Below, one piece after another: positions 1 to 64,000 of a DNA stretch of 64,000 nt. This stretch comes from Halorubrum sp. BOL3-1 (GTDB taxonomy: Archaea > Halobacteriota > Halobacteria > Halobacteriales > Haloferacaceae): assembly GCF_004114375.1 (NCBI RefSeq), contig NZ_CP034691.1:1-64000 (forward strand), in the 5' to 3' direction. Every line of letters starts with the position of its first letter. The first letter of the stretch is position 1. The notes under the pieces are model-generated. The model worked only from the letters and a program-made list of their open reading frames with translations. It made no database searches and was not told where the DNA came from. The position numbers were made by a program, and so were the translations under genes.

Positions 1-48
1 CGCCCTTTCGTTCAGTACTCCATCATTAGGCGGCTGTCCTGAATTGAG

Positions 49-1434
49 TCAAGACACGATAACGACCTGTGCCGGCCGAAGCACTCGGTCGCCAAGTTCG
101 AAGCCTTTCCGTTCGACTCGGATAATCTCGTCAGAATCTAAGTCAGCGGCCTCTTCTCGACCGACGACTTCGTGGCGGTCATAATCGAACGGTACGCCGC
201 TCTTTGGCTCGATCGGCGCGATTTCGCCAGATGTGAACTGTTGGTCGAATTGTGAAATAATGGCCTCCATCCGTGCCTGCTTATCGCTTTCCCATTCGAA
301 CAACTCAACGGCACGTTTGAGCGTATCTCGGACCCGGAGCATGTTCTCGGCGAACGACTCTACCGAGTACTTCCTGATTTCCTGGTGTTCATGCTTGTTC
401 GACCGCTTGAATTCTTCGAACGTATCTTCTAGTTCTGCGAACTCCGCGGCAAGCGTCTCGATATCCGGCGTCTGCTCTGCGTCAAGAGTCGGCTCTAGCT
501 CTGTTGTGTCGTTTTCTGTATCGGCAGTCTCGCCAGTTCCCTCTGAGGTGTCTTCTTCCGCTGTCGTCTCTGGAGTAATAATCTCTTCGCTGTCGGATTG
601 CGAATGCGATGACTCCTCAGGGTCTTGAGTCTCTGAACTCTTGTCCTCCGGTCCTTGAACCTCAATTGTCGTGGGACCGTCATTATCGACGGACTGTTCT
701 CGATCGTTGGTTGCCCGCGGTAACTGGCCCTGATTCTCACTAGTTTGCTCTTCGTCCGTCTCGGAATCAGGGTCCGGAGAGCCGTCAGTCGATGGCACGT
801 TCTCAGTCGAATCTTGGCTAGGTGTGTCGTCCTCGGTCAAATCGCTATCTCTCATGCCCGACGATTCCCTCGCGGTCTCAGCGTCCGATGGTGTGTCCTC
901 GTCCTGTATACTGTCACCGTTCGTTGTATCGCTGACCTGGGTCAAGCCTTGGGTTCGAGTTGTCGAAGCCCCCGTCTCGTTCGCCGTGTCGTCGGGATTT
1001 GATTCCGAGGTAGACTGGTCCTCAGGCGAGGTCTGCTGAGAACCAGTACTCATCGAGGACGAATCGGTATCAGAGCTGGCAGCTGACGGCGCTGTCTCCC
1101 CGTCTTTTTCCGGGCCGGAACTTTGATCTTCTTCCGATGGCGGCGTTACTGAATACTCGCCGCGGTCCGATTCGTCCAGTACTCCCTTCTCTATAAGCCC
1201 GTCTTCGACTTCCTCAATAATTTCAATGAGTTCCTTGCGACGTTCCGTATCTGTTGTCGACTCCAGTTCCCTTTGATAGTCGTTAAGACGCTCGATCCAC
1301 TGATCTTGCGAACCCGACCCCGCACTTTCTTTCGTGTTTGTTTCCGACTCATTCTCTGTTCCAGTCTTTGGGTTTGATTGATGAGCCCCCGGGTCAGTGC
1401 TGCCTGGATTGAAGTCTTCGTCATCATCTTGCAT
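49..1434 (-). CDS. GrpE-domain protein with long acidic disordered N-terminus
   Basis: 461 residues. About the first 320 are Ser/Thr/Glu/Asp/Gln-rich, low complexity and probably disordered. The last 130 look like GrpE, the nucleotide-exchange factor of Hsp70: a helical stretch (EEFKRSNKHEHQEIRKYSVE) followed by the head signature FDYDRHEVV and KGFELGDRVLRPAQVVIV. Bacterial GrpE is about 200 residues, so the tail is an unusual addition. It is the last of three minus-strand genes, 51 bases after the transglutaminase-like gene. Housekeeping haloarchaeal grpE normally sits with dnaK/dnaJ; here the partners are a J-associated domain and a tubulin-like GTPase. I infer a dedicated, perhaps substrate-restricted, Hsp70 cofactor. 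The first 48 bases of the window are too few to identify the next gene. Confidence 0.75.
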   Translation of the reverse strand: MQDDDEDFNPGSTDPGAHQSNPKTGTENESETNTKESAGSGSQDQWIERLNDYQRELESTTDTERRKELIEIIEEVEDGLIEKGVLDESDRGEYSVTPPSEEDQSSGPEKDGETAPSAASSDTDSSSMSTGSQQTSPEDQSTSESNPDDTANETGASTTRTQGLTQVSDTTNGDSIQDEDTPSDAETARESSGMRDSDLTEDDTPSQDSTENVPSTDGSPDPDSETDEEQTSENQGQLPRATNDREQSVDNDGPTTIEVQGPEDKSSETQDPEESSHSQSDSEEIITPETTAEEDTSEGTGETADTENDTTELEPTLDAEQTPDIETLAAEFAELEDTFEEFKRSNKHEHQEIRKYSVESFAENMLRVRDTLKRAVELFEWESDKQARMEAIISQFDQQFTSGEIAPIEPKSGVPFDYDRHEVVGREEAADLDSDEIIRVERKGFELGDRVLRPAQVVIVS

Positions 1435-1485
1435 GGTGATAGCCGAGTTATTGTCAGACGGGAATATTAATTCCGGGGATGGTTG

Positions 1486-2460
1486 TCATCGCCAGTCGCT
1501 ACGAGACTCGTCGTGGAGGTTGCCGTCGATTCCGATGGTACAGACCCCCTGTAACTTCGTATCGGGCGCCAGACGGAGATTCTCGGAATAGCTGATCGAT
1601 TTCCCAGGTTCGATCGAAAAGCCCTGATCAAAAACCAGGCCGGTCTCTACATCGCCATTCCGGCGTTCAAATCCGAGCTGAGCGGTCACGTTGGTCGCGG
1701 GCGCGTTCCCGAAATTCGCGAGGTGACAGAAAACCTTGACCCGGGCACTCCCATCGGGAACAGCCTCCCAGTCGTGCACAATCACCGGCTGATCATCCGG
1801 GAGATGGAACTCAACCTGGGCTCCTGCGTACTGCGCTGGGAGGTCTCCAGGCTCCCAGCCGCTAGCCGTTGTTTCCAACAAATAATACTCCGCGCCATCG
1901 TGAGAGACGGAGGCTCCGGAGTGGGTATCCAGCGCGACTCCCAGTACCATATGATGCTCTGCTGGCATCGTGAGTAGTGCGATGTCGTAGCCTAATGTGT
2001 GGAGCAACGACCCCAGGAGAATTGTTCCATCCTCGCAATCGCCTTGCTGGTGTCGCAAGGTCTCAATCGGGTATTTCGGATAGGCCATATGGCCCGTATC
2101 ATCGATGTCGAGAGTGTAATCCAGCGACTGGACGAACTCAATAATCCCCTTTCTGAGCTTAGGACTGCGATCGTGCGCGTTCGAGACGGTCTGTCGGATG
2201 GAGTCAATTACCTGGTTTAGAAACGGTTCCTGGAACGGGTCGGCCACGTAGATGCCGTATTGGTGAGTACGAGCTCGGTTCGTACAATACTCATACAGAT
2301 CAACGGGTAATTCCAGTTCGACGTGGTTCCCGCTTGAAAGTAGCCCCGAAGAGTTACTCCAGCGCAACTCTGACGTGTAGTGTTCGTCGTAACTGGGTGG
2401 CTTCGACTGCCCACGCCACCCTTCAAACTGCGACGGCCATTTGTGGTCCTGTCCTACCAT
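1486..2460 (-). CDS. Transglutaminase-like (papain-fold) protein with C-terminal beta domain
   Basis: 324 residues. The core has the transglutaminase-like triad order: Cys about 142 in QQGDCEDGTILLGSLL, His about 169-170 in PAEHHMVLGV, and an acidic residue in YYLLETT near 196. The family acts as a cysteine protease or amide-transfer enzyme, or as an inactive fold; all three catalytic positions are present here. The final 100 residues look like an Ig/CARDB-like beta sandwich (VKVFCHLANFGNAPATNV, IEPGKSISYSENL). No signal peptide or membrane helix is visible, so it is probably cytoplasmic. It starts 8 bases after the upstream gene, so translation is probably coupled. Its linkage to a GrpE-like protein suggests peptide-bond chemistry on a chaperone-presented target, which is inference. 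Confidence 0.7.
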   Translation of the reverse strand: MVGQDHKWPSQFEGWRGQSKPPSYDEHYTSELRWSNSSGLLSSGNHVELELPVDLYEYCTNRARTHQYGIYVADPFQEPFLNQVIDSIRQTVSNAHDRSPKLRKGIIEFVQSLDYTLDIDDTGHMAYPKYPIETLRHQQGDCEDGTILLGSLLHTLGYDIALLTMPAEHHMVLGVALDTHSGASVSHDGAEYYLLETTASGWEPGDLPAQYAGAQVEFHLPDDQPVIVHDWEAVPDGSARVKVFCHLANFGNAPATNVTAQLGFERRNGDVETGLVFDQGFSIEPGKSISYSENLRLAPDTKLQGVCTIGIDGNLHDESRSDWR

Positions 2461-2468
2461 TTTGACAG

Positions 2469-2888
2469 CTAGCGGTTCACAGGCTCCTTCTCTACTTGTT
2501 GGGTCATAAATTCGTGTTCAGTCGTGCCGACGCCCCAGCGTTCCATGCCACGCTTTGCATTCAAATAGTGGTAGACGGCTTGGGCATTGTCTCGGAGGTT
2601 ATCCCACTGGTCGCATGGGGCAACATACTGCTGGCCGTCTCGCTGCCATAATACCAGAACGCCAGGATCACTCGGATCAGCCGACGAGCGTGGAATATTC
2701 GGGAACTGGGAGTTGTGTGGCGCTGCCGTTTGAATATCGATCTGCGAAATATCGTCGAACTTCCGCAATTCTGTGAGGATGTTTTTGAATGCTTCTGTCT
2801 GCGAAACCTGAAAGCCGTGAGGATAGGAGCGACGCTGCTCGGCCGGAGTCCGGTCAAATTCCGTCGGCCAGTTGAGTTCCGACATCAT
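2469..2888 (-). CDS. Small protein resembling the N-terminal domain of haloarchaeal J-domain proteins
   Basis: 139 residues; starting at the second ATG (2885) would give 138. The pattern WPxEFDRTPAEQRRSYPHGF near the N-terminus, then ADPSDPGVLVLW and CDQWDNLRDNAQAVYHYLNAKRG, matches what I recall of a domain that precedes the J domain in some haloarchaeal and halovirus DnaJ-like proteins. No HPD motif or J helix pair is present, so this is the partner domain alone. It is first in the operon with the transglutaminase-like and GrpE-domain genes. A box A (TATAAT on the minus strand, 2912-2917) lies 25-30 bases upstream. The assignment to the J-associated family is from memory and moderate; the reading frame itself is convincing. 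Confidence 0.6.
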   Translation of the reverse strand: MMSELNWPTEFDRTPAEQRRSYPHGFQVSQTEAFKNILTELRKFDDISQIDIQTAAPHNSQFPNIPRSSADPSDPGVLVLWQRDGQQYVAPCDQWDNLRDNAQAVYHYLNAKRGMERWGVGTTEHEFMTQQVEKEPVNR

Positions 2889-3291
2889 ACCTCCTTGTTG
2901 GCCACAGTCTGATTATAGCTTTCGCTGACACAACATGACCACATAGGATACAGAACCGAGTGCGTTATAGAGTAGCATACATGCTCATCGATAAAACAGA
3001 TTTACAGCTCTGAAACCACATAATACGCTGCTGTAGGAATCAGCAAATTATATTGAACTGCGAGAACTGCGAAAATAGATGTTTGAGAATAAAACGGCTG
3101 GCTCTGAACAATTCTAAACCACATGCACTGAGTGCACATCGCTCTACTTCTATAACACTCTAAAATGGTAGGTAGACTGATCGTGATGTGTGGGGTTTTA
3201 TGACATACTATACAGGATCAACTAGGCCTACTAAGAAAGTGGGGCTGGTGACCTTTCGAGTGCCACTCAAAATGGCTCCACACGCCCGGAA
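2889..3291. other. Divergent intergenic region, left part
   Basis: About 400 AT-rich bases between the chaperone-like operon and the ISH8 insertion. Apart from the box A and Shine-Dalgarno of the minus-strand operon I see no gene. Before the insertion this was one divergent control region of about 510 bases reaching the tubulin-like gene at 4809. Confidence 0.6.
2890..2896 (-). promoter_or_regulatory. Strong Shine-Dalgarno-like sequence
   Basis: AAGGAGG on the minus strand directly before ATGATG. The spacing favours the second ATG (2885). Such a strong Shine-Dalgarno is unusual in this window, where many genes appear leaderless. The box A at 2912-2917 would place the transcript start very near this site. 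Confidence 0.5.
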
Positions 3292-3301
3292 ATGGTTAGC
3301 T

Positions 3302-4703
3302 CATCCGTCTTTAGTTAAGCGAGAAACCGCGTGACAGCGGCGGCTTATCGAGGCATCTTTCGGAAGGAATGAGGAAGTCGTGTCTGTGTACAACGACGAC
3401 TCCTCAACTCGAATTATGCGTCGGCTCACTACACTGTTTCCCTCTGAGTTCCTCGAAGAGCACGCCGAGGAACTCGGCGTGGTCGAACGCGACCGCAAGC
3501 TTCAGATCCCTGCCTTCGTCTAGGCATTCGTGTTCGGCTTCGCCGCAGGCGAAAGCCGAACACTCGCCGGGTTCAGACGCTGTTACAACTCTACTGCCGA
3601 TGAGACGATCTCTCCAAGTGGATTCTATCAGCGGTTGACTCCGACGCTTGCGAAGTACTTCCTCGACCTCGTCGAGACCGCGCTCGACGAGGTCGCTGTT
3701 CCTAACGCTTCTGACGCTGATATCGACCGATTTAGAGATGTGATGATCGCTGATGGAACGGTGTTGCGGTTACACGAATTTCTCTCAGATCAGTTCGAAG
3801 CTCGCCACGAGGAGCAGGCTGGAGCGAAGCTCCACCTGCTCCACAATGCCACAGAGCAGACGATTGAACGGATCGATACTGCTAACGAGAAAACGCACGA
3901 CAGCACCCTGTTCAAAACAGGGCCGTGGCTTGAGAACCGCCTCGTGTTGTTCGATCTCGCCTATTTCAAGTACCGCCGGTTTGCGCTGATCGACGAGAAC
4001 GACGGCTACTTCGTGAGTCGGCTGAAGCAGAACGCAAATCCGGTGATTACGGCAGAATTACGGGAATGGCGCGGCCGCGCCGTTCCCTTAGAGGGCAAGC
4101 AGCTCCACGCTGTTCTCGACGATCCCGACCGGAAGTACATCGATGTAGAGGTCGAAGTAGAGTTCAAACGAGGGCCGTACAACGGGACATGGTCGCTGGA
4201 TACGAAGCGATTTCGCGTCGTCGGCGTCCGCGACGAGGACGCCGACGACTACCACCTGTACATGACGAATTTGGCGAGAGAGGAGTTCTTTCCGGCGGAT
4301 TTAGCGGAGATCTACCGTTGTCGGTGGGAAGTTGAGTTGCTGTTCCGGGAGCTGAAGATACAGTACGAACTGGATGAGTTCGACACGAGTGACGAACACG
4401 TGGTGAAGATCTTACTGTACGCAGCGTTGCTCTCGCTGCTTGTAAGCCGTGATCTGTTAGATCTCGTCACCGAGCAGGCGGATGATGAACTCGTCTTTCC
4501 GACAGAGCGCTGGGCGGCGACCTTCCGGTCGCACGCCCAGCTCATTCTCCACGAACTCGGTGAGTACCTCGGCTACTCACCACCGTCGCTGCTCGAACGG
4601 CTGATAGAAGACGCTCAAAAGATCCACAAGCAGCGACCGATCTTACAAGAGACACTCGCTACCGCTACACAACCGAGGTATGAGGCTTAACTAAAGACGG
4701 ATG
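3302..4703 (+). mobile_element. ISH8-type (IS4 family) element, copy 1, with 10-bp target duplication
   Basis: 1402 bp, the length expected for ISH8. The ends are 19-bp inverted repeats (CATCCGTCTTTAGTTAAGC and its complement). It is flanked by a perfect 10-bp direct repeat ATGGTTAGCT at 3292-3301 and 4704-4713, so the ends are exact and the insertion is undisturbed. It is nearly identical to the copy at 18740-20141 but carries a nonsense mutation in its transposase. It splits the divergent control region of the tubulin-like locus but leaves the box A of the 4809 gene on its right side. Confidence 0.95.
3380..4690 (+). pseudogene. ISH8 transposase with internal amber stop
   Basis: 437 codons from a GTG start, the same frame and length as the intact copy at 18753-20063. 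Codon 48 is TAG (3521-3523) where the other copy has TGG (Trp, in PAFVWAFVFG). The rest of the frame, with the IS4-type DDE region (MIADGTVLRLHEF, and a late ELLFRELK segment), is open. A 386-residue reading frame could restart at 3530 but would lack the N-terminus. The element is therefore probably dependent on transposase supplied by another copy. Confidence 0.9.
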
Positions 4704-4778
4704 ATGGTTAGCTAACATAGCCCCAATCGCTGACTGTGGCAAACCTACAAACTCATCAAGATGGTCTGCTGGCTGAGT

Positions 4779-4784
4779 TTTATG
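4779..4784 (+). promoter_or_regulatory. Box A of the tubulin-like gene
   Basis: TTTATG lies 25-30 bases before the ATG at 4809, fitting a leaderless haloarchaeal transcript. It lies to the right of the ISH8 insertion, so the core promoter survives although upstream sequence is displaced by 1.4 kb. Confidence 0.45.
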
Positions 4785-4808
4785 TGACGGTAAGCTACAT
4801 ACCTTGCT

Positions 4809-7800
4809 ATGAATTCGGCGGGGATTCCTGATGTCTTGATCGGGCTTGGTGGAGGTGGAAGCAATATTGTCTATCGCTTCCTGAAGCAGGAATGGATTTT
4901 GGAGTCGGTAATGGGGGTAGATGCTAAAGCGGGAAACGACCTGAGTCCACTTGCCGCAGCAACGATTGATTCGACATCGCAACGTAACCTGCACTCGCGA
5001 CGAGCCGGAGAGGTCCACGAACGCATTCAACGCGTCAAAGACCCCGCCGAAAAGCCTGGTTCGGGGGGACTCCAGTTCAGGCAGCCAACACTATTATCCG
5101 AATCAATTCCCGAACAGTGGTTCAAGGAAGAGGGACTAGAAAACCAAGCTGACATCAACGAACTCTGTCAGGCTGAAGGACTGAATAACTGGTGGGTATC
5201 ACCAGATAGCCAAGCAGTACAGCAGGTGCTTGAGACATCATTCGAGAGCGGAGTGGTTCGAAATCGATCGCTCGGGAAGGAATTCTACCATCTCTGGAAG
5301 CACGAAAACAGACTTGAGAAGATCGATCCCTCCACCCAAGATAGCCGCGTCGCCGTTGTGACTGCGCTGGGTGGCGGGACGGGGTCGGGGATACTGCTGG
5401 ATTACGCGACCGATATCACGAGCAGAGATATCCACCTCTATGCTGTTCTCCCTGATCCAGAGGCCCCATCGGTCGAGAAAGCAAATGCCTTTGCAGCACT
5501 CTCTGAGCTCGAATATGCCGATCAGGCCGGAGAGAGTCCGTTCCGAACGATTACGTTGTTGCCACATCACTCGGCCGCCGCCGAATCAACCTTCGAGATG
5601 GCGGCTGTTCGAACGCTTCTCGCACATCAGGCAATTATCACCAGGGCTGGGACAGGCATGGGTACTCCACCTGGCCAAAATCGGGTCCTGCATGAGTATA
5701 CACCATTCACGATCGCAGCCCCTGACACGATTGAGGTGCCGCTTTCTGAGCAGGCCCACGCGCTTGAATTCGTGCAGGAGTTTGTGGACCGGCGGCAAGA
5801 AGCCCTGAAGATCGAAGACGAACGCTGTTCAGAGGTCGAAGCCTATCTCAAAGAGTGTTTCCCCGACACAGCGGGTGTAGTACTCGATGGGGCTGTGCTT
5901 GACGCTGACGGGAGTGGATATGATTCGGAGGTTGCAGTCATCCTCCGAGAGCGAGTGGCCAGAGACTTGTTAGAGCTGCTTGACGTTGATGTCTTCGCCT
6001 TCACGCCGTTCCACTCGAAGATCGAGCATCTCCAAACCTCAATTGAGAGCGAAGTCGATTTGATCACTGGATCCACAGCTCCGTCAGGGAGTGACTCCGA
6101 CGTGGAGCCGCAGGTGTTCCTTGAGCAGGTATTGACCCATCTTCCCGCAACGATTCCAACCATCGACGGTGAGCAGGACCACCATCCGATCTATCAGGAA
6201 CTTCTGGACACTATTCAGACGGACCTCGAGAATATCAAGCGGCTTCATGAGCTGAGCCTGGCAATCGCAGCAATCACTCCAGACAAGACACCACACTCAC
6301 CGGACCAAGCCAAGGATATCCGGCAACATTTAGATGCCGTTCTGATGGGCACGGACAGCGCTGACTCATTCGAGACAATTTGGGAAATCCAATATCACCA
6401 AGACGAGCTGGCAACCCACGTGAACGAATACAGAGAGTTCCGTCAGGAGTTGGAAGCCTACTACGAACGGGCGCAAGAACTCATCTCCCAGCGCCTCTTT
6501 CAGTGGCAGGATGGTGTCAGTGACGAACTGGACCGACTCGCCTCATTGAATGAAATCGAAAGCGATCTCCGAGAGGGAATCGTTCGGCTACAGGAGGAGA
6601 TCGAGCACGCGGTACAGGAGATTGAGGCCGCTAGCTCTGTTAGTGAGGTCGAAGACATCATTTTGGATCTCAGCCAGTATCAGTGGGTTGCTCGCGCGGT
6701 CAACAAGCACAGTATCACAACGCTGGATCTTGATCGAATTGAAGAGGTTTTCAATCAGGAAGTCCGTGAGGCCAAGATTACTTGGATAGAATACAATAAT
6801 AGCCTAATTAATCGTGTCTTTGGACCGAACTACGAGAATATCTATCGTACTCATTGGGTATCTGTAGAAGACAGCGCCTGGTTTTCAATCCAGCCGCCTG
6901 AGGCCGCTGATGACGACCCGTTTACCTGCCGGTTCAATTCCGATGACCTGCCTCAGGAAAGGGAGGTTGATCGGTATCGAAACCACCTAATTGACACCAT
7001 AATGCGTCAGTTCGAAGCGGACTTTCTCTCGCTGAGCCTGGGCGACGAGATCAACCAACCGGTTCCTGGCGACGGATTCGATATCTTTGCTGACGAGCAG
7101 GTGCCGGCTTTCCTTGATAACCTGAAGGAAACCCTGCACAAAAGCACCACCCAGAACGTTTCGGCACTGATCGGGCAGTTGCGACCAGAATCGCCGCCGG
7201 AGATCGACGAGACAGAGCCAACAGAAAGTAGTGGGCCGCCAATGGTGAATCCGTATCGGCTTTATCTTGCTTCGCTTCAAGAGCAGTACGAGGACCTTAG
7301 AGCCGAGGTCCGCGAGGTTGAGCAGCTTCTCGATACTCTCGAATTCCTACCTGAGCCGGATCGTGCTCTGACCAGCGCCCAAAATGAATATACAACCCTG
7401 ATCGAGGAGGCGCAGGATGAATTCGTGACTGGTGTCAATGCCGGGGAGGGGCCATACACCACCTGCTTTGAGTTCGAACCAGAGAGTTATCAGCCATCCG
7501 CTGAGCTCGGTGATGCAGACTTCTTGACAGCCAACACACACCGCGTAGCTGATCATTTCAGTAACGTGCTGCACAGGTTCGGCGCTGGGAATGACCGAGT
7601 TCCGATCTGTGTATCCACCCCTGAAGTGGGTCCAAATTATCCAAATCTTTCCCCCAGCCAGTATACGCACAATGTGAGCACGGTTGCTCTCTCGCAAGCC
7701 TTCGATCAGGGTACCGATTTATCCGAGATTTCTAACGCACTCGACTGGGGATCTAGAGGCATCTGTCCGCTGGGTAATCAGACCCACCAAGAGCTGTTTC

Positions 7801-8207
7801 ACATGGGTGGCCCTGATGAAATCACGATGGTGCTTTTCGTCTCGGATGTCTTTCTGGATAATCTCTCAAGTATGGTTGTTCCTGACGGGTATTGGGATGC
7901 GTATCAACAAGCCCAATCTGATGGCTACGCAGTCGAACATCGCCATGCACTCGGCCTGGGTGGCCGATGGGATGTCTGGCCCACGCTCGGGGAGTGGGTA
8001 TCAAGGAAAGAACCAGGCTCTGAGGAGACCACAAAGAATGAACAGAATTGCTCCCTATCGGGTGGGAATGGTGCCTTCGTCTATCGGGACATGATCGGTG
8101 ATGTCGACACTAGCGAGTTCATCGGTGGCCTTCTGACAGCACGCCAAGACACCGAGGAAACCGAGCAAGAGCTGTTTCTCAATATGCTGGCCTTCGATCA
8201 ACTATAG
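4809..8207 (+). CDS. Giant tubulin/FtsZ-like GTPase
   Basis: 1132 residues. The N-terminus has a glycine-rich nucleotide loop (LIGLGGGGSNIV, residues 10-20). Residues about 186-194 carry the tubulin/FtsZ signature GGGTGSG after VVTAL, and AVLPDPEAPSVEKANAF follows in the T5/T6 position. FtsZ is about 380 residues; here some 900 further residues follow, with long charged coiled-coil segments (about 460-700 and 800-870) and a C-terminal domain with DEITMVLFVSDVFLDNL. This fits the large tubulin-like families described by Makarova and Koonin as candidate membrane-remodelling GTPases (FtsZl-type, Pfam 'tubulin-like'). It faces an operon with a GrpE-like domain. Polymerisation and function are inferred from the family only. 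Confidence 0.85.
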   Translation: MNSAGIPDVLIGLGGGGSNIVYRFLKQEWILESVMGVDAKAGNDLSPLAAATIDSTSQRNLHSRRAGEVHERIQRVKDPAEKPGSGGLQFRQPTLLSESIPEQWFKEEGLENQADINELCQAEGLNNWWVSPDSQAVQQVLETSFESGVVRNRSLGKEFYHLWKHENRLEKIDPSTQDSRVAVVTALGGGTGSGILLDYATDITSRDIHLYAVLPDPEAPSVEKANAFAALSELEYADQAGESPFRTITLLPHHSAAAESTFEMAAVRTLLAHQAIITRAGTGMGTPPGQNRVLHEYTPFTIAAPDTIEVPLSEQAHALEFVQEFVDRRQEALKIEDERCSEVEAYLKECFPDTAGVVLDGAVLDADGSGYDSEVAVILRERVARDLLELLDVDVFAFTPFHSKIEHLQTSIESEVDLITGSTAPSGSDSDVEPQVFLEQVLTHLPATIPTIDGEQDHHPIYQELLDTIQTDLENIKRLHELSLAIAAITPDKTPHSPDQAKDIRQHLDAVLMGTDSADSFETIWEIQYHQDELATHVNEYREFRQELEAYYERAQELISQRLFQWQDGVSDELDRLASLNEIESDLREGIVRLQEEIEHAVQEIEAASSVSEVEDIILDLSQYQWVARAVNKHSITTLDLDRIEEVFNQEVREAKITWIEYNNSLINRVFGPNYENIYRTHWVSVEDSAWFSIQPPEAADDDPFTCRFNSDDLPQEREVDRYRNHLIDTIMRQFEADFLSLSLGDEINQPVPGDGFDIFADEQVPAFLDNLKETLHKSTTQNVSALIGQLRPESPPEIDETEPTESSGPPMVNPYRLYLASLQEQYEDLRAEVREVEQLLDTLEFLPEPDRALTSAQNEYTTLIEEAQDEFVTGVNAGEGPYTTCFEFEPESYQPSAELGDADFLTANTHRVADHFSNVLHRFGAGNDRVPICVSTPEVGPNYPNLSPSQYTHNVSTVALSQAFDQGTDLSEISNALDWGSRGICPLGNQTHQELFHMGGPDEITMVLFVSDVFLDNLSSMVVPDGYWDAYQQAQSDGYAVEHRHALGLGGRWDVWPTLGEWVSRKEPGSEETTKNEQNCSLSGGNGAFVYRDMIGDVDTSEFIGGLLTARQDTEETEQELFLNMLAFDQL

Positions 8208-8543
8208 GGCCCTTCGATATCGAAACAAGACATTGAACCCTTGGAAAGACAGGTTCCCCACCTCTCTCAACACAATGGATGCGCGATAGAGTTCGTCCAC
8301 CAAACGTACTCCCCTCTACCATTTCATGACTCATGAGCCACGAGACGCTGGCGCAACGATGGATCTTGTCGCACCGAGGTATCCCAAAAGGTATCCTCAG
8401 ACAGTGTTTCCGAGCGTTCCAACTCAGGCGAGAATTCTACCGTAAATGGACGAGAAGCACTCAGACACGCTGTCAAAGCCACTCACTGAAATCAACAATG
8501 TTGCTACACAACAGCGTTGTCGATGTACGGCGAACTACAAGAC
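8208..8543. other. Intergenic region after the tubulin-like gene
   Basis: About 340 bases. A short open frame (8333-8593, plus) has no recognisable protein pattern and overlaps the promoter and start of the next gene. I see no gene, RNA or repeat here. Confidence 0.5.
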
Positions 8544-8549
8544 CTATAC
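8544..8549 (+). promoter_or_regulatory. Box A-like element before the 8574 phosphoesterase
   Basis: CTATAC centred about 27 bases upstream of the ATG at 8574. This supports a leaderless start there rather than the in-frame TTG at 8517. Confidence 0.4.
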
Positions 8550-8573
8550 AACAGTCCACTAACAGCTACGAGT

Positions 8574-9467
8574 ATGAGGGTCCTCGTTTGTAACGACCTT
8601 CACCTCAAGCCCGCAGCGAGTGACTACGACATTGATGCAATGTCGACTCCAGATGGCGTCGACGCCGTCTTCATCGCGGGCGATCTCACACATCGAAACG
8701 GAATAGAAGATACCACACTAGCACGTCAGTTCATCAATCAGTTCGATGTTGATGTCTTGTACGTTCCCGGAAACCACGATCCCGATCCAATGCCTAAGCG
8801 TGTTGTCGACGGATTCGAACACGCAACTGCCAGTCACAACGTAGTTTATGAGTCTGAGTCGTGTCCGGTTGTCGGCTGGGGATGCGAACGACGATCGCTT
8901 GACAGAGTTCTTGATCAAGCAGCGTTCCCGACACTTGATCCGCGGACTGCTCCACGCGGAGAGCGACGGTATCAGGCGGATCAAATCGCGAATGCCATCG
9001 AAAGCGCACTCCTTGATATCGTCACTGGTCAGGCGACCACGGACGATATCGGTGCTAATCTCGGTATTGCTGACGACAATATCCCAGCGTTTCACCAGAG
9101 CGTCCGCACTGTTCAAGAGACATATGACCATCTTTCTGATCTTGTTGGTGACCGGTCAAATGTTGTGCTCGTCTCTCATCTATCGCCTTTCAACACGTCT
9201 TTCGATCGGCACCATTCGAAGGGGACGCGCAAAGAGGATCGCGAAGGGTTCCATACGGGTTCTATCGCGCTAAAACTCATCATACGGACCCACGACATCT
9301 ACGCAACAATTAGTGGCCACTCACATGCGTTTGGATACGATACCGGGGCGGACAAGACAAATGTCCCGCACATGCTCAATCTCAGCTATCGCGGACTCGG
9401 TATTGTTGACATCGATCCCGCTGATGGCATCTTCAGTTTTACCGATGTCGGAGGATCAACACCGTAA
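8574..9467 (+). CDS. Calcineurin-like metallophosphoesterase 1
   Basis: 297 residues from ATG 8574. The protein then begins MRVLVCNDLHLKP, placing the first metal motif (DxH) at the N-terminus as the family requires. Other metal ligands follow in order: GDLTHR, YVPGNHDPD, a VSHLSPFN histidine and the GHSHAFG motif (GxH). Such enzymes hydrolyse phosphomono- or diesters with two metal ions; the substrate cannot be read from sequence. It is one of four unrelated-looking members of the fold between 8.5 and 15.7 kb. The 19 residues before this ATG in the longer frame look non-native. Confidence 0.85.
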   Translation: MRVLVCNDLHLKPAASDYDIDAMSTPDGVDAVFIAGDLTHRNGIEDTTLARQFINQFDVDVLYVPGNHDPDPMPKRVVDGFEHATASHNVVYESESCPVVGWGCERRSLDRVLDQAAFPTLDPRTAPRGERRYQADQIANAIESALLDIVTGQATTDDIGANLGIADDNIPAFHQSVRTVQETYDHLSDLVGDRSNVVLVSHLSPFNTSFDRHHSKGTRKEDREGFHTGSIALKLIIRTHDIYATISGHSHAFGYDTGADKTNVPHMLNLSYRGLGIVDIDPADGIFSFTDVGGSTP

Positions 9468-9480
9468 CTCGTGAAGGGAA

Positions 9481-9487
9481 TTTAAGC
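9481..9487 (+). promoter_or_regulatory. Box A-like element before the pentapeptide-repeat gene
   Basis: TTTAAGC ends 24 bases before ATG 9511. There is no Shine-Dalgarno, so a leaderless transcript is likely. Confidence 0.4.
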
Positions 9488-9510
9488 GTATACAATACTC
9501 CAACCTGGAT

Positions 9511-9912
9511 ATGAGCGATTCCGACTACAAAATTCCAAACGATGATGACGTGTCACCCGACGACATCCACCCCGGTGCCGACCTCGCTGGTGCAAATCTC
9601 TCTAAAGCGCTCCTAGCTGAGGCAGACCTTGCTGGTGCAAATCTCTCCGGAGCTGTTCTCACTCGCGCTAGCCTTCGTGAGGCTAACCTCGTTGAGGCCG
9701 ACCTCTCGGACGCCAAGCTCAATAGGGCTGTCTTCCGCGAGGCCAACCTCACCGAGGCCAATCTGTCAAATGCATCTCTCACCACGACAAATCTGACTGG
9801 TGCAGACCTCTCTGACGCCGATCTCACAGATGCCCGCTGCCCCGCAGCCGATGTCTCTGACGCTGACTTAACCGGTGCCAATGTCTCCGACGCCCACCTT
9901 CTGAATTACTGA
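9511..9912 (+). CDS. Pentapeptide-repeat protein
   Basis: 133 residues. From residue about 20 nearly the whole chain is A(D/N)LxxA pentapeptides (ADLAGANLSKALLAEADL...). These fold as a right-handed quadrilateral beta helix. Short free-standing members can be gyrase-protecting DNA mimics or targeting modules, and the acidic face here (many Asp/Glu) would allow mimicry. No enzyme domain is attached and the end is native. The role is unknown. Confidence 0.85.
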   Translation: MSDSDYKIPNDDDVSPDDIHPGADLAGANLSKALLAEADLAGANLSGAVLTRASLREANLVEADLSDAKLNRAVFREANLTEANLSNASLTTTNLTGADLSDADLTDARCPAADVSDADLTGANVSDAHLLNY

Positions 9913-10018
9913 AAAATTTATCAGAGTCAGCCGCTTCGAAAACATATCGGATATTTAAAAGGATTTCAAGTGGTGACGGACAGTTGCTTCTGGCGAACTG
10001 TCGCACCCTATTCAGTGG

Positions 10019-10456
10019 TTATTCAGATAGGAAACTTATCGTTTTCTCATCTGGTTCATTATCATAATACCGTTTTAGAGCAGTACGAAACGGGGTTGAA
10101 TCAGCTGCTACAGCATCAAATAGCGTCATTGATGATCGGAACTTCAAATCGTCCGGTGAACCGAATATCTCGTTTGCTGTGCGCCCTTCAATTGTATTCG
10201 TTATTTCAGTACATTCCCGCAATCGTTGGCCTAAAACCGGATGAGAAAGATACGCTTCCGCCTCTTCTCGTGATGATATTGCATACTTCCGTGCTGTTGG
10301 ACTCCTGCCGAGCCCCTCAACCTGGGGGAAAATGAACCACATCCAGTGGCTTTGCTTGCGGCCTGATCGTAACTCCTGTTTCACCTGCTCGATTACGGGA
10401 TCCTGCGCCTCAACAAACCGTTGTAAATTATGGGGGTCAGAAGAACTAGACATCAT
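10019..10456 (-). CDS. DUF1810 family protein
   Basis: 145 residues, the usual family length. The family hallmarks are visible: LQRFVEAQDPVIEQVKQELR, KQSHWMWFIFPQVEGLG, SPTARKYAISSREEAEAYL, HPVLGQRLRECT and FGSPDDLKFRSSMTLF. The family is widespread, small and cytoplasmic, with no experimentally fixed activity that I can cite. It is a single gene convergent with the pentapeptide-repeat gene. Confidence 0.85.
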   Translation of the reverse strand: MMSSSSDPHNLQRFVEAQDPVIEQVKQELRSGRKQSHWMWFIFPQVEGLGRSPTARKYAISSREEAEAYLSHPVLGQRLRECTEITNTIEGRTANEIFGSPDDLKFRSSMTLFDAVAADSTPFRTALKRYYDNEPDEKTISFLSE

Positions 10457-10656
10457 TACGTCTTAATAATTAATTGACAATATGGTTTTTGGAATCCTAT
10501 GAGTCGGCTTCCTCTTAGTGTGTTCATCCATCCTTCACAATGTAAATTCACTGTATCTTGTCCATTCGGCTTGATTCTGGGGGGTCCACAGAGTCAAGGT
10601 GTGCTAAGTTCCGTCACAGAAACGCCTTCGGGGATCGAGAGACAGGAGATACCTAG

Positions 10657-11514
10657 ATGGACATCCCACCCGCTACCACCGAAGAAATCTCCGGCGATCC
10701 GCTAATCATACACATTAGTGATATCCACGGCTACCTTACAGACGCTCGAAGAGCGTTGTGCGCCGTTGGTGACGCCGAGCGGTATCCGGATCTCGTAACA
10801 ACCGATGAGGGTGGCCAGCTCCATTGGGCAGACAATGATTACGTGCTCGTGGTCAACGGTGACGTAATCGATCGGGGACCGGCGAACGAAGCATGTCTCG
10901 AGATGGTCTGGCGACTTCAAAACGAAGCTCCACCTGGGCGGGTACGCTATCAGTTGGGGAACCACGAGTTAGCGATCTTGCTCCCGTCGCTCGTTCGGTG
11001 GCCAAGTACGTATTCCACCAGTCTTGACGCCGCAGATCGACGTAAATTCCTTGAACGTGCCAGCGAGAGAGCTGTTACGGCTGCCTTCGAGGGGCACCAA
11101 TACACCTACAGTCACGCCGGACAGAACGAGCCGTTCGATGTCGAAGAAGTAAACGATGCAGTCCAGACTGCCGCAAGTGAGTTGTTGGACGTCAACGGTG
11201 ACGACAGAGCGTTACAGAAGCAGCTCGAACGACGGTACGACCGTGTGTTCGCACTTGGCGCCGACGACGGTCGAGGACCTGATGCCGGCCTCTGCTGGAT
11301 GGACTTTTCACACTTGGAACCGTCGGCCCCACCACAGATCGTCGGCCACACGAAACGGGTTAGTCCTGTCAAAAACGGTAACGTCGTCTGTGGGAACATC
11401 ATTCGGATGAATCACCACTCACCAGGAGGTGAAGGCGTCCTGATCGAAGGCCCTGACTCGTTGGAGGTCGTCCGTCGGAAACCCACCGGATCCGTGTCTG
11501 TATCATCGATCTGA
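10657..11514 (+). CDS. PPP-type metallophosphatase (metallophosphoesterase 2)
   Basis: 285 residues with the phosphoprotein-phosphatase motif set: HISDIHGY (GDxHG type), VNGDVIDRGP, YQLGNHELA, YSHAGQN and IVGHTKR. This set is that of Ser/Thr protein phosphatases and of ApaH-like dinucleoside-polyphosphate hydrolases, and either is possible. About 25 residues precede the first motif, so a start slightly further in cannot be excluded. It is cytoplasmic with no signal peptide. It is the second of the four phosphoesterases of the island and lies just before the CDC48-like ATPase gene. Confidence 0.85.
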   Translation: MDIPPATTEEISGDPLIIHISDIHGYLTDARRALCAVGDAERYPDLVTTDEGGQLHWADNDYVLVVNGDVIDRGPANEACLEMVWRLQNEAPPGRVRYQLGNHELAILLPSLVRWPSTYSTSLDAADRRKFLERASERAVTAAFEGHQYTYSHAGQNEPFDVEEVNDAVQTAASELLDVNGDDRALQKQLERRYDRVFALGADDGRGPDAGLCWMDFSHLEPSAPPQIVGHTKRVSPVKNGNVVCGNIIRMNHHSPGGEGVLIEGPDSLEVVRRKPTGSVSVSSI

Positions 11515-11629
11515 ATACGAACTGGTCCAACTAGCCCTAAGCACTTGGCCGCTCGAGGGGACCGTATCGCACCCTGTGAATTCCCCGAAGCACATAAGTT
11601 ACCTGCGAGCGAGAATCCGAGAAACGGTG

Positions 11630-13294
11630 ATGAATTCTGACTCTACTGACATGGAAGACAACGCCTCCGTAGAAGACGACTATGAGGATAGCGTTACGAT
11701 TCAATCCGATCCGTTTGATTCGTTTGCTTCCTTTCGTGGCTATACAGAGGAAAAACGGCAACTCCACGAGACAGTCATTGAACCGGCGGGGTACGATCGG
11801 TATGTAACAACATCTGTCCTTCTCCTTGGTGACCACGCTGATTGCCAGACAACGACACTAGCGAAAGGGACCACTGGTGAGCTCGGAACGGAGTATACGT
11901 TCTTCCATGTAGATTCATTTCACGGCGAACTAATGGGTGAAGGGAACAATATTGAGACAACATTAGAGGCTGCACGGACCCGTGAGCCGAGTCTCATTCT
12001 CTTGACCTGTCTTGATGAGCATGGATTTGGTGAGGACGAGTATGAGTTGCTTCGGAGACAGATAGAATCAATCCAACAGAATCACGAACGGGTGACTATG
12101 GTCTGTACTGCACAGGATCAAGATGTTGATCTGACAACCCATGACTCGGTATTCGAAGTTATTATCGAGGTCCCCAAACCTGGTGAGCCGTTTCGTCGTG
12201 GGACGCTCAACACAGAGCTTGAACGTGCCGAACGTGCGGGAGTAATTGAATCGACAGAGTTGGACGGAGAAGCGCTCTCTGAACTCGATATTGCAGACCT
12301 CACGCTACAGGAACTCCGAACGGTAATAAAACGGACTGTTCAGCGACGACGACGCACAAGCGACGAAGCGAAGCCGACGATTACACCATCCCACATTCAG
12401 AATTCGATCAGTATTGTTCAAACTGAGAAACTCGAAGAAGCTACGGGGATGTCACTCTTTGGCGAAGACGACCCTGATCAGTTTGAACCCGAGATCCCGT
12501 CAGTGACCTTTGACGATATTGGCGGCCTCACACGCGAAAAACAACGACTTCGAGAGGCAGTCACCAAACCAGTCGAGTATAGTGACACCTTTCAACAGGC
12601 TGGCTACTCAGTCGGGCAAGGAATCTTGTTACATGGACCACCGGGGAACGGCAAGACGATGCTTGCAAAGGCTGTCGCTAACGATTTAGAGTACCATTTT
12701 CTCTCAGTGAAAGGTCCCGAACTGGAGCAACCACTCGTTGGCGTCTCTGAAGACCATCTGCGTGAGTTATTCCAGACGGCTCGTGAACACACACCCAGTG
12801 TGATCTTCTTCGATGAATTTGACTCGTTAGCTCCGAGCCGGCAGAACGATACGCCAGTCTGGAAAGATGATCTAGTCAACACACTACTCTCTGAACTTGA
12901 TGGGTTAGAGCCGCTTGCTGACGTAATTGTGATGGCTGCCACGAACCGTGTTGACGAGCTTGATGACGCGGTGGTTCGTTCGGGGCGATTTGATACATTC
13001 ATCGAGATCCCCTCGCCGTCGCTTGAAGAACAAGTAGAGATATTCGCCGTTCACATTGACAATCTTCCGACGACCGAGGGCGTTACTCCAGCGTGGTTCA
13101 GTTCACTCCGCTTGTCAGATCTCTCCGGTGCAGATATTATGGCGGTCTGCCGCAAGGCCCTGGAATTTGCCGTCCGTGACTTCGATACTGGTAGCGCCGA
13201 ACAGCTCGTGGTGACGCAAGCGAATGTCCAAGCGGCGCTTGATCGACTTCGATCTGAGCAACAGGACACACGGTGGTCTCGAGGATACCAGTGA
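11630..13294 (+). CDS. CDC48-like AAA ATPase with degenerate first domain
   Basis: 554 residues from ATG 11630 (GTG 11627 and GTG 11576 are alternatives; CATAAGT at 11592-11598 is a possible box A). There are two AAA modules. In the first, at about residue 64, the P-loop position reads LLLGDHADCQTTTLA and lacks the Gly-Lys-Thr, so it is probably inactive. The second is canonical: VTFDDIGGL, GPPGNGKT at about 336, Walker B VIFFDEFDSLAP at about 391, sensor ATNR and Arg-finger SGRFD. The C-terminus has the AAA lid (LSDLSGADIMAVCRKALEFA). Normal CDC48 is about 740 residues with an N-domain, which is absent here. It is probably a specialised unfoldase. Confidence 0.85.
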   Translation: MNSDSTDMEDNASVEDDYEDSVTIQSDPFDSFASFRGYTEEKRQLHETVIEPAGYDRYVTTSVLLLGDHADCQTTTLAKGTTGELGTEYTFFHVDSFHGELMGEGNNIETTLEAARTREPSLILLTCLDEHGFGEDEYELLRRQIESIQQNHERVTMVCTAQDQDVDLTTHDSVFEVIIEVPKPGEPFRRGTLNTELERAERAGVIESTELDGEALSELDIADLTLQELRTVIKRTVQRRRRTSDEAKPTITPSHIQNSISIVQTEKLEEATGMSLFGEDDPDQFEPEIPSVTFDDIGGLTREKQRLREAVTKPVEYSDTFQQAGYSVGQGILLHGPPGNGKTMLAKAVANDLEYHFLSVKGPELEQPLVGVSEDHLRELFQTAREHTPSVIFFDEFDSLAPSRQNDTPVWKDDLVNTLLSELDGLEPLADVIVMAATNRVDELDDAVVRSGRFDTFIEIPSPSLEEQVEIFAVHIDNLPTTEGVTPAWFSSLRLSDLSGADIMAVCRKALEFAVRDFDTGSAEQLVVTQANVQAALDRLRSEQQDTRWSRGYQ

Positions 13295-13375
13295 TCGCGA
13301 CGAGCCCGTTTGGGGGTACGAATGTCATATCCGCCGTTACTCTAAAATGTGATAAGTAATACGGATCCGTACACA

Positions 13376-13939
13376 ATGGACTATCTCATCTCCGATCTCC
13401 ACCTCGATCACGACAACATTATCGACTATTGCGACCGACCATTCAGCTCCGTCGAAGAGATGAACGAAACACTGGTCGAACACTGGAATACGATAATCGA
13501 TCCGGATGACGAGGTGCTGTACGGAGGTGATTTGACCATTCGTTCGTCAGCGGCGGCCTTGCTGGACTGGGTCGACCAACTCAACGGGGAGATCGTCTTT
13601 CTGCTAGGTAATCACGACGACACCGTAATGGAGGGCCTGGATCGAGTCGAGTTCGTTGAGGAGTTCCGGTTTGAGCACCGCGAGGTCCCGTTCCACGCTG
13701 TCCATGACCCGGAAGACGGTCCTTCGAACCCAAAGGGGTGGCTACTCCACGGCCATCACCACAACAACTGGCCCGATCAATTCCCGTTCGTTGACCATGA
13801 CACTCGTCGTGTCAATTTCTCGGTCGAGTTGCTGGACTACCGGCCACTAGCAGTCGATAGGTTGGTCGATTATCTGGCGTGTGGTGAACGGTTTCCCGAT
13901 CGATCTGCCGCTGAGCGCACACTGGAAGCTGATAGCTGA
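13376..13939 (+). CDS. Calcineurin-like metallophosphoesterase 3
   Basis: 187 residues from ATG 13376. This start puts the metal motif at the very N-terminus (MDYLISDLHLDHDNI), and TAAAAT (13343-13348) lies 28-33 bases upstream. Other motifs are YGGDLTI, FLLGNHDD, HAVHDPED and LLHGHHHNNWP. The length and the SDLHLDHDNII start match the small phosphoesterases often found in phages and mobile islands. The substrate is unknown. It ends 11 bases before the DHH phosphoesterase gene, so the two may be co-transcribed. Confidence 0.85.
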   Translation: MDYLISDLHLDHDNIIDYCDRPFSSVEEMNETLVEHWNTIIDPDDEVLYGGDLTIRSSAAALLDWVDQLNGEIVFLLGNHDDTVMEGLDRVEFVEEFRFEHREVPFHAVHDPEDGPSNPKGWLLHGHHHNNWPDQFPFVDHDTRRVNFSVELLDYRPLAVDRLVDYLACGERFPDRSAAERTLEADS

Positions 13940-13950
13940 TCGAACCCAAA

Positions 13951-14961
13951 GTGAGCTACAGTATCGATGCCCCTGCCGTTGAACTACCTCGACTGCTACC
14001 TCAGGGTATGGACGTCGTTGAATCCCTTCGCGTGACTGACTCGCCGCTACTGGTAACCCATAGACACGCTGATCGTGATACCCTTGGGAGTGCGATCGGA
14101 TTACGAGAACTGCTTGGGCGAGGAACAATCTGTACCCCTGACGGGGTCGCACGCCCTGCGAAGTCGCTACTTGAGATGTTCGACATCAATCCGGTTGCCC
14201 ACCCTTCAGCGGTGACACACGACACGGTTGTGGTCCTTGACGCGCCGTCGACGGAACGGATCGCGCCGGTTGACCCGGCAGCGCCAATCCTCATCGATCA
14301 TCACGAATGGGGGAACTTGGCATCGAAAGCGACGGCATCACTCGTCGATACGGATGCTGGAGCAACAGCCGAACTCATCGTCCGACTCGCCGATACTGCT
14401 GACTGGGAGCTATCACCGGGGGCAGCACTACCGTTGCTCGTCGGGCTTCTTGACGACACCAGATTCCTGATGGAGACAGCCCCTCGAAGCGTCACGGCAG
14501 CCGTCGATCTTGTTGGGGCACTTGGCGATCGAAGCGCCGACCTGCCACCATTACTGGACCGCTCGCCGGCGCCGGGCGAGCAGTCGGCTCGGGCACTCGG
14601 AACGCTGCGAGCGACCGGGTATCGAGCTGGCGATCTCTTTGTCGCTGTGACCCATGTTGGTGGGTACGAGACAGCTGCCGCACACGCACTTCGTGATGCC
14701 GAAATCGATCTTACAGTCGTCTGTTCAGAGCAGGCTGACGGGCTCCGGGTGACAGCACGCGCTTCCGAGGCGTTCGTCGAGCGCCAAAGTCTTGGGAGTG
14801 ACGTCCTGCCAGCATTGGCCGACGAGTTCGGTGGAGATGGCGGCGGCCACGAGGGCGCTGGCGTCGCGGACCTTCACGAGGTGCCCGTCGATACGGTTGA
14901 GGCGTTTCTGATTGCCCATCTGGAGTCAGAACTGGGGCTGACCTTCGCGACGGTAGGGTGA
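13951..14961 (+). CDS. DHH-family phosphoesterase (NrnA/RecJ-like)
   Basis: 336 residues with a GTG start. The metal motifs are present: THRHADRDTLGSAIGL (motif I variant), VVVLDAP, LIDHHEW (the DHH motif), DAGATAELIV, LLDDTRF and a C-terminal DHHA1 motif with GGDGGGHEGAGVA. NrnA-type members degrade short oligonucleotides or cyclic dinucleotides; RecJ-type members are larger. The size fits the NrnA-like group. Its position 11 bases after metallophosphoesterase 3 suggests both act on nucleotides, which is inference. Confidence 0.85.
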   Translation: MSYSIDAPAVELPRLLPQGMDVVESLRVTDSPLLVTHRHADRDTLGSAIGLRELLGRGTICTPDGVARPAKSLLEMFDINPVAHPSAVTHDTVVVLDAPSTERIAPVDPAAPILIDHHEWGNLASKATASLVDTDAGATAELIVRLADTADWELSPGAALPLLVGLLDDTRFLMETAPRSVTAAVDLVGALGDRSADLPPLLDRSPAPGEQSARALGTLRATGYRAGDLFVAVTHVGGYETAAAHALRDAEIDLTVVCSEQADGLRVTARASEAFVERQSLGSDVLPALADEFGGDGGGHEGAGVADLHEVPVDTVEAFLIAHLESELGLTFATVG

Positions 14962-14985
14962 AGAGCTCAAGCTCTCTGGACACCG

Positions 14986-15657
14986 CTACGAACCATTGAG
15001 AAGCCGTGTCCCAGTTTTCGTGGGGAGCTCAGACTCCTCAACACGAGTGATCACGCGATTGATATCGTATTCCACCCGTCGGGGTTCGACATCATCAGTG
15101 TCAGTATCGAGCACCGCGTATGCGGCTCGCTTGTCGCGATCTCGTGGCTGACCGACGCTCCCTGGATTCACGATGAGTCGATCGTCGATCGTAGCCTCAT
15201 GTTGAATATGGGTGTGCCCAAGTACAATTCCTGCGTGGTCATCCAGATAAGGTCGCATTTCCGGGAACTGTGCTGGGCGTACGTACGCTCCGAGTTTGTT
15301 TGGATCCGGATGGCTGTGCACCAACCGATATGTTTCGTCTGCGAACTCTGTCCGTGGTGGGAGTTCAGCAAGCCACTCTCGCTGCGCGTCGGTTAACTCC
15401 TGTTGAGCAAGTTCAAGCCCAGCGTGTGCCATCTCGTTATGTACGTAGCGATGTGGCGTTTCGACGTTACGGTCGTGGTTGCCCTGTATGACACGTGAAC
15501 AGACAGATCGAACACGCTCAAGACACTCCCGTGGCCAGGGATTGTATCCGACGACATCGCCCGCACAGATGATGTCATCAACGGATGGCATATCATCCAG
15601 TACAGCTTCGAGAGCTGGGAGGTTCGCGTGGACATCTGAAATCAAGCCAACGCGCAT
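14986..15657 (-). CDS. YfcE-type metallophosphoesterase 4
   Basis: 223 residues with a perfect N-terminal start (MRVGLISDVHANLPALEAVL). Further motifs are ICAGDVVGYNPWP, VIQGNHDRNV, LVHSHPD and VLGHTHIQ, then VNPGSVGQPRD, typical of the YfcE/MJ0936 group of small phosphodiesterases. It is convergent with the DHH gene, with 24 bases between the stops. It looks intact. Confidence 0.9.
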   Translation of the reverse strand: MRVGLISDVHANLPALEAVLDDMPSVDDIICAGDVVGYNPWPRECLERVRSVCSRVIQGNHDRNVETPHRYVHNEMAHAGLELAQQELTDAQREWLAELPPRTEFADETYRLVHSHPDPNKLGAYVRPAQFPEMRPYLDDHAGIVLGHTHIQHEATIDDRLIVNPGSVGQPRDRDKRAAYAVLDTDTDDVEPRRVEYDINRVITRVEESELPTKTGTRLLNGS

Positions 15658-15838
15658 ATCAGCTACTGGGACGGTGTCACTGAAATGGTGGCGATCAACC
15701 TATTTATCAGAGTTTGCCAGAGGGACTCATCTAAGAGAAGGACCTCGAAGAAGAGTACTCCAGTTGGTGGTGAACGTCCCAGTGAATAATCACCAACGTG
15801 TTTTCATGGTGGTCCAGCAGTGATACATTAACGCCAAT

Positions 15839-16465
15839 GGTTGATGTCGAAGAGTTCCTCACCGAATCGAACGCGATCGAGGATGTTCACAGCGAATGCG
15901 CTCTCACCGATAGTTTCGACGCCTGGACGTATCTCTGACAGCAAAGCAATCTCACTCACGATGTCCTTCAGACGGCACACGAACACATTCTAAAGAATCG
16001 TCAGCCTGAGGTTGCTGGCCACTACAGAAGGATCCACGTCCAGATTGGTGACGACTGCTGTGTTGAATAGCGGTCTCTAAGCCACGGTGAGACGATATTG
16101 ATCTTGAAACCACTAGATTCAGCCGCCAACAAGCCAAATCAGATCTCGACCACCTCAACTAACACCGCTATTCAACAGAGCAGTGACGACCACCGTCACC
16201 AGAGGTCGTCGAGGTAGCAATGACAGAACTGCTGGAGTGGCAGCCCATAGACCCAGTCAGAGCTGTCGAGTGGCATATTGCTTTCGAACGGATCCACCCG
16301 TTTGCGGACGGCAATGGGCGGATCGGCCGACTCGTCTACCTCTGGCACTGTGTGGAACACTTAGACGCCGAACCGATCCTTTGCCGGGCCACAGACCGGG
16401 AGGGATACTACGCATTGTTTGACTCAGAGATTACAACTTCAAATCCAACTAACAATGCTACTTAG
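15839..16465 (+). pseudogene. Fic-domain gene broken by stop, MITE and frameshift
   Basis: Fic proteins transfer AMP or other nucleotides to target proteins. The 5' part (15839-16055) reads as the Fic N-terminal region (FLTESNAIEDVHSE..., NRQPEVAGHYRRI) but has an in-frame TGA at codon 34 (WTYL-stop-QQSN). A 127-bp MITE with an 8-bp target duplication follows. The 3' part continues as PPSPEVVEVAMTELLEW and the catalytic motif HPFADGNGRIGR, but in a frame shifted by one base. The C-terminus is also short. Three independent lesions make it certain that this copy is dead. Confidence 0.85.
16056..16182 (+). mobile_element. 127-bp MITE, copy 1 (IS5-type ends)
   Basis: The ends TGCTGTGTTGAATAGCG and CGCTATTCAACAGAGCA are inverted repeats. 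It is flanked by the perfect 8-bp duplication GTGACGAC (16048-16055, 16183-16190). It has the same length and similar sequence to the copies at 17386-17512 and 46299-46425. The ends resemble those of the IS5-type element at 17657-18596, the likely transposase source. There is no coding content. Confidence 0.92.
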
Positions 16466-16551
16466 ACATAATATATTCTGATATCTGTTAACATTAGTCT
16501 TTATTATGGCTAATATGAACTTATATAGATACCATTGAATCCCATAAGCAG

Positions 16552-16806
16552 CTATTCCGCTCGTGAGATCCGCTGTAGCTCATAAGCAAATACCCAGATT
16601 CCCATTAGAACGCCGACCGGAATAACAACAGTTGCGATCTCTTCAGGGATGGGAACGCCAGCAACCTCAATCAGGTAGTATACCGTCGTTGCAGACAGTT
16701 GTGCGAATACTTCATACTCTTCTCTAATCGCGCTCGTGAGAATTGACCCGATCACTAACACAATCATCGCTGCAGTCCCGTGAACCACTCCGCGAATATG
16801 CGGCAT
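16552..16806 (-). CDS. Small membrane protein, unrecognised
   Basis: 84 residues from the inner ATG at 16806 (97 from 16845). Two hydrophobic helices are visible (AAMIVLVIGSILTSAI and ATVVIPVGVLMGIWVFAYEL), joined by an acidic, aromatic-containing segment. The C-terminus is basic (QRISRAE). There are no recognisable motifs. It stands alone between a dead fic and a dead padR, so it may itself be a remnant. The frame has no interruptions. Confidence 0.45.
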   Translation of the reverse strand: MPHIRGVVHGTAAMIVLVIGSILTSAIREEYEVFAQLSATTVYYLIEVAGVPIPEEIATVVIPVGVLMGIWVFAYELQRISRAE

Positions 16807-17086
16807 ATCCGACTTATGAGTGACAGATAGTATAATCTTTTTCACAATTCCAGTAGTCGGATCTCAAATACGGTACACCAGTACAGTTAATAAAGAAGGC
16901 ATAGTTTCACCCTCTCTCTTAACCTAGAATGTCACCACTTTCGTTGGTGTTCAGATATTTCTACACCAATTACATCGGTAAGTCTACCAAGCGAGAGATC
17001 GGCGATCTTCGGGGTTTGTAGGAAGACCTCACGCGAGACTCCTTTGAGAAACGAGGTTCGAACTGCTTTCGACTGCGACAGTCGAG

Positions 17087-17368
17087 TCAGTTACCGTGAT
17101 CAATATACCCGACTTCCCATTCAGTCCGTGCCTCAATTTCTCTGGTGCCTTGACGAGTAGTAGTGTACTCGTTAGTCCGTCGATCACGCTGGCTTTTTTA
17201 CATAAGTCCCTTCTCAACGAGCGTGTCGAGGTTCGGATAGAGACGTCCATGGTGGATCTCCTTCTCGTAATAATCCTCGAGTTCGTCTTTGATCGCGAGC
17301 CCATGTGGGCCATCTAAGCCGGCAATTACGTACAACAAGTCACGCTGAAAGCCAGTGAGGTCGTACAT
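17087..17368 (-). pseudogene. PadR-like transcription regulator with in-frame stop
   Basis: The frame reads MYDLTGFQRDLLYVIAGLDG then a winged-helix segment (GLAIKDELEDYYEKEIHHGR) typical of haloarchaeal PadR-like regulators. It meets TAA at 17198-17200 after VEKGLM, then continues in frame as DRRTNEYTTTRQGTREIEAR to a stop at 17087. The whole is 94 codons, the usual family length, so only one codon is broken. A MITE inserted 9 bases upstream of the start has also displaced the promoter. Confidence 0.8.
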
Positions 17369-17385
17369 ACCATGTCTTTGTATTC

Positions 17386-17512
17386 TGCTCTGTTGAATAC
17401 CGGTGCCTTCGTGGACGGCCACTCTCTAGGTGCGCTTGTAAGCGCTTGAGACCAGTAGTCTCAGATTGAGAGGAGCGATATCCCCGCTCAGAGATCGCTA
17501 TTCAACACAGCA
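17386..17512 (-). mobile_element. 127-bp MITE, copy 2
   Basis: Same length and ends (TGCTCTGTTGAATA.../...CTATTCAACACAGCA) as the other two copies, but reversed and more diverged inside. It is flanked by the perfect 8-bp duplication TTGTATTC (17378-17385, 17513-17520). It sits immediately upstream of the padR relic. Confidence 0.9.
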
Positions 17513-17656
17513 TTGTATTCAACTTTTGAAACACTACTGGTTTATCAAATGGTATTGTATATCATATTTGTTGAGTCACTCATATCGTTGCGCCACCGGA
17601 AGGTCCCGCTGTGACTGAGAGGAGCGGCCTCAAGTGCCGACCTAATCGGTGTCAAG

Positions 17657-18596
17657 GGCTGTGTTGAATCGCCATACGGCGGCAGGGTAGGTCGCTAAAT
17701 CAAAGGCGTTGAAGCGGGAAGATTCGGTTGTCTATGACACAAATCTCCCGCGTCATCGGGGAAGTTGTGCCGGTTGCTCAAAGAGTTACTGGCAATGGAG
17801 GCGAATCCGTCGCCGCCTTCCGGGGCGGCGGATTCGCCGACTACGCACTCCTTTCTCTCCACTGTCTGCGAATTTACCTCGACACATCCTATCGGATGAC
17901 GATCGACCTACTCAAAGAGATGCCACGAATAATCGGGGATATCGGCCTTGACGCGGCCGATCTCTCCGTGCCGTCCACGTTGTGTAGGGCGTTCAACCGG
18001 ATCAGTATGAGCGTCTGTTGAGTGCTGCTGCGCCAGTCGGCGCAGCTGCACGATCTCTTCGAACATGCCGCGATTGACGCCACATTCTACGAACGCTCAG
18101 CAGCGAGCCGCCACTACTGCCAGCGAATCAGCTACCACGTTCAGAAGCTGAAAGTCACGAAACTCGTCGATACAGAGTCTCAAGCTGTCCTTGACGTTCA
18201 CTGCTCAACCAACCGGGAAGGAAGTGACGCAGATCTCGCTGAGCAGATCGCCCGCCGGAACGCGGGCGATCTGCGGTCTCTCGCTGCCGATAAGGGCTAT
18301 GACAAGCAATCGCTCTGCGAAGGATTACGCGATTTCGGGATCAGACCGCCGATCAAGCACCGCATCTTCGCACCGTACGACCACGCACACAACGCCAGAA
18401 TCGACGATAACCGCTACAATCAGCGCTCTATGACCGAAACCATGAAGTCGGCTGTGAAGCGCTCGCTCGGCTTCGCCGTGCGAGCGCGGTCGTGATTCCG
18501 TGAGTTCCGCGAGATTGCCTTGATGTGTATAGTCTACAACATCAAGCGCCTCGTCAAACAGTGAATCTCTACGCCTTACAGCGATTCAACACAGCC
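17657..18596 (+). mobile_element. IS5-type element with defective transposase
   Basis: About 940 bp bounded by inverted repeats GGCTGTGTTGAATCGC and GCGATTCAACACAGCC, which share GCTGTGTTGAAT with the MITE ends. No direct repeat is visible outside the ends (GTGTCAAG versus CTGTAAAT), so the insertion may be old or rearranged. The exact outer base is uncertain by one or two. Confidence 0.8.
17734..18564 (+). pseudogene. IS5-family transposase with two stop codons
   Basis: 277 codons in one frame from ATG 17734, broken by TGA at 18019-18021 (SMSVC-stop-VLLRQ) and TGA at 18493-18495 (RARS-stop-FREFRE). The DDE region is readable: AAIDATFYERSAASRHY, DTESQAVLDVH and a late segment QRSMTETMKSAVKR. 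Both stops are one transition from plausible sense codons (CGA, TGG). This copy cannot make transposase. Confidence 0.85.
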
Positions 18597-18739
18597 CTGT
18601 AAATAGAATACTGGGGGAATTTCAGGGATCTCAACAGAGCCTCTCTACAAAGAGATCTCTGTGTCGAGAACGGTAGCTGCCACCACACTCCATTTCTGAG
18701 GATTATTATTAAGTCAGAACAGTTGGTTACACAGTGTAT

Positions 18740-20141
18740 CATCCGTCTTTAGTTAAGCCTCACACCTCGGTTGTGTAGCGGTAGCGAGTGTCTCTTGTAA
18801 GATTGGTCGCTGCTTGTGGATCTTTTGAGCGTCTTCGATCAGCCGTTCAAGCAGCGGCGGTGGTGAGTAGCCGAGGTACTCACCGAGTTCGTGGAGAATA
18901 AGCTGGGCGTGCGACCGGAAGGTCGCCGCCCAGCGCTCTGTCGGAAAGACAAGCTCATCATCCGCCTGCTCAGTGACTAGATCCAACAAATCGCGGCTTA
19001 CAAGCAGCGACAGCAGCGCTGCGTACAGTAAGATCTCCACCACGTGCTCATCGCTCGTGTCGAACTCATCCAGTTCGTACTGCGTCTTCAGCTCGCGGAA
19101 CAGCAATTCAACTTCCCACCGACAGCGGTAGATCTCCGCTAAATCCGCCGGAAAGAATTCTTTTCTCGCCAAATTCGTCATATACAGGTGGTAGTCGTCG
19201 GCGTCCTCGTCGCGGACGCCGACGACGCGAAATCGCTTCGTATCCAGCGACCGTGTCCCGTTGTACGGCCCTCGTTTGAACTCTACTTCGACCTCTACAT
19301 CGATGTACTTCCGGTCGAGATCGTCGAGAACAGCGTGGAGCTGCTTGCCCTCTAAGGGAATGGCGCGGCCGCGCCATTCCCGTAACTCCCCCGTAATCAC
19401 CGGATTTGCGTTCTGCTTCAGCCGACTCACGAAGTAGCCGTCGTTCTCGTCGATCAGCGCAAACCGGCGGTACTTGAAGTAGGCGAGATCGAACAACACG
19501 AGGCGGTTCTCAAGCCACGGCCCTGTTTTGAATAGGGTGCTGTCGTGCGTTTTCTCGTTAGCAGTATCGAGCCGTTCAATCGTCTGCTCTGTGGCATTGT
19601 GGAGCAGGTGGAGCTTCGCTCCAGCCTGCTCCTCGTGGCGGGCTTCGAACTGATCTGAGAGAAATTCGTGTAACCGCAACACCGTTCCATCAGCGATCAT
19701 CACATCTCTAAATCGGTCGATATCAGCGTCAGAAGCGTTAGGAACAGCGACCTCGTCGAGCGCGGTCTCGACGAGGTCGCGGAAGTACTTCGCAAGCGTC
19801 GGAGTCAACCGCTGATAGAATCCACTTAGAGAGATCGTCTCATCGGCAGTAGAGTTGTAACAGCGTCTAAATCCGGCGAGTGTTCGGCTTTCGCCTGCGG
19901 CGAAGCCGAACACGAATGCCCAGACGAAGGCAGGGATCTGAAGCTTGCGGTCGCGTTCGACCACGCCGAGTTCCTCGGCGTGCTCTTCGAGGAACTCAGA
20001 AGGAAACAGTGTAGTGAGCCGACGCATAATTCGAGTTGAGGAGTCGTCGTTGTACACAGACACGACTTCCTCATTCCTTCCGAAAGATGCCTCGATAAGC
20101 CGCCGCTGTCACGCGGTTTCTCGCTTAACTAAAGACGGATG
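18740..20141 (-). mobile_element. ISH8-type element, copy 2 (intact), with 10-bp target duplication
   Basis: 1402 bp with the same 19-bp inverted repeats as copy 1, in reverse orientation. It is flanked by perfect CACAGTGTAT at 18730-18739 and 20142-20151. It lies just upstream of the moxR-vWA operon, whose box A (20185-20190) is outside the element. Confidence 0.95.
18753..20063 (-). CDS. ISH8 transposase (IS4 family), intact
   Basis: 436 residues, GTG start (MSVYNDDSSTRIMRRL). Trp-48 is present where copy 1 has a stop. The catalytic DDE region includes VMIADGTVLRLHEF, LVLFDLAYFKYRRFALID and the downstream CRWEVELLFRELKTQYELDEF segment, whose YxxxxxxE-type spacing is characteristic of IS4 transposases. 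This protein could mobilise both full-length copies and the 224-bp derivative at 35964-36187. Confidence 0.92.
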   Translation of the reverse strand: MSVYNDDSSTRIMRRLTTLFPSEFLEEHAEELGVVERDRKLQIPAFVWAFVFGFAAGESRTLAGFRRCYNSTADETISLSGFYQRLTPTLAKYFRDLVETALDEVAVPNASDADIDRFRDVMIADGTVLRLHEFLSDQFEARHEEQAGAKLHLLHNATEQTIERLDTANEKTHDSTLFKTGPWLENRLVLFDLAYFKYRRFALIDENDGYFVSRLKQNANPVITGELREWRGRAIPLEGKQLHAVLDDLDRKYIDVEVEVEFKRGPYNGTRSLDTKRFRVVGVRDEDADDYHLYMTNLARKEFFPADLAEIYRCRWEVELLFRELKTQYELDEFDTSDEHVVEILLYAALLSLLVSRDLLDLVTEQADDELVFPTERWAATFRSHAQLILHELGEYLGYSPPPLLERLIEDAQKIHKQRPILQETLATATQPRCEA

Positions 20142-20184
20142 CACAGTGTATGCACATTATCAGCTCGGCTGATTTCTGCTTGGG

Positions 20185-20190
20185 TATAAT
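20185..20190 (+). promoter_or_regulatory. Box A of the moxR-vWA-HEAT operon
   Basis: TATAAT 25-30 bases before ATG 20215, the best box A in the window. It supports a leaderless transcript from the first ATG rather than the internal ATG at 20239. Confidence 0.55.
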
Positions 20191-20214
20191 GACTATCTTT
20201 GGGGGGGACGAGGA

Positions 20215-21150
20215 ATGAGTAAGCGAGATAATGTCAGTATGACTAGCTCCCCGACCCTGGTCGGCGAGCCTACAGGGGAGTCGTTTCGAGAGTTGACAAC
20301 GCTGGCAGATGTCGGCCACCAGCACGTTCCGACGATCAAGCAGGAGACGTATCACGAGCGCACGGGAGACAGTGACCGGACAGACGTCGAGATAGTCACT
20401 CGGGCGCTCGAACTAGGCATGAATGTCGTGCTGAAGGGGAACCCCGGTGTCGGGAAGAGCTTCCTGATCCGGTATTTGTGCGCACAAACGAACCGCCCAC
20501 TGTATCGCATGACGCTTTCGCAGACGACGTATCGTGAGGACCTCGTCGGACATCTTCACCTCGTCAGCGGTGAGAACGGCGAAACGGTAACCGAGTGGGT
20601 CGACGGGCCACTCACCCGAGCAGCCCGTGAAGGCGGAATACTGCTCTTAGACGAGATCAACGCTGCCGACGCAAACACGGTCGCCGCACTGAACTCAGTA
20701 ATGGAAAGCCGGGGCACGCGAACGCTTACCCTTCCCCAAACGGGTGAGCAGATAACTCCACACGAGGAGTTCCGGGTCGCCGCTACGGCCAATCCCGGAT
20801 TTCAGGGCACCTACGAGCTCAATGACGCCTTTGAGGACCGATTTCGGCACATCGAACTAGAGTATCTGCCTGTCGACGTAGAAGTCGATCTGATCTTGGA
20901 ACAGTCGCAGCTTGACAGCGGTCGTAGAGAGGAGATTACTCGACTCGTCGAGTTCGCTGAGCGACTCCGAGAAGCCTATCGTGAAGGCGAATTGTCGACG
21001 CCGATCACCACGAGGGAGCTTATCCGAATCGCTCAGTTCATGGCTGATGATTTCATGCCGCTGCGGGATGCGGTCCGAAGCGAACTCGTCGCCCGTGTCG
21101 ACGAGTACGACGAGTCGCTGGTCCGCACGCTCATCGATACACAGCTCTGA
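20215..21150 (+). CDS. MoxR-type AAA ATPase
   Basis: 311 residues. Walker A GNPGVGKS lies near residue 80, Walker B GILLLDEINAAD near 142, with a sensor-1 region AATANPGFQGTYELNDAFEDRF; this is the MoxR/CbbQ/NorQ pattern. These ATPases remodel or activate protein complexes, usually with a vWA-domain partner encoded next door, as here (next gene 6 bases downstream). The N-terminal 60 residues are polar and specific to this protein. It is the first gene of a three-gene operon with the vWA and HEAT-like proteins. Confidence 0.9.
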   Translation: MSKRDNVSMTSSPTLVGEPTGESFRELTTLADVGHQHVPTIKQETYHERTGDSDRTDVEIVTRALELGMNVVLKGNPGVGKSFLIRYLCAQTNRPLYRMTLSQTTYREDLVGHLHLVSGENGETVTEWVDGPLTRAAREGGILLLDEINAADANTVAALNSVMESRGTRTLTLPQTGEQITPHEEFRVAATANPGFQGTYELNDAFEDRFRHIELEYLPVDVEVDLILEQSQLDSGRREEITRLVEFAERLREAYREGELSTPITTRELIRIAQFMADDFMPLRDAVRSELVARVDEYDESLVRTLIDTQL

Positions 21151-21155
21151 GTACG

Positions 21156-23044
21156 ATGGAACTCACACCGGAGACGTCAAGCGAAGAGCTCTCGCAGTTC
21201 GGCCAGCCAACGCGGTCGAGCGAGCAACGGCGCCACGAACTCGAGCGGCTCGCGAATTTCTGTACGGCCCGAGATACACAGGTACAGGTTCAGTTGGACC
21301 CGGTACGGGCGCTGTGTCGACCCAACGACGAGACCGACGGGTTGGAGATCCTGATCCCGACAAAAAATACGAGCAGTGTCACACCGCTTTACCCCAGGAG
21401 GCGTGGGACCGCCAGATGCAGGTCGCGCTCCTGTTTCATGAACTGGGACACGTGCTGTACTCCGACTTCGATACATTCGGGACTCAACTTGCCGAGACGC
21501 CGAACCGATGGCAGTCTACGTTCCGGATGATCTACAACGCCGGCGAGGACGGGGCCGTCGAGACACAGGTCGCTCGTCGATACCGAGTCGACGAGCTCCT
21601 GCGGGTACTGAACCGAACGCTCTCGACTATCGCTGCGAATCGACACCGCGAGTACGTTGAACTGTTCGAACACGAGGAGGGTTCTCACGGGGAGAAGACA
21701 CGAACCTACACCGTATTCGAAGCGCTCAGACAGGGAATTCTCGATGGCGGGTTCGTTTCGAGCAGGCGCTTCGAACGGATCTGTGACCCGTCGGACGACG
21801 CGCACGTTGTCATGGACGACCGTGGTGACGTGATCCGCGAGCTGGCGCCCGAAATTGAGTCGTACACAACGGAGATGTGCTCGATCGAAGACCCTACTGA
21901 GCGCGTCACTCGTGCGGTCCAGCTGTTCGACGAGGTGCGCCCGACTCTGGATTTGCTCGAACCGATCCAACTCCAGCGCGTCCAGACAGCCGCCGTCAGA
22001 CCGAGCGACGCGAACGGTTATTCATCATGGAACCCGCGGCAGGCTCGTTTGCTCCCGCCAACTGCCAAAGGCGAGTCGCCCGTTGACGGCGATGGCGACG
22101 ATGACGGTGATACCGCCGACGCAACGGTCACGGTACACAGACCCGACGGATCCGTGGCCGGGAAAACGGCCGCCGAACACGACTGGGTCGCCGACCGACG
22201 AGAGAACGGCGCTGTCCAGTCTGGTGACGCCACCTCCGGGCGGTCGCCGCTAGAACAGAGCGGTCGTGCGTATCTCGATATCGTCTCCGAAGCCGATTTG
22301 GATGTCGGTGCGGTTCGTATCCCGCGGCCCGTCGATAGTGCGGACGTACAGACTCGGTTCACTCGCGTCACCGAGCGTACATCGAAACTCCAGTCCGAGC
22401 TCCGAACCCAACTCAGACGCGAGCGGCGCCAGCAACTGGTTCGGGGAACGCGAAGCGGGCGGCTCGATACCCGCCGGGCCGTTGCGGCGGCGCGCGGACG
22501 CGAACGGGTGTTCTCACGGCGCGAATCCGGCGCCGACCGCGATTACTCCTGTCTGCTCGTGCTCGATCGCTCGGGATCGATGCAAGGCGGGCCTGTCGAG
22601 GCGGCAGAGGAGGCAGTGACTGCGCTCATCCACACGCTCAACGCCGTCGGGATCTCTGTCGGAGTGCTTTCTGTTTGGAAGTCAACGGTGTGTCTGGAAC
22701 ATCCCTTCGAGGGCAACCCGAGCGAGTCCGCCAACAGACTCCTAAGCCGCCGCGCTGACGGCGGAACGCCGCTTGCTGAGCCAATTGCTGTCGCCCGTCG
22801 ACGAGTCGATCGTGGGGAGGGAAGTGAGCCCTTTATCATCGTCATCACGGACGGTGACCCCGACGACGAGGATGACTATCGGACGCAACTAGAGCGGTGT
22901 TCGGTCCCCGTGTTCGGGATTTACATCGGGTGCCGAGAACGCGATCACAGCGGGTATTTCAACCATATCGTCCACACCGATTCCGACTCCGTTCGCGGTG
23001 AGCTAGCCGTGATCGCCCGCCGACTGTTCGGAGGCCGACGATGA
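21156..23044 (+). CDS. vWA-domain protein with HExxH motif, needing a -1 shift at an A6 run
   Basis: The start at 21156 reads MELTPETSSEELSQ... for 70 codons to ILIPTK, then goes out of frame. A continuous frame one base back begins KKYEQCHTALPQ and runs to 23044. The crossover is A6 at 21362-21367 in the slippery context A-AAA-AAT. The combined product is about 629 residues: LLFHELGHVLYSDFD (HExxH, near residue 92), a central acidic linker, and a C-terminal vWA domain with MIDAS motif VLDRSGSMQ (near 470) and ITDGDPDDEDDY. This resembles CbbO/NorD-type partners of MoxR ATPases. Either a programmed -1 shift, a mutation or a sequencing error explains the break. The stop overlaps the next start (ATGA). 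Confidence 0.8.
21362..21368 (+). promoter_or_regulatory. Candidate -1 slippery heptamer (A AAA AAT)
   Basis: In the upstream frame the codons are ACA AAA AAT; a one-base back-slip gives AAA AAA TAC and enters the long vWA frame exactly. A simple one-A deletion in a homopolymer would look the same. Confidence 0.4.
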
Positions 23045-26000
23045 CCGACGCACAGTCGGCGGTCACGAACGTTGAGGTCATTCGCTCTCGGTGTCAATAC
23101 CGCGCGGGAACCCGTTCAGCTGATGAGCACCTTGACACGCTGTTAACCGCATTACGAGCCGACGAGCGGATCATCCGGGAGTATGCCCGGCGGTACTTGA
23201 CCGTCCTTACTGAGGAGTGTCCCGACCGTGCTGACGATGTCGCGAGGGCGTTTCGATCGATGATCGCAGCCAATCGCGAACTGAGTCCCGGGACTATCGC
23301 GGACCTCTCAGAGTGGGCTGTCGCGTATCCGCACACCTTCGCGCAAGCCGGCGCCGCCCTCGCCGCCGATATAGCACCGAGTTCTGACACCCGAACGCCG
23401 GAGTCGATAGCGATGGCGTTTTTCACCCGACTCGGGATCGCTGCGCCGGGAGCAATCAAGCCCGCCGTCGGCTCGCTCACCGAGTTCCTGATGGATACAC
23501 ACGGTGATACGACCAGAGGTGCTGCCTGGGTACTCGTCCGTGCTACACAGGAGGAGCCCGCAGTCGTCAGGCCGTTTATTGCCGAACGACTCTGGCAGCT
23601 CGATGCGTCCGACCCGAATGTCGTCGTCGACGCGCTCCATGGCTTGGGTGCTATCGGATGGGTGCTCCCTGACGAGATTCCGGCAGTCGAACGATTGTAC
23701 CCGCACCTGTCGGCAGCGAACCCGGAGGTCCGCACAGCAGCACTTGAAGCGATCGGTCGGATCGCCGGCCGCCCACCGATCGATGAGACGCCGTACGGAT
23801 TCGCATCACCGGACAGCATCGAACCGGTCATAGAACTCGTCGTCGAAGCGGTTGAAAGTACAACTGACGACGTCAGAACGGCCGCACTGACGACGTTGTC
23901 TTGGATCTCCGAGACTAACCCAGAGTTGATCAAGCCGCACTCCGAGGCACTTCGAGCCGGCCTACCGGCGGAAGATCCGGACGACGTCGAGACGCTCGTC
24001 GATATCGCTAGTAGCCTCCCCGAGCCACCGATCTGGTCGATACTCACGACTGTCGACGACTTTGCCGAAATCGTTTCCGTAGACGTCCTGACCGCACTAC
24101 TCGAATCGATCGACGATATCCAACGCCCTGCCGACAGCAGCCCGCTGCTGCCGCTGGTACTGGAAACGATTCAAGACGAGGCGCTCATCAACTCACGAAT
24201 GATCTCGGAGTCGAAGTTGAAATGTCTTGACCTCATCGCCGATCGTGCGGTCGAGACGAACGAGATCGAGCAAGAACTCGAGCAGATCTGTGAGAGCGTG
24301 GCCGCGGACCCGACGGAGGTGACGACAGGTGAGATTACGCTGGTGACCAGTGTCTGTTTACAGGCCCGGACATCGCCAGCAGGCGGGTCGCCGCCGGTCT
24401 CGCTTCCGGACCTACTGGAGGCGTTTATATCTGGACTGCCGACCACTGGTCGGTCCCAGCGGTACGCTATCTGCCGCTCGTTGGATCAGATCTGTCGTGA
24501 AACGACCGGATACGCGCAACGCTGTGCCGAGATTGTGACTGCGAACCCGTATTATACCTTCAGTTGTACGGCCGTGAGCGGCCCAATCCTCACAGTCGCC
24601 GAGCAGCATCCGGAATATGTCCAAGAGACGATTCGACAACTCACCACGAACATGCGGCTGTTAGACCGGGAACGAGAGTCCGGAGAGTCTGTCAGCATCA
24701 GAACTACCTCCAACGCGTTCGACTCGGTACTGTTCGACCTCTGTTCGGAGGCGCCGGACGTTGCACACGATGACGTCGCACACGTGGTCGACGTCATCGC
24801 CCGTGCAGGGAGCAACGCGGAGGCGGCGGCGCGTGCACTCATCGAGATCCGCAAATCGGTGTCGAATCCCGATTCGCAGGTCACCGAACGGCTGACCGGG
24901 CTACTCGATGTTCCTGCGGTCGAGGAACTGTTCGTTCCGATCAGCGTCGCGATCCTGCTCGGCGACCCAACTGAATCCCAGTGGAACCGCGCAGTCAAAC
25001 GGATCCAGAGTGTGGCCCACCGCGACTACGAGACCCTCGACACGCTATCGGCACTCGATGCGTCTTGTGCGGACGCGATCCGGGCGATCGAGGTCACTGT
25101 GAGTCGAGAGGTGCTCAAATCAGAGCCTGCGGTCGCCGCAGCGCATATCACTGCCGTCCCGGACTCCACCACGATCCTCCAATCGAAACTGGTCGCTGCC
25201 TTCGGCGACATCTACACCCAGGTGGGGTCCTCGACCGCGCTCACGGCGCTTGTCACAGTCGCCGACGAAACGCCGGCAGTTGCCGCCGCCCTATCCGATG
25301 TGCTCGACACGCTGTTCCTCAGCGGGGTTCCCGATCTCGTCTGTGACGGGTTGGAGATCGTCCGGGCAGCAACCGGGTGTGACCCTGAGACACTGGCACT
25401 CTGGGAGCGCCATCCCGACCCGCAGGTCCGGCAGGCAGTTTCACAGACGATGTCGACGGTCGAGCGAGACTCACACCCTCTGGCAGCGGAAACCGACTCG
25501 TTGGCAGCGGTGTCGGCGTCGGGATCGAACTCCCCGATCACAGCCTGTCGGCGAGCACTCGCGACAGGCGAGGGAGACGCCGCTCGCGAGGCGTTACGCA
25601 CCGGCGTTACCGACGGCAGCTTGGACCGAACGGCGGCAGTCACCTGTCTCCTCGGCTACGCGTCTCGTGTCTCTGACTCAGCGGAACGCGACGAAACGCT
25701 GGCGACAGCCGCACGGCTTTCCGACTCAGTACTCACTGATCAGGACGTCTTTGCGGACGTCACCGTCGAAGGGAATGCCGCGACCAACAGCGAGCCACAG
25801 ACCATGATCGCGCGGTGCCTCACGGACGAGGCCCCCGAGATCCGGCGGAACGCGGCCGCGTATCTCGGCAGTTTTGGAGTCCCACACGCCGATGAGACCT
25901 CAGATCTCCTCGGAGCGGTTATCACGAGACTACTCATGGATTCGACGGCGGCCGTCGAGCAGCGACTCCTGCTGCTGGTCAAACGCCATCCCGAGACGGT

Positions 26001-27552
26001 CGACCTCGAGACGGTCACCCCGACTATCGCCGAATCGGTTTCGGGACCGTTCCTGACCGCCCGGGTCGCATGCGATGCGCTCCGTGCGGCGTGTTCGGAA
26101 CAGCCCGCGGTCGTAGAGACCGAACGCGACGCGCTCGAACAGACACTCGCCGCGAAAGACGAGCGAACGCGACAACTCGCTACGTCGGTGTTCAACGAAC
26201 TTGGCATGCTCAAGCCCGAACGCCTCGAGCCGTCGATAGGGCGGTTGGTCGATCAAGCACAAAGCGATTCGGCGAACCGCGCTCAGCTGTTGCGGACCAT
26301 AGCTGCCACAGATCCGGAGATCATCACCGATCGACGGGGTCTCGCTGAAGCCGCGCAGGCGCAGTTACTGGCCAACTCGGAGGACCTGACGTCGATCCAC
26401 GCAGCCGGCGAGATACTGGAGTCGTTCGCCGAAACGGATCCGGACCTTGTCGCGTCAGTTCTCGACGAGTCGGTCGCGGAGACACTCAACGACGGGGAGA
26501 TTGACCAACTCGCCGTCGAGTACCATCTCGTCCGGACGCTGTCGGCGGTGGCGCTTGACCATCCAGGTCTGATCCAGGCATTCGAGGAGCCGATCGAGAC
26601 GACCCTGGAGAACGCGGGAACGTACAAATCGTACAAAGCGAACACGAGCGAGCGGGGAGAACTCACGGCTGACCCCTCTGCGGTCCGCGAGGCCGCGGCG
26701 ATGGGGGTCGGCCGAGCTGGTGTATCGGTGTTCGAAACGGCACTCGAAGCCTTCCCGGCGGTGCCAGGCAGACCGACCCTTGATCCGGCTGTAATCGCCC
26801 AATATCTAGTCCACGCCGGATCCGGATCGGACGGTGATGTCCTCGAGCAGATCCAAACTGTCTACGGTCCCGATCGGATCGACTCAATCTGTCGGTCGCT
26901 GGCAGCCATCTCGATCCCGCCGTCGGCGGTCGAGTGGAAACGGCATCGTCTCACAGCCCTTGGGACGCTGCTCCCGTCGATTCCAACGGACAGTGCGTGT
27001 CGACCGGCGATCGAAACGATGTTTTCGGCGCTCGATGCGTCTGATATGGACGTCCGAACGGACGCAGTTGAGTCCCTCCGACCGGTCTGGGAACGGGGCC
27101 CGCTTGTCCCGGACGAGTGGCTCGCGAGGTCGTTTGAGATGCTCCAGGACGATGCACGGCCAGTCCAACGGGCGGTCGCCGATCAGTTGCCAACAGTTGC
27201 CCGTCACTCACACGTCTCGATGTCGTTCGTGACGGACGCGCTGGTCAGTAGAGTGACGGCCGACAATCAGTCGGTCACGCGGCGCCGGGGCGCGACCCTC
27301 GCACTCGGGACAGTCGGCACTCGGGTGCCGACCGCTCGACGCCGGTCCACTGAAGCCTGCCTCGCGTGTCTCGATGACTCTGACCGCTACGTCCAGCAGT
27401 ACGCAGCCGAGGCGTTGCTCTCGTTCGGGGAGCTGTCACCCGCACTGCTCACGCCGATTCCCGACGCCGTTTCTGCCCTTCGTGACGACAGTGTCCCCGA
27501 AATCGCCACACTCGGCGAAGAGCTGTCCGAGATACTGTCGAACGAGCGCTGA
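23041..27552 (+). CDS. Giant HEAT-like helical repeat protein
   Basis: 1503 residues, overlapping the vWA stop by four bases. It is almost entirely paired helices in HEAT/Armadillo style: recurrent blocks such as NPEVRTAALEAIGRIAG, TDDVRTAALTTLSWISETNPEL and DRYVQQYAAEALLSFGELSP, spaced about 35-45 residues, from the N- to the C-terminus. There is no enzyme motif, signal peptide or membrane helix. In MoxR-vWA systems a large variable third protein often supplies the target-binding or scaffold role, and this fits that place. Its high GC and even codon use resemble the vWA gene, so the three genes probably travelled together. Confidence 0.85.
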   Translation: MTDAQSAVTNVEVIRSRCQYRAGTRSADEHLDTLLTALRADERIIREYARRYLTVLTEECPDRADDVARAFRSMIAANRELSPGTIADLSEWAVAYPHTFAQAGAALAADIAPSSDTRTPESIAMAFFTRLGIAAPGAIKPAVGSLTEFLMDTHGDTTRGAAWVLVRATQEEPAVVRPFIAERLWQLDASDPNVVVDALHGLGAIGWVLPDEIPAVERLYPHLSAANPEVRTAALEAIGRIAGRPPIDETPYGFASPDSIEPVIELVVEAVESTTDDVRTAALTTLSWISETNPELIKPHSEALRAGLPAEDPDDVETLVDIASSLPEPPIWSILTTVDDFAEIVSVDVLTALLESIDDIQRPADSSPLLPLVLETIQDEALINSRMISESKLKCLDLIADRAVETNEIEQELEQICESVAADPTEVTTGEITLVTSVCLQARTSPAGGSPPVSLPDLLEAFISGLPTTGRSQRYAICRSLDQICRETTGYAQRCAEIVTANPYYTFSCTAVSGPILTVAEQHPEYVQETIRQLTTNMRLLDRERESGESVSIRTTSNAFDSVLFDLCSEAPDVAHDDVAHVVDVIARAGSNAEAAARALIEIRKSVSNPDSQVTERLTGLLDVPAVEELFVPISVAILLGDPTESQWNRAVKRIQSVAHRDYETLDTLSALDASCADAIRAIEVTVSREVLKSEPAVAAAHITAVPDSTTILQSKLVAAFGDIYTQVGSSTALTALVTVADETPAVAAALSDVLDTLFLSGVPDLVCDGLEIVRAATGCDPETLALWERHPDPQVRQAVSQTMSTVERDSHPLAAETDSLAAVSASGSNSPITACRRALATGEGDAAREALRTGVTDGSLDRTAAVTCLLGYASRVSDSAERDETLATAARLSDSVLTDQDVFADVTVEGNAATNSEPQTMIARCLTDEAPEIRRNAAAYLGSFGVPHADETSDLLGAVITRLLMDSTAAVEQRLLLLVKRHPETVDLETVTPTIAESVSGPFLTARVACDALRAACSEQPAVVETERDALEQTLAAKDERTRQLATSVFNELGMLKPERLEPSIGRLVDQAQSDSANRAQLLRTIAATDPEIITDRRGLAEAAQAQLLANSEDLTSIHAAGEILESFAETDPDLVASVLDESVAETLNDGEIDQLAVEYHLVRTLSAVALDHPGLIQAFEEPIETTLENAGTYKSYKANTSERGELTADPSAVREAAAMGVGRAGVSVFETALEAFPAVPGRPTLDPAVIAQYLVHAGSGSDGDVLEQIQTVYGPDRIDSICRSLAAISIPPSAVEWKRHRLTALGTLLPSIPTDSACRPAIETMFSALDASDMDVRTDAVESLRPVWERGPLVPDEWLARSFEMLQDDARPVQRAVADQLPTVARHSHVSMSFVTDALVSRVTADNQSVTRRRGATLALGTVGTRVPTARRRSTEACLACLDDSDRYVQQYAAEALLSFGELSPALLTPIPDAVSALRDDSVPEIATLGEELSEILSNER

Positions 27553-27565
27553 GTCGGCTCCGGGA

Positions 27566-28000
27566 TCAAGCGCCGTCTGCGACGAGCGTCGACTTAATCC
27601 GGTCGGCACTCGCCTTGTTCACACTGGGGGGCACTGTGGGTTCGCCTGCGCTCGCGTATCGGATATCCACCGGGAAGACCAATTCGTGCTGTTGAAGTTC
27701 TTTCGCGGCCGTCCGGTCGATCCCGGCGATGTCCGCCAGCGTCAACCGAGCCGCATTAGTGCGTACTCGCTGCCGGTCAGCCGCGTCGATCGACGACTCT
27801 GAAATGGGTTCTGGCCGTATACAATTGACTTGTCCGCCCGGCACAGTCACGGTCGTGTTCAGCAAATGGGTAAACAACTGCCGTCGGTTCCCCGGTCGCG
27901 ATAGATAGAGAGATTCGCACAAAACCCGGAATTGTGGCGTGGTATCAACCCTTTGCCGAGTCGTCGCCGACGCCGTGTAAAGCCAGTACTCTGGGCTCAT
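27566..28000 (-). CDS. Unrecognised 144-residue protein
   Basis: The frame is open and ends 13 bases from the HEAT gene stop (convergent). No family is recognised. A segment ARLTLADIAGIDRTAAKELQQHELVFPVDI is helical and could be a helix-hairpin-helix-like piece. The N-terminus contains ATTRQRVDTTPQFRVLCESLYL. It may be downstream in the same transcript as the SIMPL-domain gene, which ends 24 bases before it starts. Confidence 0.45.
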   Translation of the reverse strand: MSPEYWLYTASATTRQRVDTTPQFRVLCESLYLSRPGNRRQLFTHLLNTTVTVPGGQVNCIRPEPISESSIDAADRQRVRTNAARLTLADIAGIDRTAAKELQQHELVFPVDIRYASAGEPTVPPSVNKASADRIKSTLVADGA

Positions 28001-28024
28001 CTGACCGACGTGGCAACCTCCGAC

Positions 28025-28639
28025 TCACCTCGCCGCCAGCTTGTACGTTACTTCGACTGCGTGTTTGAATTCGATCGGGCCGGGGTGGATGTCACTCCGG
28101 TGGGCGACAGTGATCGGGTGCGTGGGTCGCTCAGTATCATCCTCCGCGGATGCCGTTGCGGTGACCAGCCCGTCGACCGATCGGCCCTCGCTGGCCGCGA
28201 TTCGATCGGCTTGCCGACGAGCATCTCGCATTGCGGCCCCGACCAGTTCCTCCTGTACTTCGTGTATTTTGTGTCGGGCAACAGTCGGCGTGACACCCGC
28301 GACCGTCGCTCCGGCTTCGACGACCGCTTCACCAGCCGCGCGGGCGGTGTCGCCGTCTGCCGCAAACTGCAGCTCCGCTGTTGCGTTGGCAGTCTCGTCG
28401 GATGGAACGTCGCCGGACAGCCCCTCGCCTGCGACCTGATATCCACAGAGCTCTATCTGTTCAGCTGCGACCCCGAACTCCTTGAGCGATGCTTCGAGCC
28501 CTTCCATCCGCGTATGTAGCGTTTGGCGAGCCCGCTCCGGTGGGGATTTTGCTACCGATAGTCGGAGTCGCACTGTTTGGTACGAAGGTGTGATCGCCAT
28601 CGTCGCTCGTCCTCGAACCGTTATTGTATGGTCCGTCAC
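28025..28639 (-). CDS. SIMPL (DUF541) domain protein
   Basis: About 204 residues from GTG 28639 (VTDHTITVRGRATMAITPSY); the longer frame to 28768 has an Arg-rich, unlikely N-terminus. The family pattern is clear: TVRGRATMAITPSYQTVRLRL, then GLEASLKEFGVAAEQIEL and a C-terminal AMRDARRQADRIAASEGRSVDG. SIMPL proteins are mostly periplasmic or cell-surface in bacteria, with poorly defined roles (oxidative stress, signalling). No signal peptide is seen here. Confidence 0.75.
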   Translation of the reverse strand: MTDHTITVRGRATMAITPSYQTVRLRLSVAKSPPERARQTLHTRMEGLEASLKEFGVAAEQIELCGYQVAGEGLSGDVPSDETANATAELQFAADGDTARAAGEAVVEAGATVAGVTPTVARHKIHEVQEELVGAAMRDARRQADRIAASEGRSVDGLVTATASAEDDTERPTHPITVAHRSDIHPGPIEFKHAVEVTYKLAAR

Positions 28640-28830
28640 GGGACTTGATTTGGACTCTTCGGGCCAACAGTCGCTGTTCACCGCGGCTGTGAACAGTTCC
28701 CGATACGGTCTCTCGATCGACGACAGAGGGGAACCGACCCGACGGAACCGGTGTTGTCTGCGCGACATCCTCCAACCACTAAAGCCGTGGATTTTCTCGC
28801 CAAAATTCGTATTACCCGGTTGATGACGGC

Positions 28831-29167
28831 TCAGCCGTCACCACGTGCGAGGTCCAAGAGTCCGTCCTGAGCGAGATGTGTCACGAACCCGATGAACGAC
28901 GCGATCCCCCAGCCGAAGCCTGCGACCACCGGGCTCCAGCCGCCCCAGATCTGTGTCACGACGGCGGCGTATCCGCCCGTTGCGACTGCAAAGACCACAC
29001 CGGCGGGGAACCGAGTGAATGACGCCTCGGTGAGGGGGTCGGAGGATCGGAATCAGCGTCCGCACGGCGTACCCGACACCGATCGGGACGACCCCGGTGA
29101 GCACGCCCGCGACGAACACCGGTGCGGTGGCGGTGACTCCGGCCAGCGTCGACTCGGGCGGGGGCAT
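28831..29167 (-). pseudogene. Small membrane protein with a frameshift
   Basis: From ATG 29167 the frame reads STLAGVTATAPVFVAGVLTG and VGYAVRTLIPILRPP, with hydrophobic helices. Then the frame turns into Arg-rich nonsense near a five-C run (minus strand; 29034-29038). A different frame continues convincingly as LTEASFTRFPAGVVFAVATG, WSPVVAGFGWGIASFIGFV and ends at 28831. A single indel at the homopolymer restores a protein of about 112 residues with three or four membrane helices. It follows the 29171 gene by three bases. Confidence 0.65.
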
Positions 29168-29170
29168 GAA

Positions 29171-29425
29171 CTAAACCAGCAGCAACGCGACTGTCCCGGC
29201 AGCGACAACCGGGAGCCACCGGTAGGCGAGTCGATAGGGACGCGAGGACGGGTGGTCGGCGTCCGGGACGATCGATCCGCCCAGTGTCCCGGGAAGCGTG
29301 CCGACCGCAGCGAGGAGGCCGATTTGACGACTCCAAACTTCTGTGAACACACCGACGACAATCGGGAAAACCACCACCGCATGGACAACGAGTCCGGCAC
29401 GAAGGTGACGTTCGAACGGAGGCAT
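29171..29425 (-). CDS. Small membrane protein with D-x-DHP motif
   Basis: 84 residues with three hydrophobic segments and the sequence GGSIVPDADHPSSRPYRLAYRW. The PDxDHP signature resembles the membrane-bound metal-dependent hydrolase group (YdjM-like), although that family is normally 170-200 residues. Together with the following frameshifted gene, three bases away, the two could be halves of one such protein. That is a guess. Confidence 0.55.
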   Translation of the reverse strand: MPPFERHLRAGLVVHAVVVFPIVVGVFTEVWSRQIGLLAAVGTLPGTLGGSIVPDADHPSSRPYRLAYRWLPVVAAGTVALLLV

Positions 29426-29440
29426 GGTATCGGCTCCGTG

Positions 29441-30301
29441 TTAGTCTTCGTGCTCGAACTCGAGTTCGAACTCGTCAGTCTCCTCGTCGACACTATCCAC
29501 CGTCGAGCCGGAGTCTGCCTCGTCGAAGGAGCCGGCGCTGTATCCGATACCCACGTCCTCGGAGCCGGACGTTCCGATAACCGAGCGTGCCTGTGAGACG
29601 AGTTCGCGTGCTTCGGCGCTCATGACGGCGGTATCCAGCTGACCGAGGATTCGCTGGAGCTGCCCGGTCTTTCGTCGCCACAGGACGAGCCCGGCCAGTC
29701 CGGCGACGAGTCCACCAGCAACAACTCCGCCGCCGATTCCGGCCGGTAGCGGCACCGCTGGCGTCTGGACAACTGCCACGTCCTCGGCCGGGAGCCTCGG
29801 CGCGACGTCAACCGACTCTGAGACGATCCGGCTGTTCGCGGCGAACTGGGTGGTGACCTCAACGCTGGCGAGCCTGTCGCCGTTCGGCACGAGCGTCCGC
29901 GGGTACAGTTCCATCTCGACGATCACCTCCTCGCCGGGACGCAGGCGGTCGATTGTGAACGCGCCGGGGTTGTCCTTGACCCGGGTCACGACCTGTCGGC
30001 CGTCCTCCGTGCTGACGATGGTGTCGACACTCGACGCGCTGATGAACGCCTGAGTCGTCGAGTCAATGTCGACCTCCGTCGATTCGAGCGTCCGGTCTTG
30101 GGGAGTCACCGACACCCGAAGCGTGAGGGCGTGGTTCGACTCGCCGCTGTCACCGAGACACGTGGTTGTGACCTCGGCTGGTACTTCTGCTTGCTGTGCG
30201 GCGGCCGTCGTGCCGGCCAGCCCAGCGCCAACCGGGAGCAGCAAGACTATTACGACGACCGCGAGCTTCTGTACCTGTGTTCGGGTTCTGGATCTGAACA
30301 T
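29441..30301 (-). CDS. Secreted, membrane-anchored protein with acidic cytoplasmic tail
   Basis: 286 residues. A signal peptide (QVQKLAVVVIVLLLPVGAGLAG then TTAAAQQAEV) is followed by about 150 residues of beta-rich extracellular domain (LTLRVSVTPQDRTLESTEV, RLRPGEEVIVEMELYP). Then comes a membrane helix (PAGIGGGVVAGGLVAGLAGLVLW), a basic stop-transfer RRK and a 75-residue acidic tail inside the cell ending EFELEFEHED. It sits 30 bases after the tubulin-like remnant and 15 before the membrane protein. I infer that it links the envelope to the tubulin-like GTPase. Confidence 0.75.
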   Translation of the reverse strand: MFRSRTRTQVQKLAVVVIVLLLPVGAGLAGTTAAAQQAEVPAEVTTTCLGDSGESNHALTLRVSVTPQDRTLESTEVDIDSTTQAFISASSVDTIVSTEDGRQVVTRVKDNPGAFTIDRLRPGEEVIVEMELYPRTLVPNGDRLASVEVTTQFAANSRIVSESVDVAPRLPAEDVAVVQTPAVPLPAGIGGGVVAGGLVAGLAGLVLWRRKTGQLQRILGQLDTAVMSAEARELVSQARSVIGTSGSEDVGIGYSAGSFDEADSGSTVDSVDEETDEFELEFEHED

Positions 30302-30331
30302 AAGTTGGATGGATCAGTGATCGGTTACGAG

Positions 30332-31555
30332 CTACTCCTCCGGGTCGACTCGCAAGACCTCCGGGTAAGCCGTCGAGTCGTCGACGTCGATGTCCGTCCC
30401 GACGACGTCGTGGGTCCCCACCCGAACCGCCTCCATACCGATCGGGTGGAGGAAGTTCTCGAAGTGGATGTTACCGTACTCGACGAGGATGGTGAATTCG
30501 TCGTCGGCCTGTTGGGAGATCAGCTTGGTGTCGAGTTCGTACTCGGAGCTGGCCATGTCCGTGACATTGTCGTCGCCCTCCGCGCCGTGCCAGATGTCCC
30601 GCATGGTGGCCTCGTCCGCGAAGACAATCGGACGGCCCTGTGCCGGCGACCGCGAGCCGGCCTGCGTCATCAGTCTGTCGTTGAGGGGCGCGTCTCCTTC
30701 CTCGGCGCGGAGCGCGCTGTTGATGTGGTTCGCCGCCTCTGTCTGGTCGATCACGCCCTGGTTCCAGAGCTGCGAGAGGCTCGGCGAGTCGGAAAACAGC
30801 TCCGGGTCAATGTGGTCCGGATCCGTGACCGGCAGCGTCACGGTCCGGTCCATCCGCGGATTTATGAGCTGATCGCGCAGGTCGTCCCGGTCGCTCTGGA
30901 TCGTGTCGCGCTGGTTGCGGGCCGTACTCAGGCTCGCGTCGATGCGTTCGAGCTTGGAAGCGAGGTCGGCCATCTCGTCGCCGAGCTCGGCTCGCTGACG
31001 CTCCAGCTGCTCGCGCATCTCCTCGAGCGTGTTCTGGGTTCGCGTGAACTCGGAGGCAAGCTAGCTGAGCTCGCTGAGCGTCCGCTCGATATCGTCGATA
31101 TCCCCTTTGAGGTTCGAGCGCTTCGAGTGATCGACGAGGATCGTGGTCTGGTCTAACGCCGCCTGCTTGGCCTGGCGCCGCTACTTGAGGTACGGTCGGA
31201 TCACCTTGGTGAACTGTACCAACGGCGGTGCGGACCTGTCGAGTGCCTCGTTGAAATCCTCGAGTTCGTCGGCGTGTTCGTCGACGTACGCCGTAATCTT
31301 GTCCGGGAAGCTGTGGCTCTCGAGTCGCTTGGCGAGGTGGTCGACGACCGCCTGCTGGGTGATGACCGCAAGCAGGGACTCGGAGGGAACGGCGTCGTGG
31401 AATTCCTCTGCCAGCTGGACCTGGATCGTCTCTACGCGGTCGCCGATGAGTTCGGTGCTGACCTGCCCGGGGCTGAGGTTCGTAGCGGTCTTCAGCGCGA
31501 GGTCGCGGGCCCGGCGTGCGACTGAGCTCTCGCCGCCATCGGCCTGTACTTCGTC
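30332..31555 (-). pseudogene. C-terminal remnant of a second tubulin-like gene
   Basis: One frame runs from inside the transposase fusion (about 31555) to 30332, with TAG at 31181-31183 and 31061-31063. The part before the first stop is helical (RARDLALKTATNLSPGQV, AVITQQAVVDHLAKRLES). A coiled coil follows (MREQLERQRAELGDEMADLA). The end has DDEFTILVEYGNIHFENF, matching DEITMVLFVSDVFLDNL at the same C-terminal place in the intact 4809 protein. The N-terminal GTPase domain is gone, replaced by an IS5-type transposase. The frame from 31018 (228 residues) could still be translated. The junction coordinate is approximate. Confidence 0.65.
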
Positions 31556-32345
31556 GCCGTCGTCCTTTAGCATCGTAAACACGGTCTCACTCATTGACCG
31601 CTGATTGTAGAGATCATCGTCAATTCTGGCGTTGTGAGCTCTCTTGAGTGCGTTTTGCTCGCAGTGTTTGATCACCGGTCGTGTAGACCTGTCACGGCAG
31701 GCTTCGCGGAGATCACTCCACGAGTACATTTTGTCGGCCAGCAACGCCTGCAGGTCTTCGGCGTTCCGCCGAAAAACCTGCAACCCAATATGGCTGTTAT
31801 AGGCTTTCTTCGTCGTGAAATGAGCGTCCATGATAACAAGAGACTCGGTGTCAACGAGTAGCATCATTTTCATCGCGTTGAACGAGTAACCGACCCGATT
31901 CCGGTAGTGTGAGCTGGCTTGATCACGCTGAAAGCCGCTGGCGTCGATCGGCGCGGTGCCTGAGAGCCCCGCCTGCTCCGCTGAGGCGCGGAGCAGGCGG
32001 CGCAGCTCTTTCATCGGGAATTCATCGTCCCAGACGCTGAAAGAGGTGTAATCAGGAGATTCCTCAAGCTCAAACACACCGAGGATTCCCGGTATCTCGT
32101 TGAGATAGTCTTCAAGCTTCCGAAGCGGCTTGTTGATCTCCTCTTTGAGCAGAAGGAGCGCGATCTTCGTTGACTTGGCGTACCCGTTGTCGCCGTCGGC
32201 GACAGCGGGTACGTCCGGTTCCTCTACGTGGCTTGTGGCAAAGTCTCGAAACGTCTGTGCGAGGGTTCTGAGACGCCCCATATCGCCAGACGGCGTCCAT
32301 ATCCCGTGAAATTAGCGATACAATCCGCAGACGGCGTCGGCGTTC
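31556..32345 (-). mobile_element. IS5-type element remnant, truncated and fused to the tubulin-like remnant
   Basis: The right end lies somewhere in 32282-32345 (an 11-base motif CAGACGGCGTC occurs at 32288 and 32329). The transposase frame starts at ATG 32281, and residues 1 to about 240 are IS5-like: AAIDxSGF-type motif as APIDASGFQRDQASSHYRNR, LLVDTESLVIMDAHF, LADKMYSWSDLREACRDRST and DDLYNQRSMSETVF. The last 30 or so residues are missing. The reading frame continues without a stop into tubulin-like sequence, making a 366-codon chimera (31181-32281). No left inverted repeat remains. Confidence 0.7.
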
Positions 32346-32431
32346 AACGTAGCAACTTATAGTTATCGCGCCTTGGAAATGAATTCCCAGTCTCTAGTCT
32401 TAGTCTAGCAGTTCGTGTTTCGACTCCTCAC

Positions 32432-32773
32432 TTACCGTCGTAATGAATATGAGAGGACACCTGGGAATTGCTCTCCGGTGTCACTCTGTAGGTCAAACTC
32501 AACCCAAACGTACTCGCCGCCAGCTTCAAATTCGGTCAAGTCCTCTATTTGGATACCGTCTTGGAGCGTAATTGCCTGACTATAATTGGGATCCTCAATT
32601 GCATCTGACCACTCTTGGACGACAGTCGCCTCGATAGAGGTTCCATCAGGTATGTGTGCCTCAATCTCAAGTGTTGTGGGTGTTCCAGTAAACTGGACTT
32701 TTGCCGATCTGAACGACACCTGTTTGGGGAACTTCCTAAATCCGAAACGGCTGTAAATATCTTCACCAGACAT
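32432..32773 (-). CDS. Unrecognised 113-residue beta-rich protein
   Basis: Hydrophilic, with alternating beta pattern (TLEIEAHIPDGTSIEATVVQ, YVWVEFDLQSDTGEQF). There is no signal peptide or cysteine. It is bracketed by IS debris and an AT-rich spacer; its lower GC than the preceding operon suggests a different origin. The function is unknown. Confidence 0.5.
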   Translation of the reverse strand: MSGEDIYSRFGFRKFPKQVSFRSAKVQFTGTPTTLEIEAHIPDGTSIEATVVQEWSDAIEDPNYSQAITLQDGIQIEDLTEFEAGGEYVWVEFDLQSDTGEQFPGVLSYSLRR

Positions 32774-33006
32774 ACAGTTATTATCTGATTTATATCTAAT
32801 AAGTATTTGGCAACATAGGTTCTACATCTCGTCGGTCATTATTCTACCTGTATTGGATAAACCAAGCCAGAATATGTTATCTTCTGAGGATTTTAACAGA
32901 GCTGCTATAGATTATAGGGGTTGTTGTTGCTTGTCATTGTTGATGTTAGAGGGTGACCGATGCGATCTTACGCGTTCAGGGACGCGCGTATTGATACTGA
33001 CTACCA

Positions 33007-34023
33007 TCACCTTCGGCGTACCTTCGAAACGATCTCCCAGGCCGCTTGTTTAGCCTCTGTAATACTATGCTTGCGTCGGAAGTACGAACTGAGATATACC
33101 ACCCCAGCCAATATCGGAATTACCCCGAACCAGTAGTATGATACTGCCAACTGCGGAACAAGCCCTCTCCACGCAAGGATTATACAGATTAGCCCCAGAC
33201 GAGTTGTTGAGTCCCAGATCCACGGCTCCCTGTTTATCCCGTCGCTCTCATCTATATGGAGACACACAGTCAGTTTATAACAGTAGTAGACCCCAAATCC
33301 AGAGTATACAAGCATCCCTCCAAGCAGATACCGTGGGCCGAGAGACACATACTCCATCAAATATAAGCCGATCAACGCCGCGGTGAGTGTAGTTAGCGCA
33401 GTGGCGAACCGTTTTCGAGATCTACTGCCAGTCTTACTTACGCGCCGTCGGACCTCATCACGTTGATCGCGATCATATAAATGGAGAATGTAAGCTCCCC
33501 CGATAACGATCCCCAATAAAACGGGCTGGCTCAGGCCCAAGAAGAGCAGCGCCGTTATCGACGCTACTGCTTCCTCAATTACTGTAGCAGCGTTCGCAAC
33601 TGACGTTACAGTCGCCGTAACCAGACCGGTGAGGCCGACAACTACTAATGCCGCCCCAATGATGAGAGTTAACACGTGGATAAGTTTGGAAAAAAACGGA
33701 ATGTACCGCCGAGAAAAATACCACGGTTCAGTGATATGATTGTATATCGTGGACGCGTCACTGCTACGGAGATCATCTATTCCGTGAGCTCGCTGATGAC
33801 ACGACTCACAGAGTGTCGTCAGATTTGAGATATCGTGTGACCCACCCTGGCTCTTTGGAACGACGTGATGGGCGTGAAGAACAGCGTTCCCGTCTCGGCC
33901 ACCCTTTGCTCCACAGTTTTGACACCGATAATTATCATTCAGGTATACTTCTTTTCTCCGGTTCCCCCAATCCGATGGATAATCTTTTCCCATCTTCCTG
34001 TCAGGTAGATAGTATTCATCCAA
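33007..34023 (-). CDS. HNH nuclease domain fused to a polytopic membrane domain
   Basis: 338 residues. Residues 20-85 are an HNH domain: YRCQNCGAKGG (first zinc knuckle), HAHHVVPKSQGGSHDISNL (catalytic His) and LCESCHQRAHG (second knuckle). The rest has about six hydrophobic helices (LTLIIGAALVVVGLTGLV, LLGIVIGGAYIL, LIGLYLMEYVSLG, LLGGMLVYSGFGVYY and others) and a basic C-terminus. Nuclease-membrane fusions suggest DNA cleavage at the membrane, as in some anti-phage or entry-exclusion proteins; here that is inference. It is AT-richer than its neighbours. Confidence 0.75.
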   Translation of the reverse strand: MDEYYLPDRKMGKDYPSDWGNRRKEVYLNDNYRCQNCGAKGGRDGNAVLHAHHVVPKSQGGSHDISNLTTLCESCHQRAHGIDDLRSSDASTIYNHITEPWYFSRRYIPFFSKLIHVLTLIIGAALVVVGLTGLVTATVTSVANAATVIEEAVASITALLFLGLSQPVLLGIVIGGAYILHLYDRDQRDEVRRRVSKTGSRSRKRFATALTTLTAALIGLYLMEYVSLGPRYLLGGMLVYSGFGVYYCYKLTVCLHIDESDGINREPWIWDSTTRLGLICIILAWRGLVPQLAVSYYWFGVIPILAGVVYLSSYFRRKHSITEAKQAAWEIVSKVRRR

Positions 34024-34040
34024 TAAAAACGGATCCCTGC

Positions 34041-34190
34041 TCAGTCACTCAACCGATCTAACCGTTCCGTGAACTGTTCTCCTTGATGTCTCTCATCCGG
34101 GAATCGGTTCATCAGGTATATAATATCTAACGACTGATTCCAACGAAATAGGATAAATATCGGTCGATTTCCGGTTGATTGTGGCTCCAT
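34041..34190 (-). CDS. Short unrecognised ORF, probably a gene fragment
   Basis: 49 codons (MEPQSTGNRPIFILFRW, then SLDIIYLMNRFPDERHQGEQ and FTERLDRLSD). It ends 17 bases before the start of the HNH gene, so it could be an upstream partner. Sequence before the ATG stays open for only seven codons. Real coding is uncertain. Confidence 0.25.
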   Translation of the reverse strand: MEPQSTGNRPIFILFRWNQSLDIIYLMNRFPDERHQGEQFTERLDRLSD

Positions 34191-34246
34191 GTAGTCGAAT
34201 CCGCCGTCGAAAAACTACCAGAAACCGCAACTAACAGAATAATATA

Positions 34247-34444
34247 CTTGATTTCGCACGTTAGACGAATATCCCGTCGATCTGGAGCATTAAATCGTCG
34301 ATACTGCGGTTTGACTGTGTTTCTGCTGCGTTGAGAAACACTCGAACTGGTCGGTTTGTTCAGTACACAGGAACGACGTTATCGGTAGAATCCACACTTC
34401 ACACGCTCCCTACGCACTCCAACAGCATAACGTGCGAAGTCAAG
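34247..34444. mobile_element. About 200-bp palindromic-ended MITE flanked by TA
   Basis: Imperfect 18-bp terminal inverted repeats (CTTGATTTCGCACGTTA versus TAACGTGCGAAGTCAAG) bounded on both sides by TA (34245-34246 and 34445-34446), as expected for an IS630/mariner-type target. There is no ORF inside. An IS630-type relic lies 380 bases away, but its ends were not matched to these. Confidence 0.5.
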
Positions 34445-34446
34445 TA

Positions 34447-34825
34447 GAGTTTGTGTAGGGAGATTCTCAGAATGTGTGCTCACTCGAACACTTACTTGAA
34501 ATCAGTCGACATTATGAACTATAATGAGGAGTGTCGACATGCTAAGAGACCGTTTCAGGACGAACTGGATTATTTTATCGACGATAGTAATTTCCTGTCT
34601 AAACACCGATGACGACTAGACTTGTCTCTGCCTGTGCTACTTCAAGAACGCTGATGGCGTTCATATCCGAACCGCTGTAGACGGTGCGGCTGACGCTTCG
34701 AGAGGGGGATCACTTTATTTCACCCCTTAGTATACTCCTTCGTCACTTCAGACAAGATGATACGAACCTATTCCTTGATCACGATTCTAAAATCAACTAA
34801 TTCGCCGAGACTACTATAGTAGGCG
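34447..34825. other. Intergenic stretch, no gene seen
   Basis: About 380 AT-rich bases with many stops in all frames, between a MITE and the IS630-type relic. It may contain the decayed end of that element. Confidence 0.4.
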
Positions 34826-35730
34826 TTAGAAATAGTTTCTCACTTTTGGAATTGAGAGCTGGTCAAGAGCGGTGTCGATCGCCGTTGTAAGTTCGTTGAG
34901 TGAATCGAAGAAGTGGTTGCTGAGAGCTGCTTGGAGCTGTCTCCAGCATTCCTCGACAGGGTTCAATTCCGGAGAATACGACGGAAGCGTCACGAAGGCG
35001 AGGTCGTCACGGGCCGCAAGGTCCGTGACGGCCAACGCCTGAAAATACGGTGCTCCATCGAGAACAGCGATCAGATCACCTTCAAATTCTTCACATAGTG
35101 CTAAAATGAAATGCTTTGCGTGATCGGCGGTGATATACTCTGTAAATCGAGAGAAGAAGCGATCACCGTCTTCGGTGATCGCGCCTAACAGACACGTCCA
35201 GTCCCGTTGACCGGATAATTCGACAGAGGGCCGCGTGCCGCGCGGAAACCACGCGGCACGCGGCTTGACTTGCACAGATCTTTTAGTTTGATCGATACAC
35301 ACTACTGTAGCGTCCATTTTCTGTCGCTTTTTTGATCTCATCGTAGAATTCGTTTTGTTCGTCCTCGTCGGATTCAGCGGCTGAACGGCGTGGTTTTTGA
35401 TAACTCAATCTCGCCTCTTTCAACAACCGCCGACAGCTCGGGATCGAGTACTCGACGCTATACGTTTCTTCAAGATATTCTTGCGCGAGCGCCGGCGTCC
35501 ACGCCGATCTCTTGGGGTGATTCGTGGATTATCTGCTCAAACTGTTTTTGTTGTGTTTCTGAGATTTTTTGCTCTCGGCTAGATCGATGAACATCAGTAA
35601 CAGCCTGTTCAAGCGGCTTGTCAGTATCCAGTCGCTTGAGCCAGCTGTAGATTGTTCGTCGGCCAGTATCGTGCCACTCAGCGAGTTCAGTCTGCGTGAA
35701 GCCGTTTTTGTACGCGATCACAGCTAACAA
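34826..35730 (-). pseudogene. IS630-family transposase, frameshifted relic
   Basis: Two open pieces. The N-terminal part (35470-35730) has a helix-turn-helix (MLAVIAYKNGFTQTELAEWH, TGRRTIYSWLKRL). The C-terminal part (34826-35341) has the IS630 DDE triad: VVCIDQTKRSVQV, LIAVLDGAPYF and PSYSPELNPVEECWRQL. The 130 bases between them encode a linker in broken frames. Both catalytic ends look fresh, so the lesion is probably recent. Flanking inverted repeats were not identified. Confidence 0.75.
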
Positions 35731-35919
35731 CCTTGCGTCGGCTTGTTTCCGTCAACATCATCAAGCGCCTCTTAGAACTCTTCGACGGAGATCTCGTCGA
35801 GATGACCATCTTGTAACCTATTATGATCTGTCTGGCTGCCCTCTCATACTGGCTAGACGATGTATACTGACCGAAACTGGGACAGAATGTCTCTGACAAC
35901 CTAGGATTTCAACAGCCAC
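35731..35919. other. Short spacer between IS630 relic and next pseudogene
   Basis: Less than 200 bases of partly coding-like sequence related to the transposase N-terminus (minus frames). No independent gene seen. Confidence 0.3.
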
Positions 35920-36748
35920 CTAGTAGATACCCCAGTCTTGGTACTCATCATAACTTTCAGCATCATCCGTCTTTAATTAATACTCTCAGTAATACTATCT
36001 AGGCCCAGTTTCCGCTCGAATTCTGTCAATTTACTCCCGCTACGGCGAGAAAACCTTGTTTCTAGGGTTGCTTTATTGCTTGGTTTCGGTGGGTATGGTG
36101 TTTGGCTCATTCAGTTAGTACTTCCCAATACTGCTAAACATAATACTACAAAAGAATATTACCATCAGGCTTAACTAAAGACGAATGCTTTCACCATTTT
36201 CATCAGAATTAACAGCTGATATCTCCCCCAAACCGTCTACTTGGTCGGTAACACGGTCGACATCGCTAACGAGATACTGGACAACCGATTCGGTACGATT
36301 GAATTCCTCTGATACGATCTCATTATCATGCTCGTCTACGGCTTCAAGTAAATCGGCAACTGAGTCAACAATGGAACCAGCTAGCATGAGTGCCTGTGAT
36401 GAAAGATGCTCGAATTCGCAAAGTCTGGTTTCTCCAGAGCACACATCAAGTTCGATCCTGAGAATATTCGTTGAATCGGAGTACCATAAACCACGGGTAA
36501 TTGATGAGATTGGATTGTAGTAGGTGTATGTCGGCTCGGCGGAGATAAATTCAATTTCAGGTGACTAATCTTGATATCGGTTACCGAACGACTGGAGTTC
36601 CTCTACCGGTGCGGATTCATGCTTGTACTGTTGCTTAAGTTCGTCGTAAAATCGCTCTATCTCAAGTACAGTGAAGACAGCAACCTGAATCACTTTGTTC
36701 TCTTTACCCGCCAAAGAGCGGAGCTGCTCCCATGCCGCCTCATTGTCT
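35920..36748 (-). pseudogene. Unknown gene truncated by ISH3-type copy A, with amber stop and ISH8-type MITE
   Basis: Minus-strand coding sequence enters from the ISH3-type element at 36748 (DNEAAWEQLRSLAGKENKV..., FYDELKQQYKHESAP), meets TAG at 36565-36567, and continues in frame (SPEIEFISAEPTYTYYN, LRIELDVCSGETRLCEFEHL, SVVQYLVSDVDRVTDQVD). At 36188 a 224-bp MITE interrupts it. Joining the two sides at the target duplication restores NGESYDEYQDWGIY and a stop at 35920-35922. The family is not recognised; it is acidic and mostly helical. The N-terminus is lost. Confidence 0.65.
35964..36187 (-). mobile_element. 224-bp ISH8-type MITE
   Basis: The ends CATCCGTCTTTAATTAA and GGCTTAACTAAAGACGAATG closely match the ISH8 termini. 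It is flanked by CTTTCAGCAT (35954-35963) and CTTTCACCAT (36188-36197), a 10-bp target duplication with one substitution. There is no coding content. It is probably mobilised by the ISH8 transposase at 18753-20063 or a relative. Confidence 0.85.
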
Positions 36749-38141
36749 CAGTACTTCACAAAGCCGCTTAGCTAGAACGTCTGCTTGCTAAAGCTGTGTC
36801 TAAAATCAAGCAAGCAGACAATAATATTTATGAGGATCAGCCTCTTAAATTTCTTGTCAACCGCCTTGACGAGGAAATTTCCCTCTCCTTAGCCAATAAC
36901 GCTGAAATCACTGCTGAGGACATCTATGAGGTCCTCATCAACACTTGCGCCGACGGGACCTCTGTCTCTACGCTCTGTGCTTCAAGCCAGAACACACCAG
37001 CTACAAACACGATCCTCTACCATCTCCGGACGAACTTTGAGTCGGATCGGCTTGAGCGAGTCGCTAATACACTCCTGCGGAAGAATCTTGATGAACTGCT
37101 CCCTGAGCAGGTGGAGGTCTACACAGACCTCCACCTGCGACCTTACTACGGTGACAAAGACGATGCAAATGGACTCTTCCACCCAGTCGCAAAGCGCGGA
37201 ACCACCGCATTCCATGCCTAGGCGACACTCTGCGCGCATGTGAAGAACAAACGCTACACGCTGGCGGTACGCCGTCTTGAAAACGGCGATACCGCTAGCA
37301 GCGTCCTTGCTGAGTTTTTTGGTGTCCTTGAGGCCTTGACACTGAAGTCAAGGCCGTCTACCCCGATCGCGGATTCTACGACACCAAGTGCCTCACGCTA
37401 CTTCAAGCGCACGACTACGCGTACGTGATCTCGATCATCCGGTGGGGAAAGACGATTTAGCAAGAGCTCTCGGAAGGATGGAGCCGTGTCATTCAGCCGA
37501 TTTGATGGGGAAACTCGACGGTCACAGCTGGACCGTCGAGTTTCCCGTCTACATCGACTGGACGCACCTAAACGGGAAGCACAACGAGAACGGCATGGCG
37601 CGTCACGGCTACGCCGCTGACGCGCCGTTCATCGATTCACTACGCGACACCCGATACCGCTACAGCAAGCGGTTCGGTATCGAATTGAGCTATCGGTTGT
37701 TTGAGCAAACAATAGCGACAACAACACGAGATCCAACGGTACGGCTGCTGTACGTCGTGGTGAGTTTCCTCTTACAGAACGTCTGGCAGTACTTCACTAC
37801 GAGGACGTGGCTACGCCCAGCTGAGGCGGGCGTCGCCTCTGGTGGTGGCCGTACAAGGAGTTCGTCAACATAGTTCGACGTGCTTTGTGGACGGCCCGAC
37901 GCACCGCGAGGGCCGTCCCTGCGAACCGGCCACCTGACGGCCGATTCCGCCGCTAACTACCGACCGAGAAAGCCTTCGGCGGGAGTGGCGACGCTGTCGC
38001 GTCGGCGGCTGACCGCTGCCGACAGCGACAGCTCTTCGTCGACCTGTCCGTAATTCTCTCGTCGAGACCGCCAGTACAACCGCTTCGACACAGAACTCAG
38101 GCCGCAGAAACAGCTAGCCGAGGATGCTTTGTGAGGTACTG
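36749..38141 (+). mobile_element. ISH3-type element copy A, decayed
   Basis: 1393 bp from CAGTACTTCACAAAGC to GCTTTGTGAGGTACTG. The flanks are TGTCT and ATAAT, not a duplication, so the element took part in a rearrangement or a neighbouring deletion after insertion. It is homologous along its length to the intact copies at 52480-53880 and 57207-58605. Confidence 0.88.
36796..37956 (+). pseudogene. ISH3-type transposase, multiply broken
   Basis: Homologous to the 389-residue transposase of copy B. Lesions include TAG at 37219-37221 (FHA-stop-ATLCAH), a frameshift in the FFGVLEALTLK region, TAG within RWGKTI-stop-QELSEG near 37458, and a further shift near 37500. The C-terminal part (37388-37873 frame) still reads HSWTVEFPVYIDWTHLNGKH. 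It is clearly older than copies B and C. Confidence 0.88.
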
Positions 38142-38198
38142 ATAATACAATTGGAGCTTACTCATTGGAAGTAGATATAATATGCTCTGGGATTAAGT

Positions 38199-38708
38199 GT
38201 GTCACTAGAAATGAACAGCGCTGATACCCAAGATAATAAAATAAGAGCAGAGAAACAGTGTTTGATCTGCGATTCAACCGATAATATAGTGAAACATTCA
38301 TTTACTGAGACAATTAACGGCAGTTCTACTATTGATTTATGTGTGGAACATAAACAACTATTCAAGATCCTAGGCTCACCAGATTCGCCTAACCCAGCAC
38401 GGAGTGTAAACAGTGAGACCCAGCAGACACAAAAGGTGACAGTTCGCATTCCAAGGTCACTAATTGAAGCTGCTGATGCTACTGCAGAAGCACAGGGACA
38501 AACCCGAAGCGAATTGGTCCGAGATGCTCTTGAAGTGTACGTAGAACTAGAGGAGATTAATTCCTCAGTAGAAGATCTGTTACTTCAAGCGACAAGGCAT
38601 AATAAAGATGGAAGCCAAGCTGGCAATTCGGGTGAGAATACAGCGTTTCTCAAACAGCGTATTAGAAAGCTAGAATCACTTCTTGAAGATAGTATTGAGA
38701 AGATTTGA
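38199..38708 (+). CDS. Zinc-knuckle plus ribbon-helix-helix DNA-binding protein
   Basis: 165-169 residues (GTG 38199 or ATG 38211; the TATAA around 38175-38180 fits either). N-terminal CLICDSTDNIVKHSF and LCVEH form a small zinc finger. Residues 80-120 are a CopG-type ribbon-helix-helix (KVTVRIPRSLIEAADATAEA, QGQTRSELVRDALEVYVE). The C-terminus is a coiled coil (FLKQRIRKLESLLEDSIEKI). It is likely a regulator or small partition/antitoxin-type protein. The neighbouring serine recombinase gene (38871) is a possible target. Confidence 0.75.
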   Translation: MSLEMNSADTQDNKIRAEKQCLICDSTDNIVKHSFTETINGSSTIDLCVEHKQLFKILGSPDSPNPARSVNSETQQTQKVTVRIPRSLIEAADATAEAQGQTRSELVRDALEVYVELEEINSSVEDLLLQATRHNKDGSQAGNSGENTAFLKQRIRKLESLLEDSIEKI

Positions 38709-38792
38709 TTTTCTCTCAACCACCATTCTTCGGTGATTTTCTCAGCTAGATGCACTAAGTAAGTAGATCAGGTACAGAAATTGGGTTGTACG

Positions 38793-38831
38793 TACCTGCG
38801 CGGTTAGTGTAGTAAACGCGCACCTGCGCAT
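38793..38831. repeat. Paired ACCTGCGC motifs upstream of the serine recombinase
   Basis: TACCTGCGCGG and GCACCTGCGCAT repeat at a 27-base interval, just upstream of the box A (38841-38848) of the recombinase gene. They could be operator sites or part of a resolution site. Confidence 0.4.
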
Positions 38832-38840
38832 ATCTTCGGT

Positions 38841-38848
38841 TATTTATA
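38841..38848 (+). promoter_or_regulatory. Box A of the serine recombinase gene
   Basis: TATTTATA 23-30 bases before ATG 38871; a leaderless transcript is likely. Confidence 0.5.
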
Positions 38849-38870
38849 TATCGAACCCCTCCGTGCAAGT

Positions 38871-39542
38871 ATGGCCGACAGTGAGCTGTCGATCGCAGGG
38901 TACGCACGTGTCTCGACTGTTGATCAAACACTCGACCGCCAACTAACTGGGATCTTCGACTACGCCGAACAAAACTTCGACACCGATCGTGCCGACGTCG
39001 AGATATATCGCGACAAATCAACTGGGACGGATGTCGAGCGCTCCGGGTACCAACAGCTCGTCAAGGACGTTGACGCTGGGGCAGTAGATGTCGTCGTAGT
39101 GTATGGGGTCTCCCGTGTAGCGCGCTCTATCCGCGACCTCTCGAGGACCGCAGACCGTGTTCGGGACGCTAATGCTGAACTCCACGTTGTGTCTGAAGGA
39201 TTGACGCTCCGGCCTGGCGACGACGATCCGTATCAAGACGCGCTGTTTCAATTGCTTGGCGTCTTCGCCGAACTTGAAGCGAAAATCAAACGCAAAAACG
39301 TCGCAGAGGGTATCGCAGCACGGCAAGCAAACAGTGATTACCACCATGGGCCGGCACCACTCGGGTTTGAGAAGGAGGATGGCCGACTCATAGAGGCCGC
39401 AGCCTACGATCGTGTCTGTACGGTCCTCGACACCGTGGTTCGTGGAGAGATGTCGAAGCGACAGGCGTCGAAAGAACTCGATACGAGCCGCCGGACGGTT
39501 CAGCGAGCTATTGAGGATCGGTCCGAACTATACGGTCTGTAG
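38871..39542 (+). CDS. Small serine recombinase (resolvase/invertase family)
   Basis: 223 residues. The catalytic domain has IAGYARVSTVDQTLDRQL (active-site Ser in RVST), YRDKSTGTDVERSGYQQLVK, VVVYGVSRVARSIRDL (conserved Arg) and a long helix FQLLGVFAELEAKIKRKNVA. The C-terminal helix-turn-helix is EMSKRQASKELDTSRRTVQRA. Length and domain order are those of Hin/Gin/Tn3-resolvase types. It acts on paired short sites by double-strand exchange. No transposon partner is adjacent, so it may serve multimer resolution or a small inversion. Confidence 0.9.
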   Translation: MADSELSIAGYARVSTVDQTLDRQLTGIFDYAEQNFDTDRADVEIYRDKSTGTDVERSGYQQLVKDVDAGAVDVVVVYGVSRVARSIRDLSRTADRVRDANAELHVVSEGLTLRPGDDDPYQDALFQLLGVFAELEAKIKRKNVAEGIAARQANSDYHHGPAPLGFEKEDGRLIEAAAYDRVCTVLDTVVRGEMSKRQASKELDTSRRTVQRAIEDRSELYGL

Positions 39543-39757
39543 AAGTTCAGGCTGTGCCTCGGTGCGTGATATCACAGGTAAATTTCTCTCGTTAGACGCG
39601 AATCGTGCGAAACAGTCGGATGGAACCGCAAAATGATCAATAAAATTTTTCATGTTCACATGATGTTTTGATTGCTGTACAAGATGTAGGGTGTGAGTCT
39701 CACACAGGAGACTCGCTGGCAAGAATCCGGTGCACAATTTATTTGAAAGAGTTATTT

Positions 39758-42262
39758 TTACTCGAGAATATCGGCTCCAGTAACCTCAAACTGTGCTCCT
39801 CCACTGTGACTCTCAACAATCTCTATCTCCCAGCCGTGAGCGTCCACAATCTGTTTGACAATCCGTAATCCAAAGCCCGTCCCATCTTCTGTGGTTGAGT
39901 AGCCAGCTTCGAACACACTGTCACGCTCTTCGTCAGGAATTCCAGTGCCGTTGTCTGCGACGTAGAACCCGTTAGCTAGACTCCCAACTGAGACCGTTAT
40001 ATTTGTGCCTCCATGCTCGACAGCATTAGCCAAGAGGTTCTCCAGTAACTGTTGGAGGCGACTGCGGTCTGCAGTGACTGTCTGGTGACTCCTGATATCC
40101 AACGTGGTGTCGTTGTCTGGGATGACCTGCCAACACTCCTCGGCCAGTGCTGACACCGAGACCGTTTCGGTACTCCCAACCGTATTGCCACCCCGGGCGA
40201 GCGTCAATAAATCATCGATGAGCGCCTGACTCCGATCAAGTGCATCAGCTATATCATCTAAATGAGGGGAATCACACTCTTTTTGAGCCAGTTCTAGCCG
40301 TCCTATAGCAATCTGGAGTGGATTACGCAGGTCGTGGCTCACGACGCTGGTGAACTCCTCCAGCCGCTCGTTCTGCCGCTTGAGGTCCCGCTTTTGTTCG
40401 ACCTGCTGAGAGATATTACGTGAGACGGTCATCCCGTAAGTAATCTCGCCTGTGTCCTCTTGGATCGGCATCGTCCGGATTTCGTATTTTAGTCCCTGGT
40501 ACTCCTGATAGTAGGTGTGGCTCTCTCCGTCCAGTGTCTTCTCAAAGTAGTCAACGTGTTCATCAGCAATCTCTTCCGGGAATGTGTCGTGTGGTCTTGT
40601 CCCCTTCAATTCGGCACTGGAGAGTCCGACTTCGGCCAGTTCTTTGCCGCCGGCGTGTACGAATTGTAAGTTCTCGTCGAACAAGAACAGGCCGCCTCCA
40701 GGGAAGTTCTCAACCAGAGATTGGTATTGTTCCCTAAGTTCGTTTAGCTCACGTTCATGTTCTTTATATTCCGTGATATCTCGGCTGTTGATAACGTATC
40801 CATCGACGGCAGGATTGTCGAACTGTTCAGTACCGCGGGCTTCAAGCCACCGCCAGGAGCCGTCAGCATGTCGGGCGCGGTATTCAATCAACTCCGTTGC
40901 ACCGGAGTCTTCCGTCCATTGGCTGAATGCTTCTTTGACAGCCTCGCGGTCGTCGGGATGGATGTACTCCCAGGCTATATCCCCAACTATCTCGCTAGAA
41001 TTGTATCCCAAGATATGTTCGACCGACGGGCTCTGGTACTGAAATCTGCCATCGTTGTCGACGATAGAAATACTGTCGTTAGAATTCTCGACGAGCGCCT
41101 GAAACCGCCGTTCGCGCTGTCGGCGCTCGGTCAGGTCTCGCCCGATCCCAACAATACCAGTCGTCTCGCCATCTGGGTCAGTCAGGCGACTCCCAGTCCA
41201 CTCGTAAGGTATTCGGTCATCATCGCTAGTCTGAAGATCGGCTTCGACAGTCACGCGGTCACCAGTTAGCGTCCGTTTAATCGCCTCACCAGCATTCTCC
41301 TGTTCGTCCTCAGGGAACATTTTATTCGCGTCCATCCCACTAAGTTCCGACTCGGCATATCCTGTGACATCGACAACCCGGTCGTTCCACCGACGAATCG
41401 TCCCATCTGTGTTGAGGACGTAGAACAGATCATTAAGTGCATCTAGCGACTGTTCGATGAACTGGCGCTCGTACTCAAGTTCGTGATCACGCTCCCAGAT
41501 GTCAGTGACGTCGTTGACTGCCCCACGGAGTGTCGTGACATCTCCGTTTAATTTGACCGGAGTGATTGTCACATCAACCAGACGCTCCTCTTCGGAACCC
41601 CGTGGCCGGAGGCGCCATGTTCCACTCGTCTGTTCGCCTGTTTGTACTGTCTTATTGACTGCAGTCTGGACCTCGTCGCGGTCGTCAGGATGATACAGGT
41701 CGAATGCCTCGTCTAATGTAAGCGTATTTTCCGGAGAGATGTTAGTGAGCCGCCGGGTTCCCTCTGTAAGTCGGAGTTCTTCGGTTTCAAGATCGAGTTC
41801 CCAGCCGCCGGTGTCAGCCGCAAGTTCGGTCAGCCGCATCAGTTCTTCCTGCCGGGCAGCCTCCTGTGTTACGCGTTGAGCTTCGATGGCGTTCGTGATC
41901 CGGTTGGCGAGCAGCTCGTACTGTTCAATGCCAGAGCCCTTCTGTAGGTAGTCAGTAACGCCGGCAGCCATCGCGTCGCTGGCGACACTCTCACTTCCTT
42001 TTCCAGTGAATAAAATAAACGGTAGGTCGGGGTAAGTCTCGCGAACAGCCCGCAAGAACTCGATACCATCACTACCCGGCATATCAAAATCGGAGATGAT
42101 ACAATCAGGTGGTCTGTCTCCGATCTGATCGAGTCCCTCGTCGGCGCCGGTGGCCGTCTCGAGAACGAGGCGGTCGTCTTCGCGTTGGAGGACCTCACCG
42201 GTCAACTCAAGAAGGCTCGGGTCATCATCCACGTGAAGGACCCGAATTGGAGAAGTATTCAC
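39758..42262 (-). CDS. Hybrid sensor: receiver-PAS(x4)-histidine kinase
   Basis: 834 residues, soluble. Residues 5-120 are a receiver domain (VLHVDDDPSLLEL, phospho-Asp in CIISDFDMPGSDG, Lys in YLQKGSG). Four PAS/PAC units follow (near 150-270, 275-395, 400-520 and 525-640), ending typically in DITEYKEHE or DLTERRQRE. The kinase core has H-box FTSVVSHDLRNPLQI, N-box LLENLLANAVEHGG, G1 YVADNGTGIP and G2 DGTGFGLRIV. With no membrane helices it must sense cytoplasmic signals such as redox or ligands. No dedicated response regulator lies next to it, which is common in haloarchaea. Confidence 0.92.
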   Translation of the reverse strand: MNTSPIRVLHVDDDPSLLELTGEVLQREDDRLVLETATGADEGLDQIGDRPPDCIISDFDMPGSDGIEFLRAVRETYPDLPFILFTGKGSESVASDAMAAGVTDYLQKGSGIEQYELLANRITNAIEAQRVTQEAARQEELMRLTELAADTGGWELDLETEELRLTEGTRRLTNISPENTLTLDEAFDLYHPDDRDEVQTAVNKTVQTGEQTSGTWRLRPRGSEEERLVDVTITPVKLNGDVTTLRGAVNDVTDIWERDHELEYERQFIEQSLDALNDLFYVLNTDGTIRRWNDRVVDVTGYAESELSGMDANKMFPEDEQENAGEAIKRTLTGDRVTVEADLQTSDDDRIPYEWTGSRLTDPDGETTGIVGIGRDLTERRQRERRFQALVENSNDSISIVDNDGRFQYQSPSVEHILGYNSSEIVGDIAWEYIHPDDREAVKEAFSQWTEDSGATELIEYRARHADGSWRWLEARGTEQFDNPAVDGYVINSRDITEYKEHERELNELREQYQSLVENFPGGGLFLFDENLQFVHAGGKELAEVGLSSAELKGTRPHDTFPEEIADEHVDYFEKTLDGESHTYYQEYQGLKYEIRTMPIQEDTGEITYGMTVSRNISQQVEQKRDLKRQNERLEEFTSVVSHDLRNPLQIAIGRLELAQKECDSPHLDDIADALDRSQALIDDLLTLARGGNTVGSTETVSVSALAEECWQVIPDNDTTLDIRSHQTVTADRSRLQQLLENLLANAVEHGGTNITVSVGSLANGFYVADNGTGIPDEERDSVFEAGYSTTEDGTGFGLRIVKQIVDAHGWEIEIVESHSGGAQFEVTGADILE

Positions 42263-43043
42263 AGTTCGCCTACTATCTGAATAGTTGAAATACTTTGTAC
42301 ACTGTTATCAGCAGTGAAACTACAGGTGGGGGTAATCCGGTGAGTAATCTTCGTTGCGGTGACTACAACCTCTGTATATTGTATGAGTGACTTACCAGCT
42401 AGTAGATAGGACTTGACCTCCTGCGCTATGTCGTTCACTTGTACTGACTGGAGCCCACTCTGTATGTGGCAATTCAGTCGTGACCTCAGGGCCTCCGAAG
42501 CGTGTGATATCCAAAATCTGTATATTTGCTGCTATCCCCAATTCTGTGGATAACGGCTGCTATCCCCGATTCTAGTACTAAACCCACCGAAAACTACGTT
42601 TTCGGCGCGCTGAGCCTATCTATAACCCTGTTTCCTCGCCTCAAATCAGGGGGTCAGCCCGGTGAGATACACATCGATAGCGGGGTGTGGCCTGTTACTA
42701 TGTCCCTTTAGAGGCGATATAAACGATATATCGCTTGGTAGAATCTACGTGGTCAGGTTCGAGAAGTTGTCCTAGACCGTTGTACACGCGCAGTAATGAC
42801 CTCACGCTCGTGACGGAGTCGGTGGAAGCGGTGGCATACCCCGACGAGATTGTACGTCTCGCTGTGAAATGCCACCGATATGGGGACTTCAAGAAGAATA
42901 TCGTCGCGAGAACAGTCCTCGCACTTGTACCTCTTCCAACCGAACCGACTCCAAAACCGTTCTTGGGGCACACCACGAGCCCGGCTAAGAGCAACGTCGC
43001 TTTCGGAGATTAATCCGCATCAGTACTATCGTCTATATGTCTC
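42263..43043. other. Intergenic region, possible decayed gene
   Basis: About 780 bases between the kinase and the partition operon. A minus-strand frame (42753-42971) contains RYKCEDCSRDDILLEV, and an overlapping frame has VCPKNGFG. Together these would make a CPxC...CxxC zinc ribbon if a frameshift is assumed. This is too weak to call a gene. Nothing else was seen. Confidence 0.35.
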
Positions 43044-43056
43044 CTTAGGGCACTAT
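43044..43056. repeat. Inverted partner of the parA upstream repeat
   Basis: CTTAGGGCACTAT, the exact reverse complement of ATAGTGCCCTAAG at 44470-44482. It lies about 60 bases beyond the stop of the second partition gene, so the operon is bracketed by the pair. It is a candidate centromere or operator. Confidence 0.5.
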
Positions 43057-43116
43057 TGAGCAGAAAGGCACTTAGACCGGAGCAACAGTAAAGCGCAAAA
43101 AGAGCTCTAAGGAGCG

Positions 43117-43635
43117 TTAGTCAAGCAGGTTACGACGCTCCAGCTCGTCAAGTAGATCGGCGATCTCCTCGGCATCTGTATCCTCAAGCTCTCGGAGGCC
43201 GAGCGCAACGACGAGCGGCTTGTAGTACCGGTCCTTCGAATAGTTGACGTCGGTGTCTAGCTGTTCGAGCTCGAAGTCCAGCCGCTTGTGTTCGGTGTTA
43301 AACGGGCCCTGAATTGATTCTGGAAGCCTGACTTGGTTCGCTTGCCACGCGCTGCTGATGCTGTCGACGTCCCATTCAGAGCGCTCACTACCCGTTTCGG
43401 CGTCAGTTCCCTGCGCATCCTGTTCACCCTGAGTATCCGTCACGCTCTCACTGGCAGTTGTATCCATTGTGTCCTCTGTCTCCATAGTATCCTTAGAGTC
43501 CTGTGTCTCCTCTTCACTCTTTTTGCTCTGGTCGTCATCATTGTCCGCTTCATCAACCTGCGTGAGATCATCTTCGAGAGCCCCACCCCACGCTTGTGCT
43601 CGCTCTTCGGTCTTATCGCCTGAATCCTCGGTCAC
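43117..43635 (-). CDS. Acidic partition partner of ParA
   Basis: 172 residues. The first 90 are an acidic, Asp/Glu/Ser/Thr-rich disordered tail. The last 80 form a compact helical domain (ESIQGPFNTEHKRLDFELEQ, YYKPLVVALGLRELEDT, ADLLDELERRNLLD). It overlaps the parA stop by four bases. Small, unrelated-looking second genes after parA typically encode the centromere-binding adaptor; I infer that role. No ParB or RHH motif is visible. Confidence 0.6.
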   Translation of the reverse strand: MTEDSGDKTEERAQAWGGALEDDLTQVDEADNDDDQSKKSEEETQDSKDTMETEDTMDTTASESVTDTQGEQDAQGTDAETGSERSEWDVDSISSAWQANQVRLPESIQGPFNTEHKRLDFELEQLDTDVNYSKDRYYKPLVVALGLRELEDTDAEEIADLLDELERRNLLD

Positions 43636-44453
43636 AGTAGTTCACGCTCGATTGTTGCCTCGATGTCGCTGAAGACCTCCTCAGCGTGCTCGCACTCCTC
43701 ATCGTGTTCGAAGATGGTCCGTCCGTTGAGCCACGCTCGTTCGAGGGCCACCCGCTTCCGCAGCTGCCACACGGGGACGTTGCCGCCGAACGTCTCGTCG
43801 AGCCACTCCAAGAGGTCATCCGAGACACCGGAGCGACGGACCTCGTTCGCGACGACACCGAACGGGATGATCGGGTCGATGTCGTACCGCTGTTCAAGCG
43901 CCCGTTTCTTCGAGAGTAAGAGATCGAGCGCCCGCATCGACGGGCCGGAGGCCTTCGCCGGGATCAGCACCTCCCCCGAGGTGAGAATCCCGACATCGGT
44001 CAGCCCGCCAAGCGAGGGTGGGCAGTCGATGACTGCGATGTCGGCCGGGCTCTCGTCAATAGCCTGAGCGAGTCGCTTCGACGCTGTCCACGCATTGTCC
44101 GCTCGTGGATCCTCGCCGTCGCCGCCCTCAAGGACAACTTCGAGACGCGGCCGTACCGACATGTCACGGTGGGCCGGCACGAGCGCGAGGTCGTCGTGGG
44201 CGGCACGGACCGCGATGTCCGTGAACTCAACGTCGGTCCCGAGCAGAAAGTCGCGGATTGTCAGCCCGTCGGCGTCGTACAGGTCCTCCCGGCCGAGCCC
44301 CTCGGTCGCGTGCCCCTGTGGGTCGAGGTCGATTACGGCCGCGCGGTGCCCTCGCTGGGCGAGCGCGCCGGCGGTGTTCAAGGCGATTGTTGTCTTGCCG
44401 GCGCCGCCCTTCTGCGTCGTTACGCCGAGGATCGGAGTGTCCGTTCCATACAT
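43632..44453 (-). CDS. ParA-type partition ATPase
   Basis: 273 residues. The deviant Walker A is VTTQKGGAGKTTIALNTAGA, the Walker A' is AAVIDLDPQGHATEGLG, and the Walker B region is IAVIDCPPSLGGLT. VLIPAKASGPSMRALDLLL and IIPFGVVANEV are the usual later motifs. Its absence of an N-terminal HTH puts it with type Ib/archaeal plasmid ParAs. It partitions plasmids or megaplasmids using the nucleoid. Its presence is the main sign that this window belongs to a secondary replicon. Confidence 0.9.
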   Translation of the reverse strand: MYGTDTPILGVTTQKGGAGKTTIALNTAGALAQRGHRAAVIDLDPQGHATEGLGREDLYDADGLTIRDFLLGTDVEFTDIAVRAAHDDLALVPAHRDMSVRPRLEVVLEGGDGEDPRADNAWTASKRLAQAIDESPADIAVIDCPPSLGGLTDVGILTSGEVLIPAKASGPSMRALDLLLSKKRALEQRYDIDPIIPFGVVANEVRRSGVSDDLLEWLDETFGGNVPVWQLRKRVALERAWLNGRTIFEHDEECEHAEEVFSDIEATIERELL

Positions 44454-44469
44454 AGAGTGCGTATCACCT

Positions 44470-44482
44470 ATAGTGCCCTAAG
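44470..44482. repeat. Repeat immediately upstream of parA
   Basis: ATAGTGCCCTAAG, 17 bases before the parA ATG. It overlaps the expected promoter region and matches (inverted) the site at 43044-43056, so ParA or its partner may autoregulate here. Confidence 0.5.
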
Positions 44483-44727
44483 CGCCCACAGTAAAATAAG
44501 TGTCCGTTAGACGCTAACTGTGTGATCGGAGCAAAGACCGCTACCCGAAGTCGCCGAGCGCGCCTTGGTCGTCCGCCCCCGTCGTGTCGTGACCACGTTG
44601 GACTTCCTGACAGCTTGAGCGTGTCGTAGAATCCTTAGATTCGCCTACCGATACGTCCCAATCAGAACCTAAACCACCCCCTTCCTGCCCCAGTCCTACT
44701 TGATTTCTTGTAGGTACAACCAGCAAA

Positions 44728-44953
44728 GACTACTATACGACTTGACGACTACTCGGAGCGCGAGAAGTATCTTGAGACATCGATCCCCGAGGAACTTGCC
44801 AGCTCGGTACGGACGATCTCCTACGACCGCGATCTCAACGAACCGATCGTTGACGCCAGGCTGAACTCAATCTATCGTTGGGTAAAGTATACCGTCGATA
44901 CGGACCGACCGTTAGATGAGGACGCGGATATCAAGAATGAGCCCGGCGAGTAG
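44728..44953 (+). pseudogene. Gene fragment without a start codon
   Basis: About 75 codons of convincing protein (TTIRLDDYSEREKYLE, SIPEELASSVRTISYDRD, LNSIYRWVKYTVDTDRPLDE) ending at TAG 44951-44953. The frame is closed by a TAG just upstream, with no ATG or GTG before the coding-like part. The family is not recognised. It is likely the 3' end of a gene lost by recombination near the integrases. Confidence 0.45.
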
Positions 44954-44965
44954 ACCTACTGGGCA

Positions 44966-44980
44966 GGGACTGAAAGTCCC
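44966..44980. terminator. Short hairpin after the 44953 stop
   Basis: GGGACT-GAA-AGTCCC, a perfect 6-bp stem 13 bases after the stop. No T-run follows, so a terminator role is uncertain. A second weaker hairpin (ACACCC...GGGTGT) is at 45021-45040. Confidence 0.3.
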
Positions 44981-45130
44981 ACAATCAGGGATAGAAGTGA
45001 ACCCGAATAGTGACCCCAGCACACCCTCGCTAGCGGGTGTCGACCCAGATGCTGTCCTGCGTGTTTGATTTATTTGCTGCCGACTGCGTCGTCCAGGCGC
45101 TCGACGCGCTCCCGCAGCTTGGCGAGCGGA

Positions 45131-45745
45131 TTAGACCTTCTGGAAGTGATCGTATCGCTGTTCGGTCGTCGCGACAGTTGAGTGACGGAGTCGGTTCCGG
45201 ACGTCATATATTGTATTGCCCTCCTCGGCCCGGAGCATACGCCAGGCGACGGAGTGGCGGAGTGTGTGGGCGGTCACGTCGTCAGGCTCGCCGCGCCCGG
45301 CCGCGTGGTAGGGCCGGACCTCGGCGCGATCGGCGAGGCGCTTTACCACGTCGTTGATCCCCTTCCCGGTCATGCGGTCGCTCTTTCGCGAGGGAAAGAG
45401 AGCCTCGTCAAGGTCGGCGTCGTTGAAGTACGCGCGGAGCGTCCGGACGGTCCGCAGCTCGCCCGAGCGGTCGAGAGCGAACGTGACGGGATCGGGCGTT
45501 CCGCCGGTCGGTGGGTGTTTTTGGATCTCGCCTGGGATCCGGAGCTCGGCCTCGTCGAGGTCGACCATGTCCCGGTTCACGCTCGCGAGCTCCCCGCGGC
45601 GGAGGCCGGTGTCGTATAGCAGGGTCACGATCGCGTCGTCGCGGTCCCCGTGGTGGCCGGTGTAAGCCGCGTCGCGCATGGCTTCGACCTGGGCTGGTTT
45701 GAGATACCGAATGTTCGTTTTCGTGTTGGCGGTGGTTTTCGACAT
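45131..45745 (-). CDS. Tyrosine recombinase, catalytic domain only (copy 1)
   Basis: 204 residues with the full catalytic set: Arg in LLYDTGLRRGELASV, His-x-x-Arg in VTAHTLRHSVAWRM, His in RLRHSTVATTE and Tyr in QRYDHF. The N-terminal SAM-like arm-binding domain of standard Xer or phage integrases is missing; the protein starts at KPAQVEAMRDAA. It is a paralogue of the 48128 protein, with the same layout and size. It may act on short sites with only core binding. Confidence 0.88.
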   Translation of the reverse strand: MSKTTANTKTNIRYLKPAQVEAMRDAAYTGHHGDRDDAIVTLLYDTGLRRGELASVNRDMVDLDEAELRIPGEIQKHPPTGGTPDPVTFALDRSGELRTVRTLRAYFNDADLDEALFPSRKSDRMTGKGINDVVKRLADRAEVRPYHAAGRGEPDDVTAHTLRHSVAWRMLRAEEGNTIYDVRNRLRHSTVATTEQRYDHFQKV

Positions 45746-45896
45746 GGCTCTTTTATATCAAACACACGGGAACCGGTCTTGAATGTTCGTCTCTCTCAAT
45801 AGAATCGCACATTCAGTAATGGAGTTTTTGCCTCCGTGCTTAGTCTGCCGTGTATCTGACTGAACTTCTTGAATCACGACGTGTTTCGTTTGGGAT

Positions 45897-46232
45897 ATGG
45901 AGCAAATCACATTACGGCTACCAGAAGACCTCAAAGAAGAGCTAGAAAAAGAGGCCGAAGAACACAGCGTGTCCCGAAGCGAACACATTCGTAATGTGCT
46001 TGAATCACGTGAGAACACGGACCGGTTACGCTCTCGGATCGAGACATTAGAGGAGCAACTTCGCGAGCGGTCCCGCGTCGAGGAGAAGATCGAGGACCTC
46101 CCCGACAAGCTCCGCGACGCCGAGACGTATATCGAGCGCCGCCAGCGGAAGTTAGACCGTACCGGCCTCGCCCAGCGGGTCAAATGGAAGATGACGGGCG
46201 TTCCCGTGAATAAAGAGACCGTTGAAGAGTAA
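45897..46232 (+). CDS. Ribbon-helix-helix protein with coiled coil
   Basis: 111 residues. The RHH domain is MEQITLRLPEDLKEELEKEA then VSRSEHIRNVLESR. A long coiled coil follows (RLRSRIETLEEQLRERSRVE, RRQRKLDRTG) and the C-terminus is KWKMTGVPVNKETVEE. Its 3' end is duplicated as a relic at 46995-47055, so this gene belongs to the unit that rearranges around the recombinases. It ends 28 bases before the CRISPR array. Confidence 0.75.
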   Translation: MEQITLRLPEDLKEELEKEAEEHSVSRSEHIRNVLESRENTDRLRSRIETLEEQLRERSRVEEKIEDLPDKLRDAETYIERRQRKLDRTGLAQRVKWKMTGVPVNKETVEE

Positions 46233-46259
46233 AAAGTCGCTGGCGCGGCTGCCGCGCCA

Positions 46260-46618
46260 GCTTCAACCCCACAAGGGTTCGTCTGAAACGGCTTTTTCTG
46301 CTGTGTTGAATAGCGGTCTCTAAGCCACGGTGAGACGATAGCGATATTGAGATCGCCAGATTCGGGTGCTAACAAGCCGACTCAGATTTTGACCACCTCA
46401 ACCAACACCGCTATTCAACAGAGCAGCTTTTTCTACTGTCATACACTCATGGCCGCTTGCTTCAACCCCACAAGGGTTCGTCTGAAACGCGCAGGACAAC
46501 CATGCGATATGGCGGCGGTGGGTGCTTCAACCCCACAAGGGTTCGTCTGAAACCCGGTCGCGTTCCGATTCCAGACGGCACATGAGTAGCTTCAACCCCA
46601 CAAGGGTTCGTCTGAAAC
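46260..46618 (-). CRISPR. CRISPR array: four 30-bp repeats, three spacers, one spacer split by a MITE
   Basis: Identical repeats at 46260-46289, 46459-46488, 46524-46553 and 46589-46618 (plus strand GCTTCAACC...CGTCTGAAAC; the reverse complement GTTTCAGACG...GGTTGAAGC is the usual haloarchaeal type I-B form). Spacers 2 and 3 are 35 nt. Spacer 1 was 34 nt before a 127-bp MITE entered after its ninth base, duplicating GCTTTTTC. The array therefore probably reads on the minus strand, with its leader beyond 46618. No cas gene lies in the window, so it depends on Cas proteins encoded elsewhere. Confidence 0.95.
46299..46425 (+). mobile_element. 127-bp MITE, copy 3, inside a CRISPR spacer
   Basis: The same 127-bp family as 16056-16182, with TGCTGTGTTGAATAGCG and CGCTATTCAACAGAGCA ends, flanked by perfect GCTTTTTC (46291-46298, 46426-46433). 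Copies 1 and 3 are similar throughout and in the same orientation. Confidence 0.93.
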
Positions 46619-46994
46619 CATGCCCGATTTCGGGCACACACGCACTTTAGCAGCCGTTCATGAATTAATGTTTTCGTCAACCCTCAATGACCCGCGTTCC
46701 CCGTGGGGGTCGACGGACTCGCTATGGAAACTGCTGCCTTCTGCTGGGGGGTGACGGCGGCCGACATCGCACCCGTCGCGGTGAGTCACATGTTTGGTAT
46801 CCCCCGCATTCTGGTCGGTCTTTCACCCTAACACCGGGTATACCCAGCCGACGGTAGCGGGTAGCGGAGCTTCTTACTGCTTTCCAGGTGGGTAGAGCCG
46901 GCCCGATCGGCTGGTAGAGCGACCCCGAATAGCTGTAGACCAGGCGTCGAGGCGGTAGTATACCCGGGCCGTGTGGCTGGTCGCGAGCTGGCGA
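46619..46994. other. Region after the CRISPR array, possible leader
   Basis: About 375 bases. The first 60 are AT-rich after a small CCCGATTTCGGG palindrome and could be the leader if the array is read on the minus strand. The rest is GC-rich with only unlikely frames. No gene seen. Confidence 0.35.
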
Positions 46995-47055
46995 CCAGCG
47001 GCTCAAATGGAAGGTGACGGGTGTCCCTATTGATGACGACACTATTGAAGGATAA
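46995..47055 (+). pseudogene. Relic of the RHH gene 3' end
   Basis: The stretch CTCAAATGGAAGGTGACGGG through a TAA parallels 46172-46232 (GTCAAATGGAAGATGACGGG...). It encodes the same KWKxTGVPxxxxTxE ending. Only the last 20 codons remain. Confidence 0.7.
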
Positions 47056-47185
47056 GCGACCCACCGTGACTGTTGGGACGCCGACGCCGAGCTCTCGTGT
47101 TAGCCGTGCTACCGGGACGGGTTCGACGTCCCGAACCCTGCCGAGCCGGGCAGGTCAATCAGTCGATCTTAGCAACTCTTCCCAC

Positions 47186-47548
47186 CTATGGATCAATTGT
47201 TGCTTCTGAGGTGACTTCACCTGTATCAAGATTAATCATCTTCGCTGTGATAATCACATTCTCTGTGAGGTGGTCCTCAAGTTTGACTGTGAACTGGATT
47301 TCATACTCAGGATTGATTCCAGGCTCCAGATCATCAAAAATCAGTTCCTCTCCTTTCCTGTCTCCTAAATAAATAGGGACTCCTATCACAGTTTGATTGT
47401 CTTCCAATTTGTAGAAACCACGTTTGGTTTCTGTATTTCCCCCACCTATTTCTTCCCCTAGCTCAAAAAGTGGGATGGTGAATGTTCCTTCTTTACTGTC
47501 TACTCCAATACTAATAGTCTTGGCTACTACCGTTGTTATACTAGTCAT
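47186..47548 (-). CDS. Stand-alone protein resembling the Hsp70 substrate-binding beta domain
   Basis: 120 residues from ATG 47548 ([20 protein letters not shown]). The order of features follows the DnaK substrate-binding domain: [11 protein letters not shown] (cf. LGIETMGGV), [20 protein letters not shown] (cf. [20 protein letters not shown]), a short loop, DDLEPGINP (cf. FNLDGINPAP), then [15 protein letters not shown] (cf. LHVSAKDKNSGKE). No ATPase domain or lid helix is present. It would bind extended peptides without ATP control. It has low GC for the window and lies alone among recombinase debris. The resemblance is by eye. Confidence 0.55.
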   Translation of the reverse strand: [120 protein letters not shown]

Positions 47549-47678
47549 ACTACCAAAATCACTTTTGATGTAAAATAATTCACCGATGAACAACAAGCGC
47601 GCCACTTGGTCTGACGTACTGTAGTGTATCTACCTTCGCCCCGGAGATTTTAAAAGACAGGTAGAGAGAGAGAATACT

Positions 47679-47984
47679 GTGTCACAAACACCAACTGAAC
47701 CAGAGCAGCACGAGGAGTTCATGTCGATTGCAGTTAACGGTGAGGTCGTCTGCCGGATAGAAATGAAACCAGACGCATTACTGTCCGATCTTGAGGATGA
47801 AACTGTCAGCTTAATCCTCGGGAAGACGTTCGGAGGGGCGCTAGATGACGAAGACGGCGATAGCATTCATGAAATAGAGTTGATTCAGGAGTATGATCCT
47901 GAAATACAGTTGTATTTACCCGAAGACGATGGTGAGATGGATTGGTCACAGCCCATGAACTTATCCGAAACTGAATATATCTGA
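47679..47984 (+). CDS. Small acidic protein, paralogue of the 48781-49089 product
   Basis: 101 residues, GTG start. The pattern EEFMSIAVNGEVVCRIE, a variable helical middle with SDLEDETVSLIL, then EYDPEIQLYLPEDDGEMDW matches the other protein (DEFVEIAVDGKPIYRLE ... EAQPEIAAYDSEEEDW). Strongly acidic; no known family. The two paralogues flank the 48128 recombinase on both sides. Confidence 0.6.
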   Translation: MSQTPTEPEQHEEFMSIAVNGEVVCRIEMKPDALLSDLEDETVSLILGKTFGGALDDEDGDSIHEIELIQEYDPEIQLYLPEDDGEMDWSQPMNLSETEYI

Positions 47985-48063
47985 GAAGAGTTTCCCTGCG
48001 GTTAACGGGTATTATACAGCAGAACTGACGTAGTATCTTACAAGACCCGCAACGCGTCCGGCA

Positions 48064-48094
48064 AACGTCGGAGTTTACGACAAACCCCGACGTT
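48064..48094. repeat. 31-bp near-palindrome resembling a tyrosine-recombinase core site
   Basis: Arms AACGTCGGAGTTT and AAACCCCGACGTT are inverted repeats with one mismatch in 13, separated by ACGAC. The site lies 33 bases before the recombinase ATG at 48128. Arm length and spacing fit core sites for catalytic-domain-only recombinases; an operator for the gene is the alternative. A decayed version is present near 50890-50930. Confidence 0.55.
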
Positions 48095-48127
48095 CGCACC
48101 CGAACCACCGACCACCGCTTAAGAACC

Positions 48128-48763
48128 ATGTCGACGACACATACCGACGTAACGAATCCCGACGTTCAACACACCGATAGCGACGGTCGCACCCGTACCT
48201 GGCTGAAACCCGAACAGGTCGACCAAATGCGGGACGTGTGCTTCACCGACGCCGTCCCGACGTATCTTCAAGACCGTAACGAGGCGATAGTCGCGCTCCT
48301 CTATGACGCCGGCCTACGCGCCGGTGAGCTATGCGCTCTTGACGTCGACCATCTCGACTTAGACGCCGGGACGGTGTACCTCCCGAGCCGGATTCAGAAA
48401 GGCTCGCCCCCGCCGGCGACACTCAAGCTCGCGACCGATACCGTCCGCCTACTCCGGCGATACCTTCGCGACCGCTGGAAAGACACCGACGCCCTGTTTC
48501 CCACCCGCTCGAGCGACCGCCTCACTACTCGGTCGCTCCAGCGCCTCGTCGAAAAGCTCGCGACCGAGGCCGACGTCCAGCCCCAGGTCGCCGGCGGTGG
48601 CGTCGGGGATCCCGACGACATCACCCCTCACACCCTCCGGCACTCGGTCGCCCATCGGATTATCCAGCTCGACGGCGGCCGTCTCGAGGACGTGCAACTC
48701 CGGTTACGTCATGCGAACCGGCAAACTACCGACCAAATATACAGCCACCTCGTCCCAAGGTAG
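48128..48763 (+). CDS. Tyrosine recombinase, catalytic domain only (copy 2)
   Basis: 211 residues. The catalytic residues sit in LLYDAGLRAGELCAL (Arg), ITPHTLRHSVAHRI (His, Arg), RLRHANRQTTDQ (His) and IYSHL (Tyr). The layout is shared with copy 1, which also lacks an N-terminal arm-binding domain. The GC-rich gene stands out against its AT-rich flanks. Fragments of closely related genes lie at 49155-49235 and 50010-50068. Confidence 0.9.
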   Translation: MSTTHTDVTNPDVQHTDSDGRTRTWLKPEQVDQMRDVCFTDAVPTYLQDRNEAIVALLYDAGLRAGELCALDVDHLDLDAGTVYLPSRIQKGSPPPATLKLATDTVRLLRRYLRDRWKDTDALFPTRSSDRLTTRSLQRLVEKLATEADVQPQVAGGGVGDPDDITPHTLRHSVAHRIIQLDGGRLEDVQLRLRHANRQTTDQIYSHLVPR

Positions 48764-48780
48764 TGACAAAACAACCGGAA

Positions 48781-49089
48781 TCAAGCGTCAGTTACCTTCG
48801 GTGGTGATTTCCAGTCCTCCTCTTCAGAGTCATACGCCGCAATTTCAGGCTGTGCTTCACGGAGAAGCTCATGAAGATTCTTATCATATTCTTCTTCGAG
48901 TTCTTCTTCTACCTCTTTAGCCATCGCCTTCATAACATACGCAAAAGCAGCCTCATCTATATCCGACGTTTTTAGATCAGAAATCTCTTCCAGTCGGTAT
49001 ATCGGTTTTCCATCTACAGCAATCTCCACAAACTCATCAAACCTCTGTGCTTCCGGGGGGGACTCAGAAGGTTCAGTCATATTGACCAT
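48781..49089 (-). CDS. Small acidic protein, paralogue of the 47679-47984 product
   Basis: 102 residues (or 99 from ATG 49080). It shares the N-terminal FVEIAVDGKPIYRLE block and the C-terminal PEIAAYDSEEEDW block with the other paralogue; the middle is helical and Glu-rich (MKAMAKEVEEELEEEYDKNL). Convergent with the recombinase gene, with 17 bases between the stops. Function unknown. Confidence 0.6.
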   Translation of the reverse strand: MVNMTEPSESPPEAQRFDEFVEIAVDGKPIYRLEEISDLKTSDIDEAAFAYVMKAMAKEVEEELEEEYDKNLHELLREAQPEIAAYDSEEEDWKSPPKVTDA

Positions 49090-49154
49090 ATCAGACCAAC
49101 GGATGTTAAAACCTTGTCAAGTGTAGCAGTCCCCCCTCAAACTGGTACTGGGAA

Positions 49155-49235
49155 CCTCGGCGAACCCGACGACGTCACCCATCACATCCTCTAGCACTCA
49201 GTCGCCTATCGGATTATCCAGGTCGACGTCGCCCT
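49155..49235 (+). pseudogene. Recombinase C-terminal relic
   Basis: GGCGAACCCGACGACGTCAC onwards parallels 48600-48680 of the recombinase (GDPDDITPHTLRHSVAHRIIQL); it reads GEPDDVTHHIL, then a stop where CGG stood, and HSVAYRIIQVD. Only about 27 codons remain. Confidence 0.7.
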
Positions 49236-49521
49236 CGGTGAAATGAAGGGCAAATCCAAGCCGAAATCTCAGGTAGCCGTGAAAGTAGACGAGGAAGGCA
49301 ATTGTCACGCTTGCGCGCTGGAGGTCGTCGCGGAGGGCACGCTCGTCGAGGCGTGAGGCTATCTGAAAGAGGAATTCTATCTCAAAGCAGTTCCTCGGTT
49401 CATATTAGTATACGCGCCGAGTAGTATATAAAATTGCGGAATATGCGAGTTATTATGGATAAACCATCACGTTTTGCGAGCTGTGTGAATGATAGCAGTG
49501 CGTTGCTGTGATCATATAATC
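49236..49521. other. Spacer after the recombinase relic
   Basis: Contains a short Lys-rich coding-like stretch (49241-49358, plus) that ends in TGA and has no clear start, then AT-rich sequence. No gene supported. Confidence 0.35.
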
Positions 49522-49893
49522 TTATTCCAGCGGCTTTGGACGTTTCCCACACTCAGGACAGTATGTCACCGCAGGATACTCAGATAAATCAGCCCGACAG
49601 TGTGTACAATAGTCTGGAGCGACTTCCTCTTCCAACCGTGGCTCTAACCAATTCGCATTCGATAGGATCAGACTTTCAACCTGTTCAGCAGAACTAAGAT
49701 TCTTAAGATGGCCTCGCCCCGTGGTAAATCCAGCAGTGTCCCAGAGTTCAACCAACTTGGTGCTTTTTTTCGTTTCACTGTCAAATATAATCTCGTCTTT
49801 GTAGGCTTTTCTCACCTTTCTTATTTCATCCAATTGCTCTTCAGTCATAGCTTCTTCATTATAACAGAGTTTCAGATCAGGCATTACGGACAT
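49522..49893 (-). CDS. Unrecognised protein with C-terminal zinc ribbon
   Basis: 123 residues; starts at 49893 or the inner ATG at 49848. Helical N-terminal part (EEQLDEIRKVRKAYKDEIIF), then FTTGRGHLKNLSSAEQVESL. The C-terminus is a four-cysteine ribbon, YCTHCRADLSEYPAVTYCPE plus CGKRPKPLE. It is probably a nucleic-acid-binding or adaptor protein. No related neighbour. Confidence 0.6.
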   Translation of the reverse strand: MSVMPDLKLCYNEEAMTEEQLDEIRKVRKAYKDEIIFDSETKKSTKLVELWDTAGFTTGRGHLKNLSSAEQVESLILSNANWLEPRLEEEVAPDYCTHCRADLSEYPAVTYCPECGKRPKPLE

Positions 49894-50009
49894 ATTACAC
49901 TCGGTCGATTCTAAAGGTACCGCTGTAATATAATTAGGATCCGATAAGACGCGGCTGATTTCTCTTACAACGGCGTCAACGAATAGAACCCTCTCCCGCG
50001 TTGGGCGTG

Positions 50010-50068
50010 CTACCGGGACGGTGTACCCCCCGAGCCGGATTCAGAAAGGCTCGCCCCCGCCAGCTCGC
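50010..50068 (+). pseudogene. Recombinase internal relic
   Basis: GGGACGGTGTACCCCCCGAG and the following bases to GCCCCCGCC match 48369-48416 of the recombinase almost exactly, on the plus strand. It overlaps the 3' end of the metalloprotease gene. Confidence 0.75.
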
Positions 50069-50741
50069 TAGCACTGACACTCTCTGATAAGCAATTCAAC
50101 AAACGATCTCGACCTATTTCTGTACCATTTTCAAGTTTTGTTCTCGATATATCTCCACTTTTATTCACATCGATACCACTTACCATCACACACCTTGGAG
50201 AGTCTCCGTGGTCAAGACCTAACAAGTGTCCAAACTCATGAGTGGTAATAAGCCAAATAGCTTCATTAGTTAAGTAAGTCTCACTAGAATCGTCGGACGT
50301 ATCTATTTCCACAACAGGTGTTCCAACAATTTCCCCAGTTTCGTAATGTGTCGTATACCTTGCAGTCCCAAACGCAGACTCATCGTTTATTTTTGGTTTA
50401 TACAATACTACTACGTCAGTCTGAGGGGATATGCCACTAGTATTTTCATCTGCAACGTCAAAGGAAATATTGTAACCCAAATGCTCTTTGTCATATTTTT
50501 CCCAATAATTTAATGATTGATTTAATGTCTTGGTAGCATTTACTCTTGAATTGTTGGTTATGATTTGAACTTCTATCTCTCGCTCTACAAATGGATTTTC
50601 CTTATTATGATTTTCATTTTTAATAGAATCTATTGGATCTGTTCCGTCTATGAAATCTATTAAACCCCAGCCTGCAAAAAAAGAGAGAGCTCCTACTCCA
50701 ATTATTATTAGAATATCTCGAGTGTTTATTTCCATTACCAT
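50010..50741 (-). CDS. Membrane-anchored metzincin protease with a captured C-terminal tail
   Basis: 243 residues from ATG 50741 (MVMEINTRDILIIIGVGALS); the longer start at 50807 is Cys/Trp-rich and unlikely. One N-terminal membrane helix (DILIIIGVGALSFFAGWGLI) is followed by a domain with the zinc motif WLITTHEFGHLLGLDHGD and a Met-turn candidate CVMVSG. Metzincins are extracytoplasmic zinc endopeptidases. The last 18 residues (ELAGASLSESGSGGTPSR) are translated from the antisense strand of a recombinase fragment, so the original 3' end has been replaced. Confidence 0.75.
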   Translation of the reverse strand: MVMEINTRDILIIIGVGALSFFAGWGLIDFIDGTDPIDSIKNENHNKENPFVEREIEVQIITNNSRVNATKTLNQSLNYWEKYDKEHLGYNISFDVADENTSGISPQTDVVVLYKPKINDESAFGTARYTTHYETGEIVGTPVVEIDTSDDSSETYLTNEAIWLITTHEFGHLLGLDHGDSPRCVMVSGIDVNKSGDISRTKLENGTEIGRDRLLNCLSESVSASELAGASLSESGSGGTPSR

Positions 50742-50837
50742 GTGAGGCCATTCAGCTATAACAGATAAATTCCTTATGCCGCAGCATCCAGAGGAGCAAC
50801 CCCACAATGATTAACCGGGTAGTCGGCTTTGTCGGGG

Positions 50838-50932
50838 GGTGCCTGACGTACTGTAATGTATCCACCCCTTGAGGTGTGTAACGACGTTCCGGCGAACGTC
50901 GTAGTTTGTTACAAATCCTGACGTTCAATCTA
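50838..50932 (+). repeat. Relic of the recombinase upstream region
   Basis: CTGACGTACTGTAATGTATC parallels 47614-47633, and CGGCGAACGTCGTAGTTTGT with the following AAATCCTGACGTT parallels the palindrome at 48064-48094. It shows that a whole recombinase unit once stood here. Confidence 0.55.
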
Positions 50933-51530
50933 CCGCAACGGGTGTCTGGGCGTCGACGAGTAGGGTCAAACTGTTCGGCTCGGCTTACACGTCACCCGCT
51001 CTTTTTCGTTTCCAACTGTTTAGATAAGTGTTGAAACACGCATGACTGCGTTGGGGTCCGCCTCGGCGCCGAACATGGATCCGGTCCCACCGGGCGGGTA
51101 TTAGCCTATTTATCCCCATTTGCTAGACCCTCCAGACGCGGGAACGCGGACATCGGTGTTGATGTCGTTAGGTCGTCAATAGGCCCCCGATCCGCCGTGG
51201 CCCGCTAGTGGTCATCAGGTCATTTGTGATCTCAACTATGATCCGTCGGCGTCGCAGTCAACCGTCGTCTGGCCCGCGTGTCGGCGTCCGTCCGCGACAA
51301 GCTCGACGAGTGACGCGCATATGCCCGCCGCCGCGAGCCCACCGCCCGGAGCGCAGTCGGACGGTCGACGCCGCGAAGGCGCGGTGATTCATTCGTTCGT
51401 ATGCGCTGAACCCTGAAGCTCGACGGCTCCAGGTACCCACTCTCGACGTCGACGGCCGGGTGGATCGGACCACACACTATATTCGCAAGGGGGTGTCAAA
51501 AAAACAACTCGACCCACTTCAGGTTCATAC
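50933..51530. other. Intergenic region, no gene seen
   Basis: About 600 GC-variable bases between the metalloprotease and the hairpin region. The minus-strand frames (51232-51477) are Arg-rich shadows. No motif recognised. Confidence 0.4.
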
Positions 51531-51645
51531 AAATTTTTATACCCGCGGGGGTCTATGTTCACGTGAGGACGCAAGACAAGCCCTTGCCTTTGTGGCGGGG
51601 CTTGTCTTGGGAAGCATGTGCGGTCACAGCGCACGTGTGCTGACG
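51531..51645 (+). ncRNA. Tandem hairpins behind a TATA-like element; candidate small RNA
   Basis: A T5ATA box (about 51533-51540) is followed by a perfect 11-bp stem AAGACAAGCCC...GGGCTTGTCTT (51573-51608, 14-base loop). A second imperfect stem, AGCATGTGCG...CGCACGTGTGCT, lies at 51614-51641. A 25-codon GTG frame also spans the hairpins (51563-51640). Small RNA, leader peptide or palindromic transposon end are all possible. Confidence 0.35.
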
Positions 51646-52479
51646 TCCGGCGGTTTTCCATCGCATCTATAATTCTTCGAGCAGATACTTTTGAACCGTA
51701 TCAGATTGTAGCCGACTGACAAGTGATTCCAGTGGCTTACTTCCCCAGTTTTCATCTGAGGGGGGACGACGACCTTCAATCCACGACGCCGCACGATCCT
51801 CGCGGCGAGGGGTACGCTGACGATTCCGCGTCTCAATCACGTACTCCGGATCTGGTTGCTGATTGGACGGTGTGGACCACGAATCACCGATTCGGCCAAT
51901 ATCCCATTCCGCAAGATCGATGCTGCCATTCTCGATTATTTCTGACCTGAGATATCCAGCAATATAGTCTGCTGCGGTAATCTCCGGGTAAATGTGGTCT
52001 CCCGAGTCAAGACAAACAGCGTGGACTGGTGTGTGACGCTCAGCAAACCCTTCGAATTGGTTAGCTGCCGCTCGGCGAAGTTTTATTCTCCCCGTTCCGT
52101 ACTCATCTCCCCCGCCGTCATGTAGAATAGCCGCTTCTCCTTCGTATTCTGTTAATGAGCTGAGTGTTTTGGTAGCCGCAATACAACTCGTCATAGCTCG
52201 CTTGTCCACTTCACATCCCCCCCAACATGCTTGTGCATTCCAAGTAATGGGGCCGCTTTCGATTTTGCTTAAGAGCGAGCTCACCGGCTCAGAGAGTTCC
52301 TGAGCGGCGAAATCTTCTGGGGGAGAACTTGACTTACTAACCCATGGTTGTAAGTCTAGTTCGATTAGCAACTCTGCCAACTTCTCGCTGGAACTACGGG
52401 GGCATTGTACAGCGACGAGAACGAATACCCCATCAAAGTTGTTCCCCGACTCATCCACCCCTACGATATGATCAATATT

Positions 52480-53880
52480 CAGTACTTCACAAAGCCGCTT
52501 AGTTAGAACGTCTGCTTGCTGCGAATGTGCCTAACAAACAGCAGCAAGCAGACGGTGAGATTCACGAGGACCAGCTTCTTAACTTTCTCGTCAACCGCCT
52601 TGACGAGGAAGTTCCGCTCTCCTTAGCCAATAACGCTGAGATCACTGCTGAGGACATCTATGAGGTCCTCGTCGGCGCTTGCGCCGACGGGACCTCTGTC
52701 TCTACGCTTTGTGCTTCGAGCCAGAACTCACCCGCTGCGAACACGGTCCTCTACCATCTCCGGACGAAGTTCGAGCCGGATCGGCTCGAACGAGTCGCTA
52801 ACACGCTCCTGCGGAAGAATCTCGATGAACTGCTCCCCGAGCAGGTGGAGGTCTGCGCAGACCTCCACCTGCGGCCCTACTACGGTGACGAAGACGACAC
52901 AGACGACCTCTATCACTCGGTAGCGAAGCGTGGAACTACTGCGTTCCACGCCTACGCCACACTCTACGCGCGTGTGACGAACAAACGCTACACGCTGGCG
53001 GTACGCCGTCTCCGAGACGGCGATACCACCAGCAGTGTCCTCGCTGAGTTCTTTGGTGTCCTCGACGGCCTTGACACCGGGGTCAAGGCCGTCTACCTTG
53101 ATCGCGGATTCTACGACAGTAAGTGTCTCACGCTGCTTCAGGCGCACAATTACGCGTACGTGATCCCGATCATCCGGTGGGGTGAGACGATTCAGCAGGA
53201 GCTCTCGGAAGGATGGAGCCGCGTCATTCAGCACGATCTGACAGGGAAACTCGACGGTCACAGCTGGACCGTCGAGTTTCCCGTCTACATCGACTGTACG
53301 TACCTGAACGGGAAGTATGACGAGAACGGGGTGGCGCGTCACGGCTACGCCGCTGACGCGCCGTTCATCGACTCACCACGCGACGCTCGATACCACTACA
53401 GCAAGCGGTTCGGTATCGAATCAAGCTATCGATTGTTTGAGCAAGCGATAGCGACAACGACAACACGAGATCCAACGGTACGACTGCTGTACGTGGTGGT
53501 GAGTCTCCTCTTACAGAACATCTGGCGGTACCTTCACTACGAGTATGTGGCGACGCCCCGCCGAGGCGGGCGTCGCCTCTGGTGGTGGCCGTACAAGGAG
53601 TTCGTCAATATGGTTCGACGAGCTGCGTGGACGGCCCTCGCGGTGCGTCGGGCCGTCCCCGCGAATCGGCCACCTGACGACCGATTCTACCGCTAACCAC
53701 CGACCGAGCAAGCCAGCAGAGTGAGTGGCGACGCTGTCGCGTCGGCGGCTGATCGCCGCCGACAGCGACAGCTCTCCGTCGATCCACCGTAATCCTCTCG
53801 TCAAGAGCCTCAGTACAACCGCTTCGACACAGAACTCAGGCCGCAGAAACAGCTAGCCGAGGATGCTTTGTGAGGTACTG
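52480..53880 (+). mobile_element. ISH3-type element copy B, intact, with 5-bp duplication
   Basis: 1401 bp from CAGTACTTCACAAAGCCGC to GCTTTGTGAGGTACTG, flanked by ATATT on both sides (52475-52479, 53881-53885). Length, ends and duplication length fit the haloarchaeal ISH3 family. Confidence 0.93.
52527..53696 (+). CDS. ISH3-type transposase, copy B
   Basis: 389 residues, uninterrupted. DDE candidates: Asp in CADLHLRPYYGDEDD, Asp in KAVYLDRGFYDSKC and Glu in KRFGIESSYRLFEQ. There is an N-terminal helical DNA-binding region (DIYEVLVGACADGTSVSTL) and a basic Trp/Arg-rich C-terminus (RRLWWWPYKEF). It is nearly identical to copy C and presumably active. Confidence 0.9.
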   Translation: MPNKQQQADGEIHEDQLLNFLVNRLDEEVPLSLANNAEITAEDIYEVLVGACADGTSVSTLCASSQNSPAANTVLYHLRTKFEPDRLERVANTLLRKNLDELLPEQVEVCADLHLRPYYGDEDDTDDLYHSVAKRGTTAFHAYATLYARVTNKRYTLAVRRLRDGDTTSSVLAEFFGVLDGLDTGVKAVYLDRGFYDSKCLTLLQAHNYAYVIPIIRWGETIQQELSEGWSRVIQHDLTGKLDGHSWTVEFPVYIDCTYLNGKYDENGVARHGYAADAPFIDSPRDARYHYSKRFGIESSYRLFEQAIATTTTRDPTVRLLYVVVSLLLQNIWRYLHYEYVATPRRGGRRLWWWPYKEFVNMVRRAAWTALAVRRAVPANRPPDDRFYR

Positions 53881-53948
53881 ATATTCCGTTTGTCAGCAGC
53901 TGACCCGGTGTTTTCAGTCAACCGTACTTGCCGAAGTCCTGAGGCCAT

Positions 53949-54296
53949 TCTGACTACCTAAGTTCTAATTACTCAGTAGTTATTTAAATTCCCATAAACC
54001 TCATCTCAGTAGTGGAACCGTCCACAACGAAGCTAGATTTCGAAATAACTGTTTTCTGTGGGCCTACGACGCTACTGAGTCGGGGGACTTCTCGCGGGAT
54101 GGGGTATCACACAAAAAGGAACCATCTTTTCGTAGCTCCATAAGAACCACTACCTTCTCGACACATTTTGAGATCAGTGGGGCTGTAATAAAAAGAACCG
54201 ATATTAGAACTGATATATAGGTCGGAATGTATACCTCAGAGAGAAACTGTTGTACTGATATGAGTGGCAGTCAGGTCGTCTGCGCCGGAGTAAACG
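53949..54296. other. Intergenic region before the pilin gene
   Basis: About 350 AT-rich bases. It contains the promoter side of the interrupted gene and, near 54213-54220, a GATATATAG element that could serve the pilin gene with a leader. No other gene seen. Confidence 0.45.
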
Positions 54297-55040
54297 ATGG
54301 ACGGTAGCCGTGACCGCGGCGTCACGACCGTTGTCGCCACGATTCTCATGGTCGCCATCGTGGTGATAATTGCTGCGACCATCGGCGTCGTTGTCCTTGA
54401 CTTCGAGAGCGAACTCCCAGAGCCGCAAGAGTTGCGCGGGTTCGGGGATGCCGAGGTGACTCTCGGGCCCGAACACCGAGCATGGGGCGGGTGGAATTCA
54501 TTGAACCAGAACCCCCCACGCGGTGATATTGATGTCATCAGGCTACCTTATATCGCGGGCTCAACTTTCCAAGGCGACGAGATTGGTTCGATACTGATTC
54601 GCTGGGAGGGCAGTGACGGCGAGGGCGGCCAAGTTCGGTTCCTGAATCCGAACCGCTTCAATGCTGACTCCAATCAGAAGTTCCACAACGATGATGTCGG
54701 GGAATTCTGTACCGGCAATTTTGGCGTCGGTGAGACGCTGACGATCCGGATGGCCCACAACCGGTATCAGGCAGGGGGAACCGGCACCGATGTGTCAGAT
54801 ATTGGTGAGCAATATGTTGAGTCAAATCAGAACGATATCGCTCGCGGTGGTGACGAGCCGTTCTTCCGGGTCGAGAACAGATATCCGGTCGATTTTACCG
54901 GTGACCGCCCGATGGAACCGGGCGACAAGGTCGAGATACTGTTTATCGGCGTCAACGACGAACAGCCTATCGCCAGAACGAGCGCGGTCGCGACTGCGGC
55001 GACCGGCGAACCTACGGAACGAGACAAGCCGAGGTGCTGA
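54297..55040 (+). CDS. Archaeal type IV pilin-like protein
   Basis: 247 residues. The class III signal peptide is short (MDGSRDRGVTTVVATILMVA): charged residues, a prepilin peptidase site near RG/V, then one hydrophobic helix (VVIIAATIGVVVLDF). This is the haloarchaeal pilin N-terminal (DUF1628) pattern. The exported domain is large and acidic with few cysteines (FCTGNFGVG). It would form adhesion pili or a surface subunit. No pilus assembly genes (pilB/pilC) are near, so it relies on machinery elsewhere. Confidence 0.85.
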   Translation: MDGSRDRGVTTVVATILMVAIVVIIAATIGVVVLDFESELPEPQELRGFGDAEVTLGPEHRAWGGWNSLNQNPPRGDIDVIRLPYIAGSTFQGDEIGSILIRWEGSDGEGGQVRFLNPNRFNADSNQKFHNDDVGEFCTGNFGVGETLTIRMAHNRYQAGGTGTDVSDIGEQYVESNQNDIARGGDEPFFRVENRYPVDFTGDRPMEPGDKVEILFIGVNDEQPIARTSAVATAATGEPTERDKPRC

Positions 55041-55105
55041 GGGCCGTCGACCGTCGCGGGCTCAAGATCAGATCCACATCAAGAAGGTTGGACCCACTCG
55101 CGTGG

Positions 55106-55696
55106 CTACTGGATGTCGTTTGCGAGGACAGCGCCGAGCGAGTCGTCCTCAACTTCACCGACGGCGATCGCTGAGACTGCGGTACCACCCTCAAGTTCGA
55201 TATCTGGAAGCGACAGTGCGACATCGTCGCTCTCGGCAACTACAACCTCAAGATCGTAGCTTCCAGCGTCGACAGGAGCGTACTCGCTCGCGCTACGGAA
55301 ACCAACGTCTTCGCACAGCGTCGGCCCGCCGTCGGCGACTCGTACGTCTACTGCTGGGGCGTCCGGTGAGGTGTGAATAAACCGAACGTGTGTCTGATCT
55401 GTTGCCACGTCGCCCGGAATGTCATCGAATACTGTACACTCGATATCATCTAGAAGTCCGGTTGCCAGCGCCGAATATGCGGTATCCGGTTCGGGTTCGA
55501 GCGCCAAATCGAGGACCGTATCCTCATCACCATGTGGTGTGACGACAATCTCGTGGCTTTCGGCCGATACTTCTGCGTAATCGCTGATTTGCTCGAAGGG
55601 CACATCTTCGAAGGCAACGTCACCGTCGACGTGGATATCGACGTTCGGTGCGTCAGGACAACAATGGCCGACACGGATGGATGCGGTTTCTGCCAT
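55106..55696 (-). CDS. DUF4397 tandem-domain protein
   Basis: 196 residues with two beta repeats: ASIRVGHCCPDAPNVDIHVD and, later, HVRFIHTSPDAPAVDVRVAD, each followed by LxxAxExVPVxAGxYxLxV-type strands. This is the DUF4397 pattern, common in surface or exported haloarchaeal proteins. No signal peptide is visible. Function unknown. Convergent with the pilin gene. Confidence 0.85.
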   Translation of the reverse strand: MAETASIRVGHCCPDAPNVDIHVDGDVAFEDVPFEQISDYAEVSAESHEIVVTPHGDEDTVLDLALEPEPDTAYSALATGLLDDIECTVFDDIPGDVATDQTHVRFIHTSPDAPAVDVRVADGGPTLCEDVGFRSASEYAPVDAGSYDLEVVVAESDDVALSLPDIELEGGTAVSAIAVGEVEDDSLGAVLANDIQ

Positions 55697-55811
55697 TACA
55701 ATTTATTGAAAGATATTTGAAAACTTAAATTTATATATTTCTACAATGTACGTGTATATACCGATATGAGAGGTACAGTGCCTGCCGGTGAGACGCCGTT
55801 TTGTTACACCA

Positions 55812-56843
55812 TCATTTAGGCGGGAGCAGCAAGGAGACAGTGTTTCCGACCGGTTCTCGTGGTTCGAACATTACCTCGCCGCCAAGTGACTCAATACACC
55901 ATTTTATTACGAACAGACCTGTTCCAGACCCGTGAGACGTACTCGTTGTGGCAGTGGGCGAAGACAGAGCGGCAACCTCTTCAGGAGGGATCTGTGGGTT
56001 CGTATCTTTAATACAGATTTCTACCCGACCGGTGTTCGGCGACGGACCGATATCTACATCGACTACAGGATTTTCCTCGTCGTTATGAACGATTGCATTC
56101 TTAATGGCGTGTGTGACCGCATGATCGAACGCGCTGTTCACGGCTACACTCATGCGACTTCTCTCGTTGACCCGGATGTCTACGTCCGGATATTCAATGG
56201 CGATCTGGTCTACGACATCTCTTATTGCGCTCTTAGCGGAGCAGCGAACGACATCCGGCTGTGAGTCTATCGCCGCCTGTTCGATCTGTTTTACCGATGT
56301 CGCGATACCGCCGAGCTTCTCGCCTCTCGCGAGGATGGTCGACAGTATCTCCTCACACGCCTCGTCTTCTGAGCGGTCCATCGCCTGCTCCACGCAACCG
56401 GTGATGATCGCCGCCTCGTTCCGCAGATTATGTCGGAGGATCCGCCAGAACAGTTCGGCCTTATGACGCGTCTCGTAGTGGCGCGTAATGTCTCGCATCT
56501 CGACGTAGACGCGACGGTCCGCAGCCGAACGTTCTTGGGAGGCGAACATCTGAATCCAGACGAGCTCGCCGTCCTCTCGCTTCACACGCCACATAAACTG
56601 CTGTGGATCCCCGTTGGCCGCTGCGGCCAATCGGTCGTAAAACACGTTCTCGGCATGTGGGTAGGTGTTTGCGGTGTACTCGGCCACCGAGAGCTCCTGC
56701 AGTCGAGTACGAGGGTATCCCAGTATCTCACTCACCCGTTCGTTTGCGTCGAGGATCGCCCCTGAGGCGGAATCATAAACCGCAATTCCGGTGTGGAGCC
56801 TGTTGAGTACCGGTGGAAGTGTAGAGCCCTCTGAAGGTAACAT
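55812..56843 (-). CDS. PAS-domain histidine kinase
   Basis: 343 residues from ATG 56843 (or 351 from 56867). One PAS/PAC unit (GIAVYDSASGAILDANERVS ... VYVEMRDITRHYE), then the kinase: H-box LFWRILRHNLRNEAAIITG, N-region HAIKNAIVHNDEENP, G-boxes CIKDTNPQIPPEE and GSGTGLFVIKWCIESLGG. It is soluble, a typical haloarchaeal orphan kinase. Its G1 box is atypical (DTNPQIP rather than DNGPGIP). Confidence 0.88.
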   Translation of the reverse strand: MLPSEGSTLPPVLNRLHTGIAVYDSASGAILDANERVSEILGYPRTRLQELSVAEYTANTYPHAENVFYDRLAAAANGDPQQFMWRVKREDGELVWIQMFASQERSAADRRVYVEMRDITRHYETRHKAELFWRILRHNLRNEAAIITGCVEQAMDRSEDEACEEILSTILARGEKLGGIATSVKQIEQAAIDSQPDVVRCSAKSAIRDVVDQIAIEYPDVDIRVNERSRMSVAVNSAFDHAVTHAIKNAIVHNDEENPVVDVDIGPSPNTGRVEICIKDTNPQIPPEEVAALSSPTATTSTSHGSGTGLFVIKWCIESLGGEVMFEPREPVGNTVSLLLPPK

Positions 56844-56867
56844 GCGACTACTGCTTCCCCGTAACAC

Positions 56868-57206
56868 GGGATTGACTCTTGCTATGAGTGATACATAGAA
56901 CTATGTACGGTGCCAAAACCTGCTGTACGTACAGGCACCGATGACGGCCGCTACGCATGGCGGTGTCGGGTGGGCGTTGTGTGTCGGTGAATCGAGAGAA
57001 TTATATCGCTCCTTCGCCCCCGCCGAGCGAAAACCAGCCTGCGAGCAGAAGCTGTTTCTCAGGATGCTGTTGATACTGTAGGAGTCGGACGAGGAAACGG
57101 GCACGACAAGAAACGGGTCTGGCCGACGTATCGAGGTCGATAGCTACCGAGACCGTCGAATATATACTGCTCCAGTTGCGTCGGTACCAATCCATCGACC
57201 TATTAT
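56868..57206. other. Region between the kinase and ISH3-type copy C, no clear gene
   Basis: About 340 bases. Minus-strand frames at 56901-57104 and 57001-57195 have no recognised pattern. It contains neither the lost 5' half of queC nor a target duplication for copy C. Confidence 0.45.
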
Positions 57207-58605
57207 CAGTACCTCACAAAGCATCCTCGGCTAGCTGTTTCTGCGGCCTGAGTTCTGTGTCGAAGCGGTTGTACTGACGGTCTTGACGAGAGAATTATGG
57301 ACGGATCGACGGGGAGCTGTCGCTGTCGGCGGCGGTCAGCCGCCGACGCGACAGCGTCGCCACTCACTCTGCTGGCTTGCTCGGTCGGTGGTTAGCGGTG
57401 GAATCGGTCGTCAGGTGGCCGATTTGCGGGGACGGCCCGACGCACCGCGAGGGCCGTCCACGCAGCTCGTCGAACCATATTAACGAACTCCTTGTACGGC
57501 CACCACCAGAGGCGACGCCCGCCTCGGCGGGGCGTCGCCACATATTCGTAGTGAAGGTACCGCCAGACGTTCTGTAAGAGGAGACTCACCACGACGTACA
57601 ACAGCCGTACCGTTGGATCTCGTGTTGTCGTTATCGCTATCGCTTGCTCGAACAAGCGATAGCTTGATTCGATACCGAACCGCTTGCTGTAGTGGTATCG
57701 AGCGTCGCGTGGTGAGTGAATAAACGGCGCGTCAGCGGCATAGCCGTGACGCGCCACGCCGTTCTCGTCGTACTTCCCGTTTAGGTACGTACAGTCGATG
57801 TAGACGGGAAACTCGACGGTCCAGCTGTGACCGTCGAGTTTCCCCGTCAGATCATGCTGAATGACGCGACTCCACCCTTCCGAGAGCTCTTGCTGAATCG
57901 TCTCTCCCCACCGGATGATCGGGATCACGTACGCGTAATTGTGCGCCTGAAGCAGCGTGAGACACTTGCTGTCGTAGAATCCGCGATCAAGGTAGACGGC
58001 CTTGACCTCGGTGTCAAGGCCGTCGAGGACACCGAAGAACTCAGCGAGGACACTGCTGGCGGTATCGCCGTCTTTGAGACGGCGTACCGCCAGCGTGTAG
58101 CGTTTGTTCTTCACACGCGCGTAGAGTGTGGCGTAGGCATGGAACGCAGTGGTTCCACGCTTCGCTACCGAGTGATAGAGGCCGTCTGTGTCGTCTTCGT
58201 CACCGTAGTAGGGCCGCAGGTGGAGGTCCGCGCAGACCTCCACCTGCTCGGGGAGCAGTTCATCGAGATCCTTCCGGAGGAGCGTGTTAGCGACTCGTTC
58301 GAGCCGATCCGGCTCGAGCTTCGTCCGGAGATGGTAGAGAACCGTGTTCGCAGCGGGTGCGTTCTGGCTCGACGCACAGAGTGTAGAGACAGAGGTCCCG
58401 TCGGCGCACGCGCCGACGAGGACCTCATAGATGTCCTCAGCAGTGATTTCAGCGTTATTGGCTAAGGAAAGCGAAACTTCCTCGTCAAGGCGGTTGACGA
58501 GAAAGTTAAGAAGCTGGTCCTCGTGAATCTCACCGTCTGCTTGCTGGGTCGTAGACACACCTTCAGCAAGCAGACGTTCTAACTAAGCGGCTTTGTGAAG
58601 TACTG
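57207..58605 (-). mobile_element. ISH3-type element copy C, intact, without target duplication
   Basis: 1399 bp with ends CAGTACCTCACAAAGC and GCTTTGTGAAGTACTG. The flanks ATTAT and AGTCT do not match. With the adjoining queC reduced to its 3' half, this indicates a deletion starting at the left end of the element. Confidence 0.92.
57392..58558 (-). CDS. ISH3-type transposase, copy C
   Basis: 388 residues, uninterrupted and nearly identical to copy B (same LHLRPYYGDEDD, VYLDRGFYDSK and RFGIESSYRLFEQ motifs). ATG start after the GTAGACACACC region. Likely active. Confidence 0.9.
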   Translation of the reverse strand: MSTTQQADGEIHEDQLLNFLVNRLDEEVSLSLANNAEITAEDIYEVLVGACADGTSVSTLCASSQNAPAANTVLYHLRTKLEPDRLERVANTLLRKDLDELLPEQVEVCADLHLRPYYGDEDDTDGLYHSVAKRGTTAFHAYATLYARVKNKRYTLAVRRLKDGDTASSVLAEFFGVLDGLDTEVKAVYLDRGFYDSKCLTLLQAHNYAYVIPIIRWGETIQQELSEGWSRVIQHDLTGKLDGHSWTVEFPVYIDCTYLNGKYDENGVARHGYAADAPFIHSPRDARYHYSKRFGIESSYRLFEQAIAITTTRDPTVRLLYVVVSLLLQNVWRYLHYEYVATPRRGGRRLWWWPYKEFVNMVRRAAWTALAVRRAVPANRPPDDRFHR

Positions 58606-59070
58606 AGTCTGACGGACGAAGAGATGGACGTGGCTGACGCAGATTTAGAGAGCGACGAGATCCCGACATCATATGTCCCCTTCCGTAACGCGAACCTGTT
58701 GTCGATGGCGACATCGTACGCAGAAGCGACTGACTCGGAGGCGCTGTTTATTGGGGCACACTCCGAGGACTTCTCTGGGTATCCGGACTGTCGGCCGGCC
58801 TTCTTCGATGCCTTTCAGCAGGTGATCGACGTCGGAACGAAACCAGAGACGGAGATCGAACTGAAAACACCGTTCGTTGAGTGGTCGAAAACAGAGATCG
58901 CTGAGCGTGGGTTGGAGCTCGGCGTCCCGTACGAGATAACGTGGTCGTGTTATCGCGACGAGGAGCCAGCTTGCGGGACGTGTGATGCGTGTGCGTTCCG
59001 GCTTGAGGCGTTCCGGAACGCTGGGTCAAGTGATCCGATCGCGTACGCCAAGCGGCCTGAGTTCTCGTAA
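58606..59070 (+). pseudogene. queC: queC, 3' half only
   Basis: QueC makes 7-cyano-7-deazaguanine (preQ0), the precursor of archaeosine in archaeal tRNA. What remains reads SLTDEEMDVADADLESDEIP, then SYVPFRNANLLSM, FIGAHSEDFSGYPDCRP, FVEWSKTEIAERG and the zinc ligands CYRDEEPACGTCDAC. The N-terminal half with the ATP-binding SGGMDS motif is missing: coding sequence starts exactly at the end of ISH3-type copy C. The 148-residue frame from 58624 cannot be an active synthase. Either another queC exists or this replicon's copy is dispensable. Confidence 0.88.
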
Positions 59071-59151
59071 TATCACACACCGTTAGAGGGTATTCGGTTA
59101 CAGGGTCATGGTTGCAACACGCTGAAGAGATGCCTCTACGAAGCTACGGCT

Positions 59152-59334
59152 ATGCCAAAGGTCAGCGTCGAGATTCCACAAGAATTGCTCGATGACCTCG
59201 ACGAGCACGTGGGTGACGACGGGAAGTTCGTTAACCGGAGTGATGCAGTCCGGGCATCAATCAGGAAAACGCTCGACATGCTTGATGAGATTGATAAGCG
59301 GCATGGACGAGTTGACTCGGAGGAGACCAATTGA
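59152..59334 (+). CDS. Ribbon-helix-helix protein (antitoxin or regulator type)
   Basis: 60 residues: MPKVSVEIPQELLDDLDEHV, then GKFVNRSDAVRASIRKTLDM. This is the classic haloarchaeal CopG/ParD-like RHH. No toxin gene is adjacent (the next 440 bases are non-coding). It may be a free-standing regulator. Confidence 0.75.
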   Translation: MPKVSVEIPQELLDDLDEHVGDDGKFVNRSDAVRASIRKTLDMLDEIDKRHGRVDSEETN

Positions 59335-59773
59335 ACTCTTTAACCAACAATTGAGGCGAACAAAATTCTGCGTTGGTTAAGCTGACAGGGGGGAGAGCTG
59401 CGGGTATAGACGGCTTGCTACAAATAATTTGGTCTGTTGAATCCGCAGAAGACGTCGGGATCGGGTCATAATAGGGTCGATTCAGTAGCGTCTTCGAGGG
59501 AGTCCCGAGAAGTGATCTCAGCAGACAAGTATAAAGATAGATCGACCCACTACAGCCGCAGTAAAGATCGACATAATCGCTCCTTCAGCTATCGCGATCC
59601 CCGTGCCGTCATCGGATTCAACAAAGCAGACAACACCGATACGTTGGCTGGGCTCTGTGGATGGATAATATTCATTTGTGGAGGCTGGGAGGCCGATCAT
59701 AGGGGAATAGGACCTGTAGTTTGCCTTCAGCTTGTACCAAATAGTAATAATCCTGTCCCGTGTTTATGCCAAT
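59335..59773. other. Intergenic region, no supported gene
   Basis: About 440 bases. A plus frame (59437-59811) and a minus frame (59518-59700) overlap each other and lack known patterns. The region probably holds the promoter of the CBS gene. Confidence 0.45.
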
Positions 59774-59851
59774 ATGCAGTTCTTCACCGCAGACGATGTT
59801 CTTTCTCATAGCACGGCAGCCTCGCCGGATGAGCCAGTGACGGTCGATATT

Positions 59852-60198
59852 CAGTACCTCACAAAGTACTTTGAGTGATATTACCGTAATTTATCCGTTT
59901 CATACGGTAGCCGCTGCTGTCCTGCGATTTGATGTGGTTATTCAGCAAGTTGGTCAGCTAAAATCTGTGCCAGTTCAGCTTCATCTCGGCTGAGTGCGAT
60001 CGCCGACGCGGTGCCGACCGCGTCGGCTGCACTGTCACATTCATACTCAGTCATCACAGCGAGAACCTGCTGAAACACCTCGTCAGAAACCGTAATCGTC
60101 TGGTATCCTTCTGGCGGCATAGCTCCTCATTGATCTCAATTACAGTAAAAATTCCCGAAATTACCGTAATATCAGCGAACTAGCTTTGTGAGGTACTG
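59852..60198. mobile_element. 347-bp ISH3-type MITE with a passenger ORF
   Basis: Ends CAGTACCTCACAAAG and CTTTGTGAGGTACTG match the ISH3-type elements. It is flanked by ATATT (59847-59851, 60199-60203), the same duplication sequence as copy B. Inside, near-inverted copies of ATATTACCGTAATTT (59878 region) and AAATTACCGTAATAT (60157 region) surround a 60-codon gene. No transposase. Confidence 0.88.
59938..60120 (-). CDS. Antitoxin-like small protein carried by the MITE
   Basis: 60 residues, MPPEGYQTITVSDEVFQQVL then AVMTEYECDSAADAVGTASA and a helical C-terminus (RDEAELAQILADQLAE). The TITVSDEVFQQVL start resembles RHH/AbrB-like haloarchaeal antitoxins or DNA-binding proteins. It fills most of the 347-bp element and has a natural ATG. 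Near-inverted ATTACCGTAAT motifs on both sides could be its operators. Confidence 0.6.
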   Translation of the reverse strand: MPPEGYQTITVSDEVFQQVLAVMTEYECDSAADAVGTASAIALSRDEAELAQILADQLAE

Positions 60199-60967
60199 AT
60201 ATTGATGATTCGATTCAGACGGCACTAGAGATTATGTTGGAGAACGATTTTGACCAGTTGCCGGTAGAGAGTGAGTACGGGATCGAGGGGGTTGTGACGT
60301 ACAAGTCGGTGGCACGGTACATGAAGTCGATGGAGGATGCGAGTGTCGAGGAGACACCGGTGGAGATTGCGTTAAATGCGTCGCCAAGGTTCGTAGATCC
60401 GGAGCACGATATCTTCGAGTTGTTCGAGACGTTCGCCGAGGATGATTACGTCCTGATTGGCAATACAGATAAGCTCCAAGGGATATTGACCCGATATGAC
60501 ATTTTGTATTTCCTCGAAGTACAAGTTGATCCATTCCTGAAGATTGGCGAGATAGAGGAGAGTCTGCGGCATATTTTCCGGGAGTCGACTGATAACTTAG
60601 AGCAGTGTTTTGAGAACGCATTTGCTGAGCGCGCCGAGCACGACGACCGGTATGACCCGCCAGAGCGCTTGGAAGATTTCTCATTTGACCAGTACCGCCG
60701 GTTTATGATGAAGAATCTTGATCAGATGCCGCCCCGCTTAGCTGAGGAACGCTCGATGGTTGAAGAGTTGCTTGAAGATATTCGAGATACTCGGAATGCG
60801 CTTTTTCACTTTCGTGCGGAAGCTGATGAAGTTGACCGGGACCAATTAGATATCGCGCATTCATACTTCACCCGTATCGCCAATACGGTGTAGTGTTCTG
60901 TCGGGGAATGGACGAACGCAGATTTGGTCTGTGGTTGTATCCCAGACTGGCACAAAGTTAATGCGTT

Positions 60968-61348
60968 ATGAGAATATATTTCGATTTGAAAATGCATAAC
61001 GGGCATTTCACGTCGGCAAGGGCGAGTATTGATCACGGCGATGCCAGTGTCCTATTCCCCGTTAAGGATCTTGACGCGAAGGTGCTCCAGCACCGGGATG
61101 CCGAGCTTGCGCTCAACGACGTTGACAGTACAGATGTTCTCGTCGTAGTGCCAACAAGCATGGCAAGCAGTTACTTCCTTACCGAGCATGCCCTCACTGC
61201 GATCCCTGTCGCGGAACTCTCAGCCGAGGTGCGGTCGCAACTTGGAGATGCGCTTGCTGCGCCGATCGAAACGTTCGAACTGGTCCAGATCGGCAAGTGG
61301 ACCGCCGATAGCCCCAATCACTCACTCGCCGAATACGGGGGCGCGTGA
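60968..61348 (+). CDS. Unrecognised 126-residue protein
   Basis: It reads MRIYFDLKMHNGHFTSARAS and later DSTDVLVVVPTSMASSYFLT, an alpha/beta pattern. Acidic and soluble. The next gene starts 49 bases downstream and may be co-transcribed. No family recognised. Confidence 0.6.
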   Translation: MRIYFDLKMHNGHFTSARASIDHGDASVLFPVKDLDAKVLQHRDAELALNDVDSTDVLVVVPTSMASSYFLTEHALTAIPVAELSAEVRSQLGDALAAPIETFELVQIGKWTADSPNHSLAEYGGA

Positions 61349-61397
61349 CGGTCAGTAACGCCAATCAAATGATAGTGAACAGGAAGACGGCATAACG

Positions 61398-61667
61398 ATG
61401 ACTGAAACCCTTGCCGATGAGTATCCAGAGGCTGCCCCGTACATCCAGCAGGCCGTCGATAAGCACGGTGAAAACTGGGTTCTAGAACACTACTACGAGG
61501 AACTCTATCCGCTCGCCCGGCTGATGGCGATGCCCGAGAAGGATGAACTGCCGTTCTACGACGAGGACGAACACAACACGATGGCTGAAGACGAACGCGT
61601 GGAGATGTACGAGGCATGGTCGGAGTACCGAGAGAATCTCCGAACGGGAACAAAACCCGGTGAGTGA
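61398..61667 (+). CDS. Unrecognised 89-residue acidic protein
   Basis: Very acidic and aromatic (LEHYYEELYPLARLMAMPEK, EDERVEMYEAWSEYRENL). Soluble and helical. It lies 42 bases before the ADP-ribosylglycohydrolase gene, possibly one transcript. Function unknown. Confidence 0.55.
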   Translation: MTETLADEYPEAAPYIQQAVDKHGENWVLEHYYEELYPLARLMAMPEKDELPFYDEDEHNTMAEDERVEMYEAWSEYRENLRTGTKPGE

Positions 61668-61709
61668 CTGTGACCTTACATTTTTTTCGGCGGTCGTCGT
61701 TGATGGAGT

Positions 61710-62621
61710 ATGGATCTGAATCGCACACGCGGCGTGCTACTCGGACTCGCGTGTGGGGATGCGCTCGGTCGACCAGTTGAGTTCTCGTCGGCGTCCGCGA
61801 TTGCGGCCGAACACGGGCAACTCGACGAGATGGTTGGCCATGGAACATGGAACCAGCCCGCTGGGACGATCACGGATGACACCGAACAGGCGCTGTGTAT
61901 CGCCCGCAGCCTTGTCGATCAGCACGCATTCGATCCAGCAGACATCGCGGCCCGGTTCGTCGAGTGGTACGACAGTGGCCCGTTCGATATCGGCCGGATG
62001 ACGATGAAGTCGTTGAGTCGACTCAAACATGGTGACGACTGGAGCGAAGCTGGCCAGCACGTCTGGGAGACCAGCCCTGAAGGCCAGAACGCGGGCAACG
62101 GGAGCGTGATGCGATGTCCGCCGCTCGCAATCCCGTACTCGACTGATTGGGAGCGACTCGCTGAGGTGAGCCGACAATCTTCACAGATTACACACGCGGA
62201 TCCACGGTGTACGGACGGGTGTGCCGTACTGAACCTCACCCTTGCTGGGCTGCTCGAGGACGCAGCCACACCGTTGCGGGATGCTCTCGAGTACGTTGAC
62301 GCGAGCGCCCCGGACGAGCTCACCACCGCGCTCAGCCCGCTTGCCCGTGGTGAGACACCCAGCTCGCTGGAGACATCCGGATACGTGATACACTCACTCC
62401 AAACAGCACTCCACGATGGGCTCCACGCAGAGACTGCCGAAGAGGCGATCGTGACGGCAGTGAACCGTGGTGGAGACACGGATACGATCGGCGCAATTGC
62501 TGGTGCCGTCGCCGGCGCACGCTTTGGAGCATCACAGCTCCCAGACCGATGGGTGGCTGCAATCGATGAGACTGAGGAACTCGAGACACTATCGATGAAC
62601 CTCGGAGAGATGTCAGCATAA
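61710..62621 (+). CDS. ADP-ribosylglycohydrolase family protein
   Basis: 303 residues. Family motifs: RGVLLGLACGDALGRPVEF at the N-terminus, ITDDTEQALCIARSLV (metal-binding T/D-D-T), GNGSVMRCPPLAIPY, ITHADPRC and the C-terminal VNRGGDTDTIGAIAGAVAGA with the second metal site. It removes ADP-ribose from proteins (ARH/DraG type) or from related acceptors. All signature acidic residues are present. No ADP-ribosyltransferase is seen in the window. Confidence 0.92.
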   Translation: MDLNRTRGVLLGLACGDALGRPVEFSSASAIAAEHGQLDEMVGHGTWNQPAGTITDDTEQALCIARSLVDQHAFDPADIAARFVEWYDSGPFDIGRMTMKSLSRLKHGDDWSEAGQHVWETSPEGQNAGNGSVMRCPPLAIPYSTDWERLAEVSRQSSQITHADPRCTDGCAVLNLTLAGLLEDAATPLRDALEYVDASAPDELTTALSPLARGETPSSLETSGYVIHSLQTALHDGLHAETAEEAIVTAVNRGGDTDTIGAIAGAVAGARFGASQLPDRWVAAIDETEELETLSMNLGEMSA

Positions 62622-62641
62622 ACTAAACCACCCTGCGCCAT

Positions 62642-64000
62642 ATGCTAAATCGAATGGCCGTCGACGACAATTCCAGATCGGAACCTACTGACTCGAACAA
62701 GTCGGCATGGTCCGTCTCTCGGCTCAACGACGAGATCGCTGCCACCCTTGAGGCGGCCGCCAACCGCTTTCCCACGTACGTTGTTGGGGAAGTATCGGAC
62801 GCCACAGCGAAGGGCTACGGGACATTCTTCACACTCCGAGACGTCGACGGCGAGGAAACGATCCAGTGTATCGTATGGTCGTCCTATCGCGACCGCATCG
62901 ACGAGAGCATCACCGAAGGCGAGGAGGTGATCGTCCGGGCAAACGTCGATTTCTACGCAGACGGCGGCCGGACACAACTCAACGTCAAAAACTACTGGCC
63001 AGTTGGCGACTCCGATCGATCACAGGAATTGGAGGCATTGCGTGCCGAACTCAATGAGGAGGGCCTCTTCGATGCCGACCGAAAACAGCCACTGCCACCG
63101 TTTCCCTCAAATATCGGGATTATCACCTCATTGACTGGGTCTGCCCGGGAGGACTTCCGTGAGTCCGCCTGGGGACGCGCACCGGGGGTGACGCTCACCG
63201 TCTTTGGAGCGACAGTGCAGGGCACAAACGCTGCCGCATCGATCGTTGGAGCGGTCCAACAGGCGGATCGAGATCCGGACATCGACACGATTGTCGTCAC
63301 GCGTGGTGGCGGCGCAGACGACACGCTATGGTGTTTCAACGAGGAACCTGTCGTCCGGGCGATCGCCGATTGTGCGACCCCGACAGTCGTCGCTGTCGGC
63401 CACGAAGACGATGAGACTCTCGCCGAAGATGTCGCTGACAGAGTGGCGATGACGCCAACAGACGCAGGAATTGTGGCGACACCTGGGATGAGCACCATCC
63501 GAGAGCGGGTCGACACTATCGAACGTCGACTCCAAACCGGGTACGAAACAGTCGTCAGCGAGCAGCTTGACGCGCTCAACCGGCGGATCGAAAACGCAGT
63601 CATCGGACTCGAACGTGAGGCAGAAACCCGGCAGGCACATCTCCAGCGAGCAGCCGATCTCGAACAGCGGATCGACACCGCCTACACGACACTAACAGCC
63701 TCACGCCTCGGTGAAATCGACGACAGGATTGAGACAGCACTCCAGGAGATCGAACACACCGCAGAGACAGAGGCCGTTACGGTACGGGCAGCTCGGGGAC
63801 GCATTGGTGGACTTGAGACTCGTATTGATCGGGCGTACGAGACATACGTCGATCAGGAGACCAACACACTCGAGCGCCGGATCGAAGAGGCGTATCGAGA
63901 CATCGAGACGGGTACGGACATCCGAGAAGCAAAACAGGAAGCCCAACAACTTCGAGTAGTCATTCTCGTTCTCGTTGGACTGCTGCTGCTTGGTGTCGCA
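62642..64000 (+). CDS. xseA: Exonuclease VII large subunit with C-terminal membrane helix (partial)
   Basis: 453 codons to the window edge; starts at ATG 62642 or ATG 62654. N-terminal OB-fold (FPTYVVGEVSDATAKGYGTF, IQCIVWSSYRDRI, TQLNVKNYWPVGD). The catalytic region has IGIITSLTGSAREDF, the hallmark TRGGGADDTLWCFNEE and VAVGHEDDETLAEDVADRVA. A long Arg/Glu coiled coil follows. The last visible residues are VVILVLVGLLLLGVA, a membrane helix. Ordinary XseA is soluble. No xseB is visible; it could be beyond the edge. Confidence 0.85.
   Translation, partial: MLNRMAVDDNSRSEPTDSNKSAWSVSRLNDEIAATLEAAANRFPTYVVGEVSDATAKGYGTFFTLRDVDGEETIQCIVWSSYRDRIDESITEGEEVIVRANVDFYADGGRTQLNVKNYWPVGDSDRSQELEALRAELNEEGLFDADRKQPLPPFPSNIGIITSLTGSAREDFRESAWGRAPGVTLTVFGATVQGTNAAASIVGAVQQADRDPDIDTIVVTRGGGADDTLWCFNEEPVVRAIADCATPTVVAVGHEDDETLAEDVADRVAMTPTDAGIVATPGMSTIRERVDTIERRLQTGYETVVSEQLDALNRRIENAVIGLEREAETRQAHLQRAADLEQRIDTAYTTLTASRLGEIDDRIETALQEIEHTAETEAVTVRAARGRIGGLETRIDRAYETYVDQETNTLERRIEEAYRDIETGTDIREAKQEAQQLRVVILVLVGLLLLGVA

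What the first reader, a model, noticed from the sequence alone, without database searches (positions are those of the whole stretch)
20215..31555. MoxR-vWA-HEAT triad facing a broken second tubulin-like operon
MoxR ATPase, vWA/HExxH protein and a 1503-residue HEAT-like protein form one tight operon. Convergent to it is a minus-strand operon: tubulin-like remnant, secreted anchored protein with acidic cytoplasmic tail, and two small membrane proteins. This suggests a complete envelope-linked system in which AAA-ATPase, metal-binding vWA partner, scaffold, membrane anchor and GTPase filament once worked together. MoxR-vWA pairing is established; the rest is inference.
Basis: partly seen in the sequence, partly recalled or inferred. 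Interest (0 to 1): 0.72.

Follow-up and report, generated by a model that had tools for sequence, protein, structure and literature searches.

The report
AAA-ATPase triad beside a broken tubulin-like operon
On an IS-riddled 117-kb contig of a salt-loving archaeon, a conserved ATPase–adaptor–scaffold gene trio faces the ruins of a separate membrane-anchored tubulin-like operon; relatives show these are two independent accessory modules that repeatedly land next to each other, so the link is real but loose.

Summary
The genes are there, with corrections. MoxR (20215–21150) and the HEAT protein (23041–27552) are intact. The vWA/HExxH gene between them has a 1-base deletion in an A-run (21362–21367), so the trio is itself damaged. 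Intact relatives exist for both modules. The MoxR–vWA–HEAT trio occurs in about 14 haloarchaeal genomes; the tubulin-like gene (TUBA) and its membrane protein (SEC) form their own conserved pair. They lie within about 20 kb of each other in the window, Natribaculum and Halolamina (three separate TUBA lineages), and another tubulin type lies beside the trio in Halosimplex. Five trio genomes, however, have no Tubulin_2 gene. The trio's stronger partner is a calcineurin-type phosphoesterase (5/5 trio genomes against 16/190 others, P=9e-6). Best reading: a NorQ/NorD-, CobS/CobT-like AAA+/vWA remodeller acting on a fast-diverging HEAT protein, a new haloarchaeal variant of the MoxR–vWA systems, co-housed with a distinct anchored-tubulin module.

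The parts
20215..21150 (+). MoxR-family AAA+ ATPase, CbbQ/NorQ/CobS/midasin-like; Walker A GNPGVGKS and Walker B LLLDEIN intact
   Evidence: Pfam; PDB relatives midasin, NorQ, CbbQ, CobS; 69-75% identical to trio orthologues
21156..23044 (+). vWA protein with N-terminal HExxH domain (HELGHVLYSD) and C-terminal vWA with MIDAS; broken by a 1-base deletion in the A6 run 21362-21367
   Evidence: PDB relatives CobT, NorD, midasin
23041..27552 (+). 1503-aa HEAT-repeat protein, third member of the trio, intact, 24-28% identical to orthologues
30332..31558 (-). C-terminal remnant of a TUBA-type tubulin-like protein (GTPase domain lost), TAG stops at 31181-31183 and 31061-31063
   Evidence: groups with Halarchaeum and G335 TUBA, support 100/99
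31551..32357 (-). truncated IS element (transposase fragment) that replaced the 5' half of the tubulin-like gene
   Evidence: two other genomic copies 89-92% identical, homology ends at 31551
29441..30301 (-). SEC: signal sequence, extracytoplasmic domain, one TM, acidic cytoplasmic tail ending TDEFELEFEHED; intact
28025..28768 (-). SIMPL-domain (DUF541) protein, not part of the module elsewhere
   Evidence: Pfam 6e-17; no homologue in related loci
27566..28000 (-). uncharacterised 144-aa protein, not part of the module elsewhere
13349..13939 (+). calcineurin-type phosphoesterase, the gene most strongly associated with the trio in other genomes
14986..15657 (-). YfcE-like phosphoesterase, found beside trios of Haloparvum, Halosimplex and G103
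18753..20063 (-). IS transposase inserted between the phosphoesterase cluster and the trio, 150 bp upstream of moxR; near-identical copy at 3530-4690

Best explanation
Two separate accessory modules sit tail to tail on a plasmid-like, IS-damaged contig. Module 1 is MoxR-vWA-HEAT: a hexameric MoxR AAA+ ring drives a vWA adaptor, as NorQ drives NorD and CobS drives CobT. The adaptor carries its own HExxH (zinc-site) domain and recognises, through its MIDAS, a large rapidly diverging HEAT solenoid or the client the solenoid holds. ATP-driven twisting then switches the complex. The frequent calcineurin-type phosphoesterases, kinase-HEAT and kinase-propeller neighbours suggest the switch is set by phosphorylation or nucleotide signals, as in the MoxR-vWA conflict-type systems. 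Module 2 is TUBA-SEC-membrane hydrolase: a tubulin/FtsZ-superfamily GTPase with a long coiled-coil C-terminal part, tethered to the membrane through the acidic cytoplasmic tail of SEC. Module 2 is dead here, and module 1 is probably impaired by the vWA frameshift. Shown: gene content, breaks, conserved orders, co-occurrence statistics and family relationships. Inferred: every protein-protein contact, the switch, the signal and any defence role.
For: Trio conserved in about 14 haloarchaeal genomes, in orders MoxR-vWA-HEAT, HEAT-MoxR-vWA or HEAT divergent. MoxR matches NorQ/CbbQ/CobS/midasin; vWA matches CobT by sequence and NorD/midasin by fold. MIDAS and HExxH are invariant across 7 orthologues. 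HEAT diverges faster than its partners, 24-44% against MoxR 69-88% between genera. The phosphoesterase occurs in 5/5 trio genomes against 16/190 others, P=9e-6, and next to the trio in N. luteum, N. longum, G035, Haloparvum, Haloglomus, G103 and the window. Kinase-HEAT and kinase-propeller genes flank Halomicrobium trios, a propeller is fused to HEAT in G103 and a separate propeller gene adjoins HEAT in Haloglomus. TUBA-SEC occurs without a trio in several loci and the trio without Tubulin_2 in five genomes. Published NorQD mechanism: PMC13036017.
Against: No experiment exists for any member. No contact between MoxR-vWA and HEAT, or TUBA and SEC, could be tested. PADLOC gave no confident defence match for the trio. 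The AlphaFold model of the vWA is mediocre (mean pLDDT 65). The phosphoesterase is also found in genomes without the trio, and Halomicrobium carries it away from the trio.
Confidence: 0.6

Rival explanations
1. One integrated envelope machine: MoxR-vWA remodels a HEAT scaffold that couples to a tubulin-like filament anchored by SEC.
For: Three independent close co-locations of TUBA with the trio, plus TUBB in Halosimplex; genome co-occurrence P=0.009; HEAT-protein pairs divergent from TUBA-SEC in G317/G326; in N. luteum TUBA-SEC sits between two trios.
Against: Five trio genomes lack Tubulin_2 altogether and most TUBA-SEC loci lack the trio; the modules are never in one operon.
Confidence: 0.2
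2. Pure accident: accessory plasmid regions collect unrelated genes, and the co-location means nothing.
For: The contig is IS-rich and decaying; accessory genes cluster on plasmids, so distance tests overstate significance; the co-occurrence P-value ignores phylogeny.
Against: Recurrence on three TUBA lineages and the shared phosphoesterase that also lies beside TUBA-SEC without a trio in G119.
Confidence: 0.2
3. The trio is a metal-cofactor insertase like NorQ/NorD or CobS/CobT, maturing an unknown metalloenzyme, and not a signalling or conflict system.
For: MoxR and vWA are closest to NorQD, CbbQO and CobST; HExxH is invariant.
Against: No metalloenzyme recurs beside the trio; phosphoesterases, kinases and propellers do; the third member diverges quickly.
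Confidence: 0.12

Closest known systems
MoxR-vWA-centric ternary systems (Kaur et al. 2020, PMC7159879)
   Same: MoxR AAA+ plus vWA with intact MIDAS plus a third large component; HEAT repeats, propellers, kinases and calcineurin phosphoesterases belong to the same network
   Different: Third component is HEAT, not VMAP, iSTAND, FtsH or a vWA-fused beta-propeller; vWA carries an N-terminal HExxH domain; haloarchaeal
NorQ/NorD, CbbQ/CbbO, CobS/CobT MoxR-vWA pairs (PMC9976466, PMC13036017)
   Same: Sequence and fold of MoxR and of the vWA domain
   Different: No cognate enzyme (NOR, Rubisco, CobN) alongside; HExxH domain and a giant HEAT partner instead
FtsZl1 family (Makarova and Koonin 2010, PMC2875224), Pfam PF13809 Tubulin_2
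   Same: TUBA relatives carry the Tubulin_2 GTPase domain; membrane-protein and vWA neighbours noted for that family
   Different: Steady partner is SEC rather than a GTPase or OmpA; vWA lies in a neighbouring trio, not the same operon; the window copy lacks the GTPase domain

Membership tests
MoxR-vWA-centric ternary systems | MoxR-clade AAA+ ATPase | tested here: met
   AAA_5 1.4e-28, CbbQ_C, bpMoxR 27.3 bits against cut-off 27
MoxR-vWA-centric ternary systems | vWA co-chaperone with MIDAS aspartates | tested here: met
   DRSGSM, T and TDG invariant in 7 orthologues; window gene frameshifted
MoxR-vWA-centric ternary systems | Third core component is VMAP, iSTAND, FtsH or beta-propeller fused to vWA | tested here: not met
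   Third component is a HEAT protein; propellers occur only as neighbours or HEAT fusions
MoxR-vWA-centric ternary systems | Hypervariable effector or third component | tested here: inconclusive
   HEAT evolves faster than MoxR and vWA, but no swapping of effector domains was seen
MoxR-vWA-centric ternary systems | Role in defence or conflict | not testable with these tools
   PADLOC gave no confident match
NorQD/CobST-type MoxR-vWA pairs | AAA+ of the CbbQ/NorQ/CobS clade paired with an adjacent vWA gene | tested here: met
NorQD/CobST-type MoxR-vWA pairs | Cognate metalloenzyme client in the neighbourhood | tested here: not met
   None recurs in related trio loci
FtsZl1 / Tubulin_2 (PF13809) | Tubulin/FtsZ GTPase domain | tested here: not met
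   Window remnant holds only the C-terminal part (profile 358-777 of 797); intact relatives have it
FtsZl1 / Tubulin_2 (PF13809) | vWA protein in the same operon | tested here: not met
   Trio convergent or separate in all loci seen
FtsZl1 / Tubulin_2 (PF13809) | Membrane-protein partner | tested here: met
   SEC adjacent to TUBA in 9 or more distinct loci

The most novel reading that the evidence does not exclude
MoxR-vWA-HEAT, the calcineurin-type phosphoesterase and the TUBA-SEC anchored tubulin (in some genomes with a ubiquitin-like/E2/JAB-E1 operon) are exchangeable modules of one haloarchaeal system in which an AAA+ switch controls a membrane-tethered tubulin-like filament.
Probability: 0.2. 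Interest if true: 0.75.

Novelty: new variant of a known kind. Interest (0 to 1): 0.45.

Why it matters
If the trio is a new class of MoxR-vWA system, it extends a proposed multicellularity/conflict machinery into haloarchaea with a defined, compact gene set and clear partners to test. The TUBA-SEC pair is a simple candidate for a tubulin-superfamily filament with a dedicated single-pass anchor whose acidic tail could be the binding site, testable in standard haloarchaeal hosts.

Tried and rejected
PF00091 finds no tubulin in the reported interval; the remnant is recognised only through relatives. TAG read-through of the remnant rejected: two stops plus loss of the GTPase half at an IS. Programmed -1 frameshift in vWA considered (A_AAA_AAT fits a slippery site) but no relative has that site or needs a shift; a sequencing error in the homopolymer remains possible. 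SIMPL and the 144-aa gene as module parts rejected (no relatives in other loci). PADLOC and NCBIfam gave nothing decisive; the IetA match belongs to the separate AAA gene at 11576. SEC was not folded: a single sequence was expected to give a poor model.

Full report
Observation. The window is the first 64 kb of a 117,216-bp contig of a 3.67-Mb haloarchaeal genome. The plus-strand genes are MoxR 20215-21150, a vWA/HExxH gene and a 1503-aa HEAT protein 23041-27552. The vWA gene is not intact. Its first 72 codons lie at 21156-21371 in one frame and the rest in another, and in nine relatives the same stretch is read in one frame. The DNA shows one A missing from an A-run at 21362-21367. On the minus strand, an IS fragment (31551-32357; two other genomic copies at 89-92%) is fused to the C-terminal half of a tubulin-like gene, which also has two in-frame TAG stops (profile E 3.5e-45). 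SEC (29441-30301) is intact. The next gene, 29425-28831, has a stop and a frameshift; its intact relatives are single metal-dependent-hydrolase-like membrane proteins in the same order, TUBA-SEC-hydrolase, in Halarchaeum and G335. A SIMPL gene and a 144-aa gene lie between this and HEAT and are not found in related loci.

What the trio is. MoxR belongs to the CbbQ/NorQ/CobS/midasin clade. The vWA matches CobT by sequence (1.5e-8) and NorD and midasin by predicted fold, with an invariant HExxH and a complete MIDAS. The trio recurs in Halomicrobium (3 species), Halosimplex, Haloparvum, Halobaculum, Haloglomus, Halolamina, Natribaculum (2 species), G035, G103 and the window. G103 and N. luteum carry two copies. 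In Halorubellus only a damaged MoxR-vWA pair was found, with no HEAT gene beside it. Between genera MoxR is 69-88% identical, vWA 43-71% and HEAT 24-44%, so the third member diverges fastest.

Partners of the trio. The strongest is a calcineurin-type phosphoesterase family represented in the window at 13349-13939. In a 195-genome sample it is in 21 genomes, and all 5 trio genomes are among them (P=9e-6). It sits beside the trio in N. luteum, N. longum, G035, Haloparvum, Haloglomus and G103. A YfcE-like phosphoesterase (window 14986-15657) lies beside the trios of Haloparvum, Halosimplex and G103. Halomicrobium trios have kinase-HEAT and kinase-propeller genes instead; G103 fuses a propeller to HEAT and Haloglomus has a separate propeller gene beside it. 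In the window an IS transposase (18753-20063) separates the phosphoesterase cluster from the trio.

The tubulin module. TUBA (about 800 aa, PF13809) and SEC are adjacent in at least nine distinct loci. SEC proteins share a signal sequence, one TM and a tail whose last residues are acidic in most members. The window remnant groups with Halarchaeum and G335 (support 100/99).

Do they belong together? In 392 genomes, 10 hold the trio vWA, 19 hold TUBA and 3 hold both (0.5 expected, P=0.009; no phylogenetic correction). Close co-location occurs in the window, Natribaculum (TUBA-SEC lies between two trios in N. luteum) and Halolamina (about 13 kb apart), which are three separate TUBA lineages. In Halosimplex a different, larger tubulin type is convergent to the trio about 2 kb away. 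Against this, Halomicrobium (3), Halobaculum and G103 have no Tubulin_2 gene over cut-off, and most TUBA-SEC loci lack a trio. The association is therefore recurrent but neither module needs the other.

Mechanism. From the NorQD work (PMC13036017) the likely action is ATP-driven twisting of the vWA protein by the MoxR ring, transmitted to a partner; here the partner or platform is the HEAT solenoid (inferred). The phosphoesterase and kinase neighbours suggest a phosphorylation or nucleotide signal (inferred). TUBA-SEC would form a membrane-tethered filament (inferred). In this strain module 2 is dead and module 1 is probably impaired, unless the A-run is a sequencing error.

Known systems. Kaur et al. 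(PMC7159879) list four MoxR-vWA classes (VMAP, iSTAND, FtsH, beta-propeller); none has a HEAT third component, although HEAT repeats, propellers, kinases, calcineurin phosphoesterases and tubulins appear in that network. A haloarchaeal paper notes a MoxR-vWA module in all morphogenetic species without details (PMC10067837). FtsZl1 (PMC2875224) is the known home of the tubulin part.

Limits. Genome searches sample one genome per species and score only a few candidates each, so absences are lower bounds on presence. All functional steps are inferred.

Noticed in passing
L115:1876-5172, L095:6340-9627, L126:7245-10499, L052:13105-16437: A compact operon of 76-aa proteins that look ubiquitin-like (by sequence and length only; no Pfam match), E2-like proteins and a ThiF E1 protein with an apparent N-terminal JAB motif and C-terminal TM lies beside TUBA-SEC or the trio in Natribaculum, Halolamina and G028.
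   Followed up: partly
window 4809-8207 and G000:C2:110342-110542: Two intact larger tubulin-like genes (TUBB, about 1130 aa). In other genomes TUBB is nearly always next to a 5-6 TM protein family of unknown function.
   Followed up: partly
window 49-2460: A protein pair (C-terminal part resembling GrpE from memory, untested; and a transglutaminase-like protein) whose relatives sit together near TUBA in Halorubellus, G033 and G119.
   Followed up: partly
window 8517-15657: Cluster of four phosphoesterases, a DHH phosphoesterase and a double-AAA ATPase (best PADLOC match IetA, 1e-33); relatives of several recur in trio and tubulin loci.
   Followed up: partly
window 33007-34023: HNH-nuclease protein with a membrane part; HNH relatives lie directly after SEC in Halolamina and G028.
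   Followed up: no
L054, L055: Two consecutive HEAT-repeat genes (930 and 998 aa) divergent from TUBA-SEC in two genomes, with no MoxR or vWA seen beside them.
   Followed up: partly
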